Positions 1 to 64,000 of a stretch of 64,000 bases of DNA are shown one piece after another. The number at the start of each line of letters is the position of its first letter. Positions within the stretch are counted from its first letter, which is position 1. The stretch lies in contig JAFXUD010000064.1 in the NCBI GenBank assembly GCA_017535315.1, positions 1 through 64,000 of the forward strand, read 5' to 3'. The notes beneath the pieces are model-generated. The model made no database searches. It saw only the letters and a program-made list of their open reading frames with translations, and had not been told where the DNA came from. This DNA is from Victivallales bacterium (GTDB taxonomy: Bacteria > Verrucomicrobiota > Lentisphaeria > Oligosphaerales > Oligosphaeraceae). A program made the position numbers and the translations under genes.

Positions 1-215
1 CTCTGCCGCGGCTCCGCCGCTTGAAATCATAAATAACTTGCGTACCCGTGGGCTGCGCTCGCCCTTTCAGGGCTTCGCTTGCCCACGTCTATACTCTGCC
101 GCGGCTCCGCCGCTTGAAATCATAATTGTCGTTTTTCCCGTGGGTTATGCTTGCGGCTCCGCCGCTGCGCTCACCCACGTCTATACTCTGCCGCGGCTTC
201 GCCGCTTGAAATCAT
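1..215. repeat. Intergenic tandem repeat of about 92 bp with GC hairpins
   Basis: A 30-nt block beginning ctctgccgcggc and ending gaaatcat occurs at 1-30, 94-123 and 186-215; the third copy has one base change. Between copies lie spacers with an inverted repeat, cgtggg at 47-52 with cccacg at 82-87, and cgtggg at 139-144 with cccacg at 174-179. The repeat lies downstream of the GH28-like gene and continues off the left edge. The gtggg/cccac hairpin resembles the inner hairpin of the 240-bp elements elsewhere in the window. No gene is visible in 1-271. Confidence 0.75.
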
Positions 216-271
216 TAAAGTTTTGCCTGCTGTCGCCACACCCTGTACAGGGGAGGGGGATTTAGATGTGT

Positions 272-1504
272 TTAGTTCCAGAAGGGCTTTGCATCCTCAT
301 CCTGCTCAAAGCGGATATTCTGCGCGTGAATGCGTTCTGCGCGGGAGATGGCGAGGAAGTGGCTCGGGTAGTCCTTCTGCTCTGCAAGGCACACTGGCGG
401 CTTCACGACGTGGAAACGGCAGTTGGTGAACCAGATGTCATGTGGATGGGTCAGCTCCTGGCCGATGACGGCGATGTTGGCGTAGCAGTTGCCGTACAGG
501 CCGTCAAAGGAGATGTCGTGGATGGTGGCGGTGGTGTCTGGATAGCCAGATTGGATTTTCACGGGGCACGCCGTGTGGTCGAAACGGATATTGGAGACGT
601 TGATGTCGTAGATATCGACGCCCGTGTTTGGCGAATAGGCGGACTGGACCAGAAAGCCTCTGGCTGCACGACGTATGGCGATATTGGAGATGGCCACGTT
701 GCGGATGGTTCCGCTACCGACTCCGATGCGGAAGGCGCAGACTGAGCAGCCCAGCACGCAGTTGGTGATGGTCACGTTCTCGCAGGGTGAGGGTTTCCCA
801 AGCACTCTTTCATGCCCACGCAGGGTGATGGCGTCGTCCCCTGTATCGATGTTGCAGTTGGAGACCATCACGTTCTGGCAGCAGTCGATGTCGATGCCGT
901 CGGTGTTGGCGGCGTCGCGAGGATTGCGGATAAAAAGCTTTTCGATGACGGCATCCTGACAGCCGATGAGATAGCAGCACCAACAGGGCGAATTGCGGAT
1001 GGATATGCCACTGACCAGGATGTTCTGGCACTCGCAGAAGACCAGCAGTTGTCCAGGACGCAGCATCTCCTTGTCCCTGGAGACGCGAAGGCCCCAGGAC
1101 CAGGCGTAGTTATGGCGGAGGGGCGGATTCTCGAATGGCGGTTCATAGAAGAAGTCGCCGCTGCCGTCGATGACGCCCCGTCCCGTGATGGAGACATTTT
1201 TCCTGCCGATGGCGATGATGAGGTGTGCCCCACGCCACTGCTCCCTCTGGCTGCCCCAGTTCTGCGGATATTCCTCCAGCTTGTTGTAGTCGTCCAGGTT
1301 TTTGCTGGCCAGGAGGATGGAACCTGGCTCCAGGTGAAGGTCGATGTTGTCTTTGAGGCGCAAGGTGCCCGTCACGAAGGTTCCAGCGGGGATGACAACT
1401 TGTCCGCCGCCCTGTGCAGCCGTCGTGTCAATGGCTTTTTGAATGGCGATTGTGTTGAGAGTGCTGCCATCTGGGATGGCGCCGAAATCCAGGATGTTTG
1501 CCAT
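272..1504 (-). CDS. GH28-like (polygalacturonase-type) glycoside hydrolase
   Basis: The 410-residue protein begins with the N-terminal pattern typical of GH28 pectinase-like beta-helix enzymes (DFGAIPDG near residue 6, then AIQKAID). It has NTDGIDID near residue 200 and DTGDDAITL near residue 220, which carry the paired catalytic aspartates of GH28. The usual G-H-G and R-I-K motifs are not recognisable in their standard form, so substrate and even activity are uncertain. No signal peptide is visible, which suggests a cytoplasmic enzyme acting on imported oligosaccharides. It starts 21 nt after mutY on the same strand and is probably the last gene of a gdhA-mutY-GH28 unit. Confidence 0.85.
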   Translation of the reverse strand: MANILDFGAIPDGSTLNTIAIQKAIDTTAAQGGGQVVIPAGTFVTGTLRLKDNIDLHLEPGSILLASKNLDDYNKLEEYPQNWGSQREQWRGAHLIIAIGRKNVSITGRGVIDGSGDFFYEPPFENPPLRHNYAWSWGLRVSRDKEMLRPGQLLVFCECQNILVSGISIRNSPCWCCYLIGCQDAVIEKLFIRNPRDAANTDGIDIDCCQNVMVSNCNIDTGDDAITLRGHERVLGKPSPCENVTITNCVLGCSVCAFRIGVGSGTIRNVAISNIAIRRAARGFLVQSAYSPNTGVDIYDINVSNIRFDHTACPVKIQSGYPDTTATIHDISFDGLYGNCYANIAVIGQELTHPHDIWFTNCRFHVVKPPVCLAEQKDYPSHFLAISRAERIHAQNIRFEQDEDAKPFWN

Positions 1505-1525
1505 AATGTTTTTCCTGTGGAGTGG

Positions 1526-2590
1526 TCAGTTTTCGAGTTTCATCGCCTTGAAAATCTTGTGGTTTGCCTTTGGGAATGGAAAATGTTTCAGTTCCTGTTC
1601 CTGCACCCATTGCCAGGGGCGGTCGCAGTCGGGAGTTTTCTTTTTCCCGTTCAGCGTGCAACGGAAGGCGTGCATGGTGATGGAGAAGTGGCTGTAGGCG
1701 TGGTTGACGATCGCAAGTTCCTTGCCGACAGTGACATAAAGTCCCGTTTCTTCTTGAATCTCACGCTGTACCGCCTGGGCTGGTGTCTCGCCTGGTTCCA
1801 ATTTGCCGCCAGGGAACTCCCAAAGGCCGCCGAGCATCTGCTCGTCGGTGCGTTTCAAAATAAGCAGCCTGTCGCTGTCATAGATGAGACCTACCGCCAC
1901 CTCATAGTGGGGCGGCTTCTTTTTGGGTTTCTTTTTCGGATAGTCCGCGATGACGTTTTCCAAGAAAGCCCTGCACCAGGGGGCAACGGGACACTGGGTG
2001 CAATCAGGCCCGGTTGGCTTGCAGATCAGCGCGCCTAATTCCATCATCGCCTGATTGAAAAGGCTGGGTGATTCGACAGTCTGGATAGTTTCCGTCAGTG
2101 CCTGGAAATAGTCCTTCTTAAGAGAAGGTGTATCAATCGGAGTGTCATCTTTCTGCATCCGTGCGCGGACGCGGAGGACATTGCCGTCCACAACCGCCAC
2201 CTTTTGCCCGAAGCCCATGCTGGCCACGGCGGCAGCCGTGTAGTCGCCAATGCCAGGCAACTTGCGCAAGGCGTCAAACTCCGCAGGAATCTCTCCGCCC
2301 GCTGCGACAATCGCCTTTGCGCAGGCGTGCAGATGGCGTGCCCGTGAATAGTAGCCCAGCCCCTCCCACAGCTTCAGCACCAGCTCCTCAGGTGCTACGG
2401 CCAGATCGGCCAGCGTGGGGAAGGCGTGCATGAAGCGGTGGAAATAGGGAATGACCGTCGCCACCTGGGTCTGCTGAAGCATTACCTCGCTGACCAGGAT
2501 GCGATATGGAGTGGCGGTCTCCCGCCACGGCATTTGCCTTTGGTTCTTCTCAAACCAACTGATGAGGGCATTAGGCCATTTGTCCTGCAT
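1526..2590 (-). CDS. mutY: A/G-specific adenine glycosylase MutY
   Basis: This DNA repair enzyme removes adenine mispaired with 8-oxoguanine or guanine. The 354 residues show the catalytic glutamate motif SEVMLQQTQV near residue 33, the helix-hairpin-helix LPGIGDYTA followed by VVDGNV with the catalytic aspartate, and a 4Fe-4S ligand set spaced C-X6-C-X2-C-X5-C near residue 195. The C-terminal NUDIX-like domain that recognises 8-oxoG contains GGKLEPGET and REIQEETGL. Length and domain order are normal. The start lies 11 nt after the gdhA stop, so the two are probably co-transcribed although functionally unrelated. Confidence 0.96.
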   Translation of the reverse strand: MQDKWPNALISWFEKNQRQMPWRETATPYRILVSEVMLQQTQVATVIPYFHRFMHAFPTLADLAVAPEELVLKLWEGLGYYSRARHLHACAKAIVAAGGEIPAEFDALRKLPGIGDYTAAAVASMGFGQKVAVVDGNVLRVRARMQKDDTPIDTPSLKKDYFQALTETIQTVESPSLFNQAMMELGALICKPTGPDCTQCPVAPWCRAFLENVIADYPKKKPKKKPPHYEVAVGLIYDSDRLLILKRTDEQMLGGLWEFPGGKLEPGETPAQAVQREIQEETGLYVTVGKELAIVNHAYSHFSITMHAFRCTLNGKKKTPDCDRPWQWVQEQELKHFPFPKANHKIFKAMKLEN

Positions 2591-2601
2591 GTTTTAGGGG
2601 C

Positions 2602-3972
2602 TTAGAAGCCTTGGGCGAGCATGGCGTCTGCGACCTTTGTGAAGCCTGCGATGTTGGCACCCATGACATAGTTGCCCTGGAAACCGTATCTAGCGGCGGC
2701 TTCGTATGCGTTGTCGTGGATGGCGGACATGATCTCGCGGAGCTTGTCATCGACCATCTTGGCGGTCCAGAGCATGCGTTCCGAGTTCTGGGACATCTCC
2801 AGACCAGAGGTCGCGACACCGCCCGCGTTGGCGGCCTTGCCAGGCGCATAGAGGATTCCAGAGGACTGGAAGACCTTGACGGCTTCGGGGGTGGAAGGCA
2901 TGTTGGCTCCTTCCGCCACGAGTGTGCAGCCGTGCTTCACGAGGTATTCGGCCTCTGCGCCGTTCAGTTCGTTCTGCCTGGAGCAGGGGAATGCGCAATC
3001 GATCTTGTCGGCCACTTCCCAAGGACGTGCCTTGGGGAAGAACTTCGCGCCGTCGAACTGGTCCACAATCTCCTCCAGTTCGCCGCGGGCCTCTTCTTTG
3101 TAGCGTATCACTCTGCGCACATCATCTTCGGTCAGACCATCCTTCTTGAAGAGGACGCCTGAACGGTCGGAAAGGGTCATCACCTTGGCGGAGAGACTGA
3201 TGAGTTTGAGGGCAGCATAGACGGCAACGTTGCCAGCACCAGAGATGACGCAGGATTTGCCGATCAGGGTTTCATGTTTGGTGGCAAGCATATTGGATGC
3301 GAAATAGACGGCACCATAGCCTGTGGCCTCGGGGCGGATCAGAGAACCGCCAAAGGAAATGGCCTTTCCTGTGAGCACACCGCTCCACTCGTTGGCGATG
3401 CGGCGGTACTGGCCGAAGAGGTAGCCGATTTCACGGGAACCCACATTCATGTCGCCTGCAGGGACGTCGGTATTGGGGCCAAGGTGGCGCTGAAGCTCCA
3501 GCATGAAGCTCTGGCAGAAGCGCATGACTTCACGGTCACTGCAGCGAAGGCCAGGCGTATGAGGGCTCTGCTTCGGATTGAAGTCCGAACCGCCTTTTCC
3601 GCCGCCGAGGGGCAGAGTGGTCAGAGAGTTCTTGAAGACCTGCTCAAAGGCCAAAAATTTGAGGACGGAGAGATTGACAGTGGGGTCGAAACGCAGACCG
3701 CCTTTGTAGGGGCCGATGGCGGAGTTGTATTGAATACGGTAACCGCGGTTGATGCGGATGATACCCTTGTCATCCATCCATGGAACGCTGAAGATGATGA
3801 TTCGTTCGGGTTCGGTGAGGCGTTCAAGGATGGCGTTTTCCTCGTATTTGTTATTGCCTTCCAGAACGGGTTTCAAAGTGGTCAGGACCTCTTCCACGGC
3901 CTGGATGAATTCAGGCTGGTCGCTGTTTTTTTCCTTCACGCTGGAAAGGACACGTTCAATGTAGTTGCTCAA
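2602..3972 (-). CDS. gdhA: NADP-type glutamate dehydrogenase
   Basis: The enzyme interconverts 2-oxoglutarate plus ammonium and glutamate. The 456-residue length matches the hexameric bacterial type. The family signature PLGGGKGGSDF, holding the catalytic lysine, is near residue 122; PAGDMNVGSREIGYLFGQY follows, and the NAD(P)-binding fold starts near SCVISGAGNVA. The N-terminal GPYKGGLRFDP motif is intact. The ribosome binding site is AGAAGGAGA. NADP use is inferred from resemblance to the anabolic type. It follows a glutamate-synthase-like fragment and lies close to a sigma-54 activator, which suggests nitrogen-dependent control. Confidence 0.96.
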   Translation of the reverse strand: MSNYIERVLSSVKEKNSDQPEFIQAVEEVLTTLKPVLEGNNKYEENAILERLTEPERIIIFSVPWMDDKGIIRINRGYRIQYNSAIGPYKGGLRFDPTVNLSVLKFLAFEQVFKNSLTTLPLGGGKGGSDFNPKQSPHTPGLRCSDREVMRFCQSFMLELQRHLGPNTDVPAGDMNVGSREIGYLFGQYRRIANEWSGVLTGKAISFGGSLIRPEATGYGAVYFASNMLATKHETLIGKSCVISGAGNVAVYAALKLISLSAKVMTLSDRSGVLFKKDGLTEDDVRRVIRYKEEARGELEEIVDQFDGAKFFPKARPWEVADKIDCAFPCSRQNELNGAEAEYLVKHGCTLVAEGANMPSTPEAVKVFQSSGILYAPGKAANAGGVATSGLEMSQNSERMLWTAKMVDDKLREIMSAIHDNAYEAAARYGFQGNYVMGANIAGFTKVADAMLAQGF

Positions 3973-4074
3973 GATTTGGGTCTCCTTCTAAAAAAGGTTG
4001 TAATTAGCAGATATATGCAAAACTATAATATAATGCGAAAATTGATTTGTGTCGGATGCCTTGGCGTATTCTTA

Positions 4075-4644
4075 TCATAAAGATGCAGTCACACGGACAA
4101 AAAAGGGCAGGGCTGCTTCCCAGTCCGAGAGAATCTTCTTTGCTTTGCTGGAGCCAGTCAGCTCTGCGTGCTGTGCGACCAGTGATTTCAGCAGCTGTGT
4201 TTCGGCTGAGGTGGAAAGAAGGTGTTCGGCAGAGAACTGCGCGTTCTTTTGTTGTTGAAGAAGCTTGTTGCGGAGATCATAGAGATAGATGCAGCCGCAG
4301 GAAATCTTCTCGCAGAAGTTGGCTCCTGGCTCGCTCAGGATGACCACGACACCGCCATGCATATTTGCGCAACCGTGGCTGCCGACGGAATCAACCACAA
4401 AAGTAATCCCCGAAACCAGGCCATCGCCAAAATAGTCGCCAGCGGAACCAACAAAATGAACCAGCATCTTTTCAGGTGGCAGTTCTCCATCCGCGTATTT
4501 TTTTGCCAGAAGAGTGGACAGCTTCTGCCCAACATGATGGTCTTCCGTGGTAATCGGGCATTTCACCATACGGGGTGGATGGCCTGTTGCTGGCAGCAAC
4601 AACGGCAGCAGTTCACGTTCATCATAATTGTTGGGCTTTTTCAC
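4075..4644 (-). CDS. Compact stand-alone protein like the C-terminal end of glutamate synthase large subunit
   Basis: The 189-residue protein aligns by eye with the end of GltB. The segment HHVGQKLSTLLAKKYADG recalls the start of the GXGXG domain, GSAGDYFGDGLVSGI its first coils, VGSHGCANMHGGVVV the conserved core, and LVAQHAELTGS with the closing FVRV the extreme C-terminus. Most of the central beta-helix coils found in GltB appear to be missing, so it is shorter than known free-standing GXGXG proteins of about 250 residues. The glutaminase and synthase domains are absent, so a regulatory or scaffold role is more likely than catalysis. It starts with GTG behind AGGAAAAACAA. A -24/-12 promoter lies just upstream and gdhA follows 102 nt downstream. 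Confidence 0.75.
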   Translation of the reverse strand: MKKPNNYDERELLPLLLPATGHPPRMVKCPITTEDHHVGQKLSTLLAKKYADGELPPEKMLVHFVGSAGDYFGDGLVSGITFVVDSVGSHGCANMHGGVVVILSEPGANFCEKISCGCIYLYDLRNKLLQQQKNAQFSAEHLLSTSAETQLLKSLVAQHAELTGSSKAKKILSDWEAALPFFVRVTASL

Positions 4645-4681
4645 TTGTTTTTCCTATAAATGTGCAATTTGCTATTCCTCC

Positions 4682-4699
4682 ATGCAAAAACAATGCCAA
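4682..4699 (-). promoter_or_regulatory. Sigma-54 (-24/-12) promoter for the GltB-C-like gene
   Basis: Read on the minus strand this is TTGGCAT, five bases, then TTGCAT. It matches the sigma-54 consensus TGGCAC-N5-TTGC at every key base except the last of the -24 box, with exact spacing. Transcription would start near 4672, leaving about 28 nt before the GTG start at 4644. A gene for a sigma-54 activator is divergent at 4965. Confidence 0.8.
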
Positions 4700-4877
4700 C
4701 GTCAATGAGGTAATTTCGCCAGATGTGTTTGCATTTTCAAAGACAAAAACTATATTTTTGTTTACAAAAATTGTAAATACGGGATTCTGCCTTTACATTT
4801 CTTGAAATTACCTTTTGGAAGAGAGTGCAATACGCGTTTTCTGACTGGATTTTCAAGTTTGGCTTTGCCTATGCTAT

Positions 4878-4894
4878 TGGCATGATATTTGCTC
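4878..4894 (+). promoter_or_regulatory. Sigma-54 (-24/-12) promoter for the activator gene
   Basis: The sequence is TGGCAT, five bases (gatat), then TTGCTC. This is the sigma-54 promoter pattern with exact spacing. The predicted transcript starts near 4906, about 60 nt before the TTG start at 4965, so the activator may control its own expression and that of the his-pur genes behind it. Confidence 0.75.
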
Positions 4895-4964
4895 TATTGT
4901 CTTAGTTGCATATGTCAATGGCCGAGAAACAGGGCACAGTTGGCATTTGCAGGAGGTGATTTCA

Positions 4965-6503
4965 TTGAAATTACCTCGCAGGAATAAGACAATGACGACC
5001 ATGTTACCAGAAATAGCTGTTCTTCAGGAAATCACCTATGTGGTGGTGCATGAGAGGAATGTGCGCCGCCTTCTTAACGAGGTGATTGAGATACTGGAGC
5101 GCAGAATGGGGATGCTCCGCGGCACCTTTACCCTGCTGGAGGGAGATGAGCTGCGCATTGAGGCGTCTGCGTGGAAACTGAATTCGGAGGAGCGCGTGCT
5201 GGGTAGGTACCATGTCGGCGAGGGCATCACGGGACTGGTGGCGAAGACTGGGAAGGCGGAGGTGGTGCGGGATGTCCGCCAGGATTCGCGTTTCCTGAAT
5301 CGCACGAAGAGCCGCAGTCCGCAGGAACCTCTTTCATTCATCTGCGTGCCGTTGATTCGTCTGGGGCAGGTCATCGGGACCTTGTCCGTTGACCGTGAGA
5401 TTCGCAAGAATGACGATGCCCTTGCCAAGGATGTTGCCTTTTTGGAGATTATCGCGAACATCACGGCGGAGGCGGCATCCGTATGCCGTGAGGAGTGCGC
5501 CGAGCGGGAGGCGTTGCAGAAGGAGAACCGCGATTTGCGGCGCAGGCTTCCCAATACCTTGGAGCAGTTTATCGGGACGGGGGAGAAGATGCGACTGGTT
5601 TCGGAGCAGATTCTCCAGGTTGCGGCCAGCAATGCAACTGTGCTCATACGCGGTTCCAGCGGCACGGGCAAGGAATTGGTCGCCAGGGCGATACAACGGC
5701 TTTCGGACCGCAGCAAAAAGCCGTTCATCGTGCTGAACTGCGCTGCGCTTCCCGAGGCCCTGGTGGAATCGGAGTTGTTTGGCCATGAGCGCGGGGCTTT
5801 CACGGATGCCCGTGAACAGCGCATCGGGCTGGCGGAGGAGGCAAATGGCGGAACGCTGTTCTTGGATGAAATCGGTGATCTGCCCATCTCTGTGCAGGTC
5901 AAACTGCTTCGTTTTCTTCAGCAGCGAACCTTTTCCCGTGTCGGCTCTAATGTCGAATACCATAGCGATGTGAGATTCATCGCGGCCACCAGCCGAAACC
6001 TGGAGGAACTCATGGAGAAGAAACTCTTCAGAGAGGACTTGTACTACCGCTTGTCCGTTTTCCCCATCTTTCTGCCAGACTTGGCTGAGCGGACGGAGGA
6101 CATTCTGCCGCTTGCGCAACATTTCCTCTCGGTCATGAGCGAGAAGTACGGGAAGCAGGTAACACGGATTTCCTCGCCTGCGGCAAACCAGCTTCAGGCA
6201 TATTCCTGGCCTGGGAACGTTCGGGAGCTGGAGAACTGCATCGAGCGTGCGGTTCTTACGGCGAAGGATGATTGCATCCATTGCTACAATCTGCCGCCTG
6301 CCTTGCAGCCGCCCGATTTTATCGAGACTCCTTTTGCACAGGATGAACATCTCACCTTCGCAAGCCAGTTGGCACTGGCGGAGAAGCATATTTTGAAGAA
6401 TGCGCTCAAGCGCTATGACGGGAACCGAACGGCTGCGGGGCGCGAGTTGGGCCTTTCCCCACGCATGATGAACTACCGTCTGAACAAGGCAGGGATTAAA
6501 TGA
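4965..6503 (+). CDS. Sigma-54-dependent transcriptional activator, GAF-AAA+-Fis (NifA-like architecture)
   Basis: The 512-residue regulator has an N-terminal GAF sensor domain (about residues 10-165), a sigma-54-interacting AAA+ ATPase (about 200-425) and a C-terminal Fis-type helix-turn-helix. Walker A is GSSGTGKE, Walker B is [12 protein letters not shown], and the sigma-54 contact loop reads GAFTDA rather than GAFTGA. Residues [19 protein letters not shown] form the DNA-binding helix-turn-helix. I chose the TTG at 4965 because a perfect AGGAGGTG lies 8 nt upstream; that site falls inside a longer reading from 4947, and an ATG at 4992 is the alternative. Its stop overlaps the hisH start by 4 nt. 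The context suggests control of nitrogen assimilation; the GAF ligand is unknown. Confidence 0.9.
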
Positions 6504-7072
6504 GTTATACAGCAATCATCGACTATGGTGCAGGCAACTGCACAAGCGTGGCAAGCGCCCTTGCGGCGGTTGGCGGCAAGGCCATCGTCACGCGGGATGC
6601 ACGGGCTATCATGGAGGCGGAAAGGGTGGTTTTCCCTGGAGTGGGGGCTGCCAAGAGCGCTATGGACAATCTCATGAAGCTGGGACTGGCCGATGTCGTG
6701 CGCTCCGTCGCCACCTCTGACAAGCCTTTTTTGGGCATTTGCCTTGGAATGCAGATTCTATTCGAGTATTCGGAAGAGGATGGCGGCGTCGAGCTGCTGG
6801 GGCTTCTGCCTGGCAGGGTACGCCGCTTCCCCGATGTGCCGGGCTTCAAGATTCCTGAAATCGGCTGGAACCAGGTCAACAACGGGAAAGAGTACTATTT
6901 TGTGCATTCCTACTATGCGGAGTTGGGACCCTACACGATTGGCACAACGGAATATGCAGGGGTTACCTTTACCAGCAGCGTGCGTAAAGGGAAGATGCTT
7001 GCCACGCAGTTTCATCCAGAGAAGTCAGGCAAGGCAGGGCTGGAACTTTTGAAGGAGTTTTTATCATGCTGA
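6500..7072 (+). CDS. hisH: Imidazole glycerol phosphate synthase, glutaminase subunit HisH
   Basis: HisH hydrolyses glutamine and passes ammonia to HisF in histidine synthesis. The 190 residues show DYGAGN at the N-terminus, the oxyanion-hole PGVG, the nucleophile elbow GICLGMQ near residue 83 and the catalytic histidine-glutamate pair in FHPEKSG near residue 172. The ATG overlaps the activator's stop codon (ATGA) and the gene overlaps hisF by 7 nt, so translation is probably coupled in both directions. Other histidine genes are not in the window. Confidence 0.95.
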
Positions 7073-7836
7073 CGAAACGGGTCATTCCCTGTCTGGACGT
7101 CCGCCAGGGACGGGTCACCAAAGGGGTGAAGTTCAAGAACAACATTGACCTTGGGGACCCCGTGGAGATGGCGGTCGCCTATTCGGATGGCGGAGCCGAC
7201 GAGCTTGTCTTCTACGACATTACCGCCTCTGCCGAACACCGTCCCATTGACATCGGGATGGTGAAGGAAGTGGCAGCCGCCATCCACATTCCGTTTGCTG
7301 TTGGTGGTGGCGTCTCATGCATCCATGACATGGAGCGGGTCATATTGGCTGGGGCGGAGAAGGTTTCCGTCAACTCCCTTGCCATACAGCGTCCAGAGAT
7401 CATCGCAGACGGGGCCGCGGTTTTTGGTAGGCAATGCATTGTCCTGGGGATGGATCCTGTGCGCAACGCATCCTGCCCAAGCGGATATGAGATAACCATG
7501 CAGGGCTTTCGCGTCCGTACGGGGATGGATGCCCTTGAGTGGGCAAAGCGCGCGGTAGAGCTTGGTGCAGGGGAAATTGTTGTCAATTCCGTGGATGCGG
7601 ATGGGACGCGGGAGGGGTTTGAGATGACGATTACGCGCATCATCGCCGATGCCGTTGTCGTGCCTGTTGTCGCCTCTGGCGGGGCAGGCAAGCCTGAGCA
7701 CCTGGTCAGTGTCTTCCGTGAAGCACATGCGGATGCGGCGATTGTGGCGGGGATGATTCACACAGGGGACTATACCATCACGCAAATCAAACGGGTAATG
7801 CAGGAGGCGGGCATTCCGACACGAATGAGTTACTGA
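7066..7836 (+). CDS. hisF: Imidazole glycerol phosphate synthase, cyclase subunit HisF
   Basis: The 256-residue TIM barrel makes imidazole glycerol phosphate and AICAR from PRFAR and ammonia. The catalytic aspartate sits in RVIPCLDVRQGRVTKG at the N-terminus. The phosphate-binding loops FAVGGGV and VVASGGAG are present, with VNSVDADGT in the C-terminal half. The second catalytic aspartate region reads VLGMDPVRN instead of the common VAIDAKR; aspartate is kept but the flanks differ. It overlaps hisH, and its AICAR product can enter the purine pathway encoded just downstream. Confidence 0.95.
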   Translation: MLTKRVIPCLDVRQGRVTKGVKFKNNIDLGDPVEMAVAYSDGGADELVFYDITASAEHRPIDIGMVKEVAAAIHIPFAVGGGVSCIHDMERVILAGAEKVSVNSLAIQRPEIIADGAAVFGRQCIVLGMDPVRNASCPSGYEITMQGFRVRTGMDALEWAKRAVELGAGEIVVNSVDADGTREGFEMTITRIIADAVVVPVVASGGAGKPEHLVSVFREAHADAAIVAGMIHTGDYTITQIKRVMQEAGIPTRMSY

Positions 7837-7904
7837 GGCACACGCCTGTCCTGTGCGCCGAGCTTCAGCTTGGGGAAAAAACAACCATATAGACAGAGGA
7901 ACAC

Positions 7905-9446
7905 ATGAGCAGACAATGGATTGCCATTTTGGACTATGGCTCCCAATATACGCAGCTGATTGCACGGCGCATCCGCGAGATGGAGGTCTATTCGGAGATT
8001 ATCCCGTGGAATACCACCGCAGACGAGCTTCGCAAGAGGATGCCTGCGGGCATCATTCTTTCAGGTGGCCCGAATAGTGTTTTTGAAAAGGATGCGCCGA
8101 CCATTGACACGGAGATATTCAAACTCCAGGTGCCAGTGCTGGGAATATGCTACGGAATGCAGTTGCTCTCCTATACGATGGGCGGGCGTGTTGTGCCTGG
8201 AACCGAGCGTGAATACGGAAAGATGCCGATTGAGATATTGCCTGGCAACCCGCTGTTCAACGACATTCCCTCGACCATCACGGTCTGGATGAGCCATGGG
8301 GACAGAGTGGAGGCGATTCCCGCCAGTTTCACACGTGGGGCACTTTCCGCGACATGCCCCTTCGCCGCGATGTTTGACAATGAACAGCGTTTCTATGCCC
8401 TGCAGTTCCACCCAGAGGTGGTCCATACTCAGTATGGCACGCAGATTCTGCGGAATTTTGTTCTGGGCATTTGCAAGTGTGTGCAGGATTGGAAGTTGAC
8501 CTCCTGGGCGGATGACACCATTGCCCGTTTGAAGGCGCAGATTGGCGATGACGAGGTGGTGCTTGGGCTTTCTGGCGGCGTGGATTCGTCGGTTGTGGCT
8601 GTGCTGCTCAATCGTGCCATTGGCAAGAGGCTCCATTGCATCTTCGTCGATAACGGCCTGCTGCGCTATCAGGAGGCGGAGCAGGTGGCGCAGATGTTCA
8701 GGGACAATCTTGGGCTGGACCTGACGGTGGTTCATGCAGCGCAACGCTTCTATGACGCGCTCAAGGGGTTGGAGAATCCAGAGGATAAGCGCAAGGCCAT
8801 AGGACGCCTCTTCATCGATGTATTCGCGGAGGAGGCGCGCCGCTTCAGCCATTGCCGCTATCTGGCTCAGGGAACCATCTATCCAGATGTGATTGAGAGC
8901 CGTTCTCCGCGCAAAGGCCCCTCGCAAACTATCAAGAGCCACCATAATGTGGGGGGATTGCCAGAAGACCTTAAATTCGAGCTGGTTGAACCGCTTCGGG
9001 AGCTTTTCAAGGACGAGGTGCGCGGGGTCGGGCGTCATCTTGGATTGGCCGATGCACTTCTGGACAGGCAGCCATTTCCTGGGCCAGGTCTGGGGGTGCG
9101 CATTGTCGGCGAGGTTACCGAAGAGAAGGTCAGGCTGTTGCAGCAGGCCGACATCCGTGTGCAGGAGGAGATACGGAAGCTGCCTGACTATAAGAACATC
9201 TGGCAGACCTTCGCGGTTCTCTTGCCCGTCAAGAGCGTCGGCGTGATGGGTGACCAGCGCACATACGAATATACTTGCGTCATTCGCAGCGTCAATTCGC
9301 TGGATGCGATGACGGCAGATTGGACGCGGCTGCCTTACGACGTGATGGCTCGGATGTCGAACCGCATCATCAACGAGGTGCGCGGCATCAACCGAGTGGT
9401 TTACGATATATCCTCGAAGCCGCCAGCGACCATTGAATGGGAATAA
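7905..9446 (+). CDS. guaA: GMP synthase (glutamine-hydrolysing)
   Basis: GuaA converts XMP to GMP with ATP and glutamine. The 513-residue protein has the class I glutamine amidotransferase domain first (LDYGSQYTQLI at the start, nucleophile in GICYGMQ near residue 85, histidine in FHPEV), then the ATP pyrophosphatase P-loop LSGGVDSSV near residue 224. The C-terminal dimerisation domain has PFPGPGLGVRI and the usual PATIEWE ending. It follows hisF by 68 nt and precedes purC by 33 nt. Confidence 0.97.
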   Translation: MSRQWIAILDYGSQYTQLIARRIREMEVYSEIIPWNTTADELRKRMPAGIILSGGPNSVFEKDAPTIDTEIFKLQVPVLGICYGMQLLSYTMGGRVVPGTEREYGKMPIEILPGNPLFNDIPSTITVWMSHGDRVEAIPASFTRGALSATCPFAAMFDNEQRFYALQFHPEVVHTQYGTQILRNFVLGICKCVQDWKLTSWADDTIARLKAQIGDDEVVLGLSGGVDSSVVAVLLNRAIGKRLHCIFVDNGLLRYQEAEQVAQMFRDNLGLDLTVVHAAQRFYDALKGLENPEDKRKAIGRLFIDVFAEEARRFSHCRYLAQGTIYPDVIESRSPRKGPSQTIKSHHNVGGLPEDLKFELVEPLRELFKDEVRGVGRHLGLADALLDRQPFPGPGLGVRIVGEVTEEKVRLLQQADIRVQEEIRKLPDYKNIWQTFAVLLPVKSVGVMGDQRTYEYTCVIRSVNSLDAMTADWTRLPYDVMARMSNRIINEVRGINRVVYDISSKPPATIEWE

Positions 9447-9479
9447 ACATCGAAATCAATAATAAGGAGACAAAGAAAA

Positions 9480-10370
9480 ATGAATTACGACAAACAACAC
9501 GCTCTTTTGGAAACCGTCATTCCTGAACTGAACGCCCCGATTCGGGGAAAGGTTCGTGATGTCTATGACCTGGGGGAGACGCTCCTGTTCATTGCCACTG
9601 ACCGCATCAGCGCCTATGACTGTATCATGCCCAATGGAATCCCTGGAAAGGGGAGGGTGCTCACTCAAATCACCCTGAACTGGTTTAAGATACTGACGGG
9701 TATCCCCAACCACCTGGTGACGGCAAATGTCGCGAAATATCCTGCTGCACTGCAGAAATACGCCGCGGATTTGGATGGACGCTCCATGATTGTCAAGAAG
9801 CTGAAGATGCTGCCAGTGGAGTGCATTGTTCGAGGCTATTTGTCGGGTTCTGGCTGGGAAAGCTACCAGAAGAGCAGGACGGTCTGTGGTATTTCCCTGC
9901 GTGAGGGCTACCTGAAGTCCGCGAAGTTGGACGAGCCGATTTTCACTCCGACCACGAAGGCGCAGTCTGGCCATGACATGCCGATTGACGTTGCTTCGCT
10001 GGGGGGCATCATCGGCTCGGAGATGGCTGAGAAGCTGAAGGATGCGGCCATCTCCATCTATCGCCAGGCGGCGGAGTTCGCACTTGGACGCGGCATCATC
10101 ATCGCCGACACGAAGTTTGAGTTTGGCGTGGATGAAAAGGGCGAGCTCGTGCTGGCTGACGAGGTGTTAACTCCCGATTCGAGCCGTTTCTGGCCAGTTG
10201 CCTCATACGAGCCAGGCAAATCCCAGCCTTCGCTGGACAAGCAGTTTGTCCGCGACTGGCTTGACAGCGTGAATTTCAACCGTCAGCCGCCTGCACCTGA
10301 GCTTCCCGCCGAGATTGTCGCGAAGACGGCGGAGAAGTACAACGAAGCCTTGAAGGTTCTTACACGGTAA
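9480..10370 (+). CDS. purC: SAICAR synthase PurC
   Basis: PurC joins CAIR and aspartate to SAICAR in purine synthesis. The 296-residue length is nearer the longer PurC form of about 300 residues than the ~240-residue form common in bacteria. The motif GKVRDVYDLG near residue 17 and TDRISAYDC near residue 40 form the ATP site; YLSGSGW and IADTKFEFG follow as expected. AAGGAGA lies before the ATG. It is 20 nt from purB, whose enzyme acts on its product. Confidence 0.96.
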   Translation: MNYDKQHALLETVIPELNAPIRGKVRDVYDLGETLLFIATDRISAYDCIMPNGIPGKGRVLTQITLNWFKILTGIPNHLVTANVAKYPAALQKYAADLDGRSMIVKKLKMLPVECIVRGYLSGSGWESYQKSRTVCGISLREGYLKSAKLDEPIFTPTTKAQSGHDMPIDVASLGGIIGSEMAEKLKDAAISIYRQAAEFALGRGIIIADTKFEFGVDEKGELVLADEVLTPDSSRFWPVASYEPGKSQPSLDKQFVRDWLDSVNFNRQPPAPELPAEIVAKTAEKYNEALKVLTR

Positions 10371-10390
10371 TTTGACAAGGAAGCACATCC

Positions 10391-11824
10391 ATGAATTACG
10401 ATACTTACCAAAGTCCCTTTTCAACTCGCTATGCCAGCAAGCAGATGCAGCATATTTTCTCGGATGAGCACAAGTTCCAGACCTGGCGCAGCCTCTGGAT
10501 TGCACTCGCAGAGGCGGAAAAGGAGCTGGGGCTTGACATCACCGACGCGCAGATTGCACAGTTGAAGGAGCACGCCCTTGACATCAATTTCGAGGAGGCA
10601 GAGGCACGCGAGAAGGTGGTCAGGCATGATGTCATGAGCCATGTCTATGCATATGGCCTGCAGTGTCCCGATGCAAAAGGCATCATCCACTTGGGGGCGA
10701 CCTCCTGCTATGTCGGCGACAACACCGACCTGATAATCATGCGGGAGGCGTTGTCTATTCTGCGAGGAAACCTGGTGACGGTCATCAGCCATCTGGCCAC
10801 CTTCGCGGAACGCTATGCGGCTCAGCCGACCCTTGCCTTTACCCATTTCCAGCCTGCACAGCCTACGACGGTCGGCAAGCGTGCCACCTTGTGGATACAG
10901 GATCTCATGTCTGATGTGGAGGACTTGGACTATGTGGCGGAGGGGCTGCGTTTGCTTGGCTCAAAGGGGACCACAGGCACGCAGGCCAGTTTCCTGGAGC
11001 TTTTTGGCGGAGACCATGCACGCTGTGAAAAGCTGGACGAGCTGATCGCTACGAAGATGGAGTTTCCTGGATGCTATCCCGTTTCGGGGCAGACATATTC
11101 GCGGAAAATCGATGCCAGGGTGTTGAACGTGCTTTCAGGCATTGCCCAGAGCGCTGCGAAGTTCTCCAACGACATCCGCCTTCTTCAGCATCTGAAGGAG
11201 GTTGAGGAGCCGTTTGAGAAGAGTCAGATCGGCTCTTCGGCGATGGCTTATAAGCGCAACCCGATGCGCAGTGAACGGATGGCCTCCATCGCGCGTTATG
11301 TCATCTGCGATGCGTTGAACCCAGCCATCACCGCCGCCACGCAATGGTTTGAGCGTACGCTGGATGATTCTGCCAACCGGCGTGTCGCCATTGCGGAGGC
11401 CTTCCTGGCCGTGGACGGCATTCTCACGCTGTACAGCAACATCTCCAACGGTCTGGTTGTCTATCCCAAGGTCATCGCGCGTCATCTTGAGCAGGAACTG
11501 CCCTTCATGGCCTCGGAGAACCTGATGATGGATGCCGTTAAGGCGGGCGGAGACCGTCAGGAACTTCACGAGATCATCCGTGTGAATGCACAAGCTGCAG
11601 CGGCGAATGTGAAACTTAAAGGTGGTGCAAACGACTTCCTTGAACGTCTGGCGAAAGACAAGCATTTTGCAAAGCTGGGGCTGGATTTGAAGAGCCTTCT
11701 GGACCCACGGCGCTATGTTGGGCGCGCGCCAGAGCAGACCAAGGGGTATCTGAAGAGCTGTGTGAAACCATTCCTGGCGAAGAATGCAGGCTATGCCAGC
11801 GAGAGCGGCGAGGTCACCATTTGA
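10391..11824 (+). CDS. purB: Adenylosuccinate lyase PurB
   Basis: PurB cleaves SAICAR to AICAR and adenylosuccinate to AMP, linking the neighbouring purC and purA steps. The 477-residue protein carries the fumarase/aspartase superfamily signature SSAMAYKRNPMRSE near residue 282, with catalytic histidine regions in HDVMSHVY near residue 79 and in FTHFQPAQPTT near residue 152. Length and order of motifs are normal. The ribosome binding site is AAGGAAG. Confidence 0.97.
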   Translation: MNYDTYQSPFSTRYASKQMQHIFSDEHKFQTWRSLWIALAEAEKELGLDITDAQIAQLKEHALDINFEEAEAREKVVRHDVMSHVYAYGLQCPDAKGIIHLGATSCYVGDNTDLIIMREALSILRGNLVTVISHLATFAERYAAQPTLAFTHFQPAQPTTVGKRATLWIQDLMSDVEDLDYVAEGLRLLGSKGTTGTQASFLELFGGDHARCEKLDELIATKMEFPGCYPVSGQTYSRKIDARVLNVLSGIAQSAAKFSNDIRLLQHLKEVEEPFEKSQIGSSAMAYKRNPMRSERMASIARYVICDALNPAITAATQWFERTLDDSANRRVAIAEAFLAVDGILTLYSNISNGLVVYPKVIARHLEQELPFMASENLMMDAVKAGGDRQELHEIIRVNAQAAAANVKLKGGANDFLERLAKDKHFAKLGLDLKSLLDPRRYVGRAPEQTKGYLKSCVKPFLAKNAGYASESGEVTI

Positions 11825-11973
11825 TTTGGGATGTACGTCGCGTTTCGCGAGACACAGAGGTTGCCACTCGTTTTTTGCTGTGCTGAAGTGCAGGGCACAG
11901 AACAGGTTGCTGGCTTGCTCTGGGAATAAGGAAAGGCCTCGAATTGTGCTATTATAAATCCAAGGAGATACAA

Positions 11974-13257
11974 ATGTCAACGATTGTAGTAGTGGGAACC
12001 CAATGGGGGGATGAAGGCAAAGGGAAGATTGTGGATTTCCTGGCGTCGCAGGCGGATGTGGTTGCCCGTTTTCAAGGTGGAAGCAACGCGGGCCATACCG
12101 TGACGAACGAAGGGCGTGAATACAAGTTGCATCTGCTTCCCTCTGGCATCCTCTACTCTGGCTGCACCTGTGTCATCGGCAATGACGTGGTGCTTGATCC
12201 AAAGCTGCTGCTGGATGAAATCGATTCCATGAAGGCGTTGAACCGTCCGATGGGGACTTTGCGCATTTCGAATCGCTGTCATGTGGTAATGCCCTACCAC
12301 AAGCGTCTGGATGCGCTTCAGGAGCAGTTCCGCGGCAGTTCGAAGGTTGGCACGACGGGACATGGCATTGGGCCGTGCTATGCGGATGCCGCCGACCGCA
12401 TTGGCATCCGCGTGGTCAGTTGGATGGACAAGGAGGCGTTTGCCACCGAATTGAAGGCGGCGTTGGCCTACAAAAACAAATTGTTGACGAATGTCTTCGG
12501 TGCAGAACCCTTTGACTTCCTGGAGATTTTCGACGAGTATTGCGGCTATGCGGAGCGTCTGCGTCCATACGTCTGCGACACCTCTTCTTTGATGAACAAG
12601 TTGATTGATGAAGACAAGCGGATTCTTTTCGAGGGGGCGCAGGCCGCCATGCTGGATTTGTCGCATGGCACCTATCCTTTTGTCACCAGTTCGCATCCGA
12701 CGGCGGGAGCGGCCTGCATCGGGCTGGGAATTGGTCCGAAATGCATCCAGAAGGTTGTCGGCGTCGTCAAGGCATACGCCACGCGCGTCGGCGAAGGCCC
12801 CTTCCCGACAGAGCAGTTGAACGAAAACGGTGTGAAACTGCGCGAAATCGCCCATGAATACGGGGCGACGACAGGGCGTCCGAGGCGGACGGGGTGGCTG
12901 GACATGAGCGTCGTCCGCTATGCGGCGCAGATAAACGGACTGGATTGCATCGCCATTACGCGATTGGATATTTTGGATACCTTCCCTGAGATTAAAATCT
13001 GCACAGGGTACAGGCTGAACGGCGAGGCCTTGCATGAGTTTCCCGCCAGCCTGAAGGTATTGGGGCAGGTGGAGCCTGTCTATGAAACCTTGCCAGGGTG
13101 GATGTGCGACACCAGCGCCATTCGCGAGTATAGTAAGTTGCCAGCTAATTGTCGCGCATACGCGGAGCGCATTGCGGAACTTGCGGGAACCCGTCTTGGC
13201 ATCGTTTCCGTCGGGCCTAGTCGTGAACAGACTATCGTGCTTGAGAAGATGTTCTAA
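11974..13257 (+). CDS. purA: Adenylosuccinate synthetase PurA
   Basis: PurA makes adenylosuccinate from IMP, aspartate and GTP. I chose the ATG at 11974, 12 nt after AAGGAG, because translation from there starts directly in the family N-terminus VVVGTQWGDEGKGK, with the GTP-binding loop and catalytic aspartate. The motif VGTTGHGIGPCY and the C-terminal IGFVGPSR-like VSVGPSREQTIV support the call. The 427-residue length is standard. A 149-bp gap precedes it with no gene visible, so an internal promoter is possible. Confidence 0.97.
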   Translation: MSTIVVVGTQWGDEGKGKIVDFLASQADVVARFQGGSNAGHTVTNEGREYKLHLLPSGILYSGCTCVIGNDVVLDPKLLLDEIDSMKALNRPMGTLRISNRCHVVMPYHKRLDALQEQFRGSSKVGTTGHGIGPCYADAADRIGIRVVSWMDKEAFATELKAALAYKNKLLTNVFGAEPFDFLEIFDEYCGYAERLRPYVCDTSSLMNKLIDEDKRILFEGAQAAMLDLSHGTYPFVTSSHPTAGAACIGLGIGPKCIQKVVGVVKAYATRVGEGPFPTEQLNENGVKLREIAHEYGATTGRPRRTGWLDMSVVRYAAQINGLDCIAITRLDILDTFPEIKICTGYRLNGEALHEFPASLKVLGQVEPVYETLPGWMCDTSAIREYSKLPANCRAYAERIAELAGTRLGIVSVGPSREQTIVLEKMF

Positions 13258-13262
13258 AGACA

Positions 13263-14036
13263 ATGCCTTCATCTTGGCCTCAAGTCATGTTCCGTTTGGG
13301 CGCAGTCTGTTTTTTGTTTATGCTTCTTTGCAGTTGCAGATGTCTGAATACAAAGACTGATGAGAAGCCATTGGATGTGACGATTGAGCCCTGTATTTTG
13401 ACTCGTAATCCCTGTTACACAGCAGGACGGAAGATCGACGTGAAGGGATTGATGCTTCATTCGGTCGGGTGTCCTGTCCCTTCAGGGGAACGTTGGGTGA
13501 AATTGTGGAACCGTAAAGATTACGGGCGTGCTTGCGTCCATGGTTTTATTGATGCGCACTCAGGCGTCGTCTATCAGACGCTTCCCTGGGACCATCGTGG
13601 GTGGCACTGCGCCTCGGGCCCCAAGGGAAGCGGCAACAACACGCATATTGGCGTGGAGATGTGTGAGCCCGAGTTTCTGAAATACACGCATGGTGCGACG
13701 TTCGTCTGCTCCAACGAGGCGGCCTCTCGCGAGATGGTCCAGCGGACATATTGTTCCGCCGTCAATCTTTTTGCTTACTTGTGCAATCGATTTCAATTGA
13801 ATCCAGAGGAGCCAGGGGTGATTGTCTCCCACGCGGAGGGAAACTGCCTAGGCATTGCTTCAGCGCACAGCGACCCCGAACATCTTTGGCGGCAGCTGAA
13901 GATGCCGTTGAACATGGACAGCTTTCGCCAGGATGTCGCGAAAAAGCTACGTGTTTATAATCACCCCTTCAGGAAACACCTGTCAAGTGGGCGTCGGACA
14001 AAACACCAGATTTGCCATTATGGCACCCGAGGGTAG
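13263..14036 (+). CDS. N-acetylmuramoyl-L-alanine amidase-like lipoprotein
   Basis: The 257-residue protein resembles zinc-dependent amidase_2 peptidoglycan hydrolases. LMLHSVG near residue 62 holds a likely zinc histidine, IGVEMCEP lies in the core, and VSHAEGN with the later HSDPEHLWRQ would give the second ligand region. A hydrophobic N-terminus followed by LLCSC fits a signal peptide with lipoprotein cysteine; the ATG at 13287 would place it at a usual distance and is a good alternative start. It begins 5 nt after purA, so it is probably co-transcribed without a metabolic link. A 240-bp element begins 12 nt after the stop. Confidence 0.8.
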   Translation: MPSSWPQVMFRLGAVCFLFMLLCSCRCLNTKTDEKPLDVTIEPCILTRNPCYTAGRKIDVKGLMLHSVGCPVPSGERWVKLWNRKDYGRACVHGFIDAHSGVVYQTLPWDHRGWHCASGPKGSGNNTHIGVEMCEPEFLKYTHGATFVCSNEAASREMVQRTYCSAVNLFAYLCNRFQLNPEEPGVIVSHAEGNCLGIASAHSDPEHLWRQLKMPLNMDSFRQDVAKKLRVYNHPFRKHLSSGRRTKHQICHYGTRG

Positions 14037-14048
14037 GAGATCAAAAAA

Positions 14049-14285
14049 GGGAATTATATACTTTCGTTGCCGATTAGACTTCACCAACAGAGAAGAGCCG
14101 CGTAAGCGGTGGCAGGAGCATAGTCGTGGGTGGAGCGAAGCCGCGATAGCGGTGAAGCGAAAACCACGGTCAGATGACCACTCCAGTCCCCTGTGCGCCG
14201 TGCCGCGTAGCGTAGCGGCACGGCGTATTTTGGCCATCGACCAGTGAGGGACAAGGTCATCAGGAAACTCAAGTATATAATTCCC
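14049..14285 (+). mobile_element. Inverted-repeat element, copy 1 (237 bp)
   Basis: The element is bounded by a perfect 15-bp terminal inverted repeat, GGGAATTATATACTT at 14049-14063 and AAGTATATAATTCCC at 14271-14285. Inside are two GC-rich hairpins, one with gtgg/ccac arms and one built on gtgcgccgtgccgc/gcggcacggcg. No transposase is encoded. The size, ends and dispersed copies fit a MITE-like non-autonomous element. Strand is assigned arbitrarily so that copies 1-3 are plus. Confidence 0.8.
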
Positions 14286-14287
14286 CC

Positions 14288-14326
14288 AAAAAAAGGGGCT
14301 GTTGCACCATGTTTTGCAACAGCCCC
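14288..14326 (-). terminator. Rho-independent terminator of the first pseudopilin gene
   Basis: A perfect 12-bp stem, GGGGCTGTTGCA at 14295-14306 with TGCAACAGCCCC at 14315-14326, is followed on the minus strand by seven T residues (A run at 14288-14294). It lies about 30 nt past the stop of the gene ending at 14359. Confidence 0.9.
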
Positions 14327-14358
14327 CATGATGAGAGTGATCGATTTAGAAAAGCGGG

Positions 14359-15018
14359 TTATTTAAGTTTCCAAAGTTTGCCATTGGGGTCGGAGTAGTT
14401 GAGGGCTTCGCAGTGGCCGTCAACCATGACGGCATTGAAACAGTTGTTATGACGGACGCCGAGGCGGCACTGGGCATGTCCAATGGTAAGGCTTTCGGCT
14501 GGAGCCGCCCAATAGCGGACTTCTGTGTTGATGGCGTCAACGCAGTTGGCCGTCTCGGACGGCGTCTTGAACTCGTGGAGCTTGTAGAGGGTTCCAGTCT
14601 TGACAATGGCGCTGCATGTCGTATAGCATCTGCTGTAACTGGTCTTGAAGGGGTTGTCGTAGTGAATAGAGTCGGTTGAATCGGGGCGGTAGGTATTATA
14701 ACTGATTGGCGTGGCGTGAGCGGGGCAGACAACCATCTTGTAGTCGCCAAGATAGACAGGAGCGATGGCATCCTGCCACCAATAGAGAGGGGCCTGGCCA
14801 GAGGCGACGGCATAGTTGTAGAGATAGCAGTTGTAGTCCTCGAATTCCTGGGAGTACATGGCGAGGCCGAGTCCAATCTGCTTGAGGTTGCTGGTACAGG
14901 AGATAGCGCGTGCCTTTTCACGTGCCTTGGCAAGGGCAGGTAGCAGCATGGCGGCCAGGATGGCGATGATGGCGATGACGACCAGAAGTTCAATCAATGT
15001 AAAGCGTAGCGTTTTCAT
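14359..15018 (-). CDS. Prepilin-type N-terminal cleavage/methylation domain protein (DUF1559-like pseudopilin)
   Basis: The protein starts [20 protein letters not shown], a classic type IV prepilin leader with the cleavage site before the phenylalanine-like +1 position and a conserved glutamate at +5, followed by one hydrophobic helix and AKAREKAR. The C-terminal DGHCEAL is the short H-X9-DG-type signature of this family. It is 219 residues from the ATG at 15018, which has AAAGGAATCC before it; a longer reading adds 14 unlikely residues. Members are exported and may be cell-surface or secretion-associated pseudopilins. Lentisphaerota genomes often carry many copies. Confidence 0.92.
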
Positions 15019-15029
15019 GGATTCCTTTC

Positions 15030-15065
15030 GATGATAAAACACAACTAGATGATAAAACACAACTA
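15030..15065. repeat. Perfect 18-bp tandem duplication upstream of pseudopilin gene
   Basis: The unit gatgataaaacacaacta occurs at 15030-15047 and again at 15048-15065, 12 bp upstream of the pseudopilin start at 15018. It lies in the 5' leader or promoter region and may alter expression through slippage. Confidence 0.85.
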
Positions 15066-15134
15066 ATTTACTTCATCTTTTCTCAAATGCTATTTAGGAG
15101 GATTTAATTTGGAGGTTTCGTTGTTGGATTTGAA

Positions 15135-15941
15135 TCAGTTGTTTGTCTTTGATGTGATGGTTCCCTCGTCCCAGACGTTCATGAAGACACCGTCCTTGTT
15201 GACTTCGATGGCGGTCTGTGGGGCGGCATGGCCGTCCAAGAAGGCGACATTCATCGCCTTGCCGTGGGCTCCGTAGGTTGGACCCACGTTGGTGAAGGTG
15301 GCTGCCTTGTTCGAATGTGCGATATTGTATCCAGCAGAAAGGCTGAAACCGATTGCAGATTCCCCGACGCGGCCATGTTCATTGGCGACGATATATTGTT
15401 TCCAGTCCTCCTGGAAGAGGATGGTCTGGGAAAGGTTTCTTTTCACGCTGGCTTCGTGCGGAAGGGGGGTGATACCAGAAACGGTGGAGTTCACGCCCAG
15501 AAATGCATTATAGACATAGTCAGTCACTACGGCCTTGGCGTGCCACGTGCCCACATGGTCTGAATTGGACGGGCAGAGGAACATCGGATAATACAGTGTT
15601 GAAGGATTCTTTTCCTCGTATCTGAGGAAGATGGATTTTGCCTTTGCCTCCGAATGTTTGCCGAAAATGTCGAAGTGATAGATATACTCGCTCCAGTAGA
15701 ATGAATAATAGGGGTTGGTTGCGCTGAGGTAGTGCTTGCTGGAGAAGGGTAGATAGTACCCATTGTAGTCGCCCGTGTAGATAAGGTAGTGCATGCTGGA
15801 TTGCTTCAGGTTGTTCAGGCAGGCGGTGCTACGCGCCTTTTCGCGTGCCTTCGCAAGTGCGGGCAGCAGCATGGCTGCCAGGATGGCGATGATGGCGATG
15901 ACAACTAAAAGCTCAATCAAGGTAAAACGCAGAAGTCTCAT
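15135..15941 (-). CDS. Prepilin-type N-terminal cleavage/methylation domain protein, second copy
   Basis: The 268-residue paralogue has the same leader ([17 protein letters not shown]) and AKAREKAR segment as the gene at 14359-15018, then diverges in the body, which is rich in tyrosine and histidine. The C-terminal FLDGHA is the family signature. GGAGAAGAACA precedes the ATG, and a good sigma-70 promoter lies at 15998-16025. The two pseudopilins are separated by 116 nt and may be expressed separately because the first has its own 5' repeat region. Confidence 0.92.
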
Positions 15942-15997
15942 TGTTCTTCTCCTGTGTTGTTCGAGAATATTCGTAATAGATTTTCTTTCAGTTACTA

Positions 15998-16025
15998 ATT
16001 ATACTGTAATCCTACCAAAAAACAA
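15998..16025 (-). promoter_or_regulatory. Sigma-70-type promoter of the second pseudopilin gene
   Basis: On the minus strand the -35 box is TTGTTT (16020-16025) and the -10 box is a perfect TATAAT (15998-16003), separated by 16 bp. It is about 57 bp upstream of the start at 15941. Confidence 0.65.
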
Positions 16026-16276
16026 GTATCAAGAATGTTTTTTGTGAGAAAAAGAGCTTGATGGATTTGCAAAGCGAATATGAGATATTATATTTTTATT
16101 AGTTTAAATTCTGACAGAAAGATAATGGCATTGAATCATTCAGATTTGCAGAAGCGTAGCTGCGAGAGTTTTGCACCAACGGCATTTGTGCAGTTGGGCA
16201 CTATTGCTATTTCCATTATCGCCATTATCATTATTAGTTAGGTCGCCCGTTGGTCCTGCATGGCAAGATACGGGCG

Positions 16277-16299
16277 ATTCAGATAGCCCGTATCTGAAT
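16277..16299. promoter_or_regulatory. Palindromic candidate operator upstream of XRE-cupin-ligase gene
   Basis: ATTCAGATA at 16277-16285 and TATCTGAAT at 16291-16299 form a perfect 9-bp inverted repeat around gcccg. A second inverted repeat, GATACGGGC at 16267-16275 with GCCCGTATC at 16286-16294, overlaps it, so the two pairings exclude each other in RNA. The site is 66 bp before the start of a gene with its own helix-turn-helix domain, so autoregulation is plausible. Confidence 0.5.
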
Positions 16300-16365
16300 A
16301 ATTCCCCGTGCCTTCTGTGCATTAAATAGAAAGAGTGTAATTTAGTGCAAAAGGTTAATCGAACA

Positions 16366-18651
16366 ATGGAAAACATCAAGCAACTTGCAATGAGGGTCCA
16401 GGAGTTGAGGACCCAGAAAAAGCTTACCGTTCCGCAGATGGCGGAGATGCTGGGAGTCACCCCTGAGGAGTACCAGAGCTATGAGGATGGCTCCAAGCAG
16501 GCTCCCTTCTCTTTCTATTATAATTTGGCGGAGCATTTTGGCCTGGATGTATCGTCCATCATCAGCGGCGAGGCGCCCAATCTAGCGGTTTACACCGTGA
16601 CCAGGGATGGCAAGGGCTTCCCCTTTGTGCGCCGTCCTGGCTTTTCATATCTGCATCAGGCCATCCGCATGAAGGAACGCACGGGCGAGCCGTTCATCGT
16701 GACGGCGCCGTGTAGCCAGCAGGATGAGCTGGTGCACTACTCGGAGCACAATGGCCAGGAGTTCGACCTCATCCTGTCGGGCACGCTGAAGATTTTCCTG
16801 CGCGACAAGGAAGAGGTGCTGAACCAGGGGGACAGCATCTATTTCGACGGCAGGGAGCCGCACGCCATGCAGGCAATCGGCGGGCAGCCCTGCAAGTTCC
16901 TCTCCATTGTCATGCACGGGAAATACGACGATGCGCGCCCCGACCGCTTTGCATATGCCCCCAAGAAGCGTGCAGAAAAGACGCAGACGGATGCAAAAAA
17001 ACTTCTTTATCAGGAGTATATGGAAGAGGAATGGAATGAAGACGGAGTCTTGAAGAACGTCAAATTCCATATCCCTGAGAACTTCAACTTCGCCTATGAT
17101 GTCCTGAAGCGTCTGGCGGAGAAATGCCCTGACAAGGTTGCGATGCGTTGGCTTTCCAATGAGAAGCATTTGCATGACTTCACCTTCCGCGAGATATCCG
17201 ACAATGCGATGCGAACGGCTAACCTCTTCTATTCACTGGGCATCCGCAAGGGGGACCGCGTGATGCTGGTGCTGAAGCGCCACTATCAGTTCTGGTTCAT
17301 CCTGAACGCTTTGCATGCTATTGGTGCAGTGGCAATTCCTGCCTCCTGTCAGATGACGGCCCATGACTTTGAATACCGCTTCAAGAGGGCGGATGTGAAA
17401 TATGTGGTCTGCTCGGCGGATGGCAACATCACACGCGAGGTCGATGCAGCGGCGGAGAACTCCAGCATCAAACTCAAGATTTCCGTGAATGGCAAAAAGG
17501 ACGGCTGGCTTGACTACGATGCCCTCTACCCGAGTTTTGAGCCTGATTTCCCGCGTCCTGCGGATCTCAAGGTTTCGGACACGATGTTGATATTCTTCAG
17601 CTCGGGCACCACGGGCTTCGCTAAGATGGTGGAACACGACTATGCCTATCCGCTGGGCCATATCATGACGGCGCGCCATTGGCACAAGGTCAACCCCGAC
17701 GGGTTGCATTTCACCATCGCCGACACGGGCTGGGGAAAGGCTCTGTGGGGTAAAATCTACGGTCAGTGGCTCTGCGAGGCAGGTGTCTTCACATATGACT
17801 TCGATCGTTTCCACGCTGCGGAGATATTGCCGATGTTCAAGCAATACGGCATCACGACGCTTTGCGCGCCACCCACCATCTTCCGCTTCATGGTCAAGGA
17901 GGACCTCTCCAAATACGATTTCTCAACGCTGGAGCATGTGACCACTGCAGGTGAGGCAATGCCTCCCGAGGTCAGCGAGGCCTTCAGGCGCGTTTCTGGG
18001 CAGTTGCCGTTCGAGGGATTTGGACAGACGGAGACCACGCTGGTGGTCGGGACGTTCTCCTTCATGAAGCCGCGACCAGGCTCAATGGGCAAGGCGAATC
18101 CACAGTACGACGTGGCACTTCTGGATTCAGATGGACACCCCGTCGCCTCTGGCGAGACTGGCGAGATCTGCATCAGAGCGAAACGCGAAGGCAATCACCC
18201 CTGCGGGCTCTTCCGCAGTTATATGAAGTCAGAGGAGGATACAAATGCCGCCTGGCACGATGGCTTCTACCACACGGGCGACCAGGCGTGGCGGGACGAG
18301 GATGGCTATTTCTGGTACGAGGGGCGTGCGGATGACATCATCAAGACCTCGGGCTACCGCGTGGGTCCCTTCGAGGTGGAAAGCGTGCTGATGGAACTAC
18401 CCTACATCCTCGAATGCGCGGTGACGGGCGTTCCCGACCCTGTGCGCGGGAAAGTTGTCAAGGCGACTATCGTACTGGTCAAGGGAAAGGAGCCTTCAAA
18501 TGCACTGGTTGAGGAGATCAAGGAGTATGTGAAGACGCATACCGCACCATACAAATATCCGCGCGTCATTGAGTTCGTGAGCGAATTGCCCAAGACCGTG
18601 AACGGCAAAATACGCCGTGCCGCCATCCGTGCGCAGTCCGAGCAAAAATAG
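16366..18651 (+). CDS. XRE-type HTH / cupin / acyl-CoA synthetase (AMP-binding) fusion protein
   Basis: The 761-residue protein combines three units. Residues about 5-65 form an XRE-family helix-turn-helix (TVPQMAEMLGVTPEEYQSYE). Residues about 110-190 form a cupin (EFDLILSGTLKIFL, GDSIYFDGREPHAM). The rest is an adenylate-forming acyl-CoA synthetase with the AMP-binding signature FFSSGTTGFAKMVEH, the GFGQTETT motif and the catalytic lysine in PKTVNGKIRR. The family resembles acetyl- or medium-chain acyl-CoA ligases. In many anaerobes a cupin regulator and a ligase are separate adjacent genes; here they are one chain. The ATG at 16366 is preferred over a GTG 21 nt upstream. Confidence 0.9.
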   Translation: MENIKQLAMRVQELRTQKKLTVPQMAEMLGVTPEEYQSYEDGSKQAPFSFYYNLAEHFGLDVSSIISGEAPNLAVYTVTRDGKGFPFVRRPGFSYLHQAIRMKERTGEPFIVTAPCSQQDELVHYSEHNGQEFDLILSGTLKIFLRDKEEVLNQGDSIYFDGREPHAMQAIGGQPCKFLSIVMHGKYDDARPDRFAYAPKKRAEKTQTDAKKLLYQEYMEEEWNEDGVLKNVKFHIPENFNFAYDVLKRLAEKCPDKVAMRWLSNEKHLHDFTFREISDNAMRTANLFYSLGIRKGDRVMLVLKRHYQFWFILNALHAIGAVAIPASCQMTAHDFEYRFKRADVKYVVCSADGNITREVDAAAENSSIKLKISVNGKKDGWLDYDALYPSFEPDFPRPADLKVSDTMLIFFSSGTTGFAKMVEHDYAYPLGHIMTARHWHKVNPDGLHFTIADTGWGKALWGKIYGQWLCEAGVFTYDFDRFHAAEILPMFKQYGITTLCAPPTIFRFMVKEDLSKYDFSTLEHVTTAGEAMPPEVSEAFRRVSGQLPFEGFGQTETTLVVGTFSFMKPRPGSMGKANPQYDVALLDSDGHPVASGETGEICIRAKREGNHPCGLFRSYMKSEEDTNAAWHDGFYHTGDQAWRDEDGYFWYEGRADDIIKTSGYRVGPFEVESVLMELPYILECAVTGVPDPVRGKVVKATIVLVKGKEPSNALVEEIKEYVKTHTAPYKYPRVIEFVSELPKTVNGKIRRAAIRAQSEQK

Positions 18652-18658
18652 GCGTTAA

Positions 18659-18716
18659 GGCATAAAAGACTGGCGGCGACAAAAATCAAGTTTTGTCGCC
18701 GCCAGTCTTTTATGCC
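18659..18716 (+). terminator. Very long hairpin terminator after the ligase fusion gene
   Basis: Arms at 18659-18684 and 18691-18716 form a perfect 26-bp stem with a 6-nt loop (atcaag). Within it GACTGGCGGCGACAAAA pairs with its complement and is followed by TTTTATG, so a shorter hairpin gives a conventional terminator. Symmetry means it could act in both directions. Confidence 0.8.
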
Positions 18717-18894
18717 AATTGACGGGGAGGGAAAAACCAGAAGCGTTTTCGGGTGATTTAGTGGGAATGTGGAGCCGCAGAATCAATGAAAAGGATCGAC
18801 TGGTTTATCATGTTGAGGAAGAAACAGAAACAATAACTGTTTTGCAATGCAGAAGACATTATTCTGATCGATAATGCTCAAAAATGTTTTTTCA

Positions 18895-19440
18895 TTATAA
18901 CGGCTCAATATCTGAAAAGCTGGGGTGGTGTTTGTCCTTTTCCGAAAGAATCCACTCAGACGGGCTGAGATGCCAGTCGATTCCAAGTGCGGGGTCGTCA
19001 AAGCGCATTCCGCGTTCAGAGGCGGGGTTGTAGTAATTGTCGCATTTGTAGGTGAAAACGGCTTCTGGGGACAAGACCGCGAAACCGTGGGCGAAACCTT
19101 GCGGTATGAAGAGCTGGCGTTTGTTTTCACCTGAAAGTTCCAAGGCAACGTGCTTCCCAAATGTCGGGGAACCTTTTCGTATATCGACGGCAATGTCCAG
19201 CACGGTTCCTGAAATCACACGCACCAATTTTGCCTGGGTGTAGGGGGCAACCTGCCAGTGGAGCCCCCGAAGGACGCCATAGGTGGATTTAGATTCATTG
19301 TCCTGCACAAAATCACATGTGATGCCCAGTTCCTCGAAATTGGTTTTTCTCCATATTTCGAGGAAGTAGCCTCGGTTGTCAGCAAACACTTTAGGTTCCA
19401 GGATGAGCAGGCCTTTTATCGCAGTTGGGATGACTTTCAT
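18895..19440 (-). CDS. rfbC: dTDP-4-dehydrorhamnose 3,5-epimerase
   Basis: The 181-residue cupin-fold enzyme works in dTDP-L-rhamnose synthesis for cell-surface polysaccharide. DNRGYFLE near residue 21 and FVQDNESKS near residue 44 are standard, the catalytic histidine lies in GVLRGLHWQ near residue 60, and FIPQGFAHGF near residue 110 completes the signature; YKCDNYYNP contains the catalytic tyrosine region. It is isolated here, with no rfbA, rfbB or rfbD partner in the window. Confidence 0.95.
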   Translation of the reverse strand: MKVIPTAIKGLLILEPKVFADNRGYFLEIWRKTNFEELGITCDFVQDNESKSTYGVLRGLHWQVAPYTQAKLVRVISGTVLDIAVDIRKGSPTFGKHVALELSGENKRQLFIPQGFAHGFAVLSPEAVFTYKCDNYYNPASERGMRFDDPALGIDWHLSPSEWILSEKDKHHPSFSDIEPL

Positions 19441-19522
19441 TGCTATTTTCAGGGATTGTGGGACACGCTAGTTTGCTTTTCTGCTATTTGAGGGTAAAGT
19501 AACAATTTTATTATTACCTCCG

Positions 19523-19541
19523 CAGTGTATAATTTACACTG
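19523..19541. promoter_or_regulatory. Palindrome over a TATAAT box upstream of the symporter gene
   Basis: CAGTGTA at 19523-19529 and TACACTG at 19535-19541 flank taatt. The hexamer TATAAT at 19528-19533 lies inside, so a bound repressor would cover a plausible -10 box. It is 66 bp upstream of the symporter start. No clear -35 box is seen. Confidence 0.4.
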
Positions 19542-19606
19542 TAACCGTATAAAAATCAACAATCCATTAAGGAATTGTTTGGAAAAAACAGTGTGTGATA
19601 TTGGGT

Positions 19607-21025
19607 ATGAGCAAGGATTGTTTTTCAAGTCGCATTGGTTATGTTCTGGCGGCAGCAGGGTCTGCCGTGGGTTTGGGCAATATCTGGCGTTTCCCGTATT
19701 TAACGGCCAAGTACGGCGGTGGGATTTTTCTCTTAACTTATCTGGTGCTTGTCCTGACTTTCGGCTATTCCCTGTTGATTGCCGAGAACTGCATCGGGCG
19801 CATGACGGGGAAAGGCCCCATTGGAGCCTTTCGCGACCTATGCGCAGGGAAAAGCTCCTTCTTGGGAAAGGTGCGTATCGGCGGGTGGCTCAATTCGATA
19901 GCCCCTGTCATCATTGTTCCATATTACTGCGTCATTGGCGGATGGGTCACCAAATACTGTGTTGCGATGATGGTGAACCCTATTTCACGTTTCGATAAAG
20001 ATGCAATGGTGGAGGTGGGAGGCGTTATGAAGGATGCCTCTACCGTCTATTTTACCAGTTTTATTACCTCCACTTGGGAACCAATTCTCTTTTTCCTGAT
20101 TTTTACCGTCATCCTGATTGCCGTGGTTGCCATGGGGGTTGAGAAGGGTATTGAGCGTTTCAACAAAGTGTTGATGCCTCTTCTGGTGCTAATGTGCGTG
20201 GGCATCTGCATCTATTGCTGTTTCCTGCCCAATGCAGGCGATGGTTTCCGTTATTACCTTCTTCCCGACAAAAGTCAATTCAGTTATATGACTGTGGTGG
20301 CGGCGATGGGGCAGCTCTTCTTTTCGCTTTCGATCGCCATGGGCATCATGGTCACATACGGCTCCTATATGCGAAAGGAGGACAATCTTGTCGCCAATGT
20401 CAACCATGTGGAAATCTTCGATACTGGCGTCGCCTTTCTGGCGGGCATGATGATCATCCCAGCCGTGGTCTCCTTTGGTGGCAAAGAGGCGGCTGAAGCT
20501 GCTGGCCCAGGGCTGGTCTTCTGCACCATGCCGAAGGTTTTTGCCTCCTTCCCAGGCGGGCGTTTTGTCGCCATCGTCTTCTTCCTGCTGGTGTTGTTTG
20601 CGGCGGCTACCTCTGCCATCTCATTGTTGGAGACCAATGTCCAGACCATCGGGCAGGAATTGAAGATGAGTCGCAAGAAGGCGATTGTCTGCGGTTTTGC
20701 CGAAATCGTCGTTTGGGGCATTATCACGATTTTGGGGTACAGCGTCTTGTCCAGTATCCATCCGCTGGCCTTCATTGAGCGTTACAAGGGAATGGATATT
20801 TTGGATACTACGGACTTTATCGCCAACAATGTCATCATGCCTCTGGGGGCGATTTTCACCACTATCCTTGTGGTCGCAGTCATCGGGCTGGAGAGTTTTT
20901 GCAAGGAGGTGGACGGCAATGAGAAACGCTGGAAGCGCCGCGGTGTTTTCCAGTTCTGCATGTGCGTCATTGTCATTCCCTGCTTGCTAATCGTCCTGCT
21001 CAATTCCATTGGTGTCTTGAAGTGA
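19607..21025 (+). CDS. Sodium:neurotransmitter symporter (SNF) family transporter
   Basis: The 472-residue membrane protein opens with the family hallmark AAAGSAVGLGNIWRFPY at residues about 14-30, which holds the sodium and substrate contacts of transmembrane helix 1. About eleven or twelve hydrophobic segments follow in the LeuT fold. Bacterial members import amino acids with sodium. I chose the ATG at 19607; the track of hydrophobicity begins right after MSKDCFSSRIGY. The ribosome binding site is weak. A 17-bp inverted repeat follows the stop. Confidence 0.93.
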   Translation: MSKDCFSSRIGYVLAAAGSAVGLGNIWRFPYLTAKYGGGIFLLTYLVLVLTFGYSLLIAENCIGRMTGKGPIGAFRDLCAGKSSFLGKVRIGGWLNSIAPVIIVPYYCVIGGWVTKYCVAMMVNPISRFDKDAMVEVGGVMKDASTVYFTSFITSTWEPILFFLIFTVILIAVVAMGVEKGIERFNKVLMPLLVLMCVGICIYCCFLPNAGDGFRYYLLPDKSQFSYMTVVAAMGQLFFSLSIAMGIMVTYGSYMRKEDNLVANVNHVEIFDTGVAFLAGMMIIPAVVSFGGKEAAEAAGPGLVFCTMPKVFASFPGGRFVAIVFFLLVLFAAATSAISLLETNVQTIGQELKMSRKKAIVCGFAEIVVWGIITILGYSVLSSIHPLAFIERYKGMDILDTTDFIANNVIMPLGAIFTTILVVAVIGLESFCKEVDGNEKRWKRRGVFQFCMCVIVIPCLLIVLLNSIGVLK

Positions 21026-21029
21026 TTGG

Positions 21030-21087
21030 CCTTTTTTCCAGTTGTCTAATAAAAAAAGACATTTTCATTGGACAACTGGAAAAAAGG
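21030..21087. terminator. 17-bp inverted repeat after the symporter gene
   Basis: CCTTTTTTCCAGTTGTC at 21030-21046 pairs perfectly with GACAACTGGAAAAAAGG at 21071-21087 across a 24-nt loop. It begins 4 nt after the symporter stop. The T6 run is at the base of the left arm, so it is not a classical terminator; it may be a processing stem or transcript stabiliser. Its right arm lies inside the tRNA-Cys promoter. Confidence 0.5.
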
Positions 21088-21096
21088 GTATATATT
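21068..21096 (+). promoter_or_regulatory. Sigma-70-type promoter of tRNA-Cys
   Basis: TTGGAC at 21068-21073 and TATATT at 21091-21096 are spaced by 17 bp. The predicted start is about 12 nt before the tRNA 5' end. Confidence 0.65.
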
Positions 21097-21114
21097 AAGG
21101 GGTGTTTTATAGAA

Positions 21115-21188
21115 GGCGTGGTAGCCAAGCGGTTAGGCAGAGGTCTGCAAAACCTCCTACACCGGTCCAACTCCGGTCCACGCCTCCA
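21115..21188 (+). tRNA. tRNA-Cys (GCA)
   Basis: The 74-nt cloverleaf has acceptor arms GGCGTGG and CCACGCC, D stem GCC/GGC, anticodon stem GAGGT/ACCTC with loop CTGCAAA (anticodon GCA), T stem ACCGG/CCGGT, discriminator T and encoded CCA. It is followed by a terminator-like hairpin. Confidence 0.96.
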
Positions 21189-21207
21189 GTTTTGCTCATT
21201 TTCGCAT

Positions 21208-21240
21208 GGCAACTCAACAATTGGGTTGCCTTGTGTTTAT
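21208..21240 (+). terminator. Terminator after tRNA-Cys
   Basis: GGCAACTCAA at 21208-21217 pairs with TTGGGTTGCC at 21221-21230 (one wobble) around caa, followed by the T-rich ttgtgtttat. Confidence 0.75.
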
Positions 21241-21283
21241 TTATTGTATCCTAATGTTATAGACGGGTGGAGATTCTCCCCGA

Positions 21284-21679
21284 ATGGCCAAGAAGAACAG
21301 AATATACGATTTTGACGACGAAGACGATGTGGTCATAGACAAGAAGACCAAGCGTCGCATGGAACGTGCGAAAAATCGTGAGACGCAGCAGCGCAAGCAG
21401 GAAGAGGAGGTTGTCGAGGAGCCAGTCGAAGAATCTGGTCCTGACGTCATGAGCGAGATAGCTCTCCTTTGCCAGGAAAATCGCTGGCGTGAAGCCGTGT
21501 TGCTGGGGCATGGAGCCTTGGAGGAGGCGAAAGCAGAAGGTAAAGAGGATATGGCCTTCTCCCTTTCCATGGCCATGACGAAAATTGAGATGTCGTGGCG
21601 GCGTCAGATGGCAGCCGCCTTTATGAGCAAAGCGAAGGAAATGCTGAAGAAGGAGTATCTCCTGGATGTTGGAGAATAA
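21284..21679 (+). CDS. Hypothetical acidic/charged protein, 131 residues
   Basis: I do not recognise this protein. The first 55 residues are highly charged (DFDDEDD near residue 9, then KKTKRRMERAKNRE, then a glutamate-rich stretch) and probably disordered. The C-terminal half is predicted helical (SEIALLCQENRWREAVLLGHGALEEA), with a helical-repeat feel. No signal peptide or membrane segment is present. A GGTGGAG lies before the ATG. It overlaps the next gene by 14 nt, which suggests that the two products act together. Confidence 0.7.
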   Translation: MAKKNRIYDFDDEDDVVIDKKTKRRMERAKNRETQQRKQEEEVVEEPVEESGPDVMSEIALLCQENRWREAVLLGHGALEEAKAEGKEDMAFSLSMAMTKIEMSWRRQMAAAFMSKAKEMLKKEYLLDVGE

Positions 21680-23051
21680 TGAAAAGATCCAAGGCGTGGA
21701 TCTGAAGGCCGTCTTTACGAAGATGTTGTCCGAGGTTCCATGGGACAACCTGAAAGTCTATATCCTGTCCAATGCGCAGATTATGAAGTTCTGCACGCAG
21801 GGCGGATTTCGTCTGGATGTAAAATTGCGCAAGCGCTTCGAGGGCGTGATTCTGCGCGAGGTTGAGAAGAGCGACTACTCTGAAATCCAGTGCAATGGTG
21901 TTTTTGCCGCATGGTATCCTGTGCACAAAGAATTGCATGAGGCCCTGGAGACCTATTTCCATTCCGAGGAATATGAGACGTATCGCAAGGACAACGGGCT
22001 TGGCGATGACGAGTATGTGCTCAGCGATGAGAAATTCAATGCCTTCTACAGCGTCAACGACTTTGAAGTCTGGCGCATTCTGCTCTGCTTCAGTCCCTTG
22101 AAGTTCAAGAAAGAGCAGGTTGATAAGATTCTTGAGGACAAGAGCAACAACGCGGATATCATGGAGCGCCTTACGGCTGCTGAATCCGAGCGGGACGAGC
22201 TTTCAAAGAAGAACGCCTCCATGGCCGCCGATTTGGAGAAGTTGCGCCAGAAACAACAGGCAGACCAGGCAGAGCTTTTGGAATTGCGCAAGCAGTTGCG
22301 CCAGGCCAGAAGTGATGCGGATGCTGCTGAGAAGCGTGTCGCCACCGCCGTTGCGGAAATGAAGCGTTCCAACCAGCAGGTGGCCCAGTCTGGGGCTGCG
22401 GTTGAGCAGCGTGAGGCGGAGGTCCGCGAGGAGTTGGGGCGCACGATTCAGCGTCTGCAGGGCGATGTGGAGCGTGGAGCCAAAGAGGTTGCAGCCTGGC
22501 AGCAACGTTATGATGACCAGCTTTCCAAAAACCGTGATTTGCAGGACAAGGCCTTGGTTACCGACCGTCGCTGCGCTGATATGGAAGAAGAGAAAAAGGC
22601 TATGGAGCGGAGGCTTGCCGACTGCCACAAGGCGGTGGATGGCATCCTTTCCCGCATTGACTGGCCGCATGTCGGGGCCTCCATGAAGATGTCGCCGACG
22701 GTCAAGCGCAATTTCAACAGCCTGCTCAAACGGCTGGATTATGACGAAAACCGAAATTTGACCATTGAAGCTACGCTGGGCGATTTCTGGGCCGCGCTTT
22801 CTGCAAAGGAGAATGCGCTGATTGAGGCCATTGCCAAAAGCACGGAGAATGAAATCATCAATGGCAGCATCAAGGACTACTGGAAGGAATTGGCTGACCT
22901 GTTCCCCGATGTGCAGACCTCGCTGGAGGCACGCATCGCCATGCTCTCCATTCTCCAGGATATCTTCTACCAGACCTATACGGACGAGGACCTGAAGACT
23001 CCTTCTGTTGTTCCCAAAAACACGAAAAAGACAAAAAAGGCGGAGGAATAG
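21666..23051 (+). CDS. Hypothetical coiled-coil protein, 461 residues
   Basis: No family is recognised. Residues 1-150 look globular, with FKKEQVDKIL near the end of that part. About residues 155-320 are a long coiled coil rich in E, K, Q and A (ERDELSKKNASMAADLEKLRQ). The last 140 residues are again globular and end in a lysine-rich tail (KNTKKTKKAEE). It lacks signal peptide and membrane segments, so a cytoplasmic structural or scaffolding role is possible. The start overlaps the preceding gene by 14 nt with AAGGAG upstream, which suggests coupled translation. Confidence 0.7.
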   Translation: MLENNEKIQGVDLKAVFTKMLSEVPWDNLKVYILSNAQIMKFCTQGGFRLDVKLRKRFEGVILREVEKSDYSEIQCNGVFAAWYPVHKELHEALETYFHSEEYETYRKDNGLGDDEYVLSDEKFNAFYSVNDFEVWRILLCFSPLKFKKEQVDKILEDKSNNADIMERLTAAESERDELSKKNASMAADLEKLRQKQQADQAELLELRKQLRQARSDADAAEKRVATAVAEMKRSNQQVAQSGAAVEQREAEVREELGRTIQRLQGDVERGAKEVAAWQQRYDDQLSKNRDLQDKALVTDRRCADMEEEKKAMERRLADCHKAVDGILSRIDWPHVGASMKMSPTVKRNFNSLLKRLDYDENRNLTIEATLGDFWAALSAKENALIEAIAKSTENEIINGSIKDYWKELADLFPDVQTSLEARIAMLSILQDIFYQTYTDEDLKTPSVVPKNTKKTKKAEE

Positions 23052-23129
23052 CCTTTTTCAAGCAAGCTGGCTTGAAATTGCCAAATTGCTATGTAAATTA
23101 ATTAAGGTCAATATTATTTGACCTATCAT

Positions 23130-23206
23130 GTGCGACTAGCTCAGTTGGTTAGAGCGCTACCTTGACACGGTAGAGGTCACAGATTCGAGTTCTGTGTCGC
23201 ACACCA
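23130..23206 (+). tRNA. tRNA-Val (GAC), copy 1
   Basis: The 77-nt cloverleaf has acceptor arms GTGCGAC/GTCGCAC, anticodon stem CTACC/GGTAG with loop TTGACAC (anticodon GAC), T loop TTCGAGT, discriminator A and encoded CCA. Upstream, GGTCAA-TATTAT-TTGACC at 23106-23123 is a palindrome around a possible -10 box. Confidence 0.97.
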
Positions 23207-23219
23207 TCTTGTCATTCAT

Positions 23220-23296
23220 GTGCGACTAGCTCAGTTGGTTAGAGCGCTACCTTGACACGGTAGAGGTCACAGATTCGAGTTCTGTGTCGCACACCA
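23220..23296 (+). tRNA. tRNA-Val (GAC), copy 2
   Basis: This copy is identical in sequence to the tRNA at 23130-23206, with a 13-nt spacer between. The flanks catg before and tcttgtc after are also shared, so the pair arose by a recent 90-bp tandem duplication. Confidence 0.97.
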
Positions 23297-23302
23297 TCTT
23301 GT

Positions 23303-23336
23303 CCCTCTGGTCCACCAGAGGGGCTTTTTTCTTTTT
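23303..23336 (+). terminator. Rho-independent terminator of the tRNA-Val pair
   Basis: CCCTCTGG at 23303-23310 pairs with CCAGAGGG at 23315-23322 around tcca, followed by gcTTTTTTcTTTTT. Confidence 0.92.
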
Positions 23337-23396
23337 AGGCGCACGGCGGCTTTCCACAACGCAATGTGCCGAGGCTTGGTGTGCGCGAGGCACGCA

Positions 23397-26300
23397 CTAA
23401 GGAAGCCTGAAGGTATCTCCAGGGGCAAGTTCCGAGATGCGGTAGAAGCCCTCGGGGATGGCTTGAGAGAGAACTACGGTGAGTAAACCGTTTGCGGGTT
23501 CACCAAACGAGAGGGCATTGGCGACGACCTTGCCGCTGTCGTTAACGATATGGCGTCCTTGAATATAGGCAGGGTCAAGGACGCCACCACGCCCGAAGAA
23601 GAAACTGGAGACGGGACGCAGGATGTAGCGACCGTCTCCCACGGGCGTGAAGTGGAGGCGTCCAATGTGTGTTTTGCTTGCCTTGAGGGTGATGGTGTTT
23701 CCCTCCATGGCGTCAACAGCCCAGTTGGCAGGGCGTCCCGCGCCATATGAGACGAGGAGACCAGCTTTTTTCCCCTTGTATTCCTGCTTCCAGTTGACGG
23801 TCAGCTCAAGCTTGCCATTCTTCTGGGAAACGCTGCTGATTTCGCCCGTGGCGGCGTTTCCCGATGCATGGTGTTCAAGGAGAGTGCCATCGGCGTTGTA
23901 CCGCCACACCTCCACGAGTGCGCTGCTATTCAATCCTGCGAAGCTGTGGGGAGTGCGATTGCCGATAAACCATACGTCGCGCCGTCCGTCGGCCAGCGTG
24001 ATTTCGTATGCGGCGATGCCTTCTTCAACGGGTGAGACCGCCAGGCTTTTCACGGCTTTCACGCGGGGATTCGGCGATTCTTCATCGGCGAAGTGGATGA
24101 CCTTCGCAAAGACGGAGGTAGTTGGTCCGTGGTCTCGACGGAGGATATAAGGCACGTAGGCCGTGTGGGGTGCTTTCATGGGATAGGTACGATAGTACTC
24201 GCGTCCTGCAGCACCAGGAAAATCGACAGTGATGACCTGCTTCAACTCGGCAATAAGGGGGAACCCTGCCTGCGTGAAGCGCATTCGCAGGGTGGTATCG
24301 CCCGTCGGCACGGCCTTGGCTGGTTCGGTCAACAGGGTGTAGCCATCGCCATCAGGGTACCAGTAGAAGGCCTTGTCGGTTTCGCCGCTCAAGCGGTAGT
24401 CTGGTAGGAAGTGCTGCCCTTTGAAACGGTCGCCGCCAAGAGCAAATTGCGACAACGGCGTGAACTCCAAATCCGTATCCAGCCTCGTCATCACGGTGTG
24501 GAAAGAGTCGTCGCGGAACTCGCCACCCTTTGCGATGGAGATGTCCAGCCAGTAGTCAAGGCTGCGATCAGGGGCATCGGCCTGGGCGATGAAACGCTCG
24601 TTTCGAGTGGCTCCTTCCATAGCATAGCCTTCTGGATTGCTGGCATAGACGTATTGCGCGCTGCCATCCGTTTGCCATGCGAGCACTTCCCCCATGCCGC
24701 AAGGCGTCGAGTTCTTGGCATTGAAGACGACTTGGTTGTGGGAGACGCTGACGGTTGTCCATCCGAAGCGGTAATGGGTGTTGTAGTAGCCAGGGTCATA
24801 GCTCCATTCGGCGCCCTTGTTGAAGAAAATCCAGCTCAAGCATTCGTATTGGGAGTGGTTGTGAAGTCCACCGCATAGCAATTGGAGGCCGTGGGAGGCC
24901 TCGGGTGTGCCTCCGCGCAGGATGGCATACCCTTTGCCGCCGTAGAGAACGGAACGGCTGTCAAAGTAGTTCTTGTCCAACGGAAGTTCCCTTATGGATT
25001 CCAGTTCGTTTTGCGACACACGAAATAGTAGGTGCTGCAGTACAGACACCTCAAGGTCGTCGCCGTATGCAGCCCGTAGAAACTCAGCGCATTTGCGCTT
25101 GTGCTCTGGATCGCGTACGCGCGACCACAAATACCAGATACAGGAGAGTTGCTGGCGAAGCGACACGTCGATGTTCGGCTGGTCAGCCGTTGGTGCGCGC
25201 TGATTCGTGGCAGACACCAGTCTATCGGGGCCGTCGTCCCCGATTCTGGGCAGTCTCCCACCCACCTCTGCGCGGTCGTGATAGCGGAAAAGCAGGTTGA
25301 AGAAAGCGGGGGAGTCATAGATGGGAGTGGCGCCTGGCAGGCCTAGACGCACGGCTGCCTCCTGCATATCCGCCAAATCCATGTACAATGTCAACGTGTG
25401 GACGCTATACATGTGGGAACTCTCCACATAGAAGCCATCACGGTCGATGCTTACGTCGAGCATTGTCTGGAAGCCGATGGTGCTGTCGTACAGAGGATCC
25501 ACCATTTCTGGGATACCCAGCATCAGGCCGACAGAGGCGTTTCCTCGGAGGTAGTCGGCATGGCCGTTGTGGAGCTGGTAGCCATCCAGGGTGAATCCAA
25601 GGCAATAGATGCCTCCATTGAAAAGGATGTTGCGAGCGACATTGTCGAAGATGCTTTGGGCAGGATTGACGTGCGACGGTTTGCCCATTTCATCGGAGGT
25701 CATGATGATTTCGAAGCACCAGATGTAGTTCATCAGGCCTCGTGCCACCTGATAGTAGGGTTTGTTCAGGCGTCCGCCCCGTTGCAGTTTAATGTCCCTT
25801 GAGGAGGTCGGGTAGTCGAGGGGACCTCGTTTGTCGGCTGCATAGCTTGGGGCAAGAGCGTCAAGCAGAACGGCGGCAATATGGGCGTAGCGCTGTTCGG
25901 CAGTGATGGCATAGCAGTCTGCCAAGGCAACAAGCTGTTTTTCCAGCCAGTCATAGAGAAATCCTGCGGCACGTGCGCGGAAATAACATTTTTTGCCGTC
26001 TGGGGCCTGCCAGCCGTTTCCATCGTCTGGAAATTGTTCATTGGGATAGACGACATCGTCTTTTCCAATGACGCAGTGGGGATTCTGGAAGCCAGCCCAT
26101 TTCAGGATGGTGCCATTGGGGTCCAAGGACATGCCGAGACCATAAACGACGGGCTGCCCAGGCGGGGGAATCAGGCTGCGAAGCTGGGTATCGTCCAACT
26201 CCAATAGCGGCATCAAGATATTCTCTCGCTGTGCCAGAAACTTCTTCAGTTGTGCGGAGCCTGCCTGGTATTCTTCTCTGCGTGCCTTTAGTTCTGGTGG

Positions 26301-26447
26301 GGTCAGGAAAAGGCGCGGGTAGGAAGCGGGCTTGCTGGTGGCGTAGGTCAGGTTTTCGGGAAACTTGATTTGCGCAGCTTTTTGGTCTCCAGGCGTGAGG
26401 GCCAACAACGTCGTGGAAAGTGCCATGAGGATTATCCCTTTTTTCAT
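23397..26447 (-). CDS. Secreted heparinase II/III-like protein
   Basis: The 1016-residue protein begins with a short basic, hydrophobic leader (MKKGIILMALSTTLLAL) consistent with export. An alpha-helical toroid region spans roughly residues 40-500, with an early YPRLFLTPPELKARREEY typical of heparinase-like lyases. A heparinase II/III beta-sandwich region follows, with GGLHNHSQYECLSWIFFNKG near residue 530 and a tyrosine-rich DPGYYNTHYRFGW. Histidine and tyrosine act in catalysis in polysaccharide lyases of this fold. The substrate is unknown, probably an acidic polysaccharide such as a glycosaminoglycan or alginate. Confidence 0.85.
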   Translation of the reverse strand: MKKGIILMALSTTLLALTPGDQKAAQIKFPENLTYATSKPASYPRLFLTPPELKARREEYQAGSAQLKKFLAQRENILMPLLELDDTQLRSLIPPPGQPVVYGLGMSLDPNGTILKWAGFQNPHCVIGKDDVVYPNEQFPDDGNGWQAPDGKKCYFRARAAGFLYDWLEKQLVALADCYAITAEQRYAHIAAVLLDALAPSYAADKRGPLDYPTSSRDIKLQRGGRLNKPYYQVARGLMNYIWCFEIIMTSDEMGKPSHVNPAQSIFDNVARNILFNGGIYCLGFTLDGYQLHNGHADYLRGNASVGLMLGIPEMVDPLYDSTIGFQTMLDVSIDRDGFYVESSHMYSVHTLTLYMDLADMQEAAVRLGLPGATPIYDSPAFFNLLFRYHDRAEVGGRLPRIGDDGPDRLVSATNQRAPTADQPNIDVSLRQQLSCIWYLWSRVRDPEHKRKCAEFLRAAYGDDLEVSVLQHLLFRVSQNELESIRELPLDKNYFDSRSVLYGGKGYAILRGGTPEASHGLQLLCGGLHNHSQYECLSWIFFNKGAEWSYDPGYYNTHYRFGWTTVSVSHNQVVFNAKNSTPCGMGEVLAWQTDGSAQYVYASNPEGYAMEGATRNERFIAQADAPDRSLDYWLDISIAKGGEFRDDSFHTVMTRLDTDLEFTPLSQFALGGDRFKGQHFLPDYRLSGETDKAFYWYPDGDGYTLLTEPAKAVPTGDTTLRMRFTQAGFPLIAELKQVITVDFPGAAGREYYRTYPMKAPHTAYVPYILRRDHGPTTSVFAKVIHFADEESPNPRVKAVKSLAVSPVEEGIAAYEITLADGRRDVWFIGNRTPHSFAGLNSSALVEVWRYNADGTLLEHHASGNAATGEISSVSQKNGKLELTVNWKQEYKGKKAGLLVSYGAGRPANWAVDAMEGNTITLKASKTHIGRLHFTPVGDGRYILRPVSSFFFGRGGVLDPAYIQGRHIVNDSGKVVANALSFGEPANGLLTVVLSQAIPEGFYRISELAPGDTFRLP

Positions 26448-26510
26448 TTGACGATTCCCGTTTTTAGATTACATTATCACAGCTTATTGCGGCATATTCA
26501 AACGCCATTG

Positions 26511-26550
26511 GAACTTCTAGATAGTCTAGAGCTTCTAGAGAATCTAGTGC
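26511..26550. repeat. CTAG array with exact 9-bp period
   Basis: CTAG occurs at 26517, 26526, 26535 and 26544, exactly every 9 bp, inside units of the form TCTAGANNN. It lies in the divergent gap between the heparinase-like gene and the lipoprotein gene. Confidence 0.8.
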
Positions 26551-26598
26551 GTTTGGGCGATAATTCAAATGGACAAGTGTGTTTATCAGGAGATAGTG

Positions 26599-27519
26599 AT
26601 GAGAGGCTCTTTTTTTTGCGTTTTGTTGATGATGCTCGCAACTTTTGTTGGATGCAAAACTTCGGATTCTTCGACGGCTTTGACGCCAACGCAGCAGACG
26701 GTCTTGAAACGAGCAGAGTTCCGCAGACAGTTGGAATTGGAACCAGAGCGTGTGCTCAAGGAGAGGTTGGCTGATGAAGACCCACTTATTCGCGTGCGTT
26801 GTGCATACGAATTGTATGCGCGCTATGGGATGGAGGCCTTGCCTGAATTGGTGAAGATGGTGACGGATAACGAGGCGCAGGTCTCGGATGTGCTGCTGGC
26901 CTGTGGTATTGACATGTTTAAGTTCCATCAGGACAAGACGCTGCTCATCAAGCTGACTGAAGCCTGCCCCAACAAAAAGGTCAGGCTGGTTGCAAAACGA
27001 CAAAGTTCCCCCATGAGCAAGCTGCATAGAGAAACGGTGCGCCTTAAGGACAACAAGGCCTTCGACCATGATATCGTCAAGGTTATGACCATTCCCTTGC
27101 CGACCGAGGGACTGAAATTTTCATTGGACGAGGAGGACGAGGGGATTGAGGCAGACTGGTACGCCGAGGCATTTGACGATGAAAAATGGGCTTCGCTTAA
27201 AATCGGCCCTTGGGAGCACCAGGGCTTTGACTACAATGGCATCGCCTGGTACCGCATCCGCTTCGATATGCCTGAAAAGCCAGCGTGCAACGCCGTGGAA
27301 CTGTATTGCCCAAGTGTTGACGAGTGCGCATGGGTCTGGCTGAACGGCGTCTATGTCGGACAGCATGACATCGGTCCCGCTGGCTGGAACAGGCCTTTCT
27401 GGATTGACATTACCGCTGATGTACACTGGGGTGGCTCCAATCTGCTGGTCATCCGCGTTGAGGACACTATGCAGGCTGGGGGAATCCTGAAGCCAATCTC
27501 TTTGGAGGTGCTAAAATAG
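26599..27519 (+). CDS. Putative lipoprotein with HEAT-like and galactose-binding-like domains
   Basis: The 306-residue protein from the ATG at 26599 (AGGAG upstream) has a hydrophobic leader ending at TFVGC, consistent with a lipoprotein. Residues about 45-130 are helical and include LADEDPLIRVRCAYELYARYG, which reads like a HEAT-type repeat. From about residue 165 the sequence resembles a beta-sandwich sugar-binding domain: DDEKWASLKIGPWEHQGFDYNGIAWYR, AWVWLNGVYVG and NLLVIRVEDT match the pattern in glycoside hydrolase family 2-like N-terminal domains. No catalytic domain is present. It is 55 nt upstream of a large secreted hydrolase-like gene and may work with it. Confidence 0.75.
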   Translation: MRGSFFCVLLMMLATFVGCKTSDSSTALTPTQQTVLKRAEFRRQLELEPERVLKERLADEDPLIRVRCAYELYARYGMEALPELVKMVTDNEAQVSDVLLACGIDMFKFHQDKTLLIKLTEACPNKKVRLVAKRQSSPMSKLHRETVRLKDNKAFDHDIVKVMTIPLPTEGLKFSLDEEDEGIEADWYAEAFDDEKWASLKIGPWEHQGFDYNGIAWYRIRFDMPEKPACNAVELYCPSVDECAWVWLNGVYVGQHDIGPAGWNRPFWIDITADVHWGGSNLLVIRVEDTMQAGGILKPISLEVLK

Positions 27520-27574
27520 ATTTCGAGGGATGGAAGGGATGAACTGGGTTTGAGGTTATATGAGGTGCTGAAGT

Positions 27575-30500
27575 ATGAAGAGAACATTGTCGATAGTGTC
27601 GTTGTTGGTGCTGGGTTGCCTGTGTGCCCAGGAGAGGCAGATTGCAATTTGGGATTTCACCAAGGGAGTGCCGTCGGGCGAGTACGGGGGGGCGCTTCGC
27701 GCCTGCGGGCGCATCGTCGAGGGCGGGCTTTCCAACGATATCCAGGGGGATACAGCCGCTGGATTCGTTACCCAAAAGGTGCATCCCGAACTGGTGCCCC
27801 AGCAGGGGTTCCGCTACACTGTCGAACTCACTACGGGAAAGGGCGCCTTGCCTGGAGAGAAGAATCTCCGCTGTATGCTGGTGGACAACATGAACGTGAA
27901 CTACAAGCATGAAAACGCCCTCTACAACAAGGGGATTATGTTCTGGCTTGAATGGCAGCCAGCAAGAAAACAATACGTCTTGTCCGCAGCCCTGGGCTTC
28001 GGTGAGGAATCGGAGGTTTTCCGCGGCAGCGCGCTCCCAGTCAACCACGCCTGCACCGTTGCACTTGCCTTCAACGGCATTGACAAGATGTGGTTCGAGG
28101 TCGATGGAAAGCCTGAAAACAAACAGATGGTCGCGCATAGGAGAGCGGTTTCAGCGACACGCATCAAGACGCATATCGGCGACCGCATGAACTCAGTACA
28201 CTGCCCCTTTGATGGCGTCATCGCGAAGGTCACGCTGACAGCCTTCCCGCGGGAAGTCCTGGCGTGTTCCTTTGGTCGCCTTGCCTTTCTGCGCAACGAA
28301 TCCAACGCACGGCTGCACATTCGTCTGCACAACTCCGATGACAAGGTGCTCTCCATCAAGAAGATTAGCCTCCAGTACGACGGGCGGATTGTCGAGATAG
28401 AAGACAAGGCCATCGCGGCAGATGATACGCTTGATGTGGGGGTGCCCATTGAAACCCGCTTGAAAGTCGGGAAATACCCCATTGAAGTGACTGTCGATTA
28501 CCTTTGCGACGGAAGAGAATGCCGCCAACGGTTGACTGAAGAGCTTCTGCTCTCCCCCATCCGCCACGACCGTCTGCCCGTCATCATGATGAGCTACCGC
28601 AGCGGCTTCCCTGAAGAACGTTTAACGGACATTGGCTTCAACATCGGCTGCCGTGGTGGCTTTACGGCTCCCTATCTGCGTGGAGTGCCTAGAGCAAACG
28701 AGGCTTCCATGAGAGAAATCTCCAATCTGGACAGGATGCTTTTTCTTGGCTTCGACGCGATGGACTACACCAACACCAACAACTATGTCAGGGACAGGTT
28801 TCCGCGCATCAACAAAGAAGGCAAGCCATATGAGCCGATTGTGCAGGCAGATGCATCCAACCCCGATGCAAACGCCTTTATCAAAAAAGCCGTTACGGAT
28901 GCCGTCATGCCGCTGGTTGAGCATCCTGCCTTTGTCGGCATGAAAATCAACTCCGAGGTGCGCGACGCCTGCCGCCCCTCCTTCACACCTTTGATGACGG
29001 AGGCGTACAAAAGTGCCACAGGATGTGACATCCCAGACAAGGTAGAGGAGAGATGCCCACCGAACTATCAGCAGTTGGATGACTTCCCCTTCAGCCGCAT
29101 TATTCCCATGGACTATCCACTTTTCAAGTTCTATCGCTGGTGGTGGAAGGAGGGCGACGGCTGGAACAACATGACGGGCATGATCAGCGACTGCGTCAAG
29201 GCCATCGCGGGACGTCCCCTCATCACCTCCCATGACCCCGCTGTTCGCGTGCCCCCGCTTTGGGGCGACGGCGGCAGTGTCGGCTACCTGGGGCACTGGA
29301 CGTATGCCTACCCCGATGCCATCAATGTCGGCATCAACACCGACGAGATGCAGGCAATGGCAAAGGGCAACCCCTCGCAGGGCATCTTCAACGAGACGCA
29401 GATTATCTGCTACCGCAGCAAGACGGCCCCCGTTGACGAGAAAATAGAGAATCCTCCTGCCTGGGCGCTGGAGTTTCCCAACGCCCCCTATATTACCATC
29501 CCTCCCGACATTCTTCGTACCGCTGCCTGGACACAGATTTCGCGCCACGTCAGCGGCATCATGTTCCACGGTTATTGCTCCCTGCTGGTCGATGAACTAC
29601 GCAAGGGGGACACAGGCTACCAGTGCACCAACTTGGAGTCGGCAGGCGTCCTCAAGGAGATACTGCATTCCGTCGTCAAGCCCATGGGACCCGTGCTCAA
29701 GCGGCTTCCTGAACCGCCCGCACAAATCGGCGTACTGGAGAGTCTGGCACCTGTGTTGTTTTCTGGACGCGGCAGTTGGGGGTGGTCCCGTGGCTGGATA
29801 TTCAACTTGAACCTGATGCTTCAGCACGCCAATCTTCAGCCGAAGATTCTTTACGACGAGGAGATACAGCGGGATGGCTTCGGTTCCCTCAGGGTGCTCT
29901 TCATGCCCCACTGCGATGTGCTGGCCGAACCTATCTACAAGGCGGTCACGGAGTTCCAGTTGAAGGGGGGAATCATCGTTGCCGATTCCACCTTGATTCC
30001 AGGCATCACCCCCGACATTGTCATCAATGTGGTGGAGGATGTAGCGGATCCCGTCGCCTTCAACGAAACCATTTGCAAGGGGGCTTTGGAATTGCGCGAG
30101 AAACTGCGCGGCTTTGTGACTCCCATGGTGGAGACCACCACCCCAGAACTCACCACACACTACCGCCAGGACGGTTCAGCCATCTACCTTTTCGCCATCA
30201 ACGGCAAACGAACTTTCGGCGACTACTTCGGCCCTTGGAAGCATGTCTGCGAAAAAGGGATGCCTTTGCAGGCAGGGCTGGACATCCGCTGCAGGGCGGG
30301 TGCCGTCTATGATCTCGTTTCGCACACGCCTGTCAGTTTCACTAGTTACAAAGAGCATACTCACCTGGATTTGGAGTACGAAACCACTGGCGGCAAGTTG
30401 TTCCTGTTCCTTCCCTCGCCCATTGCGAAGGTCATGCTGGTGACGCCCGCGAACGCCGAACTCGGCCAGCCTTTTGTCTTTTCCGCGCGGGTGTATGATG

Positions 30501-30715
30501 CCAATGGCAAACGGATGGAGTGCCTGCTTCCGCTGGAAATCACGGTGGAATCACCCGACGGCAAGACCGACGATTGCTGCTATGGCACCCTTTTAAACAG
30601 CCAGTATTCCCAAACCGTCATTCCGCCGCTCAACGCTTCCGCTGGTGCCTGGCGTGTGACGGTGAAAGAACTCGCCTCTGGAAAATCGGCGACTGGCATT
30701 ATTGCAGTAAAATAG
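27575..30715 (+). CDS. Large secreted glycoside hydrolase-like protein
   Basis: The 1046-residue protein has a Sec-type leader (MKRTLSIVSLLVLGCLCAQ). Residues about 20-215 look like a LamG/concanavalin-type sugar-binding domain. A TIM-barrel-like region spans about 330-690, with candidate acidic residues in GMKINSEVR and QGIFNETQII. A glutamine amidotransferase-like region near 720-800 (VLFMPHCDVLAEPIY, GGIIVADSTL) resembles the trimerisation domain of GH42-type enzymes. A C-terminal beta domain follows. I cannot assign a family, and the catalytic residues are inferred. The stop codon TAG shares its last base with the first base of a 240-bp element. Confidence 0.65.
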   Translation: MKRTLSIVSLLVLGCLCAQERQIAIWDFTKGVPSGEYGGALRACGRIVEGGLSNDIQGDTAAGFVTQKVHPELVPQQGFRYTVELTTGKGALPGEKNLRCMLVDNMNVNYKHENALYNKGIMFWLEWQPARKQYVLSAALGFGEESEVFRGSALPVNHACTVALAFNGIDKMWFEVDGKPENKQMVAHRRAVSATRIKTHIGDRMNSVHCPFDGVIAKVTLTAFPREVLACSFGRLAFLRNESNARLHIRLHNSDDKVLSIKKISLQYDGRIVEIEDKAIAADDTLDVGVPIETRLKVGKYPIEVTVDYLCDGRECRQRLTEELLLSPIRHDRLPVIMMSYRSGFPEERLTDIGFNIGCRGGFTAPYLRGVPRANEASMREISNLDRMLFLGFDAMDYTNTNNYVRDRFPRINKEGKPYEPIVQADASNPDANAFIKKAVTDAVMPLVEHPAFVGMKINSEVRDACRPSFTPLMTEAYKSATGCDIPDKVEERCPPNYQQLDDFPFSRIIPMDYPLFKFYRWWWKEGDGWNNMTGMISDCVKAIAGRPLITSHDPAVRVPPLWGDGGSVGYLGHWTYAYPDAINVGINTDEMQAMAKGNPSQGIFNETQIICYRSKTAPVDEKIENPPAWALEFPNAPYITIPPDILRTAAWTQISRHVSGIMFHGYCSLLVDELRKGDTGYQCTNLESAGVLKEILHSVVKPMGPVLKRLPEPPAQIGVLESLAPVLFSGRGSWGWSRGWIFNLNLMLQHANLQPKILYDEEIQRDGFGSLRVLFMPHCDVLAEPIYKAVTEFQLKGGIIVADSTLIPGITPDIVINVVEDVADPVAFNETICKGALELREKLRGFVTPMVETTTPELTTHYRQDGSAIYLFAINGKRTFGDYFGPWKHVCEKGMPLQAGLDIRCRAGAVYDLVSHTPVSFTSYKEHTHLDLEYETTGGKLFLFLPSPIAKVMLVTPANAELGQPFVFSARVYDANGKRMECLLPLEITVESPDGKTDDCCYGTLLNSQYSQTVIPPLNASAGAWRVTVKELASGKSATGIIAVK

Positions 30716-30954
30716 GGAATTATATACTTTAGTTGCCGATTGGATTTTACCCACAGAGAAGAGCCGCGTAAGCGGCGGCAAGAGCATAGCCGTGGGTAGA
30801 GCGAAGCCGCGACAGCGGCGAAGCGAAACCCACGGTCAGATGCCCCCCAGTCCCCGTGCGCCGTGCCGCGTAGCGCAGCGAAGCGGCAAGGCGCATCATT
30901 GGCCATCGACCAATGAAGGATAATGTCATCAGGAAACTCAAGTATATAATTCCC
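30715..30954 (+). mobile_element. Inverted-repeat element, copy 2 (240 bp)
   Basis: The element has a perfect 15-bp terminal inverted repeat, GGGAATTATATACTT at 30715-30729 and AAGTATATAATTCCC at 30940-30954, with the same two inner GC hairpins as copy 1. It abuts the stop codon of the upstream gene and ends 21 nt before the yugP-like start. ATA occurs on both outer flanks, a possible short target duplication. Confidence 0.82.
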
Positions 30955-30975
30955 ATAAAATAGGAGTTAGCCCCT

Positions 30976-31674
30976 ATGATGTTCGACCCGCTTTATCTTC
31001 TTTTCGCTCTGCCAGGACTGGTGCTTTCCATGCTGGCTTCTTTCTACGTCAAATCCACCTTTTCAAGGTACTCGAATGTCGGCGCGGCATCGGGGCTGAC
31101 GGGGGCTGAGGCAGCTCAGCGGATGCTCAATGCCTCGGGCGTACATAATGTGCGGATTGAACGGGTAGATGGTTTTCTCTCCGACCACTACGATCCTTCG
31201 TCGAACACCCTGCGCCTGTCGGATGCCGTTTACGGGAGCAGGTCGCTTTCCGCACTGGGCGTCGCCTGTCACGAGGCGGGGCACGCCCTCCAGAAGGCAA
31301 GTAACTATGCGCCGATGGGACTTCGTTCCATGCTGGTGCTGCCCGCCAACCTTGGAAGTCGATTCTCATACGTGGTCATCGCATTAGGCGCGCTGATGCA
31401 GTCATCTGCGCTCATCAATCTGGGACTGATCATGTTTGGGGCTGCCGTGCTCTTCACGCTGGTGACACTTCCTGTCGAATGGGATGCTTCCGCTCGTGCG
31501 AAGAAGGCCCTGGTTGCATCGGGCATCCTGTTGCCGCAGGAGCAAAGCCACGCCGCCAGCGTCCTCAACGCAGCCTTCATGACCTACTTGGCCAGCGCCG
31601 TCTCCTCCGTTCTTACGTTGCTCTACTACCTGATTCGACTGGGTGTCATCGGCGGCGGGAGAAGAAACAGGTGA
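30976..31674 (+). CDS. YugP-type membrane zinc metallopeptidase
   Basis: The 232-residue protein has a hydrophobic N-terminal segment, a zinc-binding HEAGH motif near residue 97 in CHEAGHALQ, and three further hydrophobic segments towards the C-terminus. This arrangement fits the neutral zinc metallopeptidase family of membrane proteins represented by YugP. PVEWDASARAKKAL after the third membrane segment is also typical. The substrate is unknown. It is flanked on both sides by same-orientation copies of the 240-bp element, so the gene might have moved or duplicated with them. Confidence 0.9.
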   Translation: MMFDPLYLLFALPGLVLSMLASFYVKSTFSRYSNVGAASGLTGAEAAQRMLNASGVHNVRIERVDGFLSDHYDPSSNTLRLSDAVYGSRSLSALGVACHEAGHALQKASNYAPMGLRSMLVLPANLGSRFSYVVIALGALMQSSALINLGLIMFGAAVLFTLVTLPVEWDASARAKKALVASGILLPQEQSHAASVLNAAFMTYLASAVSSVLTLLYYLIRLGVIGGGRRNR

Positions 31675-31744
31675 GGAGATTATAAGAACGCTCTGTTCCA
31701 CAAGCATGTCTATCTCCTCCGTGTCGTTGTCTATGTCTATTTTG

Positions 31745-31984
31745 GGGAATTATGTACTTTAGTTGCCGATTAGACTTCACCAACAGAGAAGAGCCGTGTA
31801 AGCGGCGGCAGGAGCATAGCCGTGGGTGGAGCGAAGCCGCGACAGCGGCGAAGCGAAACCCACGGTCAGATGCCCCCCAGTCCCCTGTGCGCCGTGCCGC
31901 GTAGCGTAGCGAAGCGGCACGGCGCATCTTGGTCATCGACCAGTGAGGGACAATGTCATCAAGAAACTCAAGTATATAATTCCC
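31745..31984 (+). mobile_element. Inverted-repeat element, copy 3 (240 bp)
   Basis: Ends are GGGAATTATGTACTT (one change from copies 1 and 2) and AAGTATATAATTCCC. The interior matches copy 2 closely. If the ends are taken as GGGG at 31744 and CCCC at 31985, the immediate flanks are TATTTT on both sides (31738-31743 and 31986-31991), a candidate 6-bp target-site duplication. Confidence 0.82.
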
Positions 31985-32193
31985 CTATTTTTAACCCTAG
32001 AAAAACCGCGCATACCAGAGCCGCGTCACGGCTCAGACGTCTCTTGAGCATCCCCTTCGTCAATACCTTGATAAGCTGTCCGCTATCCTGATTTAGCACC
32101 TCTCTTAGTTTATTGCAAGGAAACAACTCATATTTTTCCTCCAAATCGTAGATGTTCAGCTTAATGAAGCCGTAGTTGTAGTAATCCTTTTCA

Positions 32194-32392
32194 ATAGGTC
32201 TTCTAGGATAGGTCTTCTAGGATAGGTCTTCTAGGTCTTCTATGTCATCTAGGAAGTAGGTCTGCTAGGGTGAGTCTGCCAGGCTTGCGAACTTCCTGTA
32301 ATTGAAGACCACCCCCTACACTCAAGCAGACTTAGCAGATCTACCCTAGTAGCCCTAGCTGACTTATCCTAGCAGATTTTTCCTAGCATTCT
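32194..32392. repeat. CTAG-phased repeat array with 14- and 9-bp periods and an inverted half
   Basis: ATAGGTCTTCTAGG is repeated three times perfectly at 32194-32235. CTAG or CTAT then continues at 32240 and 32249 with 9-bp spacing, and CTAG at 32265. On the far side CTAG occurs at 32346, 32355, 32369 and 32383 with spacings 9, 14 and 14, and the surrounding sequence (ctgctaggata on the minus strand) is an inverted version of the left units. The array lies between the converging yugP-like and rarA genes; 31985-32439 holds no gene. Confidence 0.8.
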
Positions 32393-32439
32393 CAATTATA
32401 AAGATGTTTTACTGATTTGCAAAAAAACAGTAAAAAAAT

Positions 32440-34716
32440 CTATTTCTTGACAAACGCCACGGAGAAATGCCAGTTGACCTTTTGGTTGAGGAGGTTGGAG
32501 GTGATGGCGTTGCGGAACCAGTCGATGTCTTCCTGGGCGAGGCCGTGGCGTTCGAGGGCGTTTGCAAAGGATTCAGGCGCGTTGGAGAACCAGCGGTCAA
32601 TGAGCTGGCGCGTGATGAGCTGCGGACGGGGCATTTCCTCGATGCGGCAGGTCGGCTCGCCCAGACCAGCAGCCTGGAAGGCCTCTATGATTTCATCCAC
32701 ATCCATGGAGACACGCGGGTCATTTGGGTCATGATAGACGGCTTCTTCGGCGGCGGCAATGCGCGACAGGATGGAGGCTTCTTCGGGGATGGTTGGAGAG
32801 GGAAGAAGGGCGTTGAGCCGCTGGCTGCGGCGTGGCAGGTTCTCCGCCAGGCTGATAGTGCCGCCGTCGGCAAGGAGGTGCGAGATGGCGGTGAGGCGGG
32901 CCACTTTGTCGGGGGTGCAGGAGAGTAGATTGCGAGCGACGATGAGCTCGAAGCGGACTTGCCCCAATTGCGACAAGAGCGAGGGCGAGTGACTGCTTGG
33001 GGACGGGACCGACGACGAGACGTCGTCGTTACCCCAACCAACAATGATATTTGGTCGGCGGAGTTCGGTGATGTTCTGGACCAGGTCCTGCAAGGCGGTT
33101 GCTGCTTCGGGGGTGCTGACAAGCGACCAGACGCCGCCTTCGGGGACGGCGCGCACAGCCTCCAGGGTCAGTTCGCCTGTGTCAGCCGTCAAATCCAGCA
33201 CACGTTCATGGCGTTGTAACTTGCGGGCGGCGAAGATGCCTTCGCGGATGACCGCCAGCGTGGCGCTGGTGTTGTCGAGGGCGCGTGCGAGCCACTTGTC
33301 CGTCTTGTCACCAGGCTTTGTGAAGGTGAGGATTTCAGGCGGTGCGGAAGCGTTTTCGTTTTCGCGCAAGGCGGCGATTTGAAGCTCGCGGCGTTGCCGC
33401 ACAATGTCCGCCAGTCCCTTTTCATAGCCGATGGTGCCTGGCTCGTAGAAGATTTTGCCCTGCAAGGTGGAGGGAAGATATTGCTGGGCGACCCAGTGGT
33501 CCTTGTAGGCATGGGGGTACTGGTAGCCGACACCATGCCCGAAACCCTCCTTGTCGCGGCTTCCATCCCGTAGGTGATTTGGCACTTCACCCTCCTTCTC
33601 CTGCTCGACGGCTTTCAGAGCATCGAAGAAGCCCATCACGGAGTTGGACTTGGGGGCTGTAGCGCAATAAAGTGCTGCGTGTGCAAGCGGATAGTGCCCT
33701 TCGGGAAGGCCCACACGGTCAAAGGCTTCCGCCGCTGCGGTGACAAACTGCACGGCGTGGGGGTCGGCCATGCCGATGTCCTCGCTGGCAAAGATGGTCA
33801 TTCGTCGGAAGATGAAGCGCGGGTCTTCGCCTGCATAGACCATTTTGGCAAGCCAGTAGAAGGTGGCATCGGGGTCGGAGCCACGCATGGATTTGATAAA
33901 GGCAGAGATGGTGTCGAAATGGCAGTCACCCTCGCGGTCGTAGAGCACGGCACGCCTCTGGATGGATTCCTCTGCCACCTCCATCGTGATGTGGATAGTG
34001 TTGTTTGCATCGGGCGGGGTGGTTTCGACAGCCAATTCTATGGCATTTAGAGCCGCACGTGCGTCGCCATTGGCGATGTTGGCGATGTGGTCGAGGGCAT
34101 CGTTGTCCATTACCACCTGGAGATTGCCATAGCCTCGTTCCTTGTCTTGAAGAGCCTGCTGGATGATGAGGCGGATGTGCTTTTCCTCTAGCGGCTTCAA
34201 TTGGAAGATTCGCGAACGGCTCACCAATGCGCGGTTGACGGTGAAATAGGGATTTTCCGTAGTGGCGCCGATTAGGATGATGGTGCCGTTTTCAACCCAA
34301 GGAAGCAAGGCGTCCTGCTGTGCCTTGTTCCAGCGGTGGACCTCATCCACAAAGAGGATGGTTCGCTGTCCGAACTCCAGCAGACGTCTCTGCGCGGAAG
34401 TGGTGACGTCCCGCAGGTCCGCGATGCCCGCCATGACGGCATTCAACGTTACGAAAAAACTTTTGGTCGTGTTGGCGATGACGCTTGCCAACGTTGTCTT
34501 GCCCGTGCCAGGTGGACCGTAGAATAGCAGCGATGAAATCTGGTCTGCCTGGACCGCACGTCGTAGAAGACGCCCTGGGGCTAATATATGCTCCTGCCCG
34601 ATGTATTCGTCAAGCGTACGTGGACGCATACGCGCCGCCAGCGGCTGGTCCTTTGCCAGCTCTGTCTCGTGGGTGCGTTCGAATAATGACGGGGTATTGG
34701 AAGAGCTCTTTCTCAT
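32440..34716 (-). CDS. rarA: RarA (MgsA) replication-associated ATPase with methyltransferase-like C-terminal extension
   Basis: Residues 1 to about 450 are a complete RarA: LAARMRPRTLDEYIGQEHI, Walker A GPPGTGKTTLA near residue 68, Walker B LFVDEVHRWNKAQQDALLP, sensor NPYFTVNRALVSRSRIF, and the C-terminal DGSRDKEGFGHGVGYQYPHAYKDHW. RarA acts at stalled replication forks. The remaining 300 residues are extra. They read like a degenerate SAM-dependent methyltransferase: VLDLTADTGELTLEAV in place of motif I and FELIVARNLLS in place of the later core strand. The acidic ribose-binding residue is not evident, so catalysis is doubtful. A serine/proline-rich insert interrupts this domain. Confidence 0.9.
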   Translation of the reverse strand: MRKSSSNTPSLFERTHETELAKDQPLAARMRPRTLDEYIGQEHILAPGRLLRRAVQADQISSLLFYGPPGTGKTTLASVIANTTKSFFVTLNAVMAGIADLRDVTTSAQRRLLEFGQRTILFVDEVHRWNKAQQDALLPWVENGTIILIGATTENPYFTVNRALVSRSRIFQLKPLEEKHIRLIIQQALQDKERGYGNLQVVMDNDALDHIANIANGDARAALNAIELAVETTPPDANNTIHITMEVAEESIQRRAVLYDREGDCHFDTISAFIKSMRGSDPDATFYWLAKMVYAGEDPRFIFRRMTIFASEDIGMADPHAVQFVTAAAEAFDRVGLPEGHYPLAHAALYCATAPKSNSVMGFFDALKAVEQEKEGEVPNHLRDGSRDKEGFGHGVGYQYPHAYKDHWVAQQYLPSTLQGKIFYEPGTIGYEKGLADIVRQRRELQIAALRENENASAPPEILTFTKPGDKTDKWLARALDNTSATLAVIREGIFAARKLQRHERVLDLTADTGELTLEAVRAVPEGGVWSLVSTPEAATALQDLVQNITELRRPNIIVGWGNDDVSSSVPSPSSHSPSLLSQLGQVRFELIVARNLLSCTPDKVARLTAISHLLADGGTISLAENLPRRSQRLNALLPSPTIPEEASILSRIAAAEEAVYHDPNDPRVSMDVDEIIEAFQAAGLGEPTCRIEEMPRPQLITRQLIDRWFSNAPESFANALERHGLAQEDIDWFRNAITSNLLNQKVNWHFSVAFVKK

Positions 34717-34797
34717 GGGGTCCTTAGGGGGTAGGGGTTAGAGCCAATCTAATAACCGCTAATGTAACCCCTTGCTTTTTTAATCAAGTAGGTACCC

Positions 34798-34926
34798 TTA
34801 TGCGCCTTGCCGCTCCGCGGCACGGCGCATAAGAATTAGGGGATGCTCTTTTACCGTGGGTTTCGCTCGTGCTAAAGGCACTCGCACCACCCACGGCTAT
34901 GTTCTTTTCGCCGCTACGCGGCTCTC
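34798..34926 (-). repeat. Decayed, end-less relative of the 240-bp element
   Basis: The two-hairpin core is present in the orientation of copy 4: an imperfect palindrome at 34798-34832 with arms TTATGCGCC and GGCGCATAA, then CCGTGGG at 34854-34860 with CCCACGG at 34890-34896, then gccgctacgcggctct. The GGGAATTATATACTT ends are missing. Around it, 34717-35005 holds no gene. Confidence 0.65.
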
Positions 34927-34930
34927 CCCT

Positions 34931-35007
34931 CTTAACCACTAACCACTAACCACTAGCCACTAATCACTAATCACTAGCCACTAGCCACTAACCACTAATT
35001 ACTAGCT
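34931..35007. repeat. 7-bp telomere-like array abutting a stop codon
   Basis: Eleven consecutive 7-mers stay in perfect register: cttaacc, actaacc twice, actagcc, actaatc twice, actagcc twice, actaacc, actaatt, actagct. On the minus strand the unit reads GGTTAGT. The array starts directly after the stop codon (35006-35008) of the ABC ATPase gene. Confidence 0.9.
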
Positions 35008-35734
35008 ATTTCACACTGCCGACCTTGATATTGAGGTCTTCGCGGCGCTCGAGGCGATCGACGCAGCCGTCCTTGATCCACAGGATTCTGTCGGATGTGG
35101 CCAGCATCTTGTGGTCGTGAGTGGCGGTGACGACGGTGACGCCAAGCCGTCTGGAGAGGTCGGAGATTAAGGAGATAATTTCCTCGCCCGTGACCAAATC
35201 CAGGTTGGCGGTGGGCTCATCCGCCAGAATGATGGCGGGTTCATTGGCAAGGGCGCGTGCAATGGCGACGCGCTGCTGTTGGCCACCAGACATCTCATCG
35301 GGCCTATGCGTGAGGCGGTGTCCAAGACCAACCATCTCCAAGACCTCGATGGCGCGCTTGCGGGCGTCTTCAGGAGACATCCCACTGAAAAGAAGGGGCA
35401 TCGTTACATTGGTGATGGCATCGTAGGCAGGAAGCAGATTGTAGGCCTGGAAAACATAGCCGATGTGGTTCCCACGGAAATGAGCCAGTTGGCGCGCTGT
35501 GAGTTTGGTCAGATTGACTCCAGCCACCTCCACGTAGCCAGAGGAGGGCTTGTCCAAGGCTCCAATCATATTGAACAGCGTGCTTTTGCCTGAGCCTGAT
35601 GGCCCCATGATGGAAAGATACTCACCCTTGAAAATCTCCAGGTTGATGTCTTTCAGGGCTTGGACGGTGGTCTTTTTACCCAGTTTGAACACCTTATTGA
35701 CGTGCTCGACCTTTATGAGAACTTCTTTGTCCAT
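35006..35734 (-). CDS. ABC transporter ATP-binding protein (MacB/LolD type), second of cluster
   Basis: The 242-residue ATPase has Walker A GPSGSGKST near residue 42, the ABC signature MSGGQQQRVAIARAL near residue 147, Walker B PAIILADEPTANLD and the H-loop in TATHDHKM. MacB/LolD-type ATPases pair with FtsX-fold permeases in mechanotransmission rather than channel-type transport. It is the last gene of a seven-gene minus-strand unit and starts 13 nt after the OPT-like permease. The cluster has two ATPases and two FtsX-type permeases, so each ATPase may serve one permease. Confidence 0.95.
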   Translation of the reverse strand: MDKEVLIKVEHVNKVFKLGKKTTVQALKDINLEIFKGEYLSIMGPSGSGKSTLFNMIGALDKPSSGYVEVAGVNLTKLTARQLAHFRGNHIGYVFQAYNLLPAYDAITNVTMPLLFSGMSPEDARKRAIEVLEMVGLGHRLTHRPDEMSGGQQQRVAIARALANEPAIILADEPTANLDLVTGEEIISLISDLSRRLGVTVVTATHDHKMLATSDRILWIKDGCVDRLERREDLNIKVGSVK

Positions 35735-35747
35735 GGCTGCAAAAGTA

Positions 35748-37781
35748 TTAGAATGGCAGTTTGATGACGGCTTTGGAGAGGAAGGTGACGCCCACGCCGA
35801 CGGTTGTGATCAGTCCCATGCCGCAGGAGAAGCCAGCGGCAACGACAGGGATGTATTGGCGCCATTTAAGTTTGAGGCGTTTCTTGAAGTAGAAATGGCC
35901 GATAAGTGCCCCGATGAACTGCGGGAAAATCGTGTGCGGAAGGCTTTGCCCAAGACCGCGCACCACGCCATACGTGAGCATGATGGGCGCACCCAGGATG
36001 CTCATGCCGCCGAAGAGGGCTATGCCGAATCCCATGCCTGCCAGCAGGTAGGTCACGTTGAAGGCCTGCTCGAACATCGAGTACTCACCCATGGTCGAGG
36101 AGTACATGATGCAGTTGTTGGCGGCGGTGAGTTCCCACATCTTCTGCGCATAGGGGTAGGCGACAGAGGGTATTCTGTCCAGCCCCCAGATGAAGTTCAT
36201 GAAGAAGATGGTCGAGAGCAGGATGAGCGGGAAGAGAACAATCTTGGTCTTCCAGATGCTGGTGAACTTGGTGCCTGTCAATTCGCACTGGCGGTAGAAG
36301 ACGGTCATCGTGCCGTAGTTAGCGACTGGCAACGGCAGGAACCAGACGGCCACGCCATGGTAACCAGAGAGGATGAGCGATGCCTCGCGTATCATAGGCA
36401 CCTGTACGACCTGTCCGACCATACCCTCCAGACGCGCTGTCACATAACTGATCAACGGCGTGTAGAAGAAGCCCAGGAAGAGAAGAACGATGAATACATT
36501 GCGGATGTCTCTGTCCCAGTAGCCCCAGGCGCGGGACCAGTCGTATTGGGTATGGTGCAACTTAAGAAGGAAGACGGAAAGAGTGATGTAGGAGGCTTCC
36601 ACCAGGAAATAGCAGAGGATAATGGTCCAGGAACTGATGTCTCCGCGTCCTTTCGGCACGTCGCTCCAGGAACCTTTTGTTTTCTTTGCATTTTTGCTTA
36701 ATCCTTTTATGATGCTCCGCACGACCTGGAAAATGCCCGCGACGGCGATGGCGCAGGCAATGCCGATGTGGAGGCTGAAGTAGAAGTCGATATTGTTCTT
36801 GAAGATGGTGGAGATGGTGTCATCGCCGAATTTCCAGTTGCTGAGGATGCCGTATTTGTAGAGGATGGGGTTGGCGACAAAGGTGATGACAAGGCCAATG
36901 AAACTGCCGACCATGCCGAAGAATGGCATGACCATACCTGTGATGAGATTGCCGAGGTTCCACGACATGCCTGTCGCGACGGCAGGCAGGTACATACCTG
37001 TCTTGCCCGTGAAGTCGGAGAATGGGATGGGGAATATCTGGATGGCCGTGCCAGTAAGTGCTGCCGAGATGACGGGGAGGAAGAGGTAGATGGCTCCAAA
37101 GCCCAGCCCCAGGGCGCCGCCAATGGCGAAGACGCGCCAGCGCCAGGAGTTTTCAGCGGTCTTGGCGTCCTTTGCCTCAATGTCCTCTGCCATGGCCATG
37201 ATGCCTTGTGCACCGACTGGCGCCATCGGGAAGGGTAGTTTCTCCATGTCGCTGGCGATACGGAACAAACCATAGCCAAGGACGAGGTTGGAGAGCTGTC
37301 CGCTGAAGGAGCCGAATAGCATCATAAAGATGGCGGGCAGCCAATCGACATGGAAGAAGGTGCGTTCTGCGTAGGAGACCGATTCGACGGGCGGTGCCCA
37401 CCAGCGGGGAATCTGCCCGATTAGACCATTGGCGGCTGCCGCATCGGACTGGGCGAAGAACTGCTGCCAGAGAAGACCGCCTGTCGTTGCCGCACCCATA
37501 AGGGAGCCTGCCATGAAGAAAAGCACGAAGATTTCCGATTTGTTCAAGTAGCGGTGCGCGCGGCGTGCCACCTCGATGAAGAGGATGACAGTCACCCACT
37601 GGGCGGCGGAGCCGATGCCCGTGCCAGCCAGCAGCCCCATGTAGATGGCGCCTGGCACCATCAGCAACGCCACGAATATCGCGCCAAAGAGAGCTGACCA
37701 GCGGAACCCCTCCTCAAACGTGGAGGGAACTTCCATGATTTTCCGAAACTCGTCAAGTTCTTTATCTATCTTGTGTTCCAT
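35748..37781 (-). CDS. OPT-like multi-pass permease
   Basis: The 677-residue protein has about fifteen hydrophobic segments and no signal peptide. The sequence DMEKLPFPMAPVGAQGIMA near residue 180 resembles a conserved stretch of the oligopeptide transporter (OPT) family, as does the repeated glycine-rich membrane pattern. OPT proteins carry oligopeptides or metal-siderophore complexes; the substrate here cannot be told. It lies 22 nt after the large FtsX fusion and 13 nt before an ATPase, which is an unusual partnership because OPT transporters are secondary carriers that do not need an ATPase. Confidence 0.75.
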   Translation of the reverse strand: MEHKIDKELDEFRKIMEVPSTFEEGFRWSALFGAIFVALLMVPGAIYMGLLAGTGIGSAAQWVTVILFIEVARRAHRYLNKSEIFVLFFMAGSLMGAATTGGLLWQQFFAQSDAAAANGLIGQIPRWWAPPVESVSYAERTFFHVDWLPAIFMMLFGSFSGQLSNLVLGYGLFRIASDMEKLPFPMAPVGAQGIMAMAEDIEAKDAKTAENSWRWRVFAIGGALGLGFGAIYLFLPVISAALTGTAIQIFPIPFSDFTGKTGMYLPAVATGMSWNLGNLITGMVMPFFGMVGSFIGLVITFVANPILYKYGILSNWKFGDDTISTIFKNNIDFYFSLHIGIACAIAVAGIFQVVRSIIKGLSKNAKKTKGSWSDVPKGRGDISSWTIILCYFLVEASYITLSVFLLKLHHTQYDWSRAWGYWDRDIRNVFIVLLFLGFFYTPLISYVTARLEGMVGQVVQVPMIREASLILSGYHGVAVWFLPLPVANYGTMTVFYRQCELTGTKFTSIWKTKIVLFPLILLSTIFFMNFIWGLDRIPSVAYPYAQKMWELTAANNCIMYSSTMGEYSMFEQAFNVTYLLAGMGFGIALFGGMSILGAPIMLTYGVVRGLGQSLPHTIFPQFIGALIGHFYFKKRLKLKWRQYIPVVAAGFSCGMGLITTVGVGVTFLSKAVIKLPF

Positions 37782-37803
37782 ATTTCAGTCCTTCTTGGCG
37801 TGA

Positions 37804-40800
37804 TTAGGCGTTCTTGGGTGTTTCCTGTTTGTCTTCTTCGGCGAACGTCTGGAGGGTGATCTGGCGGTAATGCTCCATGGTTTCACGCGGAATGGAACGC
37901 CAGATGAGGAACTGCTGCCTCAAATCATCCAGGAACACCTTATTCAGCCTCTGCCAGTCCTTGGGCTGCCCTGAGACGCGCTTGAGGATGACACGCACCT
38001 CGTCGATGCCAGGTATTTCGGAAGGTGTGCTGCGAAGCGCGAACTTCTGCGAGACACCCAGGTCGAACGGTGCCAGTGCTAAACCTGCGTTTAACCCCAG
38101 ACCGTCGTTGTCCTTGACAAGAGCGACCTCGCTGGTCATGAAACGACCAAGACCCGTGTCCGTATGGTTGCCGAAATGCTCCTGAAGGAACGCAACCACG
38201 CCCGTGATGTCATATTGCGAGACAGTGAACGGGAAGACCAAATCCAGCACATCGCCTTTGGGTTCTGGTGGCCGCCAGATGCGCATCAGGCCTGGGTTGG
38301 CGGATTTGGAAGCCTTGATGGCGGGATAGATGGAGGAGATGAGCACGGTGGCCATTACAATCAGGATAGTCACGATGGTGTTGGTGGAGGACATGTTCAT
38401 TTCTGGCACACGCACCAGACCGTATTCGGAGGCGATGCCCAACAGTTTCAATGTCCCCTGCGCCAGCAGATAACCGCCCAGACCGCCTATCAGCGCATAG
38501 ACCATGGACTCCGCGAAGAAGAGGGTTGCTACATGCTTTGGTGCCAGGCCGAGAGCACTGAAGGTGTAGATTTCCTTCTTGCGGTCGGCCACGGAACCAA
38601 GCATGGTACCGAAGATGACCAGTCCGCCCAAGACGATTGGGAAGAAGAGGTCGCGTGCACCGCTGGCCTTCAGGACCGTTCCCTGCAGGTGCCTGTAAAC
38701 ACCGTTGTTGCGGGTCGCAGGAATTGGGAAGGGTATCATGCGGGCCAGGTTCTCGGCGGTGATGATGGCCTCGGCTGGGTCCTTTGTGTAGATTTGCAGT
38801 GCATAGAGTCCCGCGCCCAGGGTCTTGGCTGTGTCGGCGGAGAGAATGGCCACCTGGTCAACAGGAAGGCTGGCCCAGTTTCTCTGGGACATCATCTCCA
38901 TCTCTTCGTCGTCTGCCTCCGCCGAGGCGGAACCCTGCGAGGAGGTGGTTTCGGTAAAGTCCGCAGGAAGAATGCTGCTCGTGTCCATGTCCTTGGCAGC
39001 GGAGAGTTGCACGGCGTCCAGCAACTTGCCGACGGTGAATTGACGCCCCTTGACCAGAATCTTGTCGCCTGGTTTGACATCCAGCGCGTTGGCAAGAGCC
39101 TCTGTGATGAGAACGGTATTGTCGTCGATGCTGCCGAAATATTCCTTCAGGTCGGCCCTGAACTCCAGTTCCTGCGGTTCCACGCCCAGGATGCCGCGGA
39201 CGGTGTTGGGCTTGGTGGCGTCAATCCTGCTGACCAGGAGCCCTGGGTTGTCCTGGGTTTTGGGAGAAATCCAAAGTCTGCGGCAGATGTTCATCTCAGG
39301 CCAGCAGCCCTTGATGACGTCCCGCAGGTCTTCACTCAACGGATTCCAGTTGACGTTGTGGACAAAGGTTCCTGAATAGGTGGGGTTGGGTGCCACGAAG
39401 ATGGTGACGATGCCATTTTGCGTACCAAAGGAGGCGAAGCAGAGGATGGTGAAGGTCAACAGAATGATGGTGATGGCGGTGAGGGCGGTTCTTGTCGGGC
39501 GGCGTCTCATGGTGGAGATACCCATCTGCATGGCCGCCATGAAGGTGGAGATGCTGGAGACGTCGTTGACGTGGACGGTGGCCGTCATCCCCTGGATGGC
39601 CTTCAGTTCCACCTCGAATTTACGCATAATGATGAAGATGACCATGGAGGACATGACCACAATCGCGAATCCCAGGAAGATGATGATGGGGGTGTTAGCG
39701 ATGGCGAAGGCAGGGTGGGAGAAATAGAGAATGAGGAAGGTCAATGCGAAGAAACTGGCAAACCAGTATATCTGCTTGTAAATGGTGGTGGCACCGATAA
39801 TGACGCGCTCCAGCGCGAAGGCGAACGGGACGGAGAGCCCCAGCAGGATGAGGACCGCAAAGACCAGGTCGTCCAGCATGGCGCGGACTTTGTTATAGAC
39901 GGGTCTGGATGCCCAGAAGGCGATGGTGTTCAGGGATTCGCGACGTTGCGGAGTGGTCTCGGGCTTTGCCGCCTCCAGGAGGATGTCCTCCGCACGGCCA
40001 TGCATCTCAGCAAGGGAGGAATCGAGAATGCCTTTGGATTCAAGGATTTCCATGCGCGAATCATTAAGGCGCCATAGGTCGGCGGATGAGCGTGCGGCTG
40101 CATTGATGGCAAGATGGCTGCCGTCCATCGGGAAGCCTTCGCCAATCTGCTCATCGGCGTGTGATTTGCCATCCAGATAGGCAGGGCCGTTGTTCAGACC
40201 GACCATCTGCCTCAGGCTGAAGAGTTTGACGCCTTTTTCACGCTCTTCGGAGTACCAGGTCACAACGCCATCGACAGTTTCGGAGAAGGACTTGTTGGCG
40301 ACCAGGTCGGCGTTGGCGCGGGCGGAGAGAATTTTCACGTCCTCGCCTGGAAGTTTGTCCGTCCTCTGCTGTGAGGGGAGGATAACGGCGGCGGAGTTGG
40401 CCTTGAAGGTGTTGAGGCGCCATTTGACGTTGGGATAGGAACTTTGGTCGGAGACCTCGGCGATACCACCGTTCTTGTTGAAAATGACGGCAAAGCCACC
40501 GCGCGCCCCCCAGGAGCCTGCGATAGGGCCGAGCGAATAGACACCGTTGCTGTTGGTGCGGAGAACTTGGAAATTGTCAAAGGCAAGATGCTTGTTTTCG
40601 TTATATGCCAGCGAGAAACTGCGGGAGAGGCGGAACTGCACCGTTGCCCCGCGCATGGGGGTGTTGGGGATGGAGGTGCCTTGGAGCATACCCATGACCA
40701 TTGGTCCCTTCACCGTGTAGTCTTCCGTGAAACTAGGTATCACATACTCCTTGTTGACGACGATGTTGCGCTTCAGGGAGAGGCCAGTCTGGTTGCCAAT

Positions 40801-42705
40801 CAAATCTTCGGTTATGCCGTCGGAGACGGAGGGGATGGGGCAGAGGGCGGCGGCGATGTCGTCCGCCTGTGCAATGACGTTGTTCAGATTGATGTTCGCG
40901 AGCGTGTCATCGGGCGTGCCCTCACGGGAGGTCGCCTCCTGGACGGTGCCGAAAGCCAGGTTGTAGATGCCGAACATGCCAGCGGGTTCGCCGCTGTGGA
41001 CGAAGGTCACGGAACCCCAGATGACGCGCGTGAGGGAGAGGGTCTGGTTGGCGGATTCCAGAAGGAAGCGATTGGTCAGGCCATTGGCTTCACGTGCCTT
41101 GTGCAGGTTCAGGAAGGAGGTCTGGATTTTGCCGTAGAGCCCTGGATTGTCCTGCCAGGAGTGCATGGATGATTCGCCGCCAATGATGAGAGCCCACTTG
41201 TCCGTGGTGCCTCCCAGTAAAATGGATGCGTGCATGGTCACCCATTTGTCAGAAAAGAGGTCGTAGATTTTCTTGTCGGCCTCCAGGGATTTCTTCTCCA
41301 GTTCCAGCTCATTGGCCCTTGCCTCAATGTCTGCGCGCACCTGGTCCATGATTTCGTCCAGGTTCTTTTTTACTTCTGGCTCCAGGGTGACGGGGTTGCC
41401 GCCGCGGATATCCCGCTTCTGATGGCCGATGACGCGCTGAAGTTCATTCCATGTGTGCTTGGTCGCAGAGGCCTTTGCCAGGAGACCAGGCTTGAGTTGT
41501 TTACCGTTCTCGTCGAAAGTCCCGTTGATTTCAGTGATTCGCGCCTGGATTTTCTGTGGGATGTTCTGCCCATACTGTTTGCGGTAGCCCATCACCTCGT
41601 CGTTCATCCTGTACTCCTGGTCCTTATAGACGTGGGCGGAATTCTGCGCCTTGTCTGCCAGGCGGTCCAGCAGACGTCTGCGGACGTTGGGGGCCTGCGC
41701 TGTCAGCGGGTCTGGCTGCGCGAGAAGTTCGCGCATCTCGCCGATGAACGCTGTCTCCCATTTGTGGGATTCCAGGCGTGTCTCGACCTTGAAGTCCTGC
41801 TTGTCGTTTTCGATGGCTCTGTAGAAGATGCTGCTTCCCTGGTGACCGCGCGCCTGATTGTCAAAAAAGGCGACCAGCACATGGCGGCGTGGACGATACT
41901 TGGCGATGTTCTCTGCAATGCGGAGCAGGGCGGCGCAACTTGCCGCCGAGCGTGCCCCTGGGGAGAGGGTGGGGATTTCGCCGAATGAATCCAGATTGGC
42001 GGCCAGAATGATGATTTCATCTTTTTTCTGGCTGAAAACTGGGTCTGTGCCTTTGAAAAGGGCGAAGATGTTTCTTCCGATGGTGGGTACCCAGCGGACG
42101 GAACTTTTGATGGTGACGGTTGTCCCGTCTTTGGGAAGGTCCGCAGGGTTGCCGTTGTAGTAGTAGCGGAGCAGGTTGACATTGGCGTCTGCGAAATGCG
42201 GATTTCTGGCCTCCGCAAGGTCGGGCTTCGTGAAGACGACGGCGACGGCTCCCAGGCGGAGCGCGCGCACCCAGCCCTGTCCGCAGTTGTAGTCAAGCAC
42301 GACAATGCAGTTTTCGACTGGAACCTTGTCAAAATCGTTGGCAGTGCCTTTCCCGATGTGGACAATGGGGCCTGTCACGCCGCCCTCGGGGGTGACGGGC
42401 GGGATGATGCCGTTCGGGCGCATCGGCATGAGTTCCAGAAGGGCACCGTCTTTGACCTGCATGGTTGCGGAGATGGTCTCCGTCTGCGTGGAGGCAAAGG
42501 GCTGCTCGAATAGATCATCGGGCTGCAACGCCTGGAGTCTGCCATAGACATAGTCTGCCGCTTCGGCATACTCCTTGGTGCCGCTGAGACGATGAGGATG
42601 CTTGGTCAAAGCCTGGCAATCCGCATTGAAATCCTGCGCCAATGTTGCAACGGTGGTCACTGCAAAGGCGAAAACTGCATTTCGGATGTGTGCTAGAAAT
42701 CTCAT
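37804..42705 (-). CDS. M28 pseudo-peptidase/FtsX-type permease fusion, 1633 residues
   Basis: An N-terminal leader is followed by a segment like M28 aminopeptidases with an inserted PA-type domain (GPIVHIGKGT, CIVVLDYNC). The zinc-ligand motif expected as H-x-D reads ANLDSFGEIPTLSPGARSAASCAALL, with N in place of H, and the expected E-E pair reads FFDNQARGHQGSS, so the domain should not bind zinc normally. From about residue 960 there are three membrane segments, then a MacB-like extracytoplasmic domain (VEPQELEF, ALANALDVKPGDKI) and the FtsX core with GTMLGSVADRKKEIYTFSALGLAPKHV and AIKASKSANP. It follows an ATPase gene by 37 nt. Confidence 0.85.
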   Translation of the reverse strand: MRFLAHIRNAVFAFAVTTVATLAQDFNADCQALTKHPHRLSGTKEYAEAADYVYGRLQALQPDDLFEQPFASTQTETISATMQVKDGALLELMPMRPNGIIPPVTPEGGVTGPIVHIGKGTANDFDKVPVENCIVVLDYNCGQGWVRALRLGAVAVVFTKPDLAEARNPHFADANVNLLRYYYNGNPADLPKDGTTVTIKSSVRWVPTIGRNIFALFKGTDPVFSQKKDEIIILAANLDSFGEIPTLSPGARSAASCAALLRIAENIAKYRPRRHVLVAFFDNQARGHQGSSIFYRAIENDKQDFKVETRLESHKWETAFIGEMRELLAQPDPLTAQAPNVRRRLLDRLADKAQNSAHVYKDQEYRMNDEVMGYRKQYGQNIPQKIQARITEINGTFDENGKQLKPGLLAKASATKHTWNELQRVIGHQKRDIRGGNPVTLEPEVKKNLDEIMDQVRADIEARANELELEKKSLEADKKIYDLFSDKWVTMHASILLGGTTDKWALIIGGESSMHSWQDNPGLYGKIQTSFLNLHKAREANGLTNRFLLESANQTLSLTRVIWGSVTFVHSGEPAGMFGIYNLAFGTVQEATSREGTPDDTLANINLNNVIAQADDIAAALCPIPSVSDGITEDLIGNQTGLSLKRNIVVNKEYVIPSFTEDYTVKGPMVMGMLQGTSIPNTPMRGATVQFRLSRSFSLAYNENKHLAFDNFQVLRTNSNGVYSLGPIAGSWGARGGFAVIFNKNGGIAEVSDQSSYPNVKWRLNTFKANSAAVILPSQQRTDKLPGEDVKILSARANADLVANKSFSETVDGVVTWYSEEREKGVKLFSLRQMVGLNNGPAYLDGKSHADEQIGEGFPMDGSHLAINAAARSSADLWRLNDSRMEILESKGILDSSLAEMHGRAEDILLEAAKPETTPQRRESLNTIAFWASRPVYNKVRAMLDDLVFAVLILLGLSVPFAFALERVIIGATTIYKQIYWFASFFALTFLILYFSHPAFAIANTPIIIFLGFAIVVMSSMVIFIIMRKFEVELKAIQGMTATVHVNDVSSISTFMAAMQMGISTMRRRPTRTALTAITIILLTFTILCFASFGTQNGIVTIFVAPNPTYSGTFVHNVNWNPLSEDLRDVIKGCWPEMNICRRLWISPKTQDNPGLLVSRIDATKPNTVRGILGVEPQELEFRADLKEYFGSIDDNTVLITEALANALDVKPGDKILVKGRQFTVGKLLDAVQLSAAKDMDTSSILPADFTETTSSQGSASAEADDEEMEMMSQRNWASLPVDQVAILSADTAKTLGAGLYALQIYTKDPAEAIITAENLARMIPFPIPATRNNGVYRHLQGTVLKASGARDLFFPIVLGGLVIFGTMLGSVADRKKEIYTFSALGLAPKHVATLFFAESMVYALIGGLGGYLLAQGTLKLLGIASEYGLVRVPEMNMSSTNTIVTILIVMATVLISSIYPAIKASKSANPGLMRIWRPPEPKGDVLDLVFPFTVSQYDITGVVAFLQEHFGNHTDTGLGRFMTSEVALVKDNDGLGLNAGLALAPFDLGVSQKFALRSTPSEIPGIDEVRVILKRVSGQPKDWQRLNKVFLDDLRQQFLIWRSIPRETMEHYRQITLQTFAEEDKQETPKNA

Positions 42706-42742
42706 TGTGCCGTATTCTTATTGGTGAAAGAGTGTTATTGCA

Positions 42743-43528
42743 TCAGTGGGAGTCGATTCCGCCGATTTCGATGTGGACATCTGCGCGGTCGGCGATTCGG
42801 TCGATATGGCCGTCGCGAATCCACATCAGCCTGTCGCAGATGTTCATCATGCGGTGGTCATGCGTCGCGCAGATGATGGTGACGCCGTTTTCCTTGTTGA
42901 GTTTCTGGAGGAGTTCCAGAATCTCCTGTCCTGTATGCAGGTCAAGGTTGGCGGTCGGCTCGTCGCAGAGGAGGACACTGGGGTTGTTGGAAAGGGAGCG
43001 GGCGATGGCGACGCGCTGCTGCTGTCCGCCAGACATTTCGATTGGCCTGTGGTGCCAGCGTTCCTTCAAGCCGACCAGCTCCAGCAGGGACATGCCGCGT
43101 TCGCGGGCCTCGTCGGGCATGACGCCGCCAAACGCCATCGGGGTCGTGACATTTTCCAGGGCGGTCATATATTTGATGAGGTTGTAACTCTGGAAGATGT
43201 AGCCGATTTTATGGCAGCGGAGATAGGCTAGTTCTTCGGCGGTGAGTTGCGCCACATCGACCTCGTCAATGAAGACGCGCCCGACAGTCGGGCTGTCCAA
43301 GGCGCCGATCATGTTGAAGAAGGTCGATTTGCCCGAACCTGACGGCCCCATGACAGCGATGAACTCGCCTTGGTAGATGGAGACGTCAATGCCGCGGAGC
43401 GCCTCCGTGACCACGCCTTTCATCACGAATGACTTGCGTAGCCCGACCGTTCTGATGATGACGCGCCTGCCTTTACTGTCGTTTTCAGGCTGAACGGCTG
43501 CCTGTTTGTTGGATGTAGTTTCTGTCAT
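42743..43528 (-). CDS. ABC transporter ATP-binding protein (MacB/LolD type), first of cluster
   Basis: The 261-residue ATPase has Walker A GPSGSGKST near residue 61, signature MSGGQQQRVAIARSL near residue 167, Walker B PSVLLCDEPTANLD and H-loop ATHDHRM. An N-terminal tail of about 25 residues precedes the domain. It lies between two FtsX-type permease genes, 25 nt after the first and 37 nt before the second, so it could drive either or a heterodimer of both. Confidence 0.96.
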   Translation of the reverse strand: MTETTSNKQAAVQPENDSKGRRVIIRTVGLRKSFVMKGVVTEALRGIDVSIYQGEFIAVMGPSGSGKSTFFNMIGALDSPTVGRVFIDEVDVAQLTAEELAYLRCHKIGYIFQSYNLIKYMTALENVTTPMAFGGVMPDEARERGMSLLELVGLKERWHHRPIEMSGGQQQRVAIARSLSNNPSVLLCDEPTANLDLHTGQEILELLQKLNKENGVTIICATHDHRMMNICDRLMWIRDGHIDRIADRADVHIEIGGIDSH

Positions 43529-43553
43529 ACTTGTCGTCGTTATATGAAAGTGG

Positions 43554-45164
43554 TTATTCTACTCTCATGGCTTCCATCGGGGCAAGGCGTGCCGCCTTGT
43601 AGGAGGGAATGACTGCGGAGATGGCGGCCAGCAAGGTGCCAAGGAGAATGGAGATGAGCATGCCCAGCATCAAGTCCCCCAGCGGAATGGCGGTGAAGAA
43701 GGCGGAGCCGAAGGAGACGAGCATGCGGCTCAGGCCGATGATGCCTCCGAGAATGGAGCCGATGATGCCGCCGACCAGCCCCATGAAGCAACTTTCCAGC
43801 ACGAACATGATCATGATGAAGCCATCCAGTGCGCCAAGACATTTCAGGGTGGCGATCTCATTGAAGCGTTCAGTGACCGCCATCATCATGGCGTTGGTAA
43901 TGCCGATACCGCAGACAAGCATGGAGACGAAGAGCAGCCAGGCAAGGCGCTCGCCCAGTCCCATGAAGCCTTTGCCCGCATCCAGAGTAAGACGTTCTGC
44001 GCGGACCAGGGCGGCATTTTCCGTCCTGCCTCTGGCCAGTTCCACCATCCTGTCGGCAGTCAGGTCATCGACGGCGGCCTCCTCTGCGCTGATGCCTTCC
44101 AGCACAATCGAACTTCCATCGGCCTCAGTGGTCAGGGACTTTTGGGCAAGCTGCTCGACTTCATGCATCTTTGTAAGGTACCTTGCCGCGAACTTTTTGC
44201 TTTCAAGGTGCTTCCACATCATGACCACGTTCACGTCTGCGGGAAGGACATTTGCCTGCTGCGCAAGGAGTTGTCGGAAGGGAAACTCAACCTTTTTTTC
44301 AGGCTTTGCGTTTTCCTCCTTGGGCGGGAAGATATGGGTGATGCGAATCTCCATGCTCTTTTCAAGGCGCAAGGTGTCAAGAAGTTTTTTTGCCTGAGTG
44401 GAGATTTCAGGGGCGGTTTTCTGCTGGTCGAAGATGAAGCCTGCTTCGCGAATGGTTGCTCCGAAATCCTTTTCCGAATCGGCAAGGGCCTGCAGGAGGG
44501 TGCGCCCATTGAGCTTGGCTGTGACGGCGGCTATTGCCTGGGTACGGGCTGCCAATATCTTGTTCGTGATATCCGTGATGGTGCCGTACTGCTTCACAAG
44601 TTTGTCAAGTTCATCCATGGGCATCTCGAAATGGATGGATTTGATGCGTGACAGCGCGACTTTGAAAGTTTCCATTGCCTCTGGATTGGCAAGGTGCTCC
44701 AGGATGCCAAGTCCCTCAGCGCGGTGAATCATGGAGCGGCGTTTGGCGTAGTCCAGGTCTTCAAAGAAGTTGATCAGGAAGACAGTCTTCTTGGAGATAG
44801 CCTGGAAGGAGGCCATATCGGCGTCCGAAAGGGCGGCAAACTGCTGGTTTTCCTTATAGATGTCGCTTTCCGCCGAGGCGTCTGCCGTTTCAAATACGAT
44901 GGATTCAGGGCTGCCAGGCGAACTGAGTTTTGCGCTCCAGTCATAGATTTTTCTGGATGTCTGGATACGTTCGCGGGTGTTGGCTGCGACGTTCCTCTTG
45001 ATAAGGCTCTCCGACAGGATGTTCATCAGGAAGGCGACTGCCAGCGTGATGACGGCCACGGTGACGGAGGCGCGGAATAACCTGTATTTGATGCCGTCAA
45101 TGGTAATCTTGACGGTGCGTTTCATGCTGAGCCACGGTTGGTCGGCTATGGTGATTGCCTTCAT
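43554..45164 (-). CDS. FtsX/MacB-type ABC permease
   Basis: The 536-residue protein has one N-terminal membrane segment (VTVAVITLAVAFLMNIL), a roughly 330-residue helical extracytoplasmic part, then three membrane segments with the FtsX core (GIGITNAMMMAVTERFNEIATLKCLGA, and closing IPSYKAARLAPMEAMRVE). The EIATLKCLGA segment is the coupling region of MacB-like transporters. The extracytoplasmic domain is more helical than usual MacB. Its start overlaps the PqqD-like stop codon by 4 nt (ATGA), so translation is coupled. Confidence 0.92.
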   Translation of the reverse strand: MKAITIADQPWLSMKRTVKITIDGIKYRLFRASVTVAVITLAVAFLMNILSESLIKRNVAANTRERIQTSRKIYDWSAKLSSPGSPESIVFETADASAESDIYKENQQFAALSDADMASFQAISKKTVFLINFFEDLDYAKRRSMIHRAEGLGILEHLANPEAMETFKVALSRIKSIHFEMPMDELDKLVKQYGTITDITNKILAARTQAIAAVTAKLNGRTLLQALADSEKDFGATIREAGFIFDQQKTAPEISTQAKKLLDTLRLEKSMEIRITHIFPPKEENAKPEKKVEFPFRQLLAQQANVLPADVNVVMMWKHLESKKFAARYLTKMHEVEQLAQKSLTTEADGSSIVLEGISAEEAAVDDLTADRMVELARGRTENAALVRAERLTLDAGKGFMGLGERLAWLLFVSMLVCGIGITNAMMMAVTERFNEIATLKCLGALDGFIMIMFVLESCFMGLVGGIIGSILGGIIGLSRMLVSFGSAFFTAIPLGDLMLGMLISILLGTLLAAISAVIPSYKAARLAPMEAMRVE

Positions 45165-45541
45165 TTGTCTTCCTTCAACATTATTGCAAGTACCCCGCGC
45201 TGGATTAGCTTTCTGAGATAATCCGTCACGGCTGTTTTAGCCTCGTGAAAGGTCAGTTTGTAGTCCCTGGAGAATATGTCGCATAGCTGCTCGACAGTGT
45301 GGTTGCCGTCGCAGCAATGCCAAAGCTTGGCTCCAGGGCCGTCAAGCTCTATCGTTATCACTGGCTTGTACGGGACAAACCAGCTGATAGGCGGTATCCG
45401 ATAGCCAGGTTTTTGATTCCTGACCGAGACGGAAACCGTGTTCTCTTCGTCTTTGAGCACCTTTGCCGCCTCGTTGCGTACTGGCGTTGCCGCCAGCATG
45501 GAACGCCATTCGGCGTATTTTTGCCCGTTAGGAGATTTCAT
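45161..45541 (-). CDS. PqqD-like (RiPP-recognition-element-type) protein
   Basis: The 126-residue protein has an extended N-terminus of about 65 residues, then a domain matching the PqqD pattern: ITIELDGPGAKLWHCCDGNHTVEQLCDIF followed by a helix and LRKLIQRGVLAI. PqqD-type domains bind the leader of peptide precursors, and related domains occur in many RiPP enzymes. No radical SAM enzyme, precursor peptide or other maturation gene is seen here, so the partner may be a permease or another protein. It overlaps the preceding and following genes by 4 nt each. Confidence 0.85.
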   Translation of the reverse strand: MKSPNGQKYAEWRSMLAATPVRNEAAKVLKDEENTVSVSVRNQKPGYRIPPISWFVPYKPVITIELDGPGAKLWHCCDGNHTVEQLCDIFSRDYKLTFHEAKTAVTDYLRKLIQRGVLAIMLKEDK

Positions 45542-46416
45542 GCCTTCACCTCCTGCTTCTTACAGCATGAAAGAGTGGCAAAAGGCCATTCTTTCTTGTT
45601 GCGGTGGGCATGGGTTGCCACGAAATAGAGGCGTTCGTCTTCAGGGCAGATCCAAGCACAGGCATAGATCGTCCGCTGTCCGTGAAGCCAATCGACCAGC
45701 ACGCTTGGCGAACGCTGTGCTTCCAGCCGCCAGAGGACATGTCCATTCTCGGTGGAAGATTCCACCGAAGTGACTTTGTACTCTTTGGGTATCTGCGCCT
45801 CCAGCCATTGGCGGACGTCGGTTTTTAGCCAACAAGCCAGCATTCCACGTCTGCTGAAGCGTTGTGTCAGGCGTTGCTTGCGGTTGTTGAAGGTGGCTTC
45901 CGCGAGACCTGGGGATATCTGGCAGGTGTCGAAGGAGAGCTGTCCAGCCGTCGTCCAATCCATGCCGAATGCGCGCCATCTCTGGCGTCCGTCAGCAGAA
46001 GGAGGTCTGGCCTTGATGGAATCAAGGATGCGTCCCTCGAAAGAGGGGCTTGCCTTTTCTCCCTTCGCCCAGATGAACACGGCCTCCAGGATGCAGGAGC
46101 CTCCTGGAAGGAATGTCCCATATCGCGAGACAGGAACACCCTTTTCTTTTCCCGATGCACCGAGCCACTGGGCGTGGCACGATTTTGAGACAGACTCCAG
46201 GCCGTCTTCCTGCAGTTTGGCGACATAGTCGGCTGCCATGCGTTCCATGTCGGGCGGCGCATCGACACGCATCCAGTCCAGTTCAAATCGGAACTGGTAT
46301 CTGTCTGCGAATGCGCATCGTCCGCTTTCTGGATTACGTGTGAACTGAAGCATTTCCCAGTCATCGGGCAGGGATAGTTCAATTCCATTCCATAGCCAAC
46401 TCTGCAAAGCAAACAC
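45538..46416 (-). CDS. Hypothetical protein, first gene of the PqqD-FtsX-OPT cluster
   Basis: I do not recognise this 292-residue protein. It has no signal peptide or membrane segment. Two similarly built halves may exist: GIELSLPDDWEMLQFTR at the start and a comparable stretch after DGRQRWRAFGMDWTTAGQLSF near residue 145. Tryptophans are frequent, and it ends with a cysteine pair (SCCKKQEVKA). It starts with GTG at 46416 and overlaps the PqqD-like gene by 4 nt, so it is probably made in fixed ratio with it. A cytoplasmic adaptor or substrate-binding role for the cluster is only a guess. Confidence 0.75.
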   Translation of the reverse strand: MFALQSWLWNGIELSLPDDWEMLQFTRNPESGRCAFADRYQFRFELDWMRVDAPPDMERMAADYVAKLQEDGLESVSKSCHAQWLGASGKEKGVPVSRYGTFLPGGSCILEAVFIWAKGEKASPSFEGRILDSIKARPPSADGRQRWRAFGMDWTTAGQLSFDTCQISPGLAEATFNNRKQRLTQRFSRRGMLACWLKTDVRQWLEAQIPKEYKVTSVESSTENGHVLWRLEAQRSPSVLVDWLHGQRTIYACAWICPEDERLYFVATHAHRNKKEWPFATLSCCKKQEVKA

Positions 46417-46523
46417 CTGTTATTTGTTTCTTTTCGGGTAAAAAGGGTATCATGCCAACTTTAATATGCTTCTAGGAAAAATCAAATTGCTTTCTGAAAA
46501 AAAGTTCCTGATTTCCCATTTTA

Positions 46524-46646
46524 GATTAGCGGTTAAGGATTAGCAATTGGTTCTACAACATCTGCCAATGCCAAAAGTCTAATCCCTAACCACTAACCAC
46601 TCTCCACTAACCACTCTCCACTAACCTCTTATCCCTAACCCCTATT
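46524..46646. repeat. Facing 7-bp telomere-like arrays
   Basis: Three 7-mers (gattagc, ggttaag, gattagc) at 46524-46544 oppose nine in-register 7-mers at 46584-46646 (ccctaac, cactaac, cactctc, cactaac, cactctc, cactaac, ctcttat, ccctaac, ccctatt). The two sets are inverted relative to each other 40 nt apart. The second array runs up to the stop codon of the GHL10 gene (46642-46644), as the array at 34931-35007 does for an ATPase gene. Confidence 0.85.
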
Positions 46647-48933
46647 TCTTCAGGGCTGGCAAGAGTTCGAAGGCTTCCCGCTGTCCAAGATCGAAGATGA
46701 TGTATCCGTATGTCTTTGCGGCGCGTGTGGCATTAATTTGTCGAGCAAGTTCATCGGCGGACATTCGCATAGGGCCTGTCCCGATGCCTGGCACCAGCAT
46801 TCCTGGCTGGTGAATCAGGGCTATCTGGCGATTCAAGGTGCTGGTGAACTGGTTGGTGGAGTTGTGGTAACTCATGGGACATGCAAAGGAGACCCAATGT
46901 TTTATGCACCAGGTTCCCCAGTCCTGCCCGACATTTACCTGCGCTTGCTCCCAGTCAGGATAGACTGCCACGGAGAGAAGGGTGGTGCGTCGTGCGGAAA
47001 GCACTGACTGCGAGATGGTTGCCAGCACTCTGTTGATGGAGGCCTTGCGGAACTCGTTCCACCGTGACTGGTATTCTCCGCCCAGCACGATGTTTGGCCA
47101 GGGGGAGGGGATGAAACCAAGTTCCCGCCCGAAGGCCTGGCGACACCGCTCGCAAAAGCAACTGTCACGCCCTGGATAGCGAATGCGGTCCAAGTGGACG
47201 CCTTCGACATGGTTTTTCGTGACCAGTTCCGACACCATTCGGCTGAGCAGAAGCAGATTTTCCTGATTGTTGGGGCAGAGCCAGCCGAGTTGTTTACCTG
47301 TTGAGGAAATTTGAAGTCGTCCTTCGCGTGCGAAGGCTTGGAGAATGCTTTCTGGTGCGTCCTCGATGCCAAGGCAGTTCACCCATGCATGGACACGGAT
47401 GCCTGTGCGGTTTGCAGCGGCGAGGCACTCCTCCAGGCCTTCGCCTGCTACGCGTGAAATCATGCGGCTGTTGTAGGTTGTAAAATATGGGCACGCGGAG
47501 ATGGGGAAGATGGCATTGTAATCTGACTTGTGGATGGTCTCCAGCGTACGTTGCCAGCCAAGGCCAGGAAGTCCCCCCGTATAGCGACACCAAATAGCGC
47601 GGAGTTCATTGGGATTGGAGGCTGCGACGGTGACGGTGGTTTGCTTCAGCGCTTCTTGGCTTTTGAAACAGTTGTTGGCGGCGGCTCCGTATTGTTGTTG
47701 CTGGTAGAGGCGTTTTGCCTCTTCAAGTAATTGCTGCGCAGATCTTTTATTGCGGGAATTGGAGAGGAACACCTCTTTTGAGGTGCTATTGATGAGGGTT
47801 GCCGTAGCAATCTGCTTTGCGTCAGGCAGAAAACCGCTGATGAGTTCCAGAAAAAGCCTTCCACCGTTGACGGGGTCTTGGTTCAGATAGACATGGGTCA
47901 TCCAGAAACCTTTGGGGGCTTTTACGACGGCTGGCCAGCGCGTGGTCTGGCCGTTGCAATTGCCCCACCAAGCAAGGGGTGTGTTGGTTGGCGGGACTTT
48001 TTCCAGTGCGATGAAGCATCCAGACAATTGCCGCACAGGACTGCATCCAGGTAGAAAGCGACTGTCGGGAACAATCTGGCCGAGCGCACCAGTTACGGAA
48101 CTGGCATTAGTGTATTTGCCAACGGGGGTGCCGAACTCTGCTGCAACGGGCGGAGGCAGCGAATAGAAGAGACCGAGACGTCCTCCCGACCTCATGAATT
48201 GCATGATGTTCTCCCTTTGCTCAATGGAGATGCTTTCAAAGGATGGGACGAGAAGAAAACGGTAGGGGCGGAGAATCAGATAGGAGAGGTCGCATTCTTC
48301 AATGATAGCGGGATGGATTCCATAGGCAACCAGCGCGGACGAGAGGTTTTTCGTAAGCCTTATTGATTCCTGGAGGCTCTTGCTGTTGTTTGTGTGTGAA
48401 GACGCCCCTCGGATAATGGCCACCCCCGCATTCTGACGAATGAATTCAAGGCGTGAAAAGTAGAGTTGAAGTTGTCCCGTGCCACCTTTCCAGGCCGCTA
48501 TGCGAAGGGTGCTACATCCGTTCCATGAGGAGATTTCGTTTTCAGGTGAAAAACTGGATTTTGGGATGAAGATGGATTCCCACTGTTCGTTGGCATTTAC
48601 CTCAAACTGGGCCGACTGCCAGGTGGCTCCTGTCTTGATATAGATATTGAACTGTGAGACGACGCTTGGATTTCGGCAGCAGAGTTCCATCTGGAGACCT
48701 GCAGTCTGCATTAAATTGAGATTGATGGGAATGTCCCAAACGGCACGGGTAGGGCTTGAAGGATAAAACGCTGTCTTGAGTTCCAGGACACCATTGCCGT
48801 TCGAGCCGTTGCGAATGTTTGCCTCTGTGTTTTCGCCGTTGTATCTGCAACGGTCGGCTGCATGACGAAGGTTTATTTCCTGCGCACTGGCGAGACAAAG
48901 CAAGAGTAAGAATATGGCAAGGGTTTTACGCAT
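46642..48933 (-). CDS. Secreted GHL10-type (family 10 glycosylhydrolase-like) protein
   Basis: The 763-residue protein has a leader (MRKTLAIFLLLLCLASAQ), a beta-rich sugar-binding-like N-terminal third, a middle region with VRQLSGCF and LVPSFESISIE, and a C-terminal TIM barrel typical of the GHL10 family (ELRAIWCRYTGGL near residue 455, VHAWVNCLG, VEGVHLDRIRYPG, FACPMSYH). The aspartate in HLDRIRYPG is a usual catalytic-site residue of the family. The substrate is unknown; peptidoglycan or other polysaccharides are plausible. It follows a glycosyltransferase gene by 64 nt. Confidence 0.85.
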   Translation of the reverse strand: MRKTLAIFLLLLCLASAQEINLRHAADRCRYNGENTEANIRNGSNGNGVLELKTAFYPSSPTRAVWDIPINLNLMQTAGLQMELCCRNPSVVSQFNIYIKTGATWQSAQFEVNANEQWESIFIPKSSFSPENEISSWNGCSTLRIAAWKGGTGQLQLYFSRLEFIRQNAGVAIIRGASSHTNNSKSLQESIRLTKNLSSALVAYGIHPAIIEECDLSYLILRPYRFLLVPSFESISIEQRENIMQFMRSGGRLGLFYSLPPPVAAEFGTPVGKYTNASSVTGALGQIVPDSRFLPGCSPVRQLSGCFIALEKVPPTNTPLAWWGNCNGQTTRWPAVVKAPKGFWMTHVYLNQDPVNGGRLFLELISGFLPDAKQIATATLINSTSKEVFLSNSRNKRSAQQLLEEAKRLYQQQQYGAAANNCFKSQEALKQTTVTVAASNPNELRAIWCRYTGGLPGLGWQRTLETIHKSDYNAIFPISACPYFTTYNSRMISRVAGEGLEECLAAANRTGIRVHAWVNCLGIEDAPESILQAFAREGRLQISSTGKQLGWLCPNNQENLLLLSRMVSELVTKNHVEGVHLDRIRYPGRDSCFCERCRQAFGRELGFIPSPWPNIVLGGEYQSRWNEFRKASINRVLATISQSVLSARRTTLLSVAVYPDWEQAQVNVGQDWGTWCIKHWVSFACPMSYHNSTNQFTSTLNRQIALIHQPGMLVPGIGTGPMRMSADELARQINATRAAKTYGYIIFDLGQREAFELLPALKK

Positions 48934-48997
48934 ATTCTCTTAACGATTTGATGGATGGCATTATTGGAAAACAGCCATGTTTTACGCACCTTAGAAA

Positions 48998-50056
48998 TTA
49001 CAAAAGGTCCATAACCTTCTCCGCCCAGTGTGACCATAGGTGTGCCTGGGCATGGCGTTTGCCTTGGAGGACAAGTTGCTTTGCCGCCTCAGGCTTTTCA
49101 AGAAGATGGAACATGATGTCGGCAAGCGTGGCAGCATTGCCTTTATCGAAGGAAAGGCCGTTGCCGCCAGTTGCCTCCATGATGGCGGGGTGGCTGCTGT
49201 GGATGACGGGAACCCCCGCTGCCATCGCCTCCAGAACAGGCAAACCGAATCCCTCTACTATGGAGGGGAAGACAAAAGCGGTTGCATGTTGGTGCAATGC
49301 GGGAAGTTGTTCAGCAGGAACCCTGCCTAGAACATGAATTCTTTCAGGGAATCTGCTTTTCAGGTCGGCAATCTGTCGAGTTATGGTTGCACTTTTCCAT
49401 GCAACACGCCCCGCAAGCACTAGATTGGCATTACATTTGTCTGCAATGAGCCCGAAAGCGTCAAGCAGGGTTGGTAGCCCCTTTTTGGGTTCCAGGTTGC
49501 CGACGAAAAAGAAGTAGGGTGCATCTGGAAGCGTGGTTAGGCGTGGGGCAGGGGCTGCGAAGAAATCGTAGTCAACCCCCAGATTGACCACGTGCGTTTT
49601 GGCGGTGACTTCAGGAAAACGCGTTGTCAGCCGTTCGGCCACATATTGAGTTGAGACGACAATTATGTCCGCCCGATGAATACTGCTTGGAAGAAGCATT
49701 CGCATATGGAGGATATTTAGGTTTGAGCACAGTTCAGGATAGTCCAGTGCGATGATGTCATGCACATGCAGGATGACGGGACATTTGCAGCGGAGTGGGC
49801 AGGTGTAGGCCAGGGAGAGCAGGGCGGTTGCATCCAGTTGCCTGGTGATTCGTGGAAGCACAGTCTGTTGCCACAGGATGCGCCCAAGGGTGTTTCGTGC
49901 CCAGGCAGGCTGCGGCGTGAAGCCCTCTGCCGTTCCGAAGACAAGAGAGCCTGGCGCAAGGGCGGAAACCGCCTTTGCCTCCTGCATTGCCGCTAGTTGT
50001 ACCCCCGAATAGGGAGGTTTGGAGACAGTTGCATCTATGACAAATGTTCTAGTCAT
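48998..50056 (-). CDS. GT4 family glycosyltransferase
   Basis: The 352-residue GT-B-fold enzyme has the family core FFVGNLEPKKGLPTLLDAF near residue 190 and the nucleotide-sugar binding E-x7-E motif in PSIVEGFGLPVLEAMAAGVPVI near residue 270. No membrane segment is present, so it is cytoplasmic or peripheral and probably adds a sugar to a surface polysaccharide or lipid-linked glycan. Acceptor and donor cannot be told. It is the first gene of a two-gene unit with the GHL10 protein. Confidence 0.93.
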   Translation of the reverse strand: MTRTFVIDATVSKPPYSGVQLAAMQEAKAVSALAPGSLVFGTAEGFTPQPAWARNTLGRILWQQTVLPRITRQLDATALLSLAYTCPLRCKCPVILHVHDIIALDYPELCSNLNILHMRMLLPSSIHRADIIVVSTQYVAERLTTRFPEVTAKTHVVNLGVDYDFFAAPAPRLTTLPDAPYFFFVGNLEPKKGLPTLLDAFGLIADKCNANLVLAGRVAWKSATITRQIADLKSRFPERIHVLGRVPAEQLPALHQHATAFVFPSIVEGFGLPVLEAMAAGVPVIHSSHPAIMEATGGNGLSFDKGNAATLADIMFHLLEKPEAAKQLVLQGKRHAQAHLWSHWAEKVMDLL

Positions 50057-50174
50057 TAATTATTTAAATTAACTCTTGAAATAATCCCCATTTACAACTC
50101 CACCTAAAAATATATATTTAAATGTTGATTTTTCAACGGTGAGTATCAATGAGGTATATGATGTCGGAAATAAA

Positions 50175-50416
50175 GGGAAACTATATACTTGAGTTTTCTG
50201 ATGAAATGATCCCTCATTGGTCGATAGCTAGGATGCGCCTTGCCGCTTCGCTACGCTACGCGGCAAGGCGCACGGGGGCAGGGGTGGGCATCTGACCGTG
50301 GGTTTCGCTTCGCCGCTGTCGCGGCCTCGCTCCACCCACGGCTATGCTCTTGCCGCCGCTTACGCGGCTCTTCTCTGTGGGTAAAGTCCAATCGGCAACT
50401 AAAGTATATAATTTCC
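50175..50416 (-). mobile_element. Inverted-repeat element, copy 4 (242 bp, inverted orientation)
   Basis: The interior matches copies 2 and 3 when read on the minus strand, including gccgattg, gagccgcgtaagcgg and gggtttcgcttcgccgctgtcg. The ends are decayed: GGGAAACTATATACTT at the left and AAGTATATAATTTCC at the right. It lies in the divergent gap between the glycosyltransferase and DUF6785-like genes (50057-50533), which otherwise holds no gene. Confidence 0.8.
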
Positions 50417-50533
50417 AAATATAGAACTCCAAAGAACTCCAAAAAGAATCCCAAACCTGTTTGAAATTTGCGCAATATTATATTAATGTAAAATTGGATT
50501 ATTATAGCTGTAATCAAGAACAAGGAAAGAGTG

Positions 50534-52615
50534 ATGACATTCAAGGCATTTATCATAGGCATCATCGCCGCGATTCTCATTGCGTCGTTCGGGTATGTGA
50601 ACGACTGGCTGCTGGATTTGGAGCGTTTCAACAGCGGGCATCTGATTCCGATTGTGGTGGTCGGGCCGTTGCTGCTTTTCAGCGGAACCATCAACTGCCT
50701 CCTGCATAGATACTGCCCGAAACTTGCCTTCAAAGGGACGGAACTGGCGGTGATTTTCTTCCTCGCAAGCACTGCGTGCAGCATCACGGGACGCAACCTA
50801 ATGGAGCATCTGCCTCATGTGATGGTCATGCCGCACCACTGGTATCAGGTGACACCTGGTTGGCGCGCTCTTGAACTTGAGAAGTACTTCCCCAAAAACG
50901 GTCTTGTGGATCCCGAATACCGCGAAGATGTCGTCAGTGGCTTCGTGAACGGCGTGGGGCGTACGGAGGACTTGCAACTCGGTTTGATAGAGCGGAACAA
51001 AGTCCGTTTTGAACGTGTGCCGTGGGGGGCATGGCTGCCGCCCATCAAGCTGTGGGTGCCCATCGCGCTGCTTTCCGCGCTCTGCTTTGCGTGCCTTTCG
51101 CTGATAGTTCATCGGCAGTGGTCTGAACATGAGCATCTTCCCTATCCCATAGCCGATTTCATCTCCTCCTTCATGGTGCCTGGCAAGAAGTCGGGCATCC
51201 CTGAAATCTTCTCGAAGAAGATGTTCTGGATAGGGCTTCTGACAGTCCTTATTATCCGTGTGAACAACGGGTTATGCAACTGGTTCCCCGAGTATCTTAT
51301 TCCCGTGAAACTCATCCACAACTTCATGCCCTTCTCCAAGGTGTTTCCCTCTGTTTTGAAGGCTCCGATGGGGGCGGGCATCTTCCGCATCGAGATTTTC
51401 CCGCTGGTCATCGCGTTCGCGTTCATGCTGAGCACGGAGGTCTCCTTGACGCTGGGCCTTTCCCAGATACTCTCCTGCCTGGTGACGATTCCGCTGGTCA
51501 GCATCGGTGTCGATATGACCTGCAACCTGAGCGGAATGGGATTGCATGGTTGGCAGCGTGCCGCCAGTTATGTTGCATTTGGCGGCATCCTGCTTTATAC
51601 GGGGCGCAACTACTATTGGTCGGTTGTGCGTCGCTCCGTGCTGGACTGGAAGGGACAGGACGACGGAAACGGAGTCGATTACAGTTCTGTCTGGGCATTC
51701 CGTGTCTTTATTATTGCCATGATTGCATGGATAGCCCTGGTGGTATGCACGGTTGGTCTGCCGCTGCCCTTTGCCGCCTTGACCTTCTTCCTGGGTGCGC
51801 TGGCGGCCATCGTGGTGGGGCGCATCGGTGCGGAGACGGGGCTGTTTTTTATTCACACCCGCTGGCAGCCATACGCCTTCATGATTGCGATGCTGGGGGG
51901 GACGTTCATGAATCCATCAGTCCTGATAGCAACCACGATGGTCTGCTTTGTGCTTTCCATTGATCAGAGCCAGGGCTATCTGCCCTATCTGATGAATGCG
52001 CTGAAAGTGAGTGACCGCCTGAAGTTGTCGAACGCGAAGATGACGACCGTCTCCTATGTCACCTGCGGAGCCAGCATCTTCACCGCCTTACTTGTCTCAC
52101 TGGTGATGACCTACGACCGCGGCACGCCTAAACAGTGCCTGTGGTCTTGGGGGGAACTGGCGAAGATTTGCTTTGTGGGAAGCGAACCCGAAGTGCTTCA
52201 ACTCAAGTCTGTCGATACGCTTGAGATGGCGGAGAAAACCCCTTGGTACCGAAAACTCTCAACGATTCACAGCAAAAAGTATTTCTGGCACGCGGTTGTC
52301 TTTGGCATTGCAGGGGTTCTTCTCTTTAGTTTTCTGAGACTGCGTTACACGTGGTGGCCGCTGCATCCCGTGCTTTTCCTGGTCTGGGTGACCTGGCCGA
52401 TGCATATTCTGGCCAGTTCGTTCCTGATGGGATGGCTTGTGAAGAAGTTGACTATCCGTGTGGGAGGCTTCGCCATGGTGCAGAGATTGAAGTCGTTCAT
52501 GTTTGGAGTGGTGGGTGGCGAAATACTGGGGGCCGTCGTCTTCATGATTGTCGGCGCCATCTACTTCCTAGTGACTGACAAGCCTCCTGTGGCATACCGC
52601 TATTTCCCCAGATGA
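50534..52615 (+). CDS. DUF6785-like OPT-type permease
   Basis: The 693-residue protein has about fourteen membrane segments. FERVPWGAWLPPIKLWVPIALL near residue 157 and QWSEHEHLPYPIADFISSFM near residue 196 resemble the uncharacterised permease-like proteins common in Planctomycetota, Verrucomicrobiota and Lentisphaerota that are labelled DUF6784/DUF6785. LNGVG-like pairs of glycines and PYP motifs suggest kinship with OPT transporters. I chose the ATG at 50534 with AAGGAAAGAGTG upstream over an adjacent GTG. The substrate is unknown, but these proteins often sit among sugar-degradation genes, as here. Confidence 0.75.
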   Translation: MTFKAFIIGIIAAILIASFGYVNDWLLDLERFNSGHLIPIVVVGPLLLFSGTINCLLHRYCPKLAFKGTELAVIFFLASTACSITGRNLMEHLPHVMVMPHHWYQVTPGWRALELEKYFPKNGLVDPEYREDVVSGFVNGVGRTEDLQLGLIERNKVRFERVPWGAWLPPIKLWVPIALLSALCFACLSLIVHRQWSEHEHLPYPIADFISSFMVPGKKSGIPEIFSKKMFWIGLLTVLIIRVNNGLCNWFPEYLIPVKLIHNFMPFSKVFPSVLKAPMGAGIFRIEIFPLVIAFAFMLSTEVSLTLGLSQILSCLVTIPLVSIGVDMTCNLSGMGLHGWQRAASYVAFGGILLYTGRNYYWSVVRRSVLDWKGQDDGNGVDYSSVWAFRVFIIAMIAWIALVVCTVGLPLPFAALTFFLGALAAIVVGRIGAETGLFFIHTRWQPYAFMIAMLGGTFMNPSVLIATTMVCFVLSIDQSQGYLPYLMNALKVSDRLKLSNAKMTTVSYVTCGASIFTALLVSLVMTYDRGTPKQCLWSWGELAKICFVGSEPEVLQLKSVDTLEMAEKTPWYRKLSTIHSKKYFWHAVVFGIAGVLLFSFLRLRYTWWPLHPVLFLVWVTWPMHILASSFLMGWLVKKLTIRVGGFAMVQRLKSFMFGVVGGEILGAVVFMIVGAIYFLVTDKPPVAYRYFPR

Positions 52616-52667
52616 GGCAAAAGAATGACCAGGGGGATGCCCTGGTTTCAAGATATAAAAGGCAAAA

Positions 52668-55103
52668 ATGGCAAAGAGAAAAGAGAACCCGTTTACGAAT
52701 GTCAAGTTTTCGGAGAGCCTGGTAGTTGTACCGTCTCCTGATGAGAATGGGAGGCTTCATGTGCCCGTCATGATGGGGTTGAGGCAACCTGTTTTTCCTG
52801 ACATGAGCATGGGAATGTCGGTGATTCCTTCAGATGCAAAGGCTGTCAAATATGCGCAGAAGCATTGCGACGGAATGGTGGTTATGATCCTGCGCAAGGA
52901 ACGACGGGAAGACGTGAACCCAAGCCGTCCCATGAGAACGGAGTATTACAGGACTGGCATTTTGGCTCATACTTCCATTGATGCAGAGGATGCGAATGGC
53001 TCCATGCGGGTTGTCTGCCACACGGTTCGTCGCGCGCGTGTGGAGAGCCTTTGCAATGAACATGGCTGCATCATGGCGGACGTCACTTTGCCGAAGGATG
53101 AGATGCCTGCAACGCCAGAGGAGGAGCAGGAGGTTTTCCTAAATGCCGCCTGTCTTCTGGATTTGATGAGGCAAGTGCTTGCCGCACGGGAGGCGTCAGC
53201 GGAGGACACGCAGAAGTATTTGGCCACCATGAATGACATTCCCATCCAGAAGTTGCCCGACTATGCCTGTTCCATGTTTCCAGCACCGCCAGACGACTTC
53301 CAGGCGATTGTTGAGACGCTGAATGTTCGCGAACGCCTGGAGAAGGCGCTTTTCTTGCTGAGACGCTTTCTTTACTATAATGAAATGCGCGACAAGATGA
53401 TGTCGAAGGTGACGAAGCGCATTGAGAAGAATCAGCGTGTCTTCATGCTCCAGGAACTTCTGCATGATGTGAAGCGTGAACTTGGGAACGATTTGGACAT
53501 CGGCGAGAACGACATTGAGAAGTTCGAGGAGATGCTGGAGGAGATTCGCCCTTATTTGAACCCAGAGGCCGAATCGCGCATCATGGAGGAGCTTGAAAAG
53601 CTGAAGCTCACCAACAGGCAGTCGCCTGACTACACCGTTTCCCGAAACTATCTTTCCTGGTTGATGGAGTTGCCATGGCATAACACCACCGAGGATATTT
53701 TGGATGTGGCAAAGGCGCGTGCCGTGCTGGATGGCGACCACTATGGGCTGGAGGACGTGAAAAAGCGTATCTTGGAGTTCATCGGGGTTTCCTCGCTGAA
53801 GAGCAGTGTGGGCGGGACGATTCTCTGCCTGATTGGACCGCCTGGCGTCGGCAAGACCTCGCTCGGGCGGAGCATAGCCACGGCGTTAGGACGGAAGTTC
53901 TTCCGTTTTTCGCTGGGCGGCATGCGGGATGAGGCGGAAATCAAGGGGCATCGCAGGACCTACATCGGGGCGCAGCCTGGCAAGGTGATTTCCGCCATGA
54001 AGGTGTGCGGCACCCTGAATCCTGTCATAATGCTGGATGAAATCGACAAGTTGGGTAGTTCCCATCAGGGAGACCCAGCCTCTGCCCTGCTGGAGGTGCT
54101 GGACCCTGAACAGAACATCTCCTTCCGCGACCACTTCTTGGACATTCCCTTTGACCTGTCCAAGGTTTTGTTCATCGCCACCGCCAATGTGCGGGACACG
54201 ATTCCCGCCCCGTTGCTTGACCGTATGGAGGTCATCAACCTTTCGGGATACATCATCGAGGAGAAACTGAACATCGCCAAACGTCATTTGATTCCGAAGT
54301 TGCTGCCCCGAAACGGCCTTGTCAAGGGAAATGTTTCATTTCCCGACGCTACTTTGCGCAGGATAATCGATGGCTATGCCCGTGATTCGGGGGTGCGTTC
54401 CCTGGAGAATGCTCTAGGGGCCTGTATGCGCAAGGTGGCAGTCCGCATTGCGGAGGGCAAGCAGCGGAAAGACGAACGACTGGTTGTGCGGAACGAACAG
54501 GTGAAGGAGTTTCTGGGCAAGCCAGTCTTTTACGACGACCCGCTGGTGAACCATCCGATTCCAGGCGTGGCGATGGGGCTGGCTTGGACGGCTGTCGGCG
54601 GCGCAACCCTGTACATTGAAGTCTTGCCTATCAATGGGACACCAGATTTGAAGATTACGGGGCAACTTGGTGATGTGATGAAGGAGTCAACGCAGATTGC
54701 GCTTTCACTGGTGGAACGTCAGGCAGGTGAATATGCCATTCCGCAGGATTTCTTCAAGAACAACAAACTGCACATTCATGTGCCAGCGGGGGCTACGCCG
54801 AAGGATGGACCATCGGCGGGCATCACCATCGCCAGCGCGTTGATCTCTGGCGCCAGCAATCGTGCGCTTCCACCCAATTGGGCGATGACGGGGGAACTGA
54901 CCCTGACGGGGCGCGTGCTTCCCGTAGGGGGCATCAAGGAGAAGATGATTGCCGCACGCCGTGCTGGCGTGAAGAATGTCATCCTCCCGAAGGAGAACGA
55001 GAGGGACTTTGAGGAGATACAGGAACGGGCACGGGCTGGCCTGACCCCGCACTATGTCTCCATGTACAATGAGGTTTACAATCTTCTTTTCTGTGGAAGG
55101 TAA
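52668..55103 (+). CDS. lon: ATP-dependent protease Lon
   Basis: The 811-residue protein has the N-terminal Lon domain (res about 15-215), helical linker (about 230-340), AAA+ domain with Walker A GPPGVGKTSL near residue 391 and FRFSLGGMRDEAEIKGHRRTY, and the C-terminal serine-lysine protease domain. The catalytic serine lies in PKDGPSAGIT near residue 708 and the catalytic lysine in GGIKEKMIAA near residue 751. It degrades misfolded and regulatory proteins in the cytoplasm. Length and order are normal. Confidence 0.97.
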   Translation: MAKRKENPFTNVKFSESLVVVPSPDENGRLHVPVMMGLRQPVFPDMSMGMSVIPSDAKAVKYAQKHCDGMVVMILRKERREDVNPSRPMRTEYYRTGILAHTSIDAEDANGSMRVVCHTVRRARVESLCNEHGCIMADVTLPKDEMPATPEEEQEVFLNAACLLDLMRQVLAAREASAEDTQKYLATMNDIPIQKLPDYACSMFPAPPDDFQAIVETLNVRERLEKALFLLRRFLYYNEMRDKMMSKVTKRIEKNQRVFMLQELLHDVKRELGNDLDIGENDIEKFEEMLEEIRPYLNPEAESRIMEELEKLKLTNRQSPDYTVSRNYLSWLMELPWHNTTEDILDVAKARAVLDGDHYGLEDVKKRILEFIGVSSLKSSVGGTILCLIGPPGVGKTSLGRSIATALGRKFFRFSLGGMRDEAEIKGHRRTYIGAQPGKVISAMKVCGTLNPVIMLDEIDKLGSSHQGDPASALLEVLDPEQNISFRDHFLDIPFDLSKVLFIATANVRDTIPAPLLDRMEVINLSGYIIEEKLNIAKRHLIPKLLPRNGLVKGNVSFPDATLRRIIDGYARDSGVRSLENALGACMRKVAVRIAEGKQRKDERLVVRNEQVKEFLGKPVFYDDPLVNHPIPGVAMGLAWTAVGGATLYIEVLPINGTPDLKITGQLGDVMKESTQIALSLVERQAGEYAIPQDFFKNNKLHIHVPAGATPKDGPSAGITIASALISGASNRALPPNWAMTGELTLTGRVLPVGGIKEKMIAARRAGVKNVILPKENERDFEEIQERARAGLTPHYVSMYNEVYNLLFCGR

Positions 55104-55117
55104 AGCCAAACTCTTGC

Positions 55118-55162
55118 ATCTAGGAAATGTAGTAAATCTAGTTAATCTAGTTAATCTAGCAA
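55118..55162. repeat. CTAG-type array with exact 9-bp period, downstream of lon
   Basis: CTAG occurs at 55120, 55138, 55147 and 55156 with GTAG at 55129, giving a strict 9-bp grid of units TCTAGTTAA, TCTAGTTAA, TCTAGCAAA and similar. It lies 15 nt after the lon stop and before the next start. Confidence 0.8.
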
Positions 55163-55182
55163 AGACAACATAGGAAAAGACA

Positions 55183-56355
55183 ATGCGCAATGGTCAATTG
55201 GTTTCGGCGCAGATAGGCTGCGGCAAGTTTGCCTACTCCCAGGATCTGCCCAATATGTGTGAACATCCCGATGTAATTCTCAAGTGGGCGTGCGATGTGA
55301 AGAAGGAAAGCGCGCAGGAGGCGAAGGAGGCGTTCAACCTTGAGGCTGCCACGGATGACTTCCTGGAGGTCATGGCGGACCCCGAGGTGGATTTCGTGAA
55401 GGTGGCGACTTCGCATGATGTGCATCTGCCCATCATCGAGGCGGCTGCGAAAGCGGGAAAGCATGTCTTCTGTGAGAAGCCGATGGCGATGCGCGACACG
55501 GAGGCCTACGCGATCATGCGCGCAGTCAAGCGCGGCGGAATCAAGTTGTGCGTCGATTTGAACCGCCGCATGTCGCCTGCTCTTCAAAGCCTTCGGAAGC
55601 AGTACCTGGCCCACCGTGCCAACCCGAAGCACCAGCCGTGGCAGTACATTGAGACCGTCCGTGAGCCGCTTCCCGAGGAGAGGCGTTCGCAGTTGCTCAT
55701 CCGCATACAGGACGAGAGCAGTTCGTATGGCATGGTGCATTTGGATCCCGTCAAAGGCGGCGGGCTGATTATCGGAGAGAGCGTGCATTGGCTTGATCTG
55801 GGGTGCTGGTTCTTTGCACCGCAGTTGCCCGTTGAAATAACTGCCTGGGGAAGTTCACGGCTTTCGCACGGCATCAATGTGCTTTTCAGCGGTGGTGACA
55901 ATCTCACCCTTGTCTTCAGTTGCGCGGGGACATTCTGCTACCCGAAAGAGTTGTTCGAGGTGACAACGGAGGCGGCTCTCCTCCAAAGCCGTTTCTTCGT
56001 GGAGAACAACTACTATGGCATTCCTGGTGCGAAGGACGAAACCTTCAAACTACAGGACGACCCTTATCCAGAACTGGGCGACGGCTTTGACGCCTATATG
56101 CGCAAGTTCGACCGTAGGACACAGGGGGCGGGAAACCTGAAGGAGATTGAAAATTCGCGTCCCTTCAGGGTTGACAAGGGACATCGGAACATGCTTAACT
56201 CCTTCGTCAGGTGCATCCTTGACAACACGCCATCACCCTGTGACGAGATGGCAGGCTTCCGTTCGACCTATCTTTCACAACTGGCCATCCAGGCCATCCA
56301 TACGCACCAGACGCTGCCTGTGCCAATCGAGGTCGTTACTCCGAACTTGGTGTGA
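55183..56355 (+). CDS. Gfo/Idh/MocA family oxidoreductase
   Basis: The 390-residue protein has a Rossmann NAD(P) motif near residue 10 (QIGCGKFA), the conserved EKP motif in CEKPMAM near residue 97, and a C-terminal alpha/beta domain with histidine-rich stretch GESVHWLDLGCWF near residue 195. The family oxidises or reduces sugars, inositol or related ring compounds with NAD(P). The substrate is unknown. It starts 79 nt after lon and lies just before the DUF4838 and GH16 genes, so a role in sugar breakdown is plausible. Confidence 0.9.
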   Translation: MRNGQLVSAQIGCGKFAYSQDLPNMCEHPDVILKWACDVKKESAQEAKEAFNLEAATDDFLEVMADPEVDFVKVATSHDVHLPIIEAAAKAGKHVFCEKPMAMRDTEAYAIMRAVKRGGIKLCVDLNRRMSPALQSLRKQYLAHRANPKHQPWQYIETVREPLPEERRSQLLIRIQDESSSYGMVHLDPVKGGGLIIGESVHWLDLGCWFFAPQLPVEITAWGSSRLSHGINVLFSGGDNLTLVFSCAGTFCYPKELFEVTTEAALLQSRFFVENNYYGIPGAKDETFKLQDDPYPELGDGFDAYMRKFDRRTQGAGNLKEIENSRPFRVDKGHRNMLNSFVRCILDNTPSPCDEMAGFRSTYLSQLAIQAIHTHQTLPVPIEVVTPNLV

Positions 56356-56441
56356 CCTGGGGCTTTGCGTTTGGCGAGTGTTCCTGTTTTGGGGTGGAAA
56401 TCTTCAACAAAACAACAATTCGACGTTATTAAGTTATCGTG

Positions 56442-59400
56442 ATGAAAAAGAACTTTTGGCTTTTTGCGCTATTGCTTGCCTGCATGGCTTTCGGATTGGA
56501 TCTGGTCAAAGACGGAAAGCCGTGTGCCGAGATAATTGTCGAGAGTGGGGCGAACAGCGGGGTGGTTCTTGCTGCGAAGGATTTGCAATACCACTTGGAG
56601 AGGATGTCTGGGGCGAAACTGGAACTATTGAACGAGCCAAGTGGGAAAGAGTTGAACAGAGTTTTTGTTGGCGAGAGCAGATTCACAAGGAAACTGGGTT
56701 ACACGCTTCCTGAATTTGGCAATTCGGGCTATGACATTCTTGTGAAGGGGAACTATGCAATCCTGAATGGGCCGAGCATGTTTTTTCCCGAAGAGAAGAA
56801 ATGGACGCTGGAGGAATTCCAGAAGTTCATGGGCGAAAAATACAGCATGAGGCTGTTCACCTCTGGCAACAGCAACGGATACAACACGGCGCTGGGCATA
56901 TCAATAGGCGACGATGTCGGCCCGATGCACGCGGTCAGTGCCTTCCTTGAGGAATTGGGCGTGCGCTTCTATGCGCCTGGAGAGGATGGTACAATCATTC
57001 CAAAACGGAACGACATAGCCGTCCAGACGGGCAGGCGAATACGCGAGGCGGCCTTCGGGCGCCGCGAATACTATTTTGGCAAGCCGATGCGGGAGCGTGC
57101 GGAGGGGATGCTGTGGCTGAAGCGGCTGAAATGCGGCAACCGCATTCCAATTGTCTGCAATCACACGTTGCCGTCGCTTATCAAGGACCCTGAAAATCGT
57201 GTGCGGCATCCATCGTGGTATGCAGAGGAATCCCCTGGAAAACTTTTCCCTGGTTTTCAGGATCAGGGTGGCGTGCCCCGTTATACGGATCCCGATTTTC
57301 AGCGAGCCTGTATCGAATGGGCACGAAAACTCTTTGACACCTACCCGAATCTCAAGCAGGTGACGCTCGGCGCACCAGAGGACAATGGCGACCCATACGA
57401 CTGGCGCGACCGCGAAATATACCAGAAGCCTGGCATGAGCCACAAGCAGGCGTATGCCAACATGATGTATGATTTTCATGCGGCGGTTGCACGTGGCATA
57501 AAGAAGACGCATCCTGACAAGGATGTAATCTGGTGGTGCCTCTACAACAACTGCATCCCGACCAATATAGACTACAGCACGCATCCTGATAATCTGGTGT
57601 GTCGCGTGGAGGCCATTCCGCCATCATACTATGTGCAGGAGAGGCGCTGCAATGAGTTTTTCAGTTCCATACAGAAGATGTTCGAGGCTTTCAGGCCAAG
57701 GGACAAATCGCAGCAGTGGGAGTGGTGGCTTGACTACAGTTACGACACTTCGCCCCGTTATCCAGAGTTCTTCATGCACCGCCTTCAGAAGATTCGTCAG
57801 GAGGAACGCAACTATTTCGATGGCTTCTTCATGGAGATCGCAAAGGATTCGAGAAGCAATCCGACTGGTTTGGGTGAAATGCCCATCAGTCATCTCATGA
57901 CATATATCAACAACAAGTTGATGTGGGACCCCGATTTGGACATGGAGGCATTGCTGGAGGAATACTATCGCCTTTGGTTTGGACCAGCCGCCGAAGAGAT
58001 GAGAGCCTTCCACGAATATGCGGAGGAGGTGTGGTGCCGCAGCGGCTCCCGTTCCGTCTCGGAGAAGGATGGCTTCCTCAAGCCTGCTGACATTCCGAAG
58101 TATTTCGAATTGCTTTCAATCGCAAAGAATCAAACTCATCCAGATTCAGTGTATTTCAGGCGTATCGACGAGATGGAGAAGGCCTATTCGGGTCTCAAGA
58201 CGCTTTTTGTGGACAGGACACCGCAGGGGGACTGGCTGGAGGCTGTCATCCTTCCAGCAGCAAGCGTTCCTGACGGAGATTTGTCCAAGTACCGCTCTCG
58301 CTGGATTGAACTGACCTGCGATGGTGAATCCCAAAACAGAACCGAGGTGGCGGTCGGCGTCACGGAAAACAGAAAATGGCTTTTCGTGGGATTCCGATGC
58401 CAGGAGGCCGATATGGAGGGGGTGGTGGCGAATACGAAGTTTTTCGATCGTCCCGCGCTTTTAAAGGATGACCATGTCCGAATTGACGTGAACACGCCTA
58501 CAAGGAACTGGTTCAGCGTTGCCGTGAATCCTGAAGGTGCCGTCTGGGACGAGTGCCGCGACCTTGACATCATCAACCGCGATGCCTTGGCGGTGCTTTG
58601 GACGCCTGGGACGCTGGTTCACGTTGAGAAAAAGGCCGACCGATGGGAGGTCGAGGTTGCCATACCGACAAAGGACTTCGGAAGGTATGGCCCTTCTGTC
58701 AGGGAACCTTGGGGAATCTCGTTCTCCCGTGTGCGGCCACACGGCGAGAACAGGCAGGTCTTTGGGCTGAAAGACGTCCAGGCATTGCCCTCAAGTTGGC
58801 GGCGTCTTTGGAAAAAGTCGCTAGACTGCGAAGGGCGGCCAGTCAATGAATTCGGCTTTGTTGTGCTGCCGCCTGACGTGAATCCGACGCAGTATGTCGT
58901 GAAACGGGCGGTCGGCGAGGTGGACATTGCTGCTGCCTGGAATTCCCCGTGCTGGAAGGATGTGCCTGCCGCAAAACTGGAGGCAAAGATGATTCACCCT
59001 GGCGACGCATACAACCATTTCCCTGACACGCAGGTCAAGTTGCAGTATGATTCGAAATACATATACGGGCTGTTCCAGGTGAATGACTGCTATGTTCAGG
59101 CATTGGCAACTATGGACCAGCAGCAGGTTTGCCTTGACAGTTGTGTGGAGTTCTACGTTCGCCCCGCTGGAACACCGCGGTATTTCAACTTCGAGTTCAA
59201 CTGCGGCGGCAAGATGCTGCTTTATGAAATTGAAGATATCAACCAGCGCAAATATACCAGGCTTCCCGTTGAAGAACTTGCGGAGATTGTTCGTTTCCAC
59301 ACGCTTCCTGAAATTGTCAACCCAGAGATTGATGAACCGACGGTCTGGCGGCTTGGCTTCAGGATACCGATAGATTTCTTTGTCCGACATATGCAGGTGG

Positions 59401-59567
59401 ATGGGAACCTTGCAGGACAGGAGTGGAGTGCGAATTTCTTCAAGTGTGCTGACAAAACGTCGCATCCGCATTGGCTGGCATGGCGTTCTGTTCCTGACTT
59501 CCATGTCCCCGATGGTTTCGGCAAATTGATATTTGAAATTACCTCTCTTGAGAAACAAGGAGAATGA
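56442..59567 (+). CDS. Secreted DUF4838 protein with carbohydrate-binding C-terminus
   Basis: The 1041-residue protein has a leader (MKKNFWLFALLLACMAFG), then a beta-sandwich region like the N-domain of GH67 alpha-glucuronidases (AAKDLQYHLERMSGAKLEL, NRVFVGES). The middle is the DUF4838 domain with ELGVRFYAPGEDGTI near residue 172 and DPDFQRACIEWARK near residue 285. Two CBM9-like domains follow, with repeated aromatic and DD motifs. Such proteins are taken as glycoside hydrolases or carbohydrate-binding proteins without assigned activity. A weak ribosome binding site precedes the ATG at 56442. The next gene overlaps only if its longer reading is used. Confidence 0.85.
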   Translation: MKKNFWLFALLLACMAFGLDLVKDGKPCAEIIVESGANSGVVLAAKDLQYHLERMSGAKLELLNEPSGKELNRVFVGESRFTRKLGYTLPEFGNSGYDILVKGNYAILNGPSMFFPEEKKWTLEEFQKFMGEKYSMRLFTSGNSNGYNTALGISIGDDVGPMHAVSAFLEELGVRFYAPGEDGTIIPKRNDIAVQTGRRIREAAFGRREYYFGKPMRERAEGMLWLKRLKCGNRIPIVCNHTLPSLIKDPENRVRHPSWYAEESPGKLFPGFQDQGGVPRYTDPDFQRACIEWARKLFDTYPNLKQVTLGAPEDNGDPYDWRDREIYQKPGMSHKQAYANMMYDFHAAVARGIKKTHPDKDVIWWCLYNNCIPTNIDYSTHPDNLVCRVEAIPPSYYVQERRCNEFFSSIQKMFEAFRPRDKSQQWEWWLDYSYDTSPRYPEFFMHRLQKIRQEERNYFDGFFMEIAKDSRSNPTGLGEMPISHLMTYINNKLMWDPDLDMEALLEEYYRLWFGPAAEEMRAFHEYAEEVWCRSGSRSVSEKDGFLKPADIPKYFELLSIAKNQTHPDSVYFRRIDEMEKAYSGLKTLFVDRTPQGDWLEAVILPAASVPDGDLSKYRSRWIELTCDGESQNRTEVAVGVTENRKWLFVGFRCQEADMEGVVANTKFFDRPALLKDDHVRIDVNTPTRNWFSVAVNPEGAVWDECRDLDIINRDALAVLWTPGTLVHVEKKADRWEVEVAIPTKDFGRYGPSVREPWGISFSRVRPHGENRQVFGLKDVQALPSSWRRLWKKSLDCEGRPVNEFGFVVLPPDVNPTQYVVKRAVGEVDIAAAWNSPCWKDVPAAKLEAKMIHPGDAYNHFPDTQVKLQYDSKYIYGLFQVNDCYVQALATMDQQQVCLDSCVEFYVRPAGTPRYFNFEFNCGGKMLLYEIEDINQRKYTRLPVEELAEIVRFHTLPEIVNPEIDEPTVWRLGFRIPIDFFVRHMQVDGNLAGQEWSANFFKCADKTSHPHWLAWRSVPDFHVPDGFGKLIFEITSLEKQGE

Positions 59568-59568
59568 T

Positions 59569-62500
59569 ATGCGCTGTTTTATAGCTTTTTATCTGGTGTT
59601 GGCGTCTCTCTGCCTTGCACAGGATGCGTTCGAGCTTGACGGCACGTGGAGTTTTCACACCTGGAGCGGGTATCAGCCTGCGCCCCAGAAGACAGTGGCG
59701 GATGGCGTTCTTTCCATTCGCGACATCAAGGGGGCGTATGGATTCGCGCTTCAATCCTCTATCAAGCCAGATGCAAAGGCTGGCGACACGGTGACGTTCA
59801 CTGCGCGGGCACGAGGAAAAGGGAAGCTGGGGTTGAGGCTCCACAACCTCGATGCTCAGGGAAAGTGGATTGAGGTCTCAAAGTATGGCGCAGCCGAGGC
59901 ACTTGATGCCGATTGGCGCGATTTTTCTCTGACGGTTATGGTGGACAATGTCGGCAGGAAGATGACCGAAAAGGTTCTTGTGACTGTCGGCTCAGGACAG
60001 AATTCGGAACTGGACATCAGGGATGCAAAGGTTGTCGTGGACCATACGGCATACGTCGGCGATGCATTCTTCCCGCAGCATTGGATGGTTTTTGCAGGCG
60101 TTCCGAATGCGGAGACACCGCCACTGGAGAGGGTACCCGAGGAGATTGCAGGGATAAAAGGCACGACAGTCAAAATGGAAAGCAATGCAATCGCATTTGC
60201 CTCGATGTTCCCGACACCGAAACACCGCAACTGCGCATGGCTCTATGGGAAGATCATGGCGGAAGCCCCTGGGGAATACACGATAGGGGGAGGTGCGGAC
60301 TACTATATGGCCTTGTATGTCAACGGCGACACGGTGATTGACACGCTCAAGAGCGGAGATGGAGCGGATATTCCGCACTTCACCAACCATATTGGCACCG
60401 CCATGCTTCAAAAAGGCGAAAACATCGTCGCCGTCAAGTTTGAGACGGGGACTGGCGACAAGCCGCTCATCTCTCTGGCAGGTGCAGGTGATTTGCGCAA
60501 TCTCTCGTCAGTCATCAACATTACGGAAAGGAGTTATTTCGACGACTTTGAAACGAAATATGAACGAAGCGGAGCTCCCGAACTGGTCAGGCGTATTTTC
60601 ACGGAGGGGATGGACACTCTCACCACGCAGGCGATTTACCGCAGGGGGGTGCTCATCTCCGACGATGGCAACCGCCACGAGCTTCCTGCCAAAAGCGGCG
60701 GAAAGATGTTTGCGACTGGTCTCCGCCTTTATGAGTTCAGTGGTGCGGGAAGTCTTGATTTTTGCATTGGCGGCGAGGTGCTCCTTTCCATCGGGCGTAC
60801 CAGTGACAGCGGGAATCTGCGTGCTGTCCTGACGAAAGGCGAACGGACGTTGAAAGGAATGGTGCTTCCGCTTGATATGCTGCCTGCGGACATCATTGTC
60901 GCGATTGGACACAACAACTATGCGGTGAACGTCGTCAGCATCCAGAACAGCAGGCTTGTCAGCATGGCAGGAACGGAGGATTTCTCTGCACTGTGCGACT
61001 TCGTTACGACTGTCGCCGTCAACACGGAAGCCGTCAGGGTTGACGACCATTTCACGGGAGTTGGCATGCCCGAGCGCAACGACAATTCCATTCCGTACAG
61101 GATTGATTTGGCGGTGGAGTTCGACCCTGTGAAGGCTGGATGGAAGATGATTTTCAATGACGAATTCGATGGCGATGCCCTTGACTGGAAGAACAACTGG
61201 ACGACAAGTCCCTGGTCAAAGGAAACCGACCGCAACAAGGACATGGTCAGCGTCAAGGAGGGGATGGCGCATTTTGCGTGCGAATGGTTCGACAAGGAGG
61301 GCAAGGTTGCAGGACGTACCATAAGCGCATATTCGCGCCGCCGCTTTGGGTATGGCTACTATGAGGCACGTGTGCGATTCACCAGGAAGCCAGGCTGTTG
61401 GGCAGCCTTCTGGATGCATGACGAAGGGCGCAATTTGCAATTGGGCGGAGGTTTTGAAATAGACATTTTCGAGGACTACCCGACAAGGGGGGGCAAGCCT
61501 GTCGTCGCCAGCAATCTCCATGCCACCCGTGGAAGCCAGTCCAACAGTTACGGCTATCATTTTGACTTGCCTAAGACATTGGATGACTTCTACGTCATCG
61601 GCTGCAAGTGGACACCGTTCGAGATTTCGACCTACATCGACGGCAGACTCGTCAAATCCGTTTCGCGCCACAGTCCTTGGCAAAGCGTTACATACGATGC
61701 CTTCAACCACGGTTTCGGCACGAACAGCCTCTACATCTGCATCGGCCTCTGCCACGGTACAACAGGTGGGAAGGGAGTCATCGGCGAACGCGAGGAGTTT
61801 CTTGTGGATTGGGTGCGCGGTTACGAATACCCGACGGCTGACAAACCGAAGGTCAGTTGGCGCGAACTGCCTCTAAAATCCTCTTTCGTGACGGGAGAAA
61901 GTTTTACGCTTGCCGCCGACAGCACGGTTCCTGGGGTGGCCTATCTCTTTGATAACGGCTATCTCATCGACTACAAGCGGGAGGCGCCATATCGTTTCAC
62001 GCTCGCGGTTGATGAGAGGCACTACAAGGACACTGCCTGGTCGCGTGCAGGGCGTTCAGGAAAAAAGATGAAATTGGACCGCTATCCGCACATCTACAGG
62101 ATTGCGGTGCAGGACAAGGAGGGGCGCGTCGGATTCACTGAATTCTTTCCTGTTATGGTCGATATGCAATTCGGCGACCCGTGGAAAGGTGTGGCGCAAC
62201 CTATCCCTGGAAGCGTCAATCCCGCTGCATACAATACGGGTGGTCACAATGTCTCAAACTACAAGCAGAGTCCAACGCCCATCCCTGATGGAAAGGAGTG
62301 CTTTTCGCGCAACAAACTCGGCCTTCGCGAAGCAGGGGAATACGTCAATATTGCCGTGGATGTCAAGGAGGGGAGGAACTATCGTGTCACAATGCCGCGT
62401 CGTCCTTATCCAGAGGATTTGCGCTGGCCAGTCCGTGCGTCATTGTTCGTGGATGGAGTCTATGTCGGTGATCTTGAGGCAGAACCCAACGTGAAGGAGG

Positions 62501-62601
62501 CTGTGCTTGACAAGGTGATGCTGAAGCCAGGCATACGGAATCTCACGCTCATGTCTGCCTGTAGTTATGGTGTCTGGCCTGAGGAACTTGTTTTCAAATG
62601 A
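59569..62601 (+). CDS. Secreted GH16 glycoside hydrolase with large N-terminal extension
   Basis: The 1010-residue protein has a short signal peptide (MRCFIAFYLVLASLCLA). I chose the ATG at 59569, with AAGGAGAATGAT upstream, because an earlier reading adds 12 residues overlapping the preceding gene. The GH16 domain spans about residues 525-760: FNDEFDGDALDW begins it, and FEIDIFED contains the E-x-D-x-x-E catalytic signature with both glutamates intact. N-terminal beta domains of about 500 residues and a C-terminal beta domain flank it. GH16 enzymes cut beta-1,3/1,4-glucans, agarose, carrageenan or similar; the target here is unknown. Confidence 0.92.
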   Translation: MRCFIAFYLVLASLCLAQDAFELDGTWSFHTWSGYQPAPQKTVADGVLSIRDIKGAYGFALQSSIKPDAKAGDTVTFTARARGKGKLGLRLHNLDAQGKWIEVSKYGAAEALDADWRDFSLTVMVDNVGRKMTEKVLVTVGSGQNSELDIRDAKVVVDHTAYVGDAFFPQHWMVFAGVPNAETPPLERVPEEIAGIKGTTVKMESNAIAFASMFPTPKHRNCAWLYGKIMAEAPGEYTIGGGADYYMALYVNGDTVIDTLKSGDGADIPHFTNHIGTAMLQKGENIVAVKFETGTGDKPLISLAGAGDLRNLSSVINITERSYFDDFETKYERSGAPELVRRIFTEGMDTLTTQAIYRRGVLISDDGNRHELPAKSGGKMFATGLRLYEFSGAGSLDFCIGGEVLLSIGRTSDSGNLRAVLTKGERTLKGMVLPLDMLPADIIVAIGHNNYAVNVVSIQNSRLVSMAGTEDFSALCDFVTTVAVNTEAVRVDDHFTGVGMPERNDNSIPYRIDLAVEFDPVKAGWKMIFNDEFDGDALDWKNNWTTSPWSKETDRNKDMVSVKEGMAHFACEWFDKEGKVAGRTISAYSRRRFGYGYYEARVRFTRKPGCWAAFWMHDEGRNLQLGGGFEIDIFEDYPTRGGKPVVASNLHATRGSQSNSYGYHFDLPKTLDDFYVIGCKWTPFEISTYIDGRLVKSVSRHSPWQSVTYDAFNHGFGTNSLYICIGLCHGTTGGKGVIGEREEFLVDWVRGYEYPTADKPKVSWRELPLKSSFVTGESFTLAADSTVPGVAYLFDNGYLIDYKREAPYRFTLAVDERHYKDTAWSRAGRSGKKMKLDRYPHIYRIAVQDKEGRVGFTEFFPVMVDMQFGDPWKGVAQPIPGSVNPAAYNTGGHNVSNYKQSPTPIPDGKECFSRNKLGLREAGEYVNIAVDVKEGRNYRVTMPRRPYPEDLRWPVRASLFVDGVYVGDLEAEPNVKEAVLDKVMLKPGIRNLTLMSACSYGVWPEELVFK

Positions 62602-62664
62602 GTCGATTCACCATCCCTGATGTGATGTTTTTGCGATTATCATTCATAATCAACTTGAAAAAAG

Positions 62665-63291
62665 ATGTTTGAGATGTTTGCGGTACGCCACGGCCAAAGC
62701 GTGGCAAATGAGAAAAATGTGATTCAGGGGCAGACAAGCACCCCGTTGAGCGAACTAGGCTTGAAGCAGGCAGCCGCCTTGGGGAAACGCTTGGTCAACG
62801 TCCGCTTTGACGCAGTGTATAGCAGCGATTTGGAGCGTGCCATGCAGACCGCCAGGTTTGCGGCCCCCTACATGGAGCCGATTCCTTGTGTTGAGCTGCG
62901 TGAGTGGAACTTGGGGATTTTCCAGGGTCTGACGCGTGCGCAGGTGGAGGAGCGGTATCCCGACGTCTGGAAGGATTTTCTGAACGGGGCACCCGATTTC
63001 CGCATACCAGAGGGCGAAAACTCTGCGGAGGTCCATGCGCGTGTGGTCGGCTTCCTGAAGAGGCTTGAGGCGGAGGTGTCGGGCGGACGTATTCTCGTGG
63101 TGAGCCATTGCGGAGCCATCCGCTCCATGCTCAAGTACATTTTGGGCATGACGAATGCCTGGCCGATTAGTCCGCAGGTGACCAACACGGCCATTTGTCG
63201 CCTTCTCTTCAAGGATGGCTTGTGGCAGTTGGCGACTTGGAATGACACGGCACATCTGGACGGGCTGATGCCCACGGCGGGGAACTACTGA
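62665..63291 (+). CDS. Histidine phosphatase family protein (phosphoglycerate mutase-like)
   Basis: The 208-residue protein carries the RHGQS phosphohistidine motif near residue 8, SELGLKQA typical of the family, and a second histidine in VVSHCGAIRSML near residue 150. Members dephosphorylate sugar phosphates, alpha-ribazole phosphate or small metabolites. The ligand cannot be assigned. An ATG 9 nt downstream is an alternative start. Its stop overlaps the next start by one base (TGATG). Confidence 0.9.
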   Translation: MFEMFAVRHGQSVANEKNVIQGQTSTPLSELGLKQAAALGKRLVNVRFDAVYSSDLERAMQTARFAAPYMEPIPCVELREWNLGIFQGLTRAQVEERYPDVWKDFLNGAPDFRIPEGENSAEVHARVVGFLKRLEAEVSGGRILVVSHCGAIRSMLKYILGMTNAWPISPQVTNTAICRLLFKDGLWQLATWNDTAHLDGLMPTAGNY

Positions 63292-64000
63292 TGCCTATGG
63301 AAGAGAAATACCTATATCTGGTGACGGGAAACGATGACTCTCGAGTCATAGCCGAGGCCCAGAGGCTCTACAAAAGCCTGGCTGGTTCCAACGACGACCC
63401 ATTTGCCAACGAGATATTCGAGCAGGCCGAAAGCGGACCAGAACCCGAACTGGTGAACAGCGTTGTCCGTTCGTTGAAGACACCGCCGTTTCTTGGAGGG
63501 CGGAAGGTCGTCTGGCTGAAGCACTTCACGGGGTTCGACGAGGAAGGGGACAAGGGCTCGAAGGAGCCTATGGCAGTGGCATTGCGTGGTTTGGCCTCCG
63601 CTGTGACGCAATTTCTTGGTCCCGAGATGCTCCTGCTGGTTGACGGCAGCGGGCTGGACAAGCGACGCGCACTCTATAAGGCCTTTGCCGCCAATGGCAA
63701 GGTGCTGGAATATACCAAGCCTGACATGACGAAGAAGGGCTGGGAGAACATCATGATTGACTGCATCCGACAGGAGGCATCCCTGAAGGGGATGAAATTG
63801 GCAACTAATGCTGAGCAGTTCCTGCTGGATGTGTTGGGCACGGACACTGCGCGAATCAATGCCGAACTTGAGAAGGTGATCTGCTATCGCGGCGGTACCG
63901 AGGGAACGGTGACGATTGAGGAGGTCAGCGCTGTCTGCATCGGCAAGGGGGAGGAGATGGCATGGGCCCTCGGCAACGTCCTGGGCGAGCGTAATATCGC
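63291..64000 (+). CDS. holA: DNA polymerase III delta subunit, N-terminal part (truncated by window)
   Basis: The reading frame starts at ATG 63291 (alternative ATG at 63297) and is open to the window end, so only 236 residues are seen. The pattern YLVTGNDDSRVIAEAQRL at the start, DPFANEIFEQAE, KTPPFLGGRKVVWLKHF and FLDVLGTDTARINAELEKV matches the HolA clamp-loader subunit, which opens the sliding clamp. It overlaps the phosphatase stop codon by one base (TGATG), which suggests coupled translation. Confidence 0.85.
   Translation, partial: MPMEEKYLYLVTGNDDSRVIAEAQRLYKSLAGSNDDPFANEIFEQAESGPEPELVNSVVRSLKTPPFLGGRKVVWLKHFTGFDEEGDKGSKEPMAVALRGLASAVTQFLGPEMLLLVDGSGLDKRRALYKAFAANGKVLEYTKPDMTKKGWENIMIDCIRQEASLKGMKLATNAEQFLLDVLGTDTARINAELEKVICYRGGTEGTVTIEEVSAVCIGKGEEMAWALGNVLGERNI

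Follow-up and report, generated by a model that had tools for sequence, protein, structure and literature searches.

A catalytically dead M28-fold domain fused to an FtsX-type permease in a conserved operon of a Victivallales bacterium

The window analyzed here is a stretch of 64,000 nucleotides from a Victivallales bacterium (assembly GCA_017535315.1, contig JAFXUD010000064.1, positions 1 to 64,000), to which all coordinates refer. Seven genes lie head to tail on its minus strand, separated by gaps of -4 to 37 bases. The first encodes a conserved protein of 292 residues (45538-46416) that is syntenic in orthologous loci and gave no family match, a PHROGs search also returning empty. It is followed by a PqqD-like protein of 126 residues (45161-45541; Pfam PqqD, E 5.5e-9), for which PHROGs and PDB searches gave nothing, and by an FtsX permease of 536 residues (43554-45164; Pfam FtsX, E 2.3e-14). 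Then come a LolD-type ABC ATPase (42743-43528, E 2e-64), the 1,633-residue fusion protein that is the subject of this work (37804-42705), as the next gene an OPT-like transporter (35748-37781; Pfam OPT, E 7.5e-8; 31.9 bits against a PF03169 cut-off of 25.8) and a second LolD-type ATPase (35006-35734, E 2e-70). In both ATPases the Walker A motif, signature and H-loop appear intact by inspection.

Near the operon, on the plus strand, lies an OPT-related DUF6785-DUF6784 membrane protein (50531-52615) with weak kinship to the OPT-like protein (hhalign E 5e-5); at least six proteins of this type occur in the genome and none in 14 control genomes. Elsewhere the window encodes a 758-residue RarA/MgsA-type AAA ATPase (32440-34716, minus strand; Pfam MgsA_C, E 8e-62) with a methyltransferase-like region towards its C-terminus (residues 494-630, E 3e-4), an unusual fusion if real. 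It also holds a 768-residue chain joining HTH, cupin and AMP-binding (acyl-CoA synthetase-like) domains (16345-18651, plus strand), and two putative open reading frames of more than 1,000 residues (23397-26447, minus strand, and 27575-30715, plus strand) that have no Pfam match at E 0.001.

The bounds and strand of the fusion gene agree exactly with a preliminary description of this DNA, which had proposed an M28-like peptidase domain joined to an FtsX permease. The chain begins with a probable signal peptide (residues 1-24, 42634-42705), recognized by eye from MRFLAHIR, a hydrophobic stretch and TLA. An M28-fold domain without a catalytic site follows (residues 25-645, boundary approximate, 40771-42633), identified by AlphaFold2, Foldseek and profile comparison, and within it lie a PA-like segment (residues ~85-200, 42106-42453; Pfam PA and profile alignment) and a helical insert (residues ~307-484, 41254-41787; AlphaFold2 helices at model residues 288-465). 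A beta-rich domain visible as AlphaFold2 strands (residues 646-850, 40156-40770), which has no family match, leads to three transmembrane helices (residues 947-1030, 39616-39867; hydropathy and AlphaFold2 helices), an FtsX/MacB-type permease core with its periplasmic domain (residues 1070-1475, 38281-39498; Pfam and Foldseek) and a C-terminal domain, predicted to be cytosolic, that carries no description (residues 1484-1622, 37840-38256). This overall architecture is well supported by the open reading frame, the domain matches and 74 full-length homologues, one of which (L008) is 93% identical; the nearest homologue comes from a goat-rumen assembly. A chance or decaying reading frame is ruled out by this conservation together with the dN/dS values given below.

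When the whole fusion protein is scanned, Pfam returns no match to Peptidase_M28; when the ectodomain is scanned alone the family is above its cut-off (E 4.6e-6; 26.9 vs 21.3 bits). The family is also matched by 23 of 52 homologues. An AlphaFold2 model of residues 20-960, built on a 52-sequence alignment, has a mean pLDDT of 93.4 and a pTM of 0.91. Foldseek searches of the PDB with this model place M28 aminopeptidases first (2ek8, E 7.4e-17; YwaD 6hc7, E 1.6e-15), followed by human transferrin receptor 1 (E 3e-15) and glutamate carboxypeptidase II. A sequence profile built from 23 members of the family picks up 2ek8 (E 3.6e-15), YwaD (E 7e-11), nicastrin (E 1e-6) and the transferrin receptor (E 2e-6), and its alignment to 2ek8 and YwaD spans the N-terminal helix and the PA-like segment; Pfam PA itself is matched by 6 of 52 homologues. 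Profile and model thus both identify the M28 alpha/beta fold, as had been proposed from motifs. The fold reaches residue ~645 rather than 450, because about 180 helical residues (307-484) are inserted between the strand of the E-E pair and that of the fourth zinc ligand.

We mapped the M28 site by profile alignment to YwaD, 2ek8 and the genuine M28 proteins encoded in this genome (L092 and L093), in whose sequences HxD, Asp, E-E and the terminal His are all present. At the HxD position the fusion reads AANLDS (residues 235-240, 41986-42003), with the His lost (N237) and the Asp kept (D239). At the GAxDN position it reads GARSAAS (residues 250-256, 41938-41958, within S-P-G-A-R-S-A-A-S at 248-256), where the bridging Asp is replaced by R252 or S253, a register uncertain by one residue. 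The E-E position falls in FFDNQARGHQGS (residues 280-291, 41833-41868), which has Q284 in place of the catalytic Glu and A285 in place of the ligand Glu. The two remaining assignments rest on weak alignments: L496 replaces the Asp of the fourth ligand in SILLGG (residues 494-499, 41209-41226; hhalign to L092, E ~3e-3), and G596 takes the place of the terminal His of HTPxDT in REGTPDDT (residues 594-601, 40903-40926; hhalign to L093, E 5e-4). In the AlphaFold2 model predicted strands end at or just before N237, Q284 and L496, as expected for M28.

None of the five zinc ligands is therefore left at the profile-assigned positions, and the catalytic Glu is also replaced, so that the domain is predicted to be catalytically dead. 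The preliminary description had read N-L-D for H-x-D and N-Q-A for the E-E pair, both correctly, and had taken the rest of the segment to keep the M28 layout. The motifs are present, but the bridging Asp, the fourth ligand and the C-terminal His are gone too; as judged from the aligned sequences, the active site is more fully lost than was then recognized. Intact ligands hidden elsewhere in the chain were considered and rejected, since alignment to the M28 structures in the PDB and to the active M28 proteins of the same genome assigns no ligand in the window protein.

The same loss runs through the homologues. His237 occurs in 8 of 74, the bridging Asp in 6 (lost in 68), the catalytic Glu at 284 in 4 (lost in 70) and an Asp or Glu at the fourth-ligand position in 31, while neither the second Glu (E285) nor the terminal His (H596) occurs in any; D239 is present in 72. 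No homologue keeps more than three of the five ligands, and 35 of the 74 keep none of the six site positions (five ligands and the catalytic Glu). A complete M28 site is absent from all 74 full-length homologues, and site loss is, at the aligned positions, general in the fusion family. Homology to the peptidases implies an active ancestor of the domain, and none of the 74 full-length homologues represents one with the site intact. The most divergent homologue (L066, 6457-11481, plus strand), which forms the longest branch in the tree, keeps four of the six positions, the maximum seen: the His and Asp, the catalytic Glu and the fourth ligand, without the second Glu and the terminal His. It may record an earlier stage of site loss, though the branch is very long.

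The domain without its site shows the marks of purifying selection. Relative to the 93%-identical homologue, dN/dS comes to 0.073 over residues 25-345 and to 0.076 over residues 486-645 (range 0.05-0.08 over the M28 part), against 0.005 in the transmembrane region. Among 35 orthologues (in the tree, a set of 35 rows has 98% SH-aLRT support), mean conservation is 0.58 for residues 25-640, 0.81-0.86 for the transmembrane and FtsX parts and 0.81 for residues 940-1040. Around the old site, several residues are nearly fixed in the orthologues: D239 (97%), R252 (94%), N256 (94%), D282 (100%), Q284 (89%) and H288 (94%). The window protein departs from this set at position 256, where it has Ser and 94% of orthologues have Asn. 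Because dN/dS is ~0.07 and a new set of conserved residues occupies the former pocket, the M28 domain is best described as a predicted pseudoenzyme that is maintained rather than decaying, its old site having apparently been given a new conserved make-up.

The second half of the protein is a permease of known kind. Pfam FtsX matches residues 1355-1467 above its cut-off (E 1.4e-12), MacB_PCD is sub-threshold (0.0019), and a model of residues 600-1633 (pLDDT 82.6) matches 5xu1, LolCDE and MacB in Foldseek (E ~1e-10), and also HrtBA, YbbAP and BceAB, which bears out the proposed fusion to an FtsX permease of MacB/LolC type. Hydropathy predicts about seven transmembrane helices, the three at 947-1025 and then the four of FtsX, and the four-helix FtsX core carries a periplasmic domain between TM1 and TM2, as in Type VII ABC permeases. 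The protein is not MacB proper: its reading frame has no N-terminal ATPase, and a survey of open reading frames and Pfam matches found no MacA-like gene in the operon. The other FtsX protein of the operon is related to this permease (hhalign E 4.6e-12) and is closest to LolC/E. Given an N-terminus exported by the signal peptide judged by eye, and the number of transmembrane helices, the M28 and MacB-like domains would lie outside and the C-terminus inside. The outside location first suggested for the M28-like domain thus agrees with its position ahead of the first transmembrane helix, and holds only if the presumed signal peptide is right.

The C-terminal domain has a conservation of 0.79 in orthologues and no sequence match in Pfam or the PDB; several weak Foldseek matches to SRPBCC/START/Bet v1 folds have E values of 0.02-0.04 and TMt of 0.31-0.46. 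Its ~140 residues (minus strand) contain invariant PF, PxD and WR motifs in the homologues of alignment A4. In the phylum sample it occurs in fusion ORFs, with a few short frames also listed.

The fusion appears to belong to a conserved multi-gene machine, which the preliminary description overlooked. Operon gene order is conserved in orthologues, and the OPT-like gene lies directly downstream of the fusion in 46 of 49 loci. Among 52 loci with flanks, an ATPase is nearby in 45 (both are intact in the operon studied here), a second FtsX gene in 40 (shorter in distant paralogues), a DUF6785 family member in ~33 and a PqqD-like gene in 28. Across 388 genomes of the phylum, fusion and OPT-like gene occur together in 68, the fusion only in 3, an OPT-like fragment only in 1 and neither in 316; in at least two of the four mismatches (G183 and G338) the match stands at the end of a short contig. 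This co-occurrence rules out the OPT-like gene as a mere neighbor. The distribution of the fusion itself is patchy (71 of 388 genomes). Beyond the phylum the search took the form of a six-pattern contig scan, with weak coverage, and of plasmids, where no match to the fusion was found.

The genome of the window carries two copies of the fusion, on C9 and C85, and exactly two of the OPT-like gene, one immediately after each fusion. The second fusion (L052, 6079-11088, on C85) lies in a paralogous cluster with OPT-like, DUF6785, FtsX, ATPase and PqqD-like genes; it is ~31% identical in the permease, and its M28 site is incomplete too. A separate LolC/E-like permease is encoded at C9:92199-93443 (E 7e-88), which rules out the fusion system as a replacement for LolCDE.

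All the building blocks belong to known kinds; for the combination we found no published description. Searches of Pfam, NCBIfam and the PDB returned no entry describing an M28-FtsX fusion or the operon, and literature searches found no papers on M28-FtsX fusions, on DUF6785 or on Lentisphaerae with PqqD and ABC transporters. YwaD/BSAP (6hc6) and 2ek8 share the fold, the PA-like segment and the strand order, but are active zinc enzymes, whereas the fusion has all five ligands and the catalytic Glu replaced. Nicastrin, the pseudo-M28 subunit of gamma-secretase, also presents an M28 fold that lacks a zinc site at the outer surface of a membrane complex, and its motifs (RLDS, APGAESA) align with those of the fusion. 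Nicastrin is nevertheless eukaryotic, has a single transmembrane helix and an intramembrane protease as partner, and lacks FtsX, an ABC ATPase and an OPT-like partner; the fusion, with about seven predicted helices, scores 15.7 bits against the nicastrin family cut-off of 25 (PF05450). Transferrin receptor 1, a non-catalytic M28B protein, resembles the fusion in its extracellular M28 and PA fold, but is a eukaryotic single-pass dimer that binds transferrin and has no ABC component. MacB, LolCDE, YbbAP and BceAB share the FtsX transmembrane core, MacB-like periplasmic domain and LolD-type ATPases; we know of no such system with an M28 ectodomain, three helices so placed ahead of FtsX, such a C-terminal domain or a partner of OPT-like type. 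That partner gene matches OPT transporters (PF03169), to which DUF6785 is weakly related; here it is linked to ABC machinery, a linkage without description in the literature searched, and we know of no other link between FtsX-type ABC motors and OPT-type transporters.

The computations show the fold, the loss of its site throughout the family, the FtsX core and the genes linked to the fusion gene, which encode a second FtsX permease, two intact ATPases and an OPT-like transporter. On this basis we modestly favor a reading in which the fusion supplies the large permease subunit to a heteromeric Type VII ABC machine and its dead M28 domain recognizes, without hydrolyzing it, what is most likely a peptide or the N-terminus of a protein. 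Since relatives share this design beside the same partner transporter, the dead enzyme has probably been kept as a binding part. Both PqqD-like and OPT-like protein groups are associated with peptides. With these neighbors, recognition of a polypeptide end together with the OPT-like protein is favored because Type VII systems use ATP to power movements on the periplasmic side (PMC12646458) and because nicastrin, itself an M28 protein without activity, has been called a substrate gatekeeper (PMC9076685). The receptor role suggested in the preliminary description would thus follow by analogy, from the fold, from nicastrin and transferrin receptor 1 as dead relatives and from the neighboring genes. 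The machine would be a heteromeric mechanotransmission ABC assembly of the inner membrane, its two FtsX proteins pairing over the two ATPases as LolC does with LolE. ATP binding would move the ectodomains, the M28 pocket would hold or gate a polypeptide, and the OPT-like protein would move or release it, perhaps aided from the cytosol by the PqqD-like protein. Against this count Ser256 in the window protein, the presence of the PqqD-like gene in just 28 and of the second FtsX gene in just 40 of the 52 loci, and the fact that known Type VII systems mostly handle lipids, lipoproteins or hydrolases, many without transport across the membrane (PMC12646458).

An almost obligate link with the OPT-like gene would also be expected if the dead M28 domain bound no substrate and were only a scaffold joining the OPT-like and DUF6785 proteins or the second FtsX subunit, a role that the greater variability of the ectodomain relative to the transmembrane and FtsX parts would suit. 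A domain acting purely as a scaffold would not have to retain a new, near-invariant set of residues around a former active site, and we regard this as an unlikely account. Slightly less credible still is a lipid or lipoprotein machine like LolCDE or YbbAP-TesA, in which lipid would be bound by the C-terminal cytosolic domain, and the ectodomain would be a docking site for a chaperone or hydrolase of the periplasm. Both ATPases are closest to LolD and the second FtsX protein to LolC/E, the permease half matches LolCDE, MacB and YbbAP, the C-terminal domain has its START/Bet v1-like matches, and YbbAP has been proposed as an extractor of hydrophobic molecules (PMC12646458); but those START-like matches are weak, the genome already has its separate LolC/E-like permease, and partners of the OPT-like and PqqD-like kinds suggest peptides. 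An FtsEX-like regulator, with the ectodomain as a docking arm that switches cell-wall hydrolases on and off, would draw on the same permease superfamily and on the ability of Type VII systems to act without transport (PMC12646458), yet the patchy distribution and near-invariable OPT-like neighbor are ill-suited to a core division regulator and no recurrent hydrolase gene is seen in the homologous loci, which makes it very improbable. Least probable of all is a new metal or catalytic site formed by residues such as D239, D282, H288 and H492, which are 94-100% conserved in orthologues but stand outside the M28 ligand positions; Arg252 and Gln284 in the old site do not favor a metal.

On the recognition reading, non-catalytic M28 relatives that are receptors or gates in eukaryotes, such as the transferrin receptor and nicastrin, would have a counterpart on an ATP-driven bacterial permease. 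Catalysis is lost in every one of the dozens of homologues, and their old pocket appears rebuilt. The family also joins FtsX-type ABC motors to OPT-type transporters and brings in a conserved cytosolic domain without a library name. As the cultured relative Oligosphaera ethanolica (L014) has the whole cluster, the machine is open to laboratory test. More speculatively, Lentisphaerota and their relatives could possess a new class of envelope machine, in which a Type VII motor of two FtsX proteins and two ATPases is physically coupled to OPT-family proteins and a dead aminopeptidase acts as the periplasmic polypeptide receptor. In that case it would translocate peptides or proteins at the expense of ATP, resembling none of the known ABC or OPT systems, and would provide bacteria with a parallel to nicastrin's gating role.
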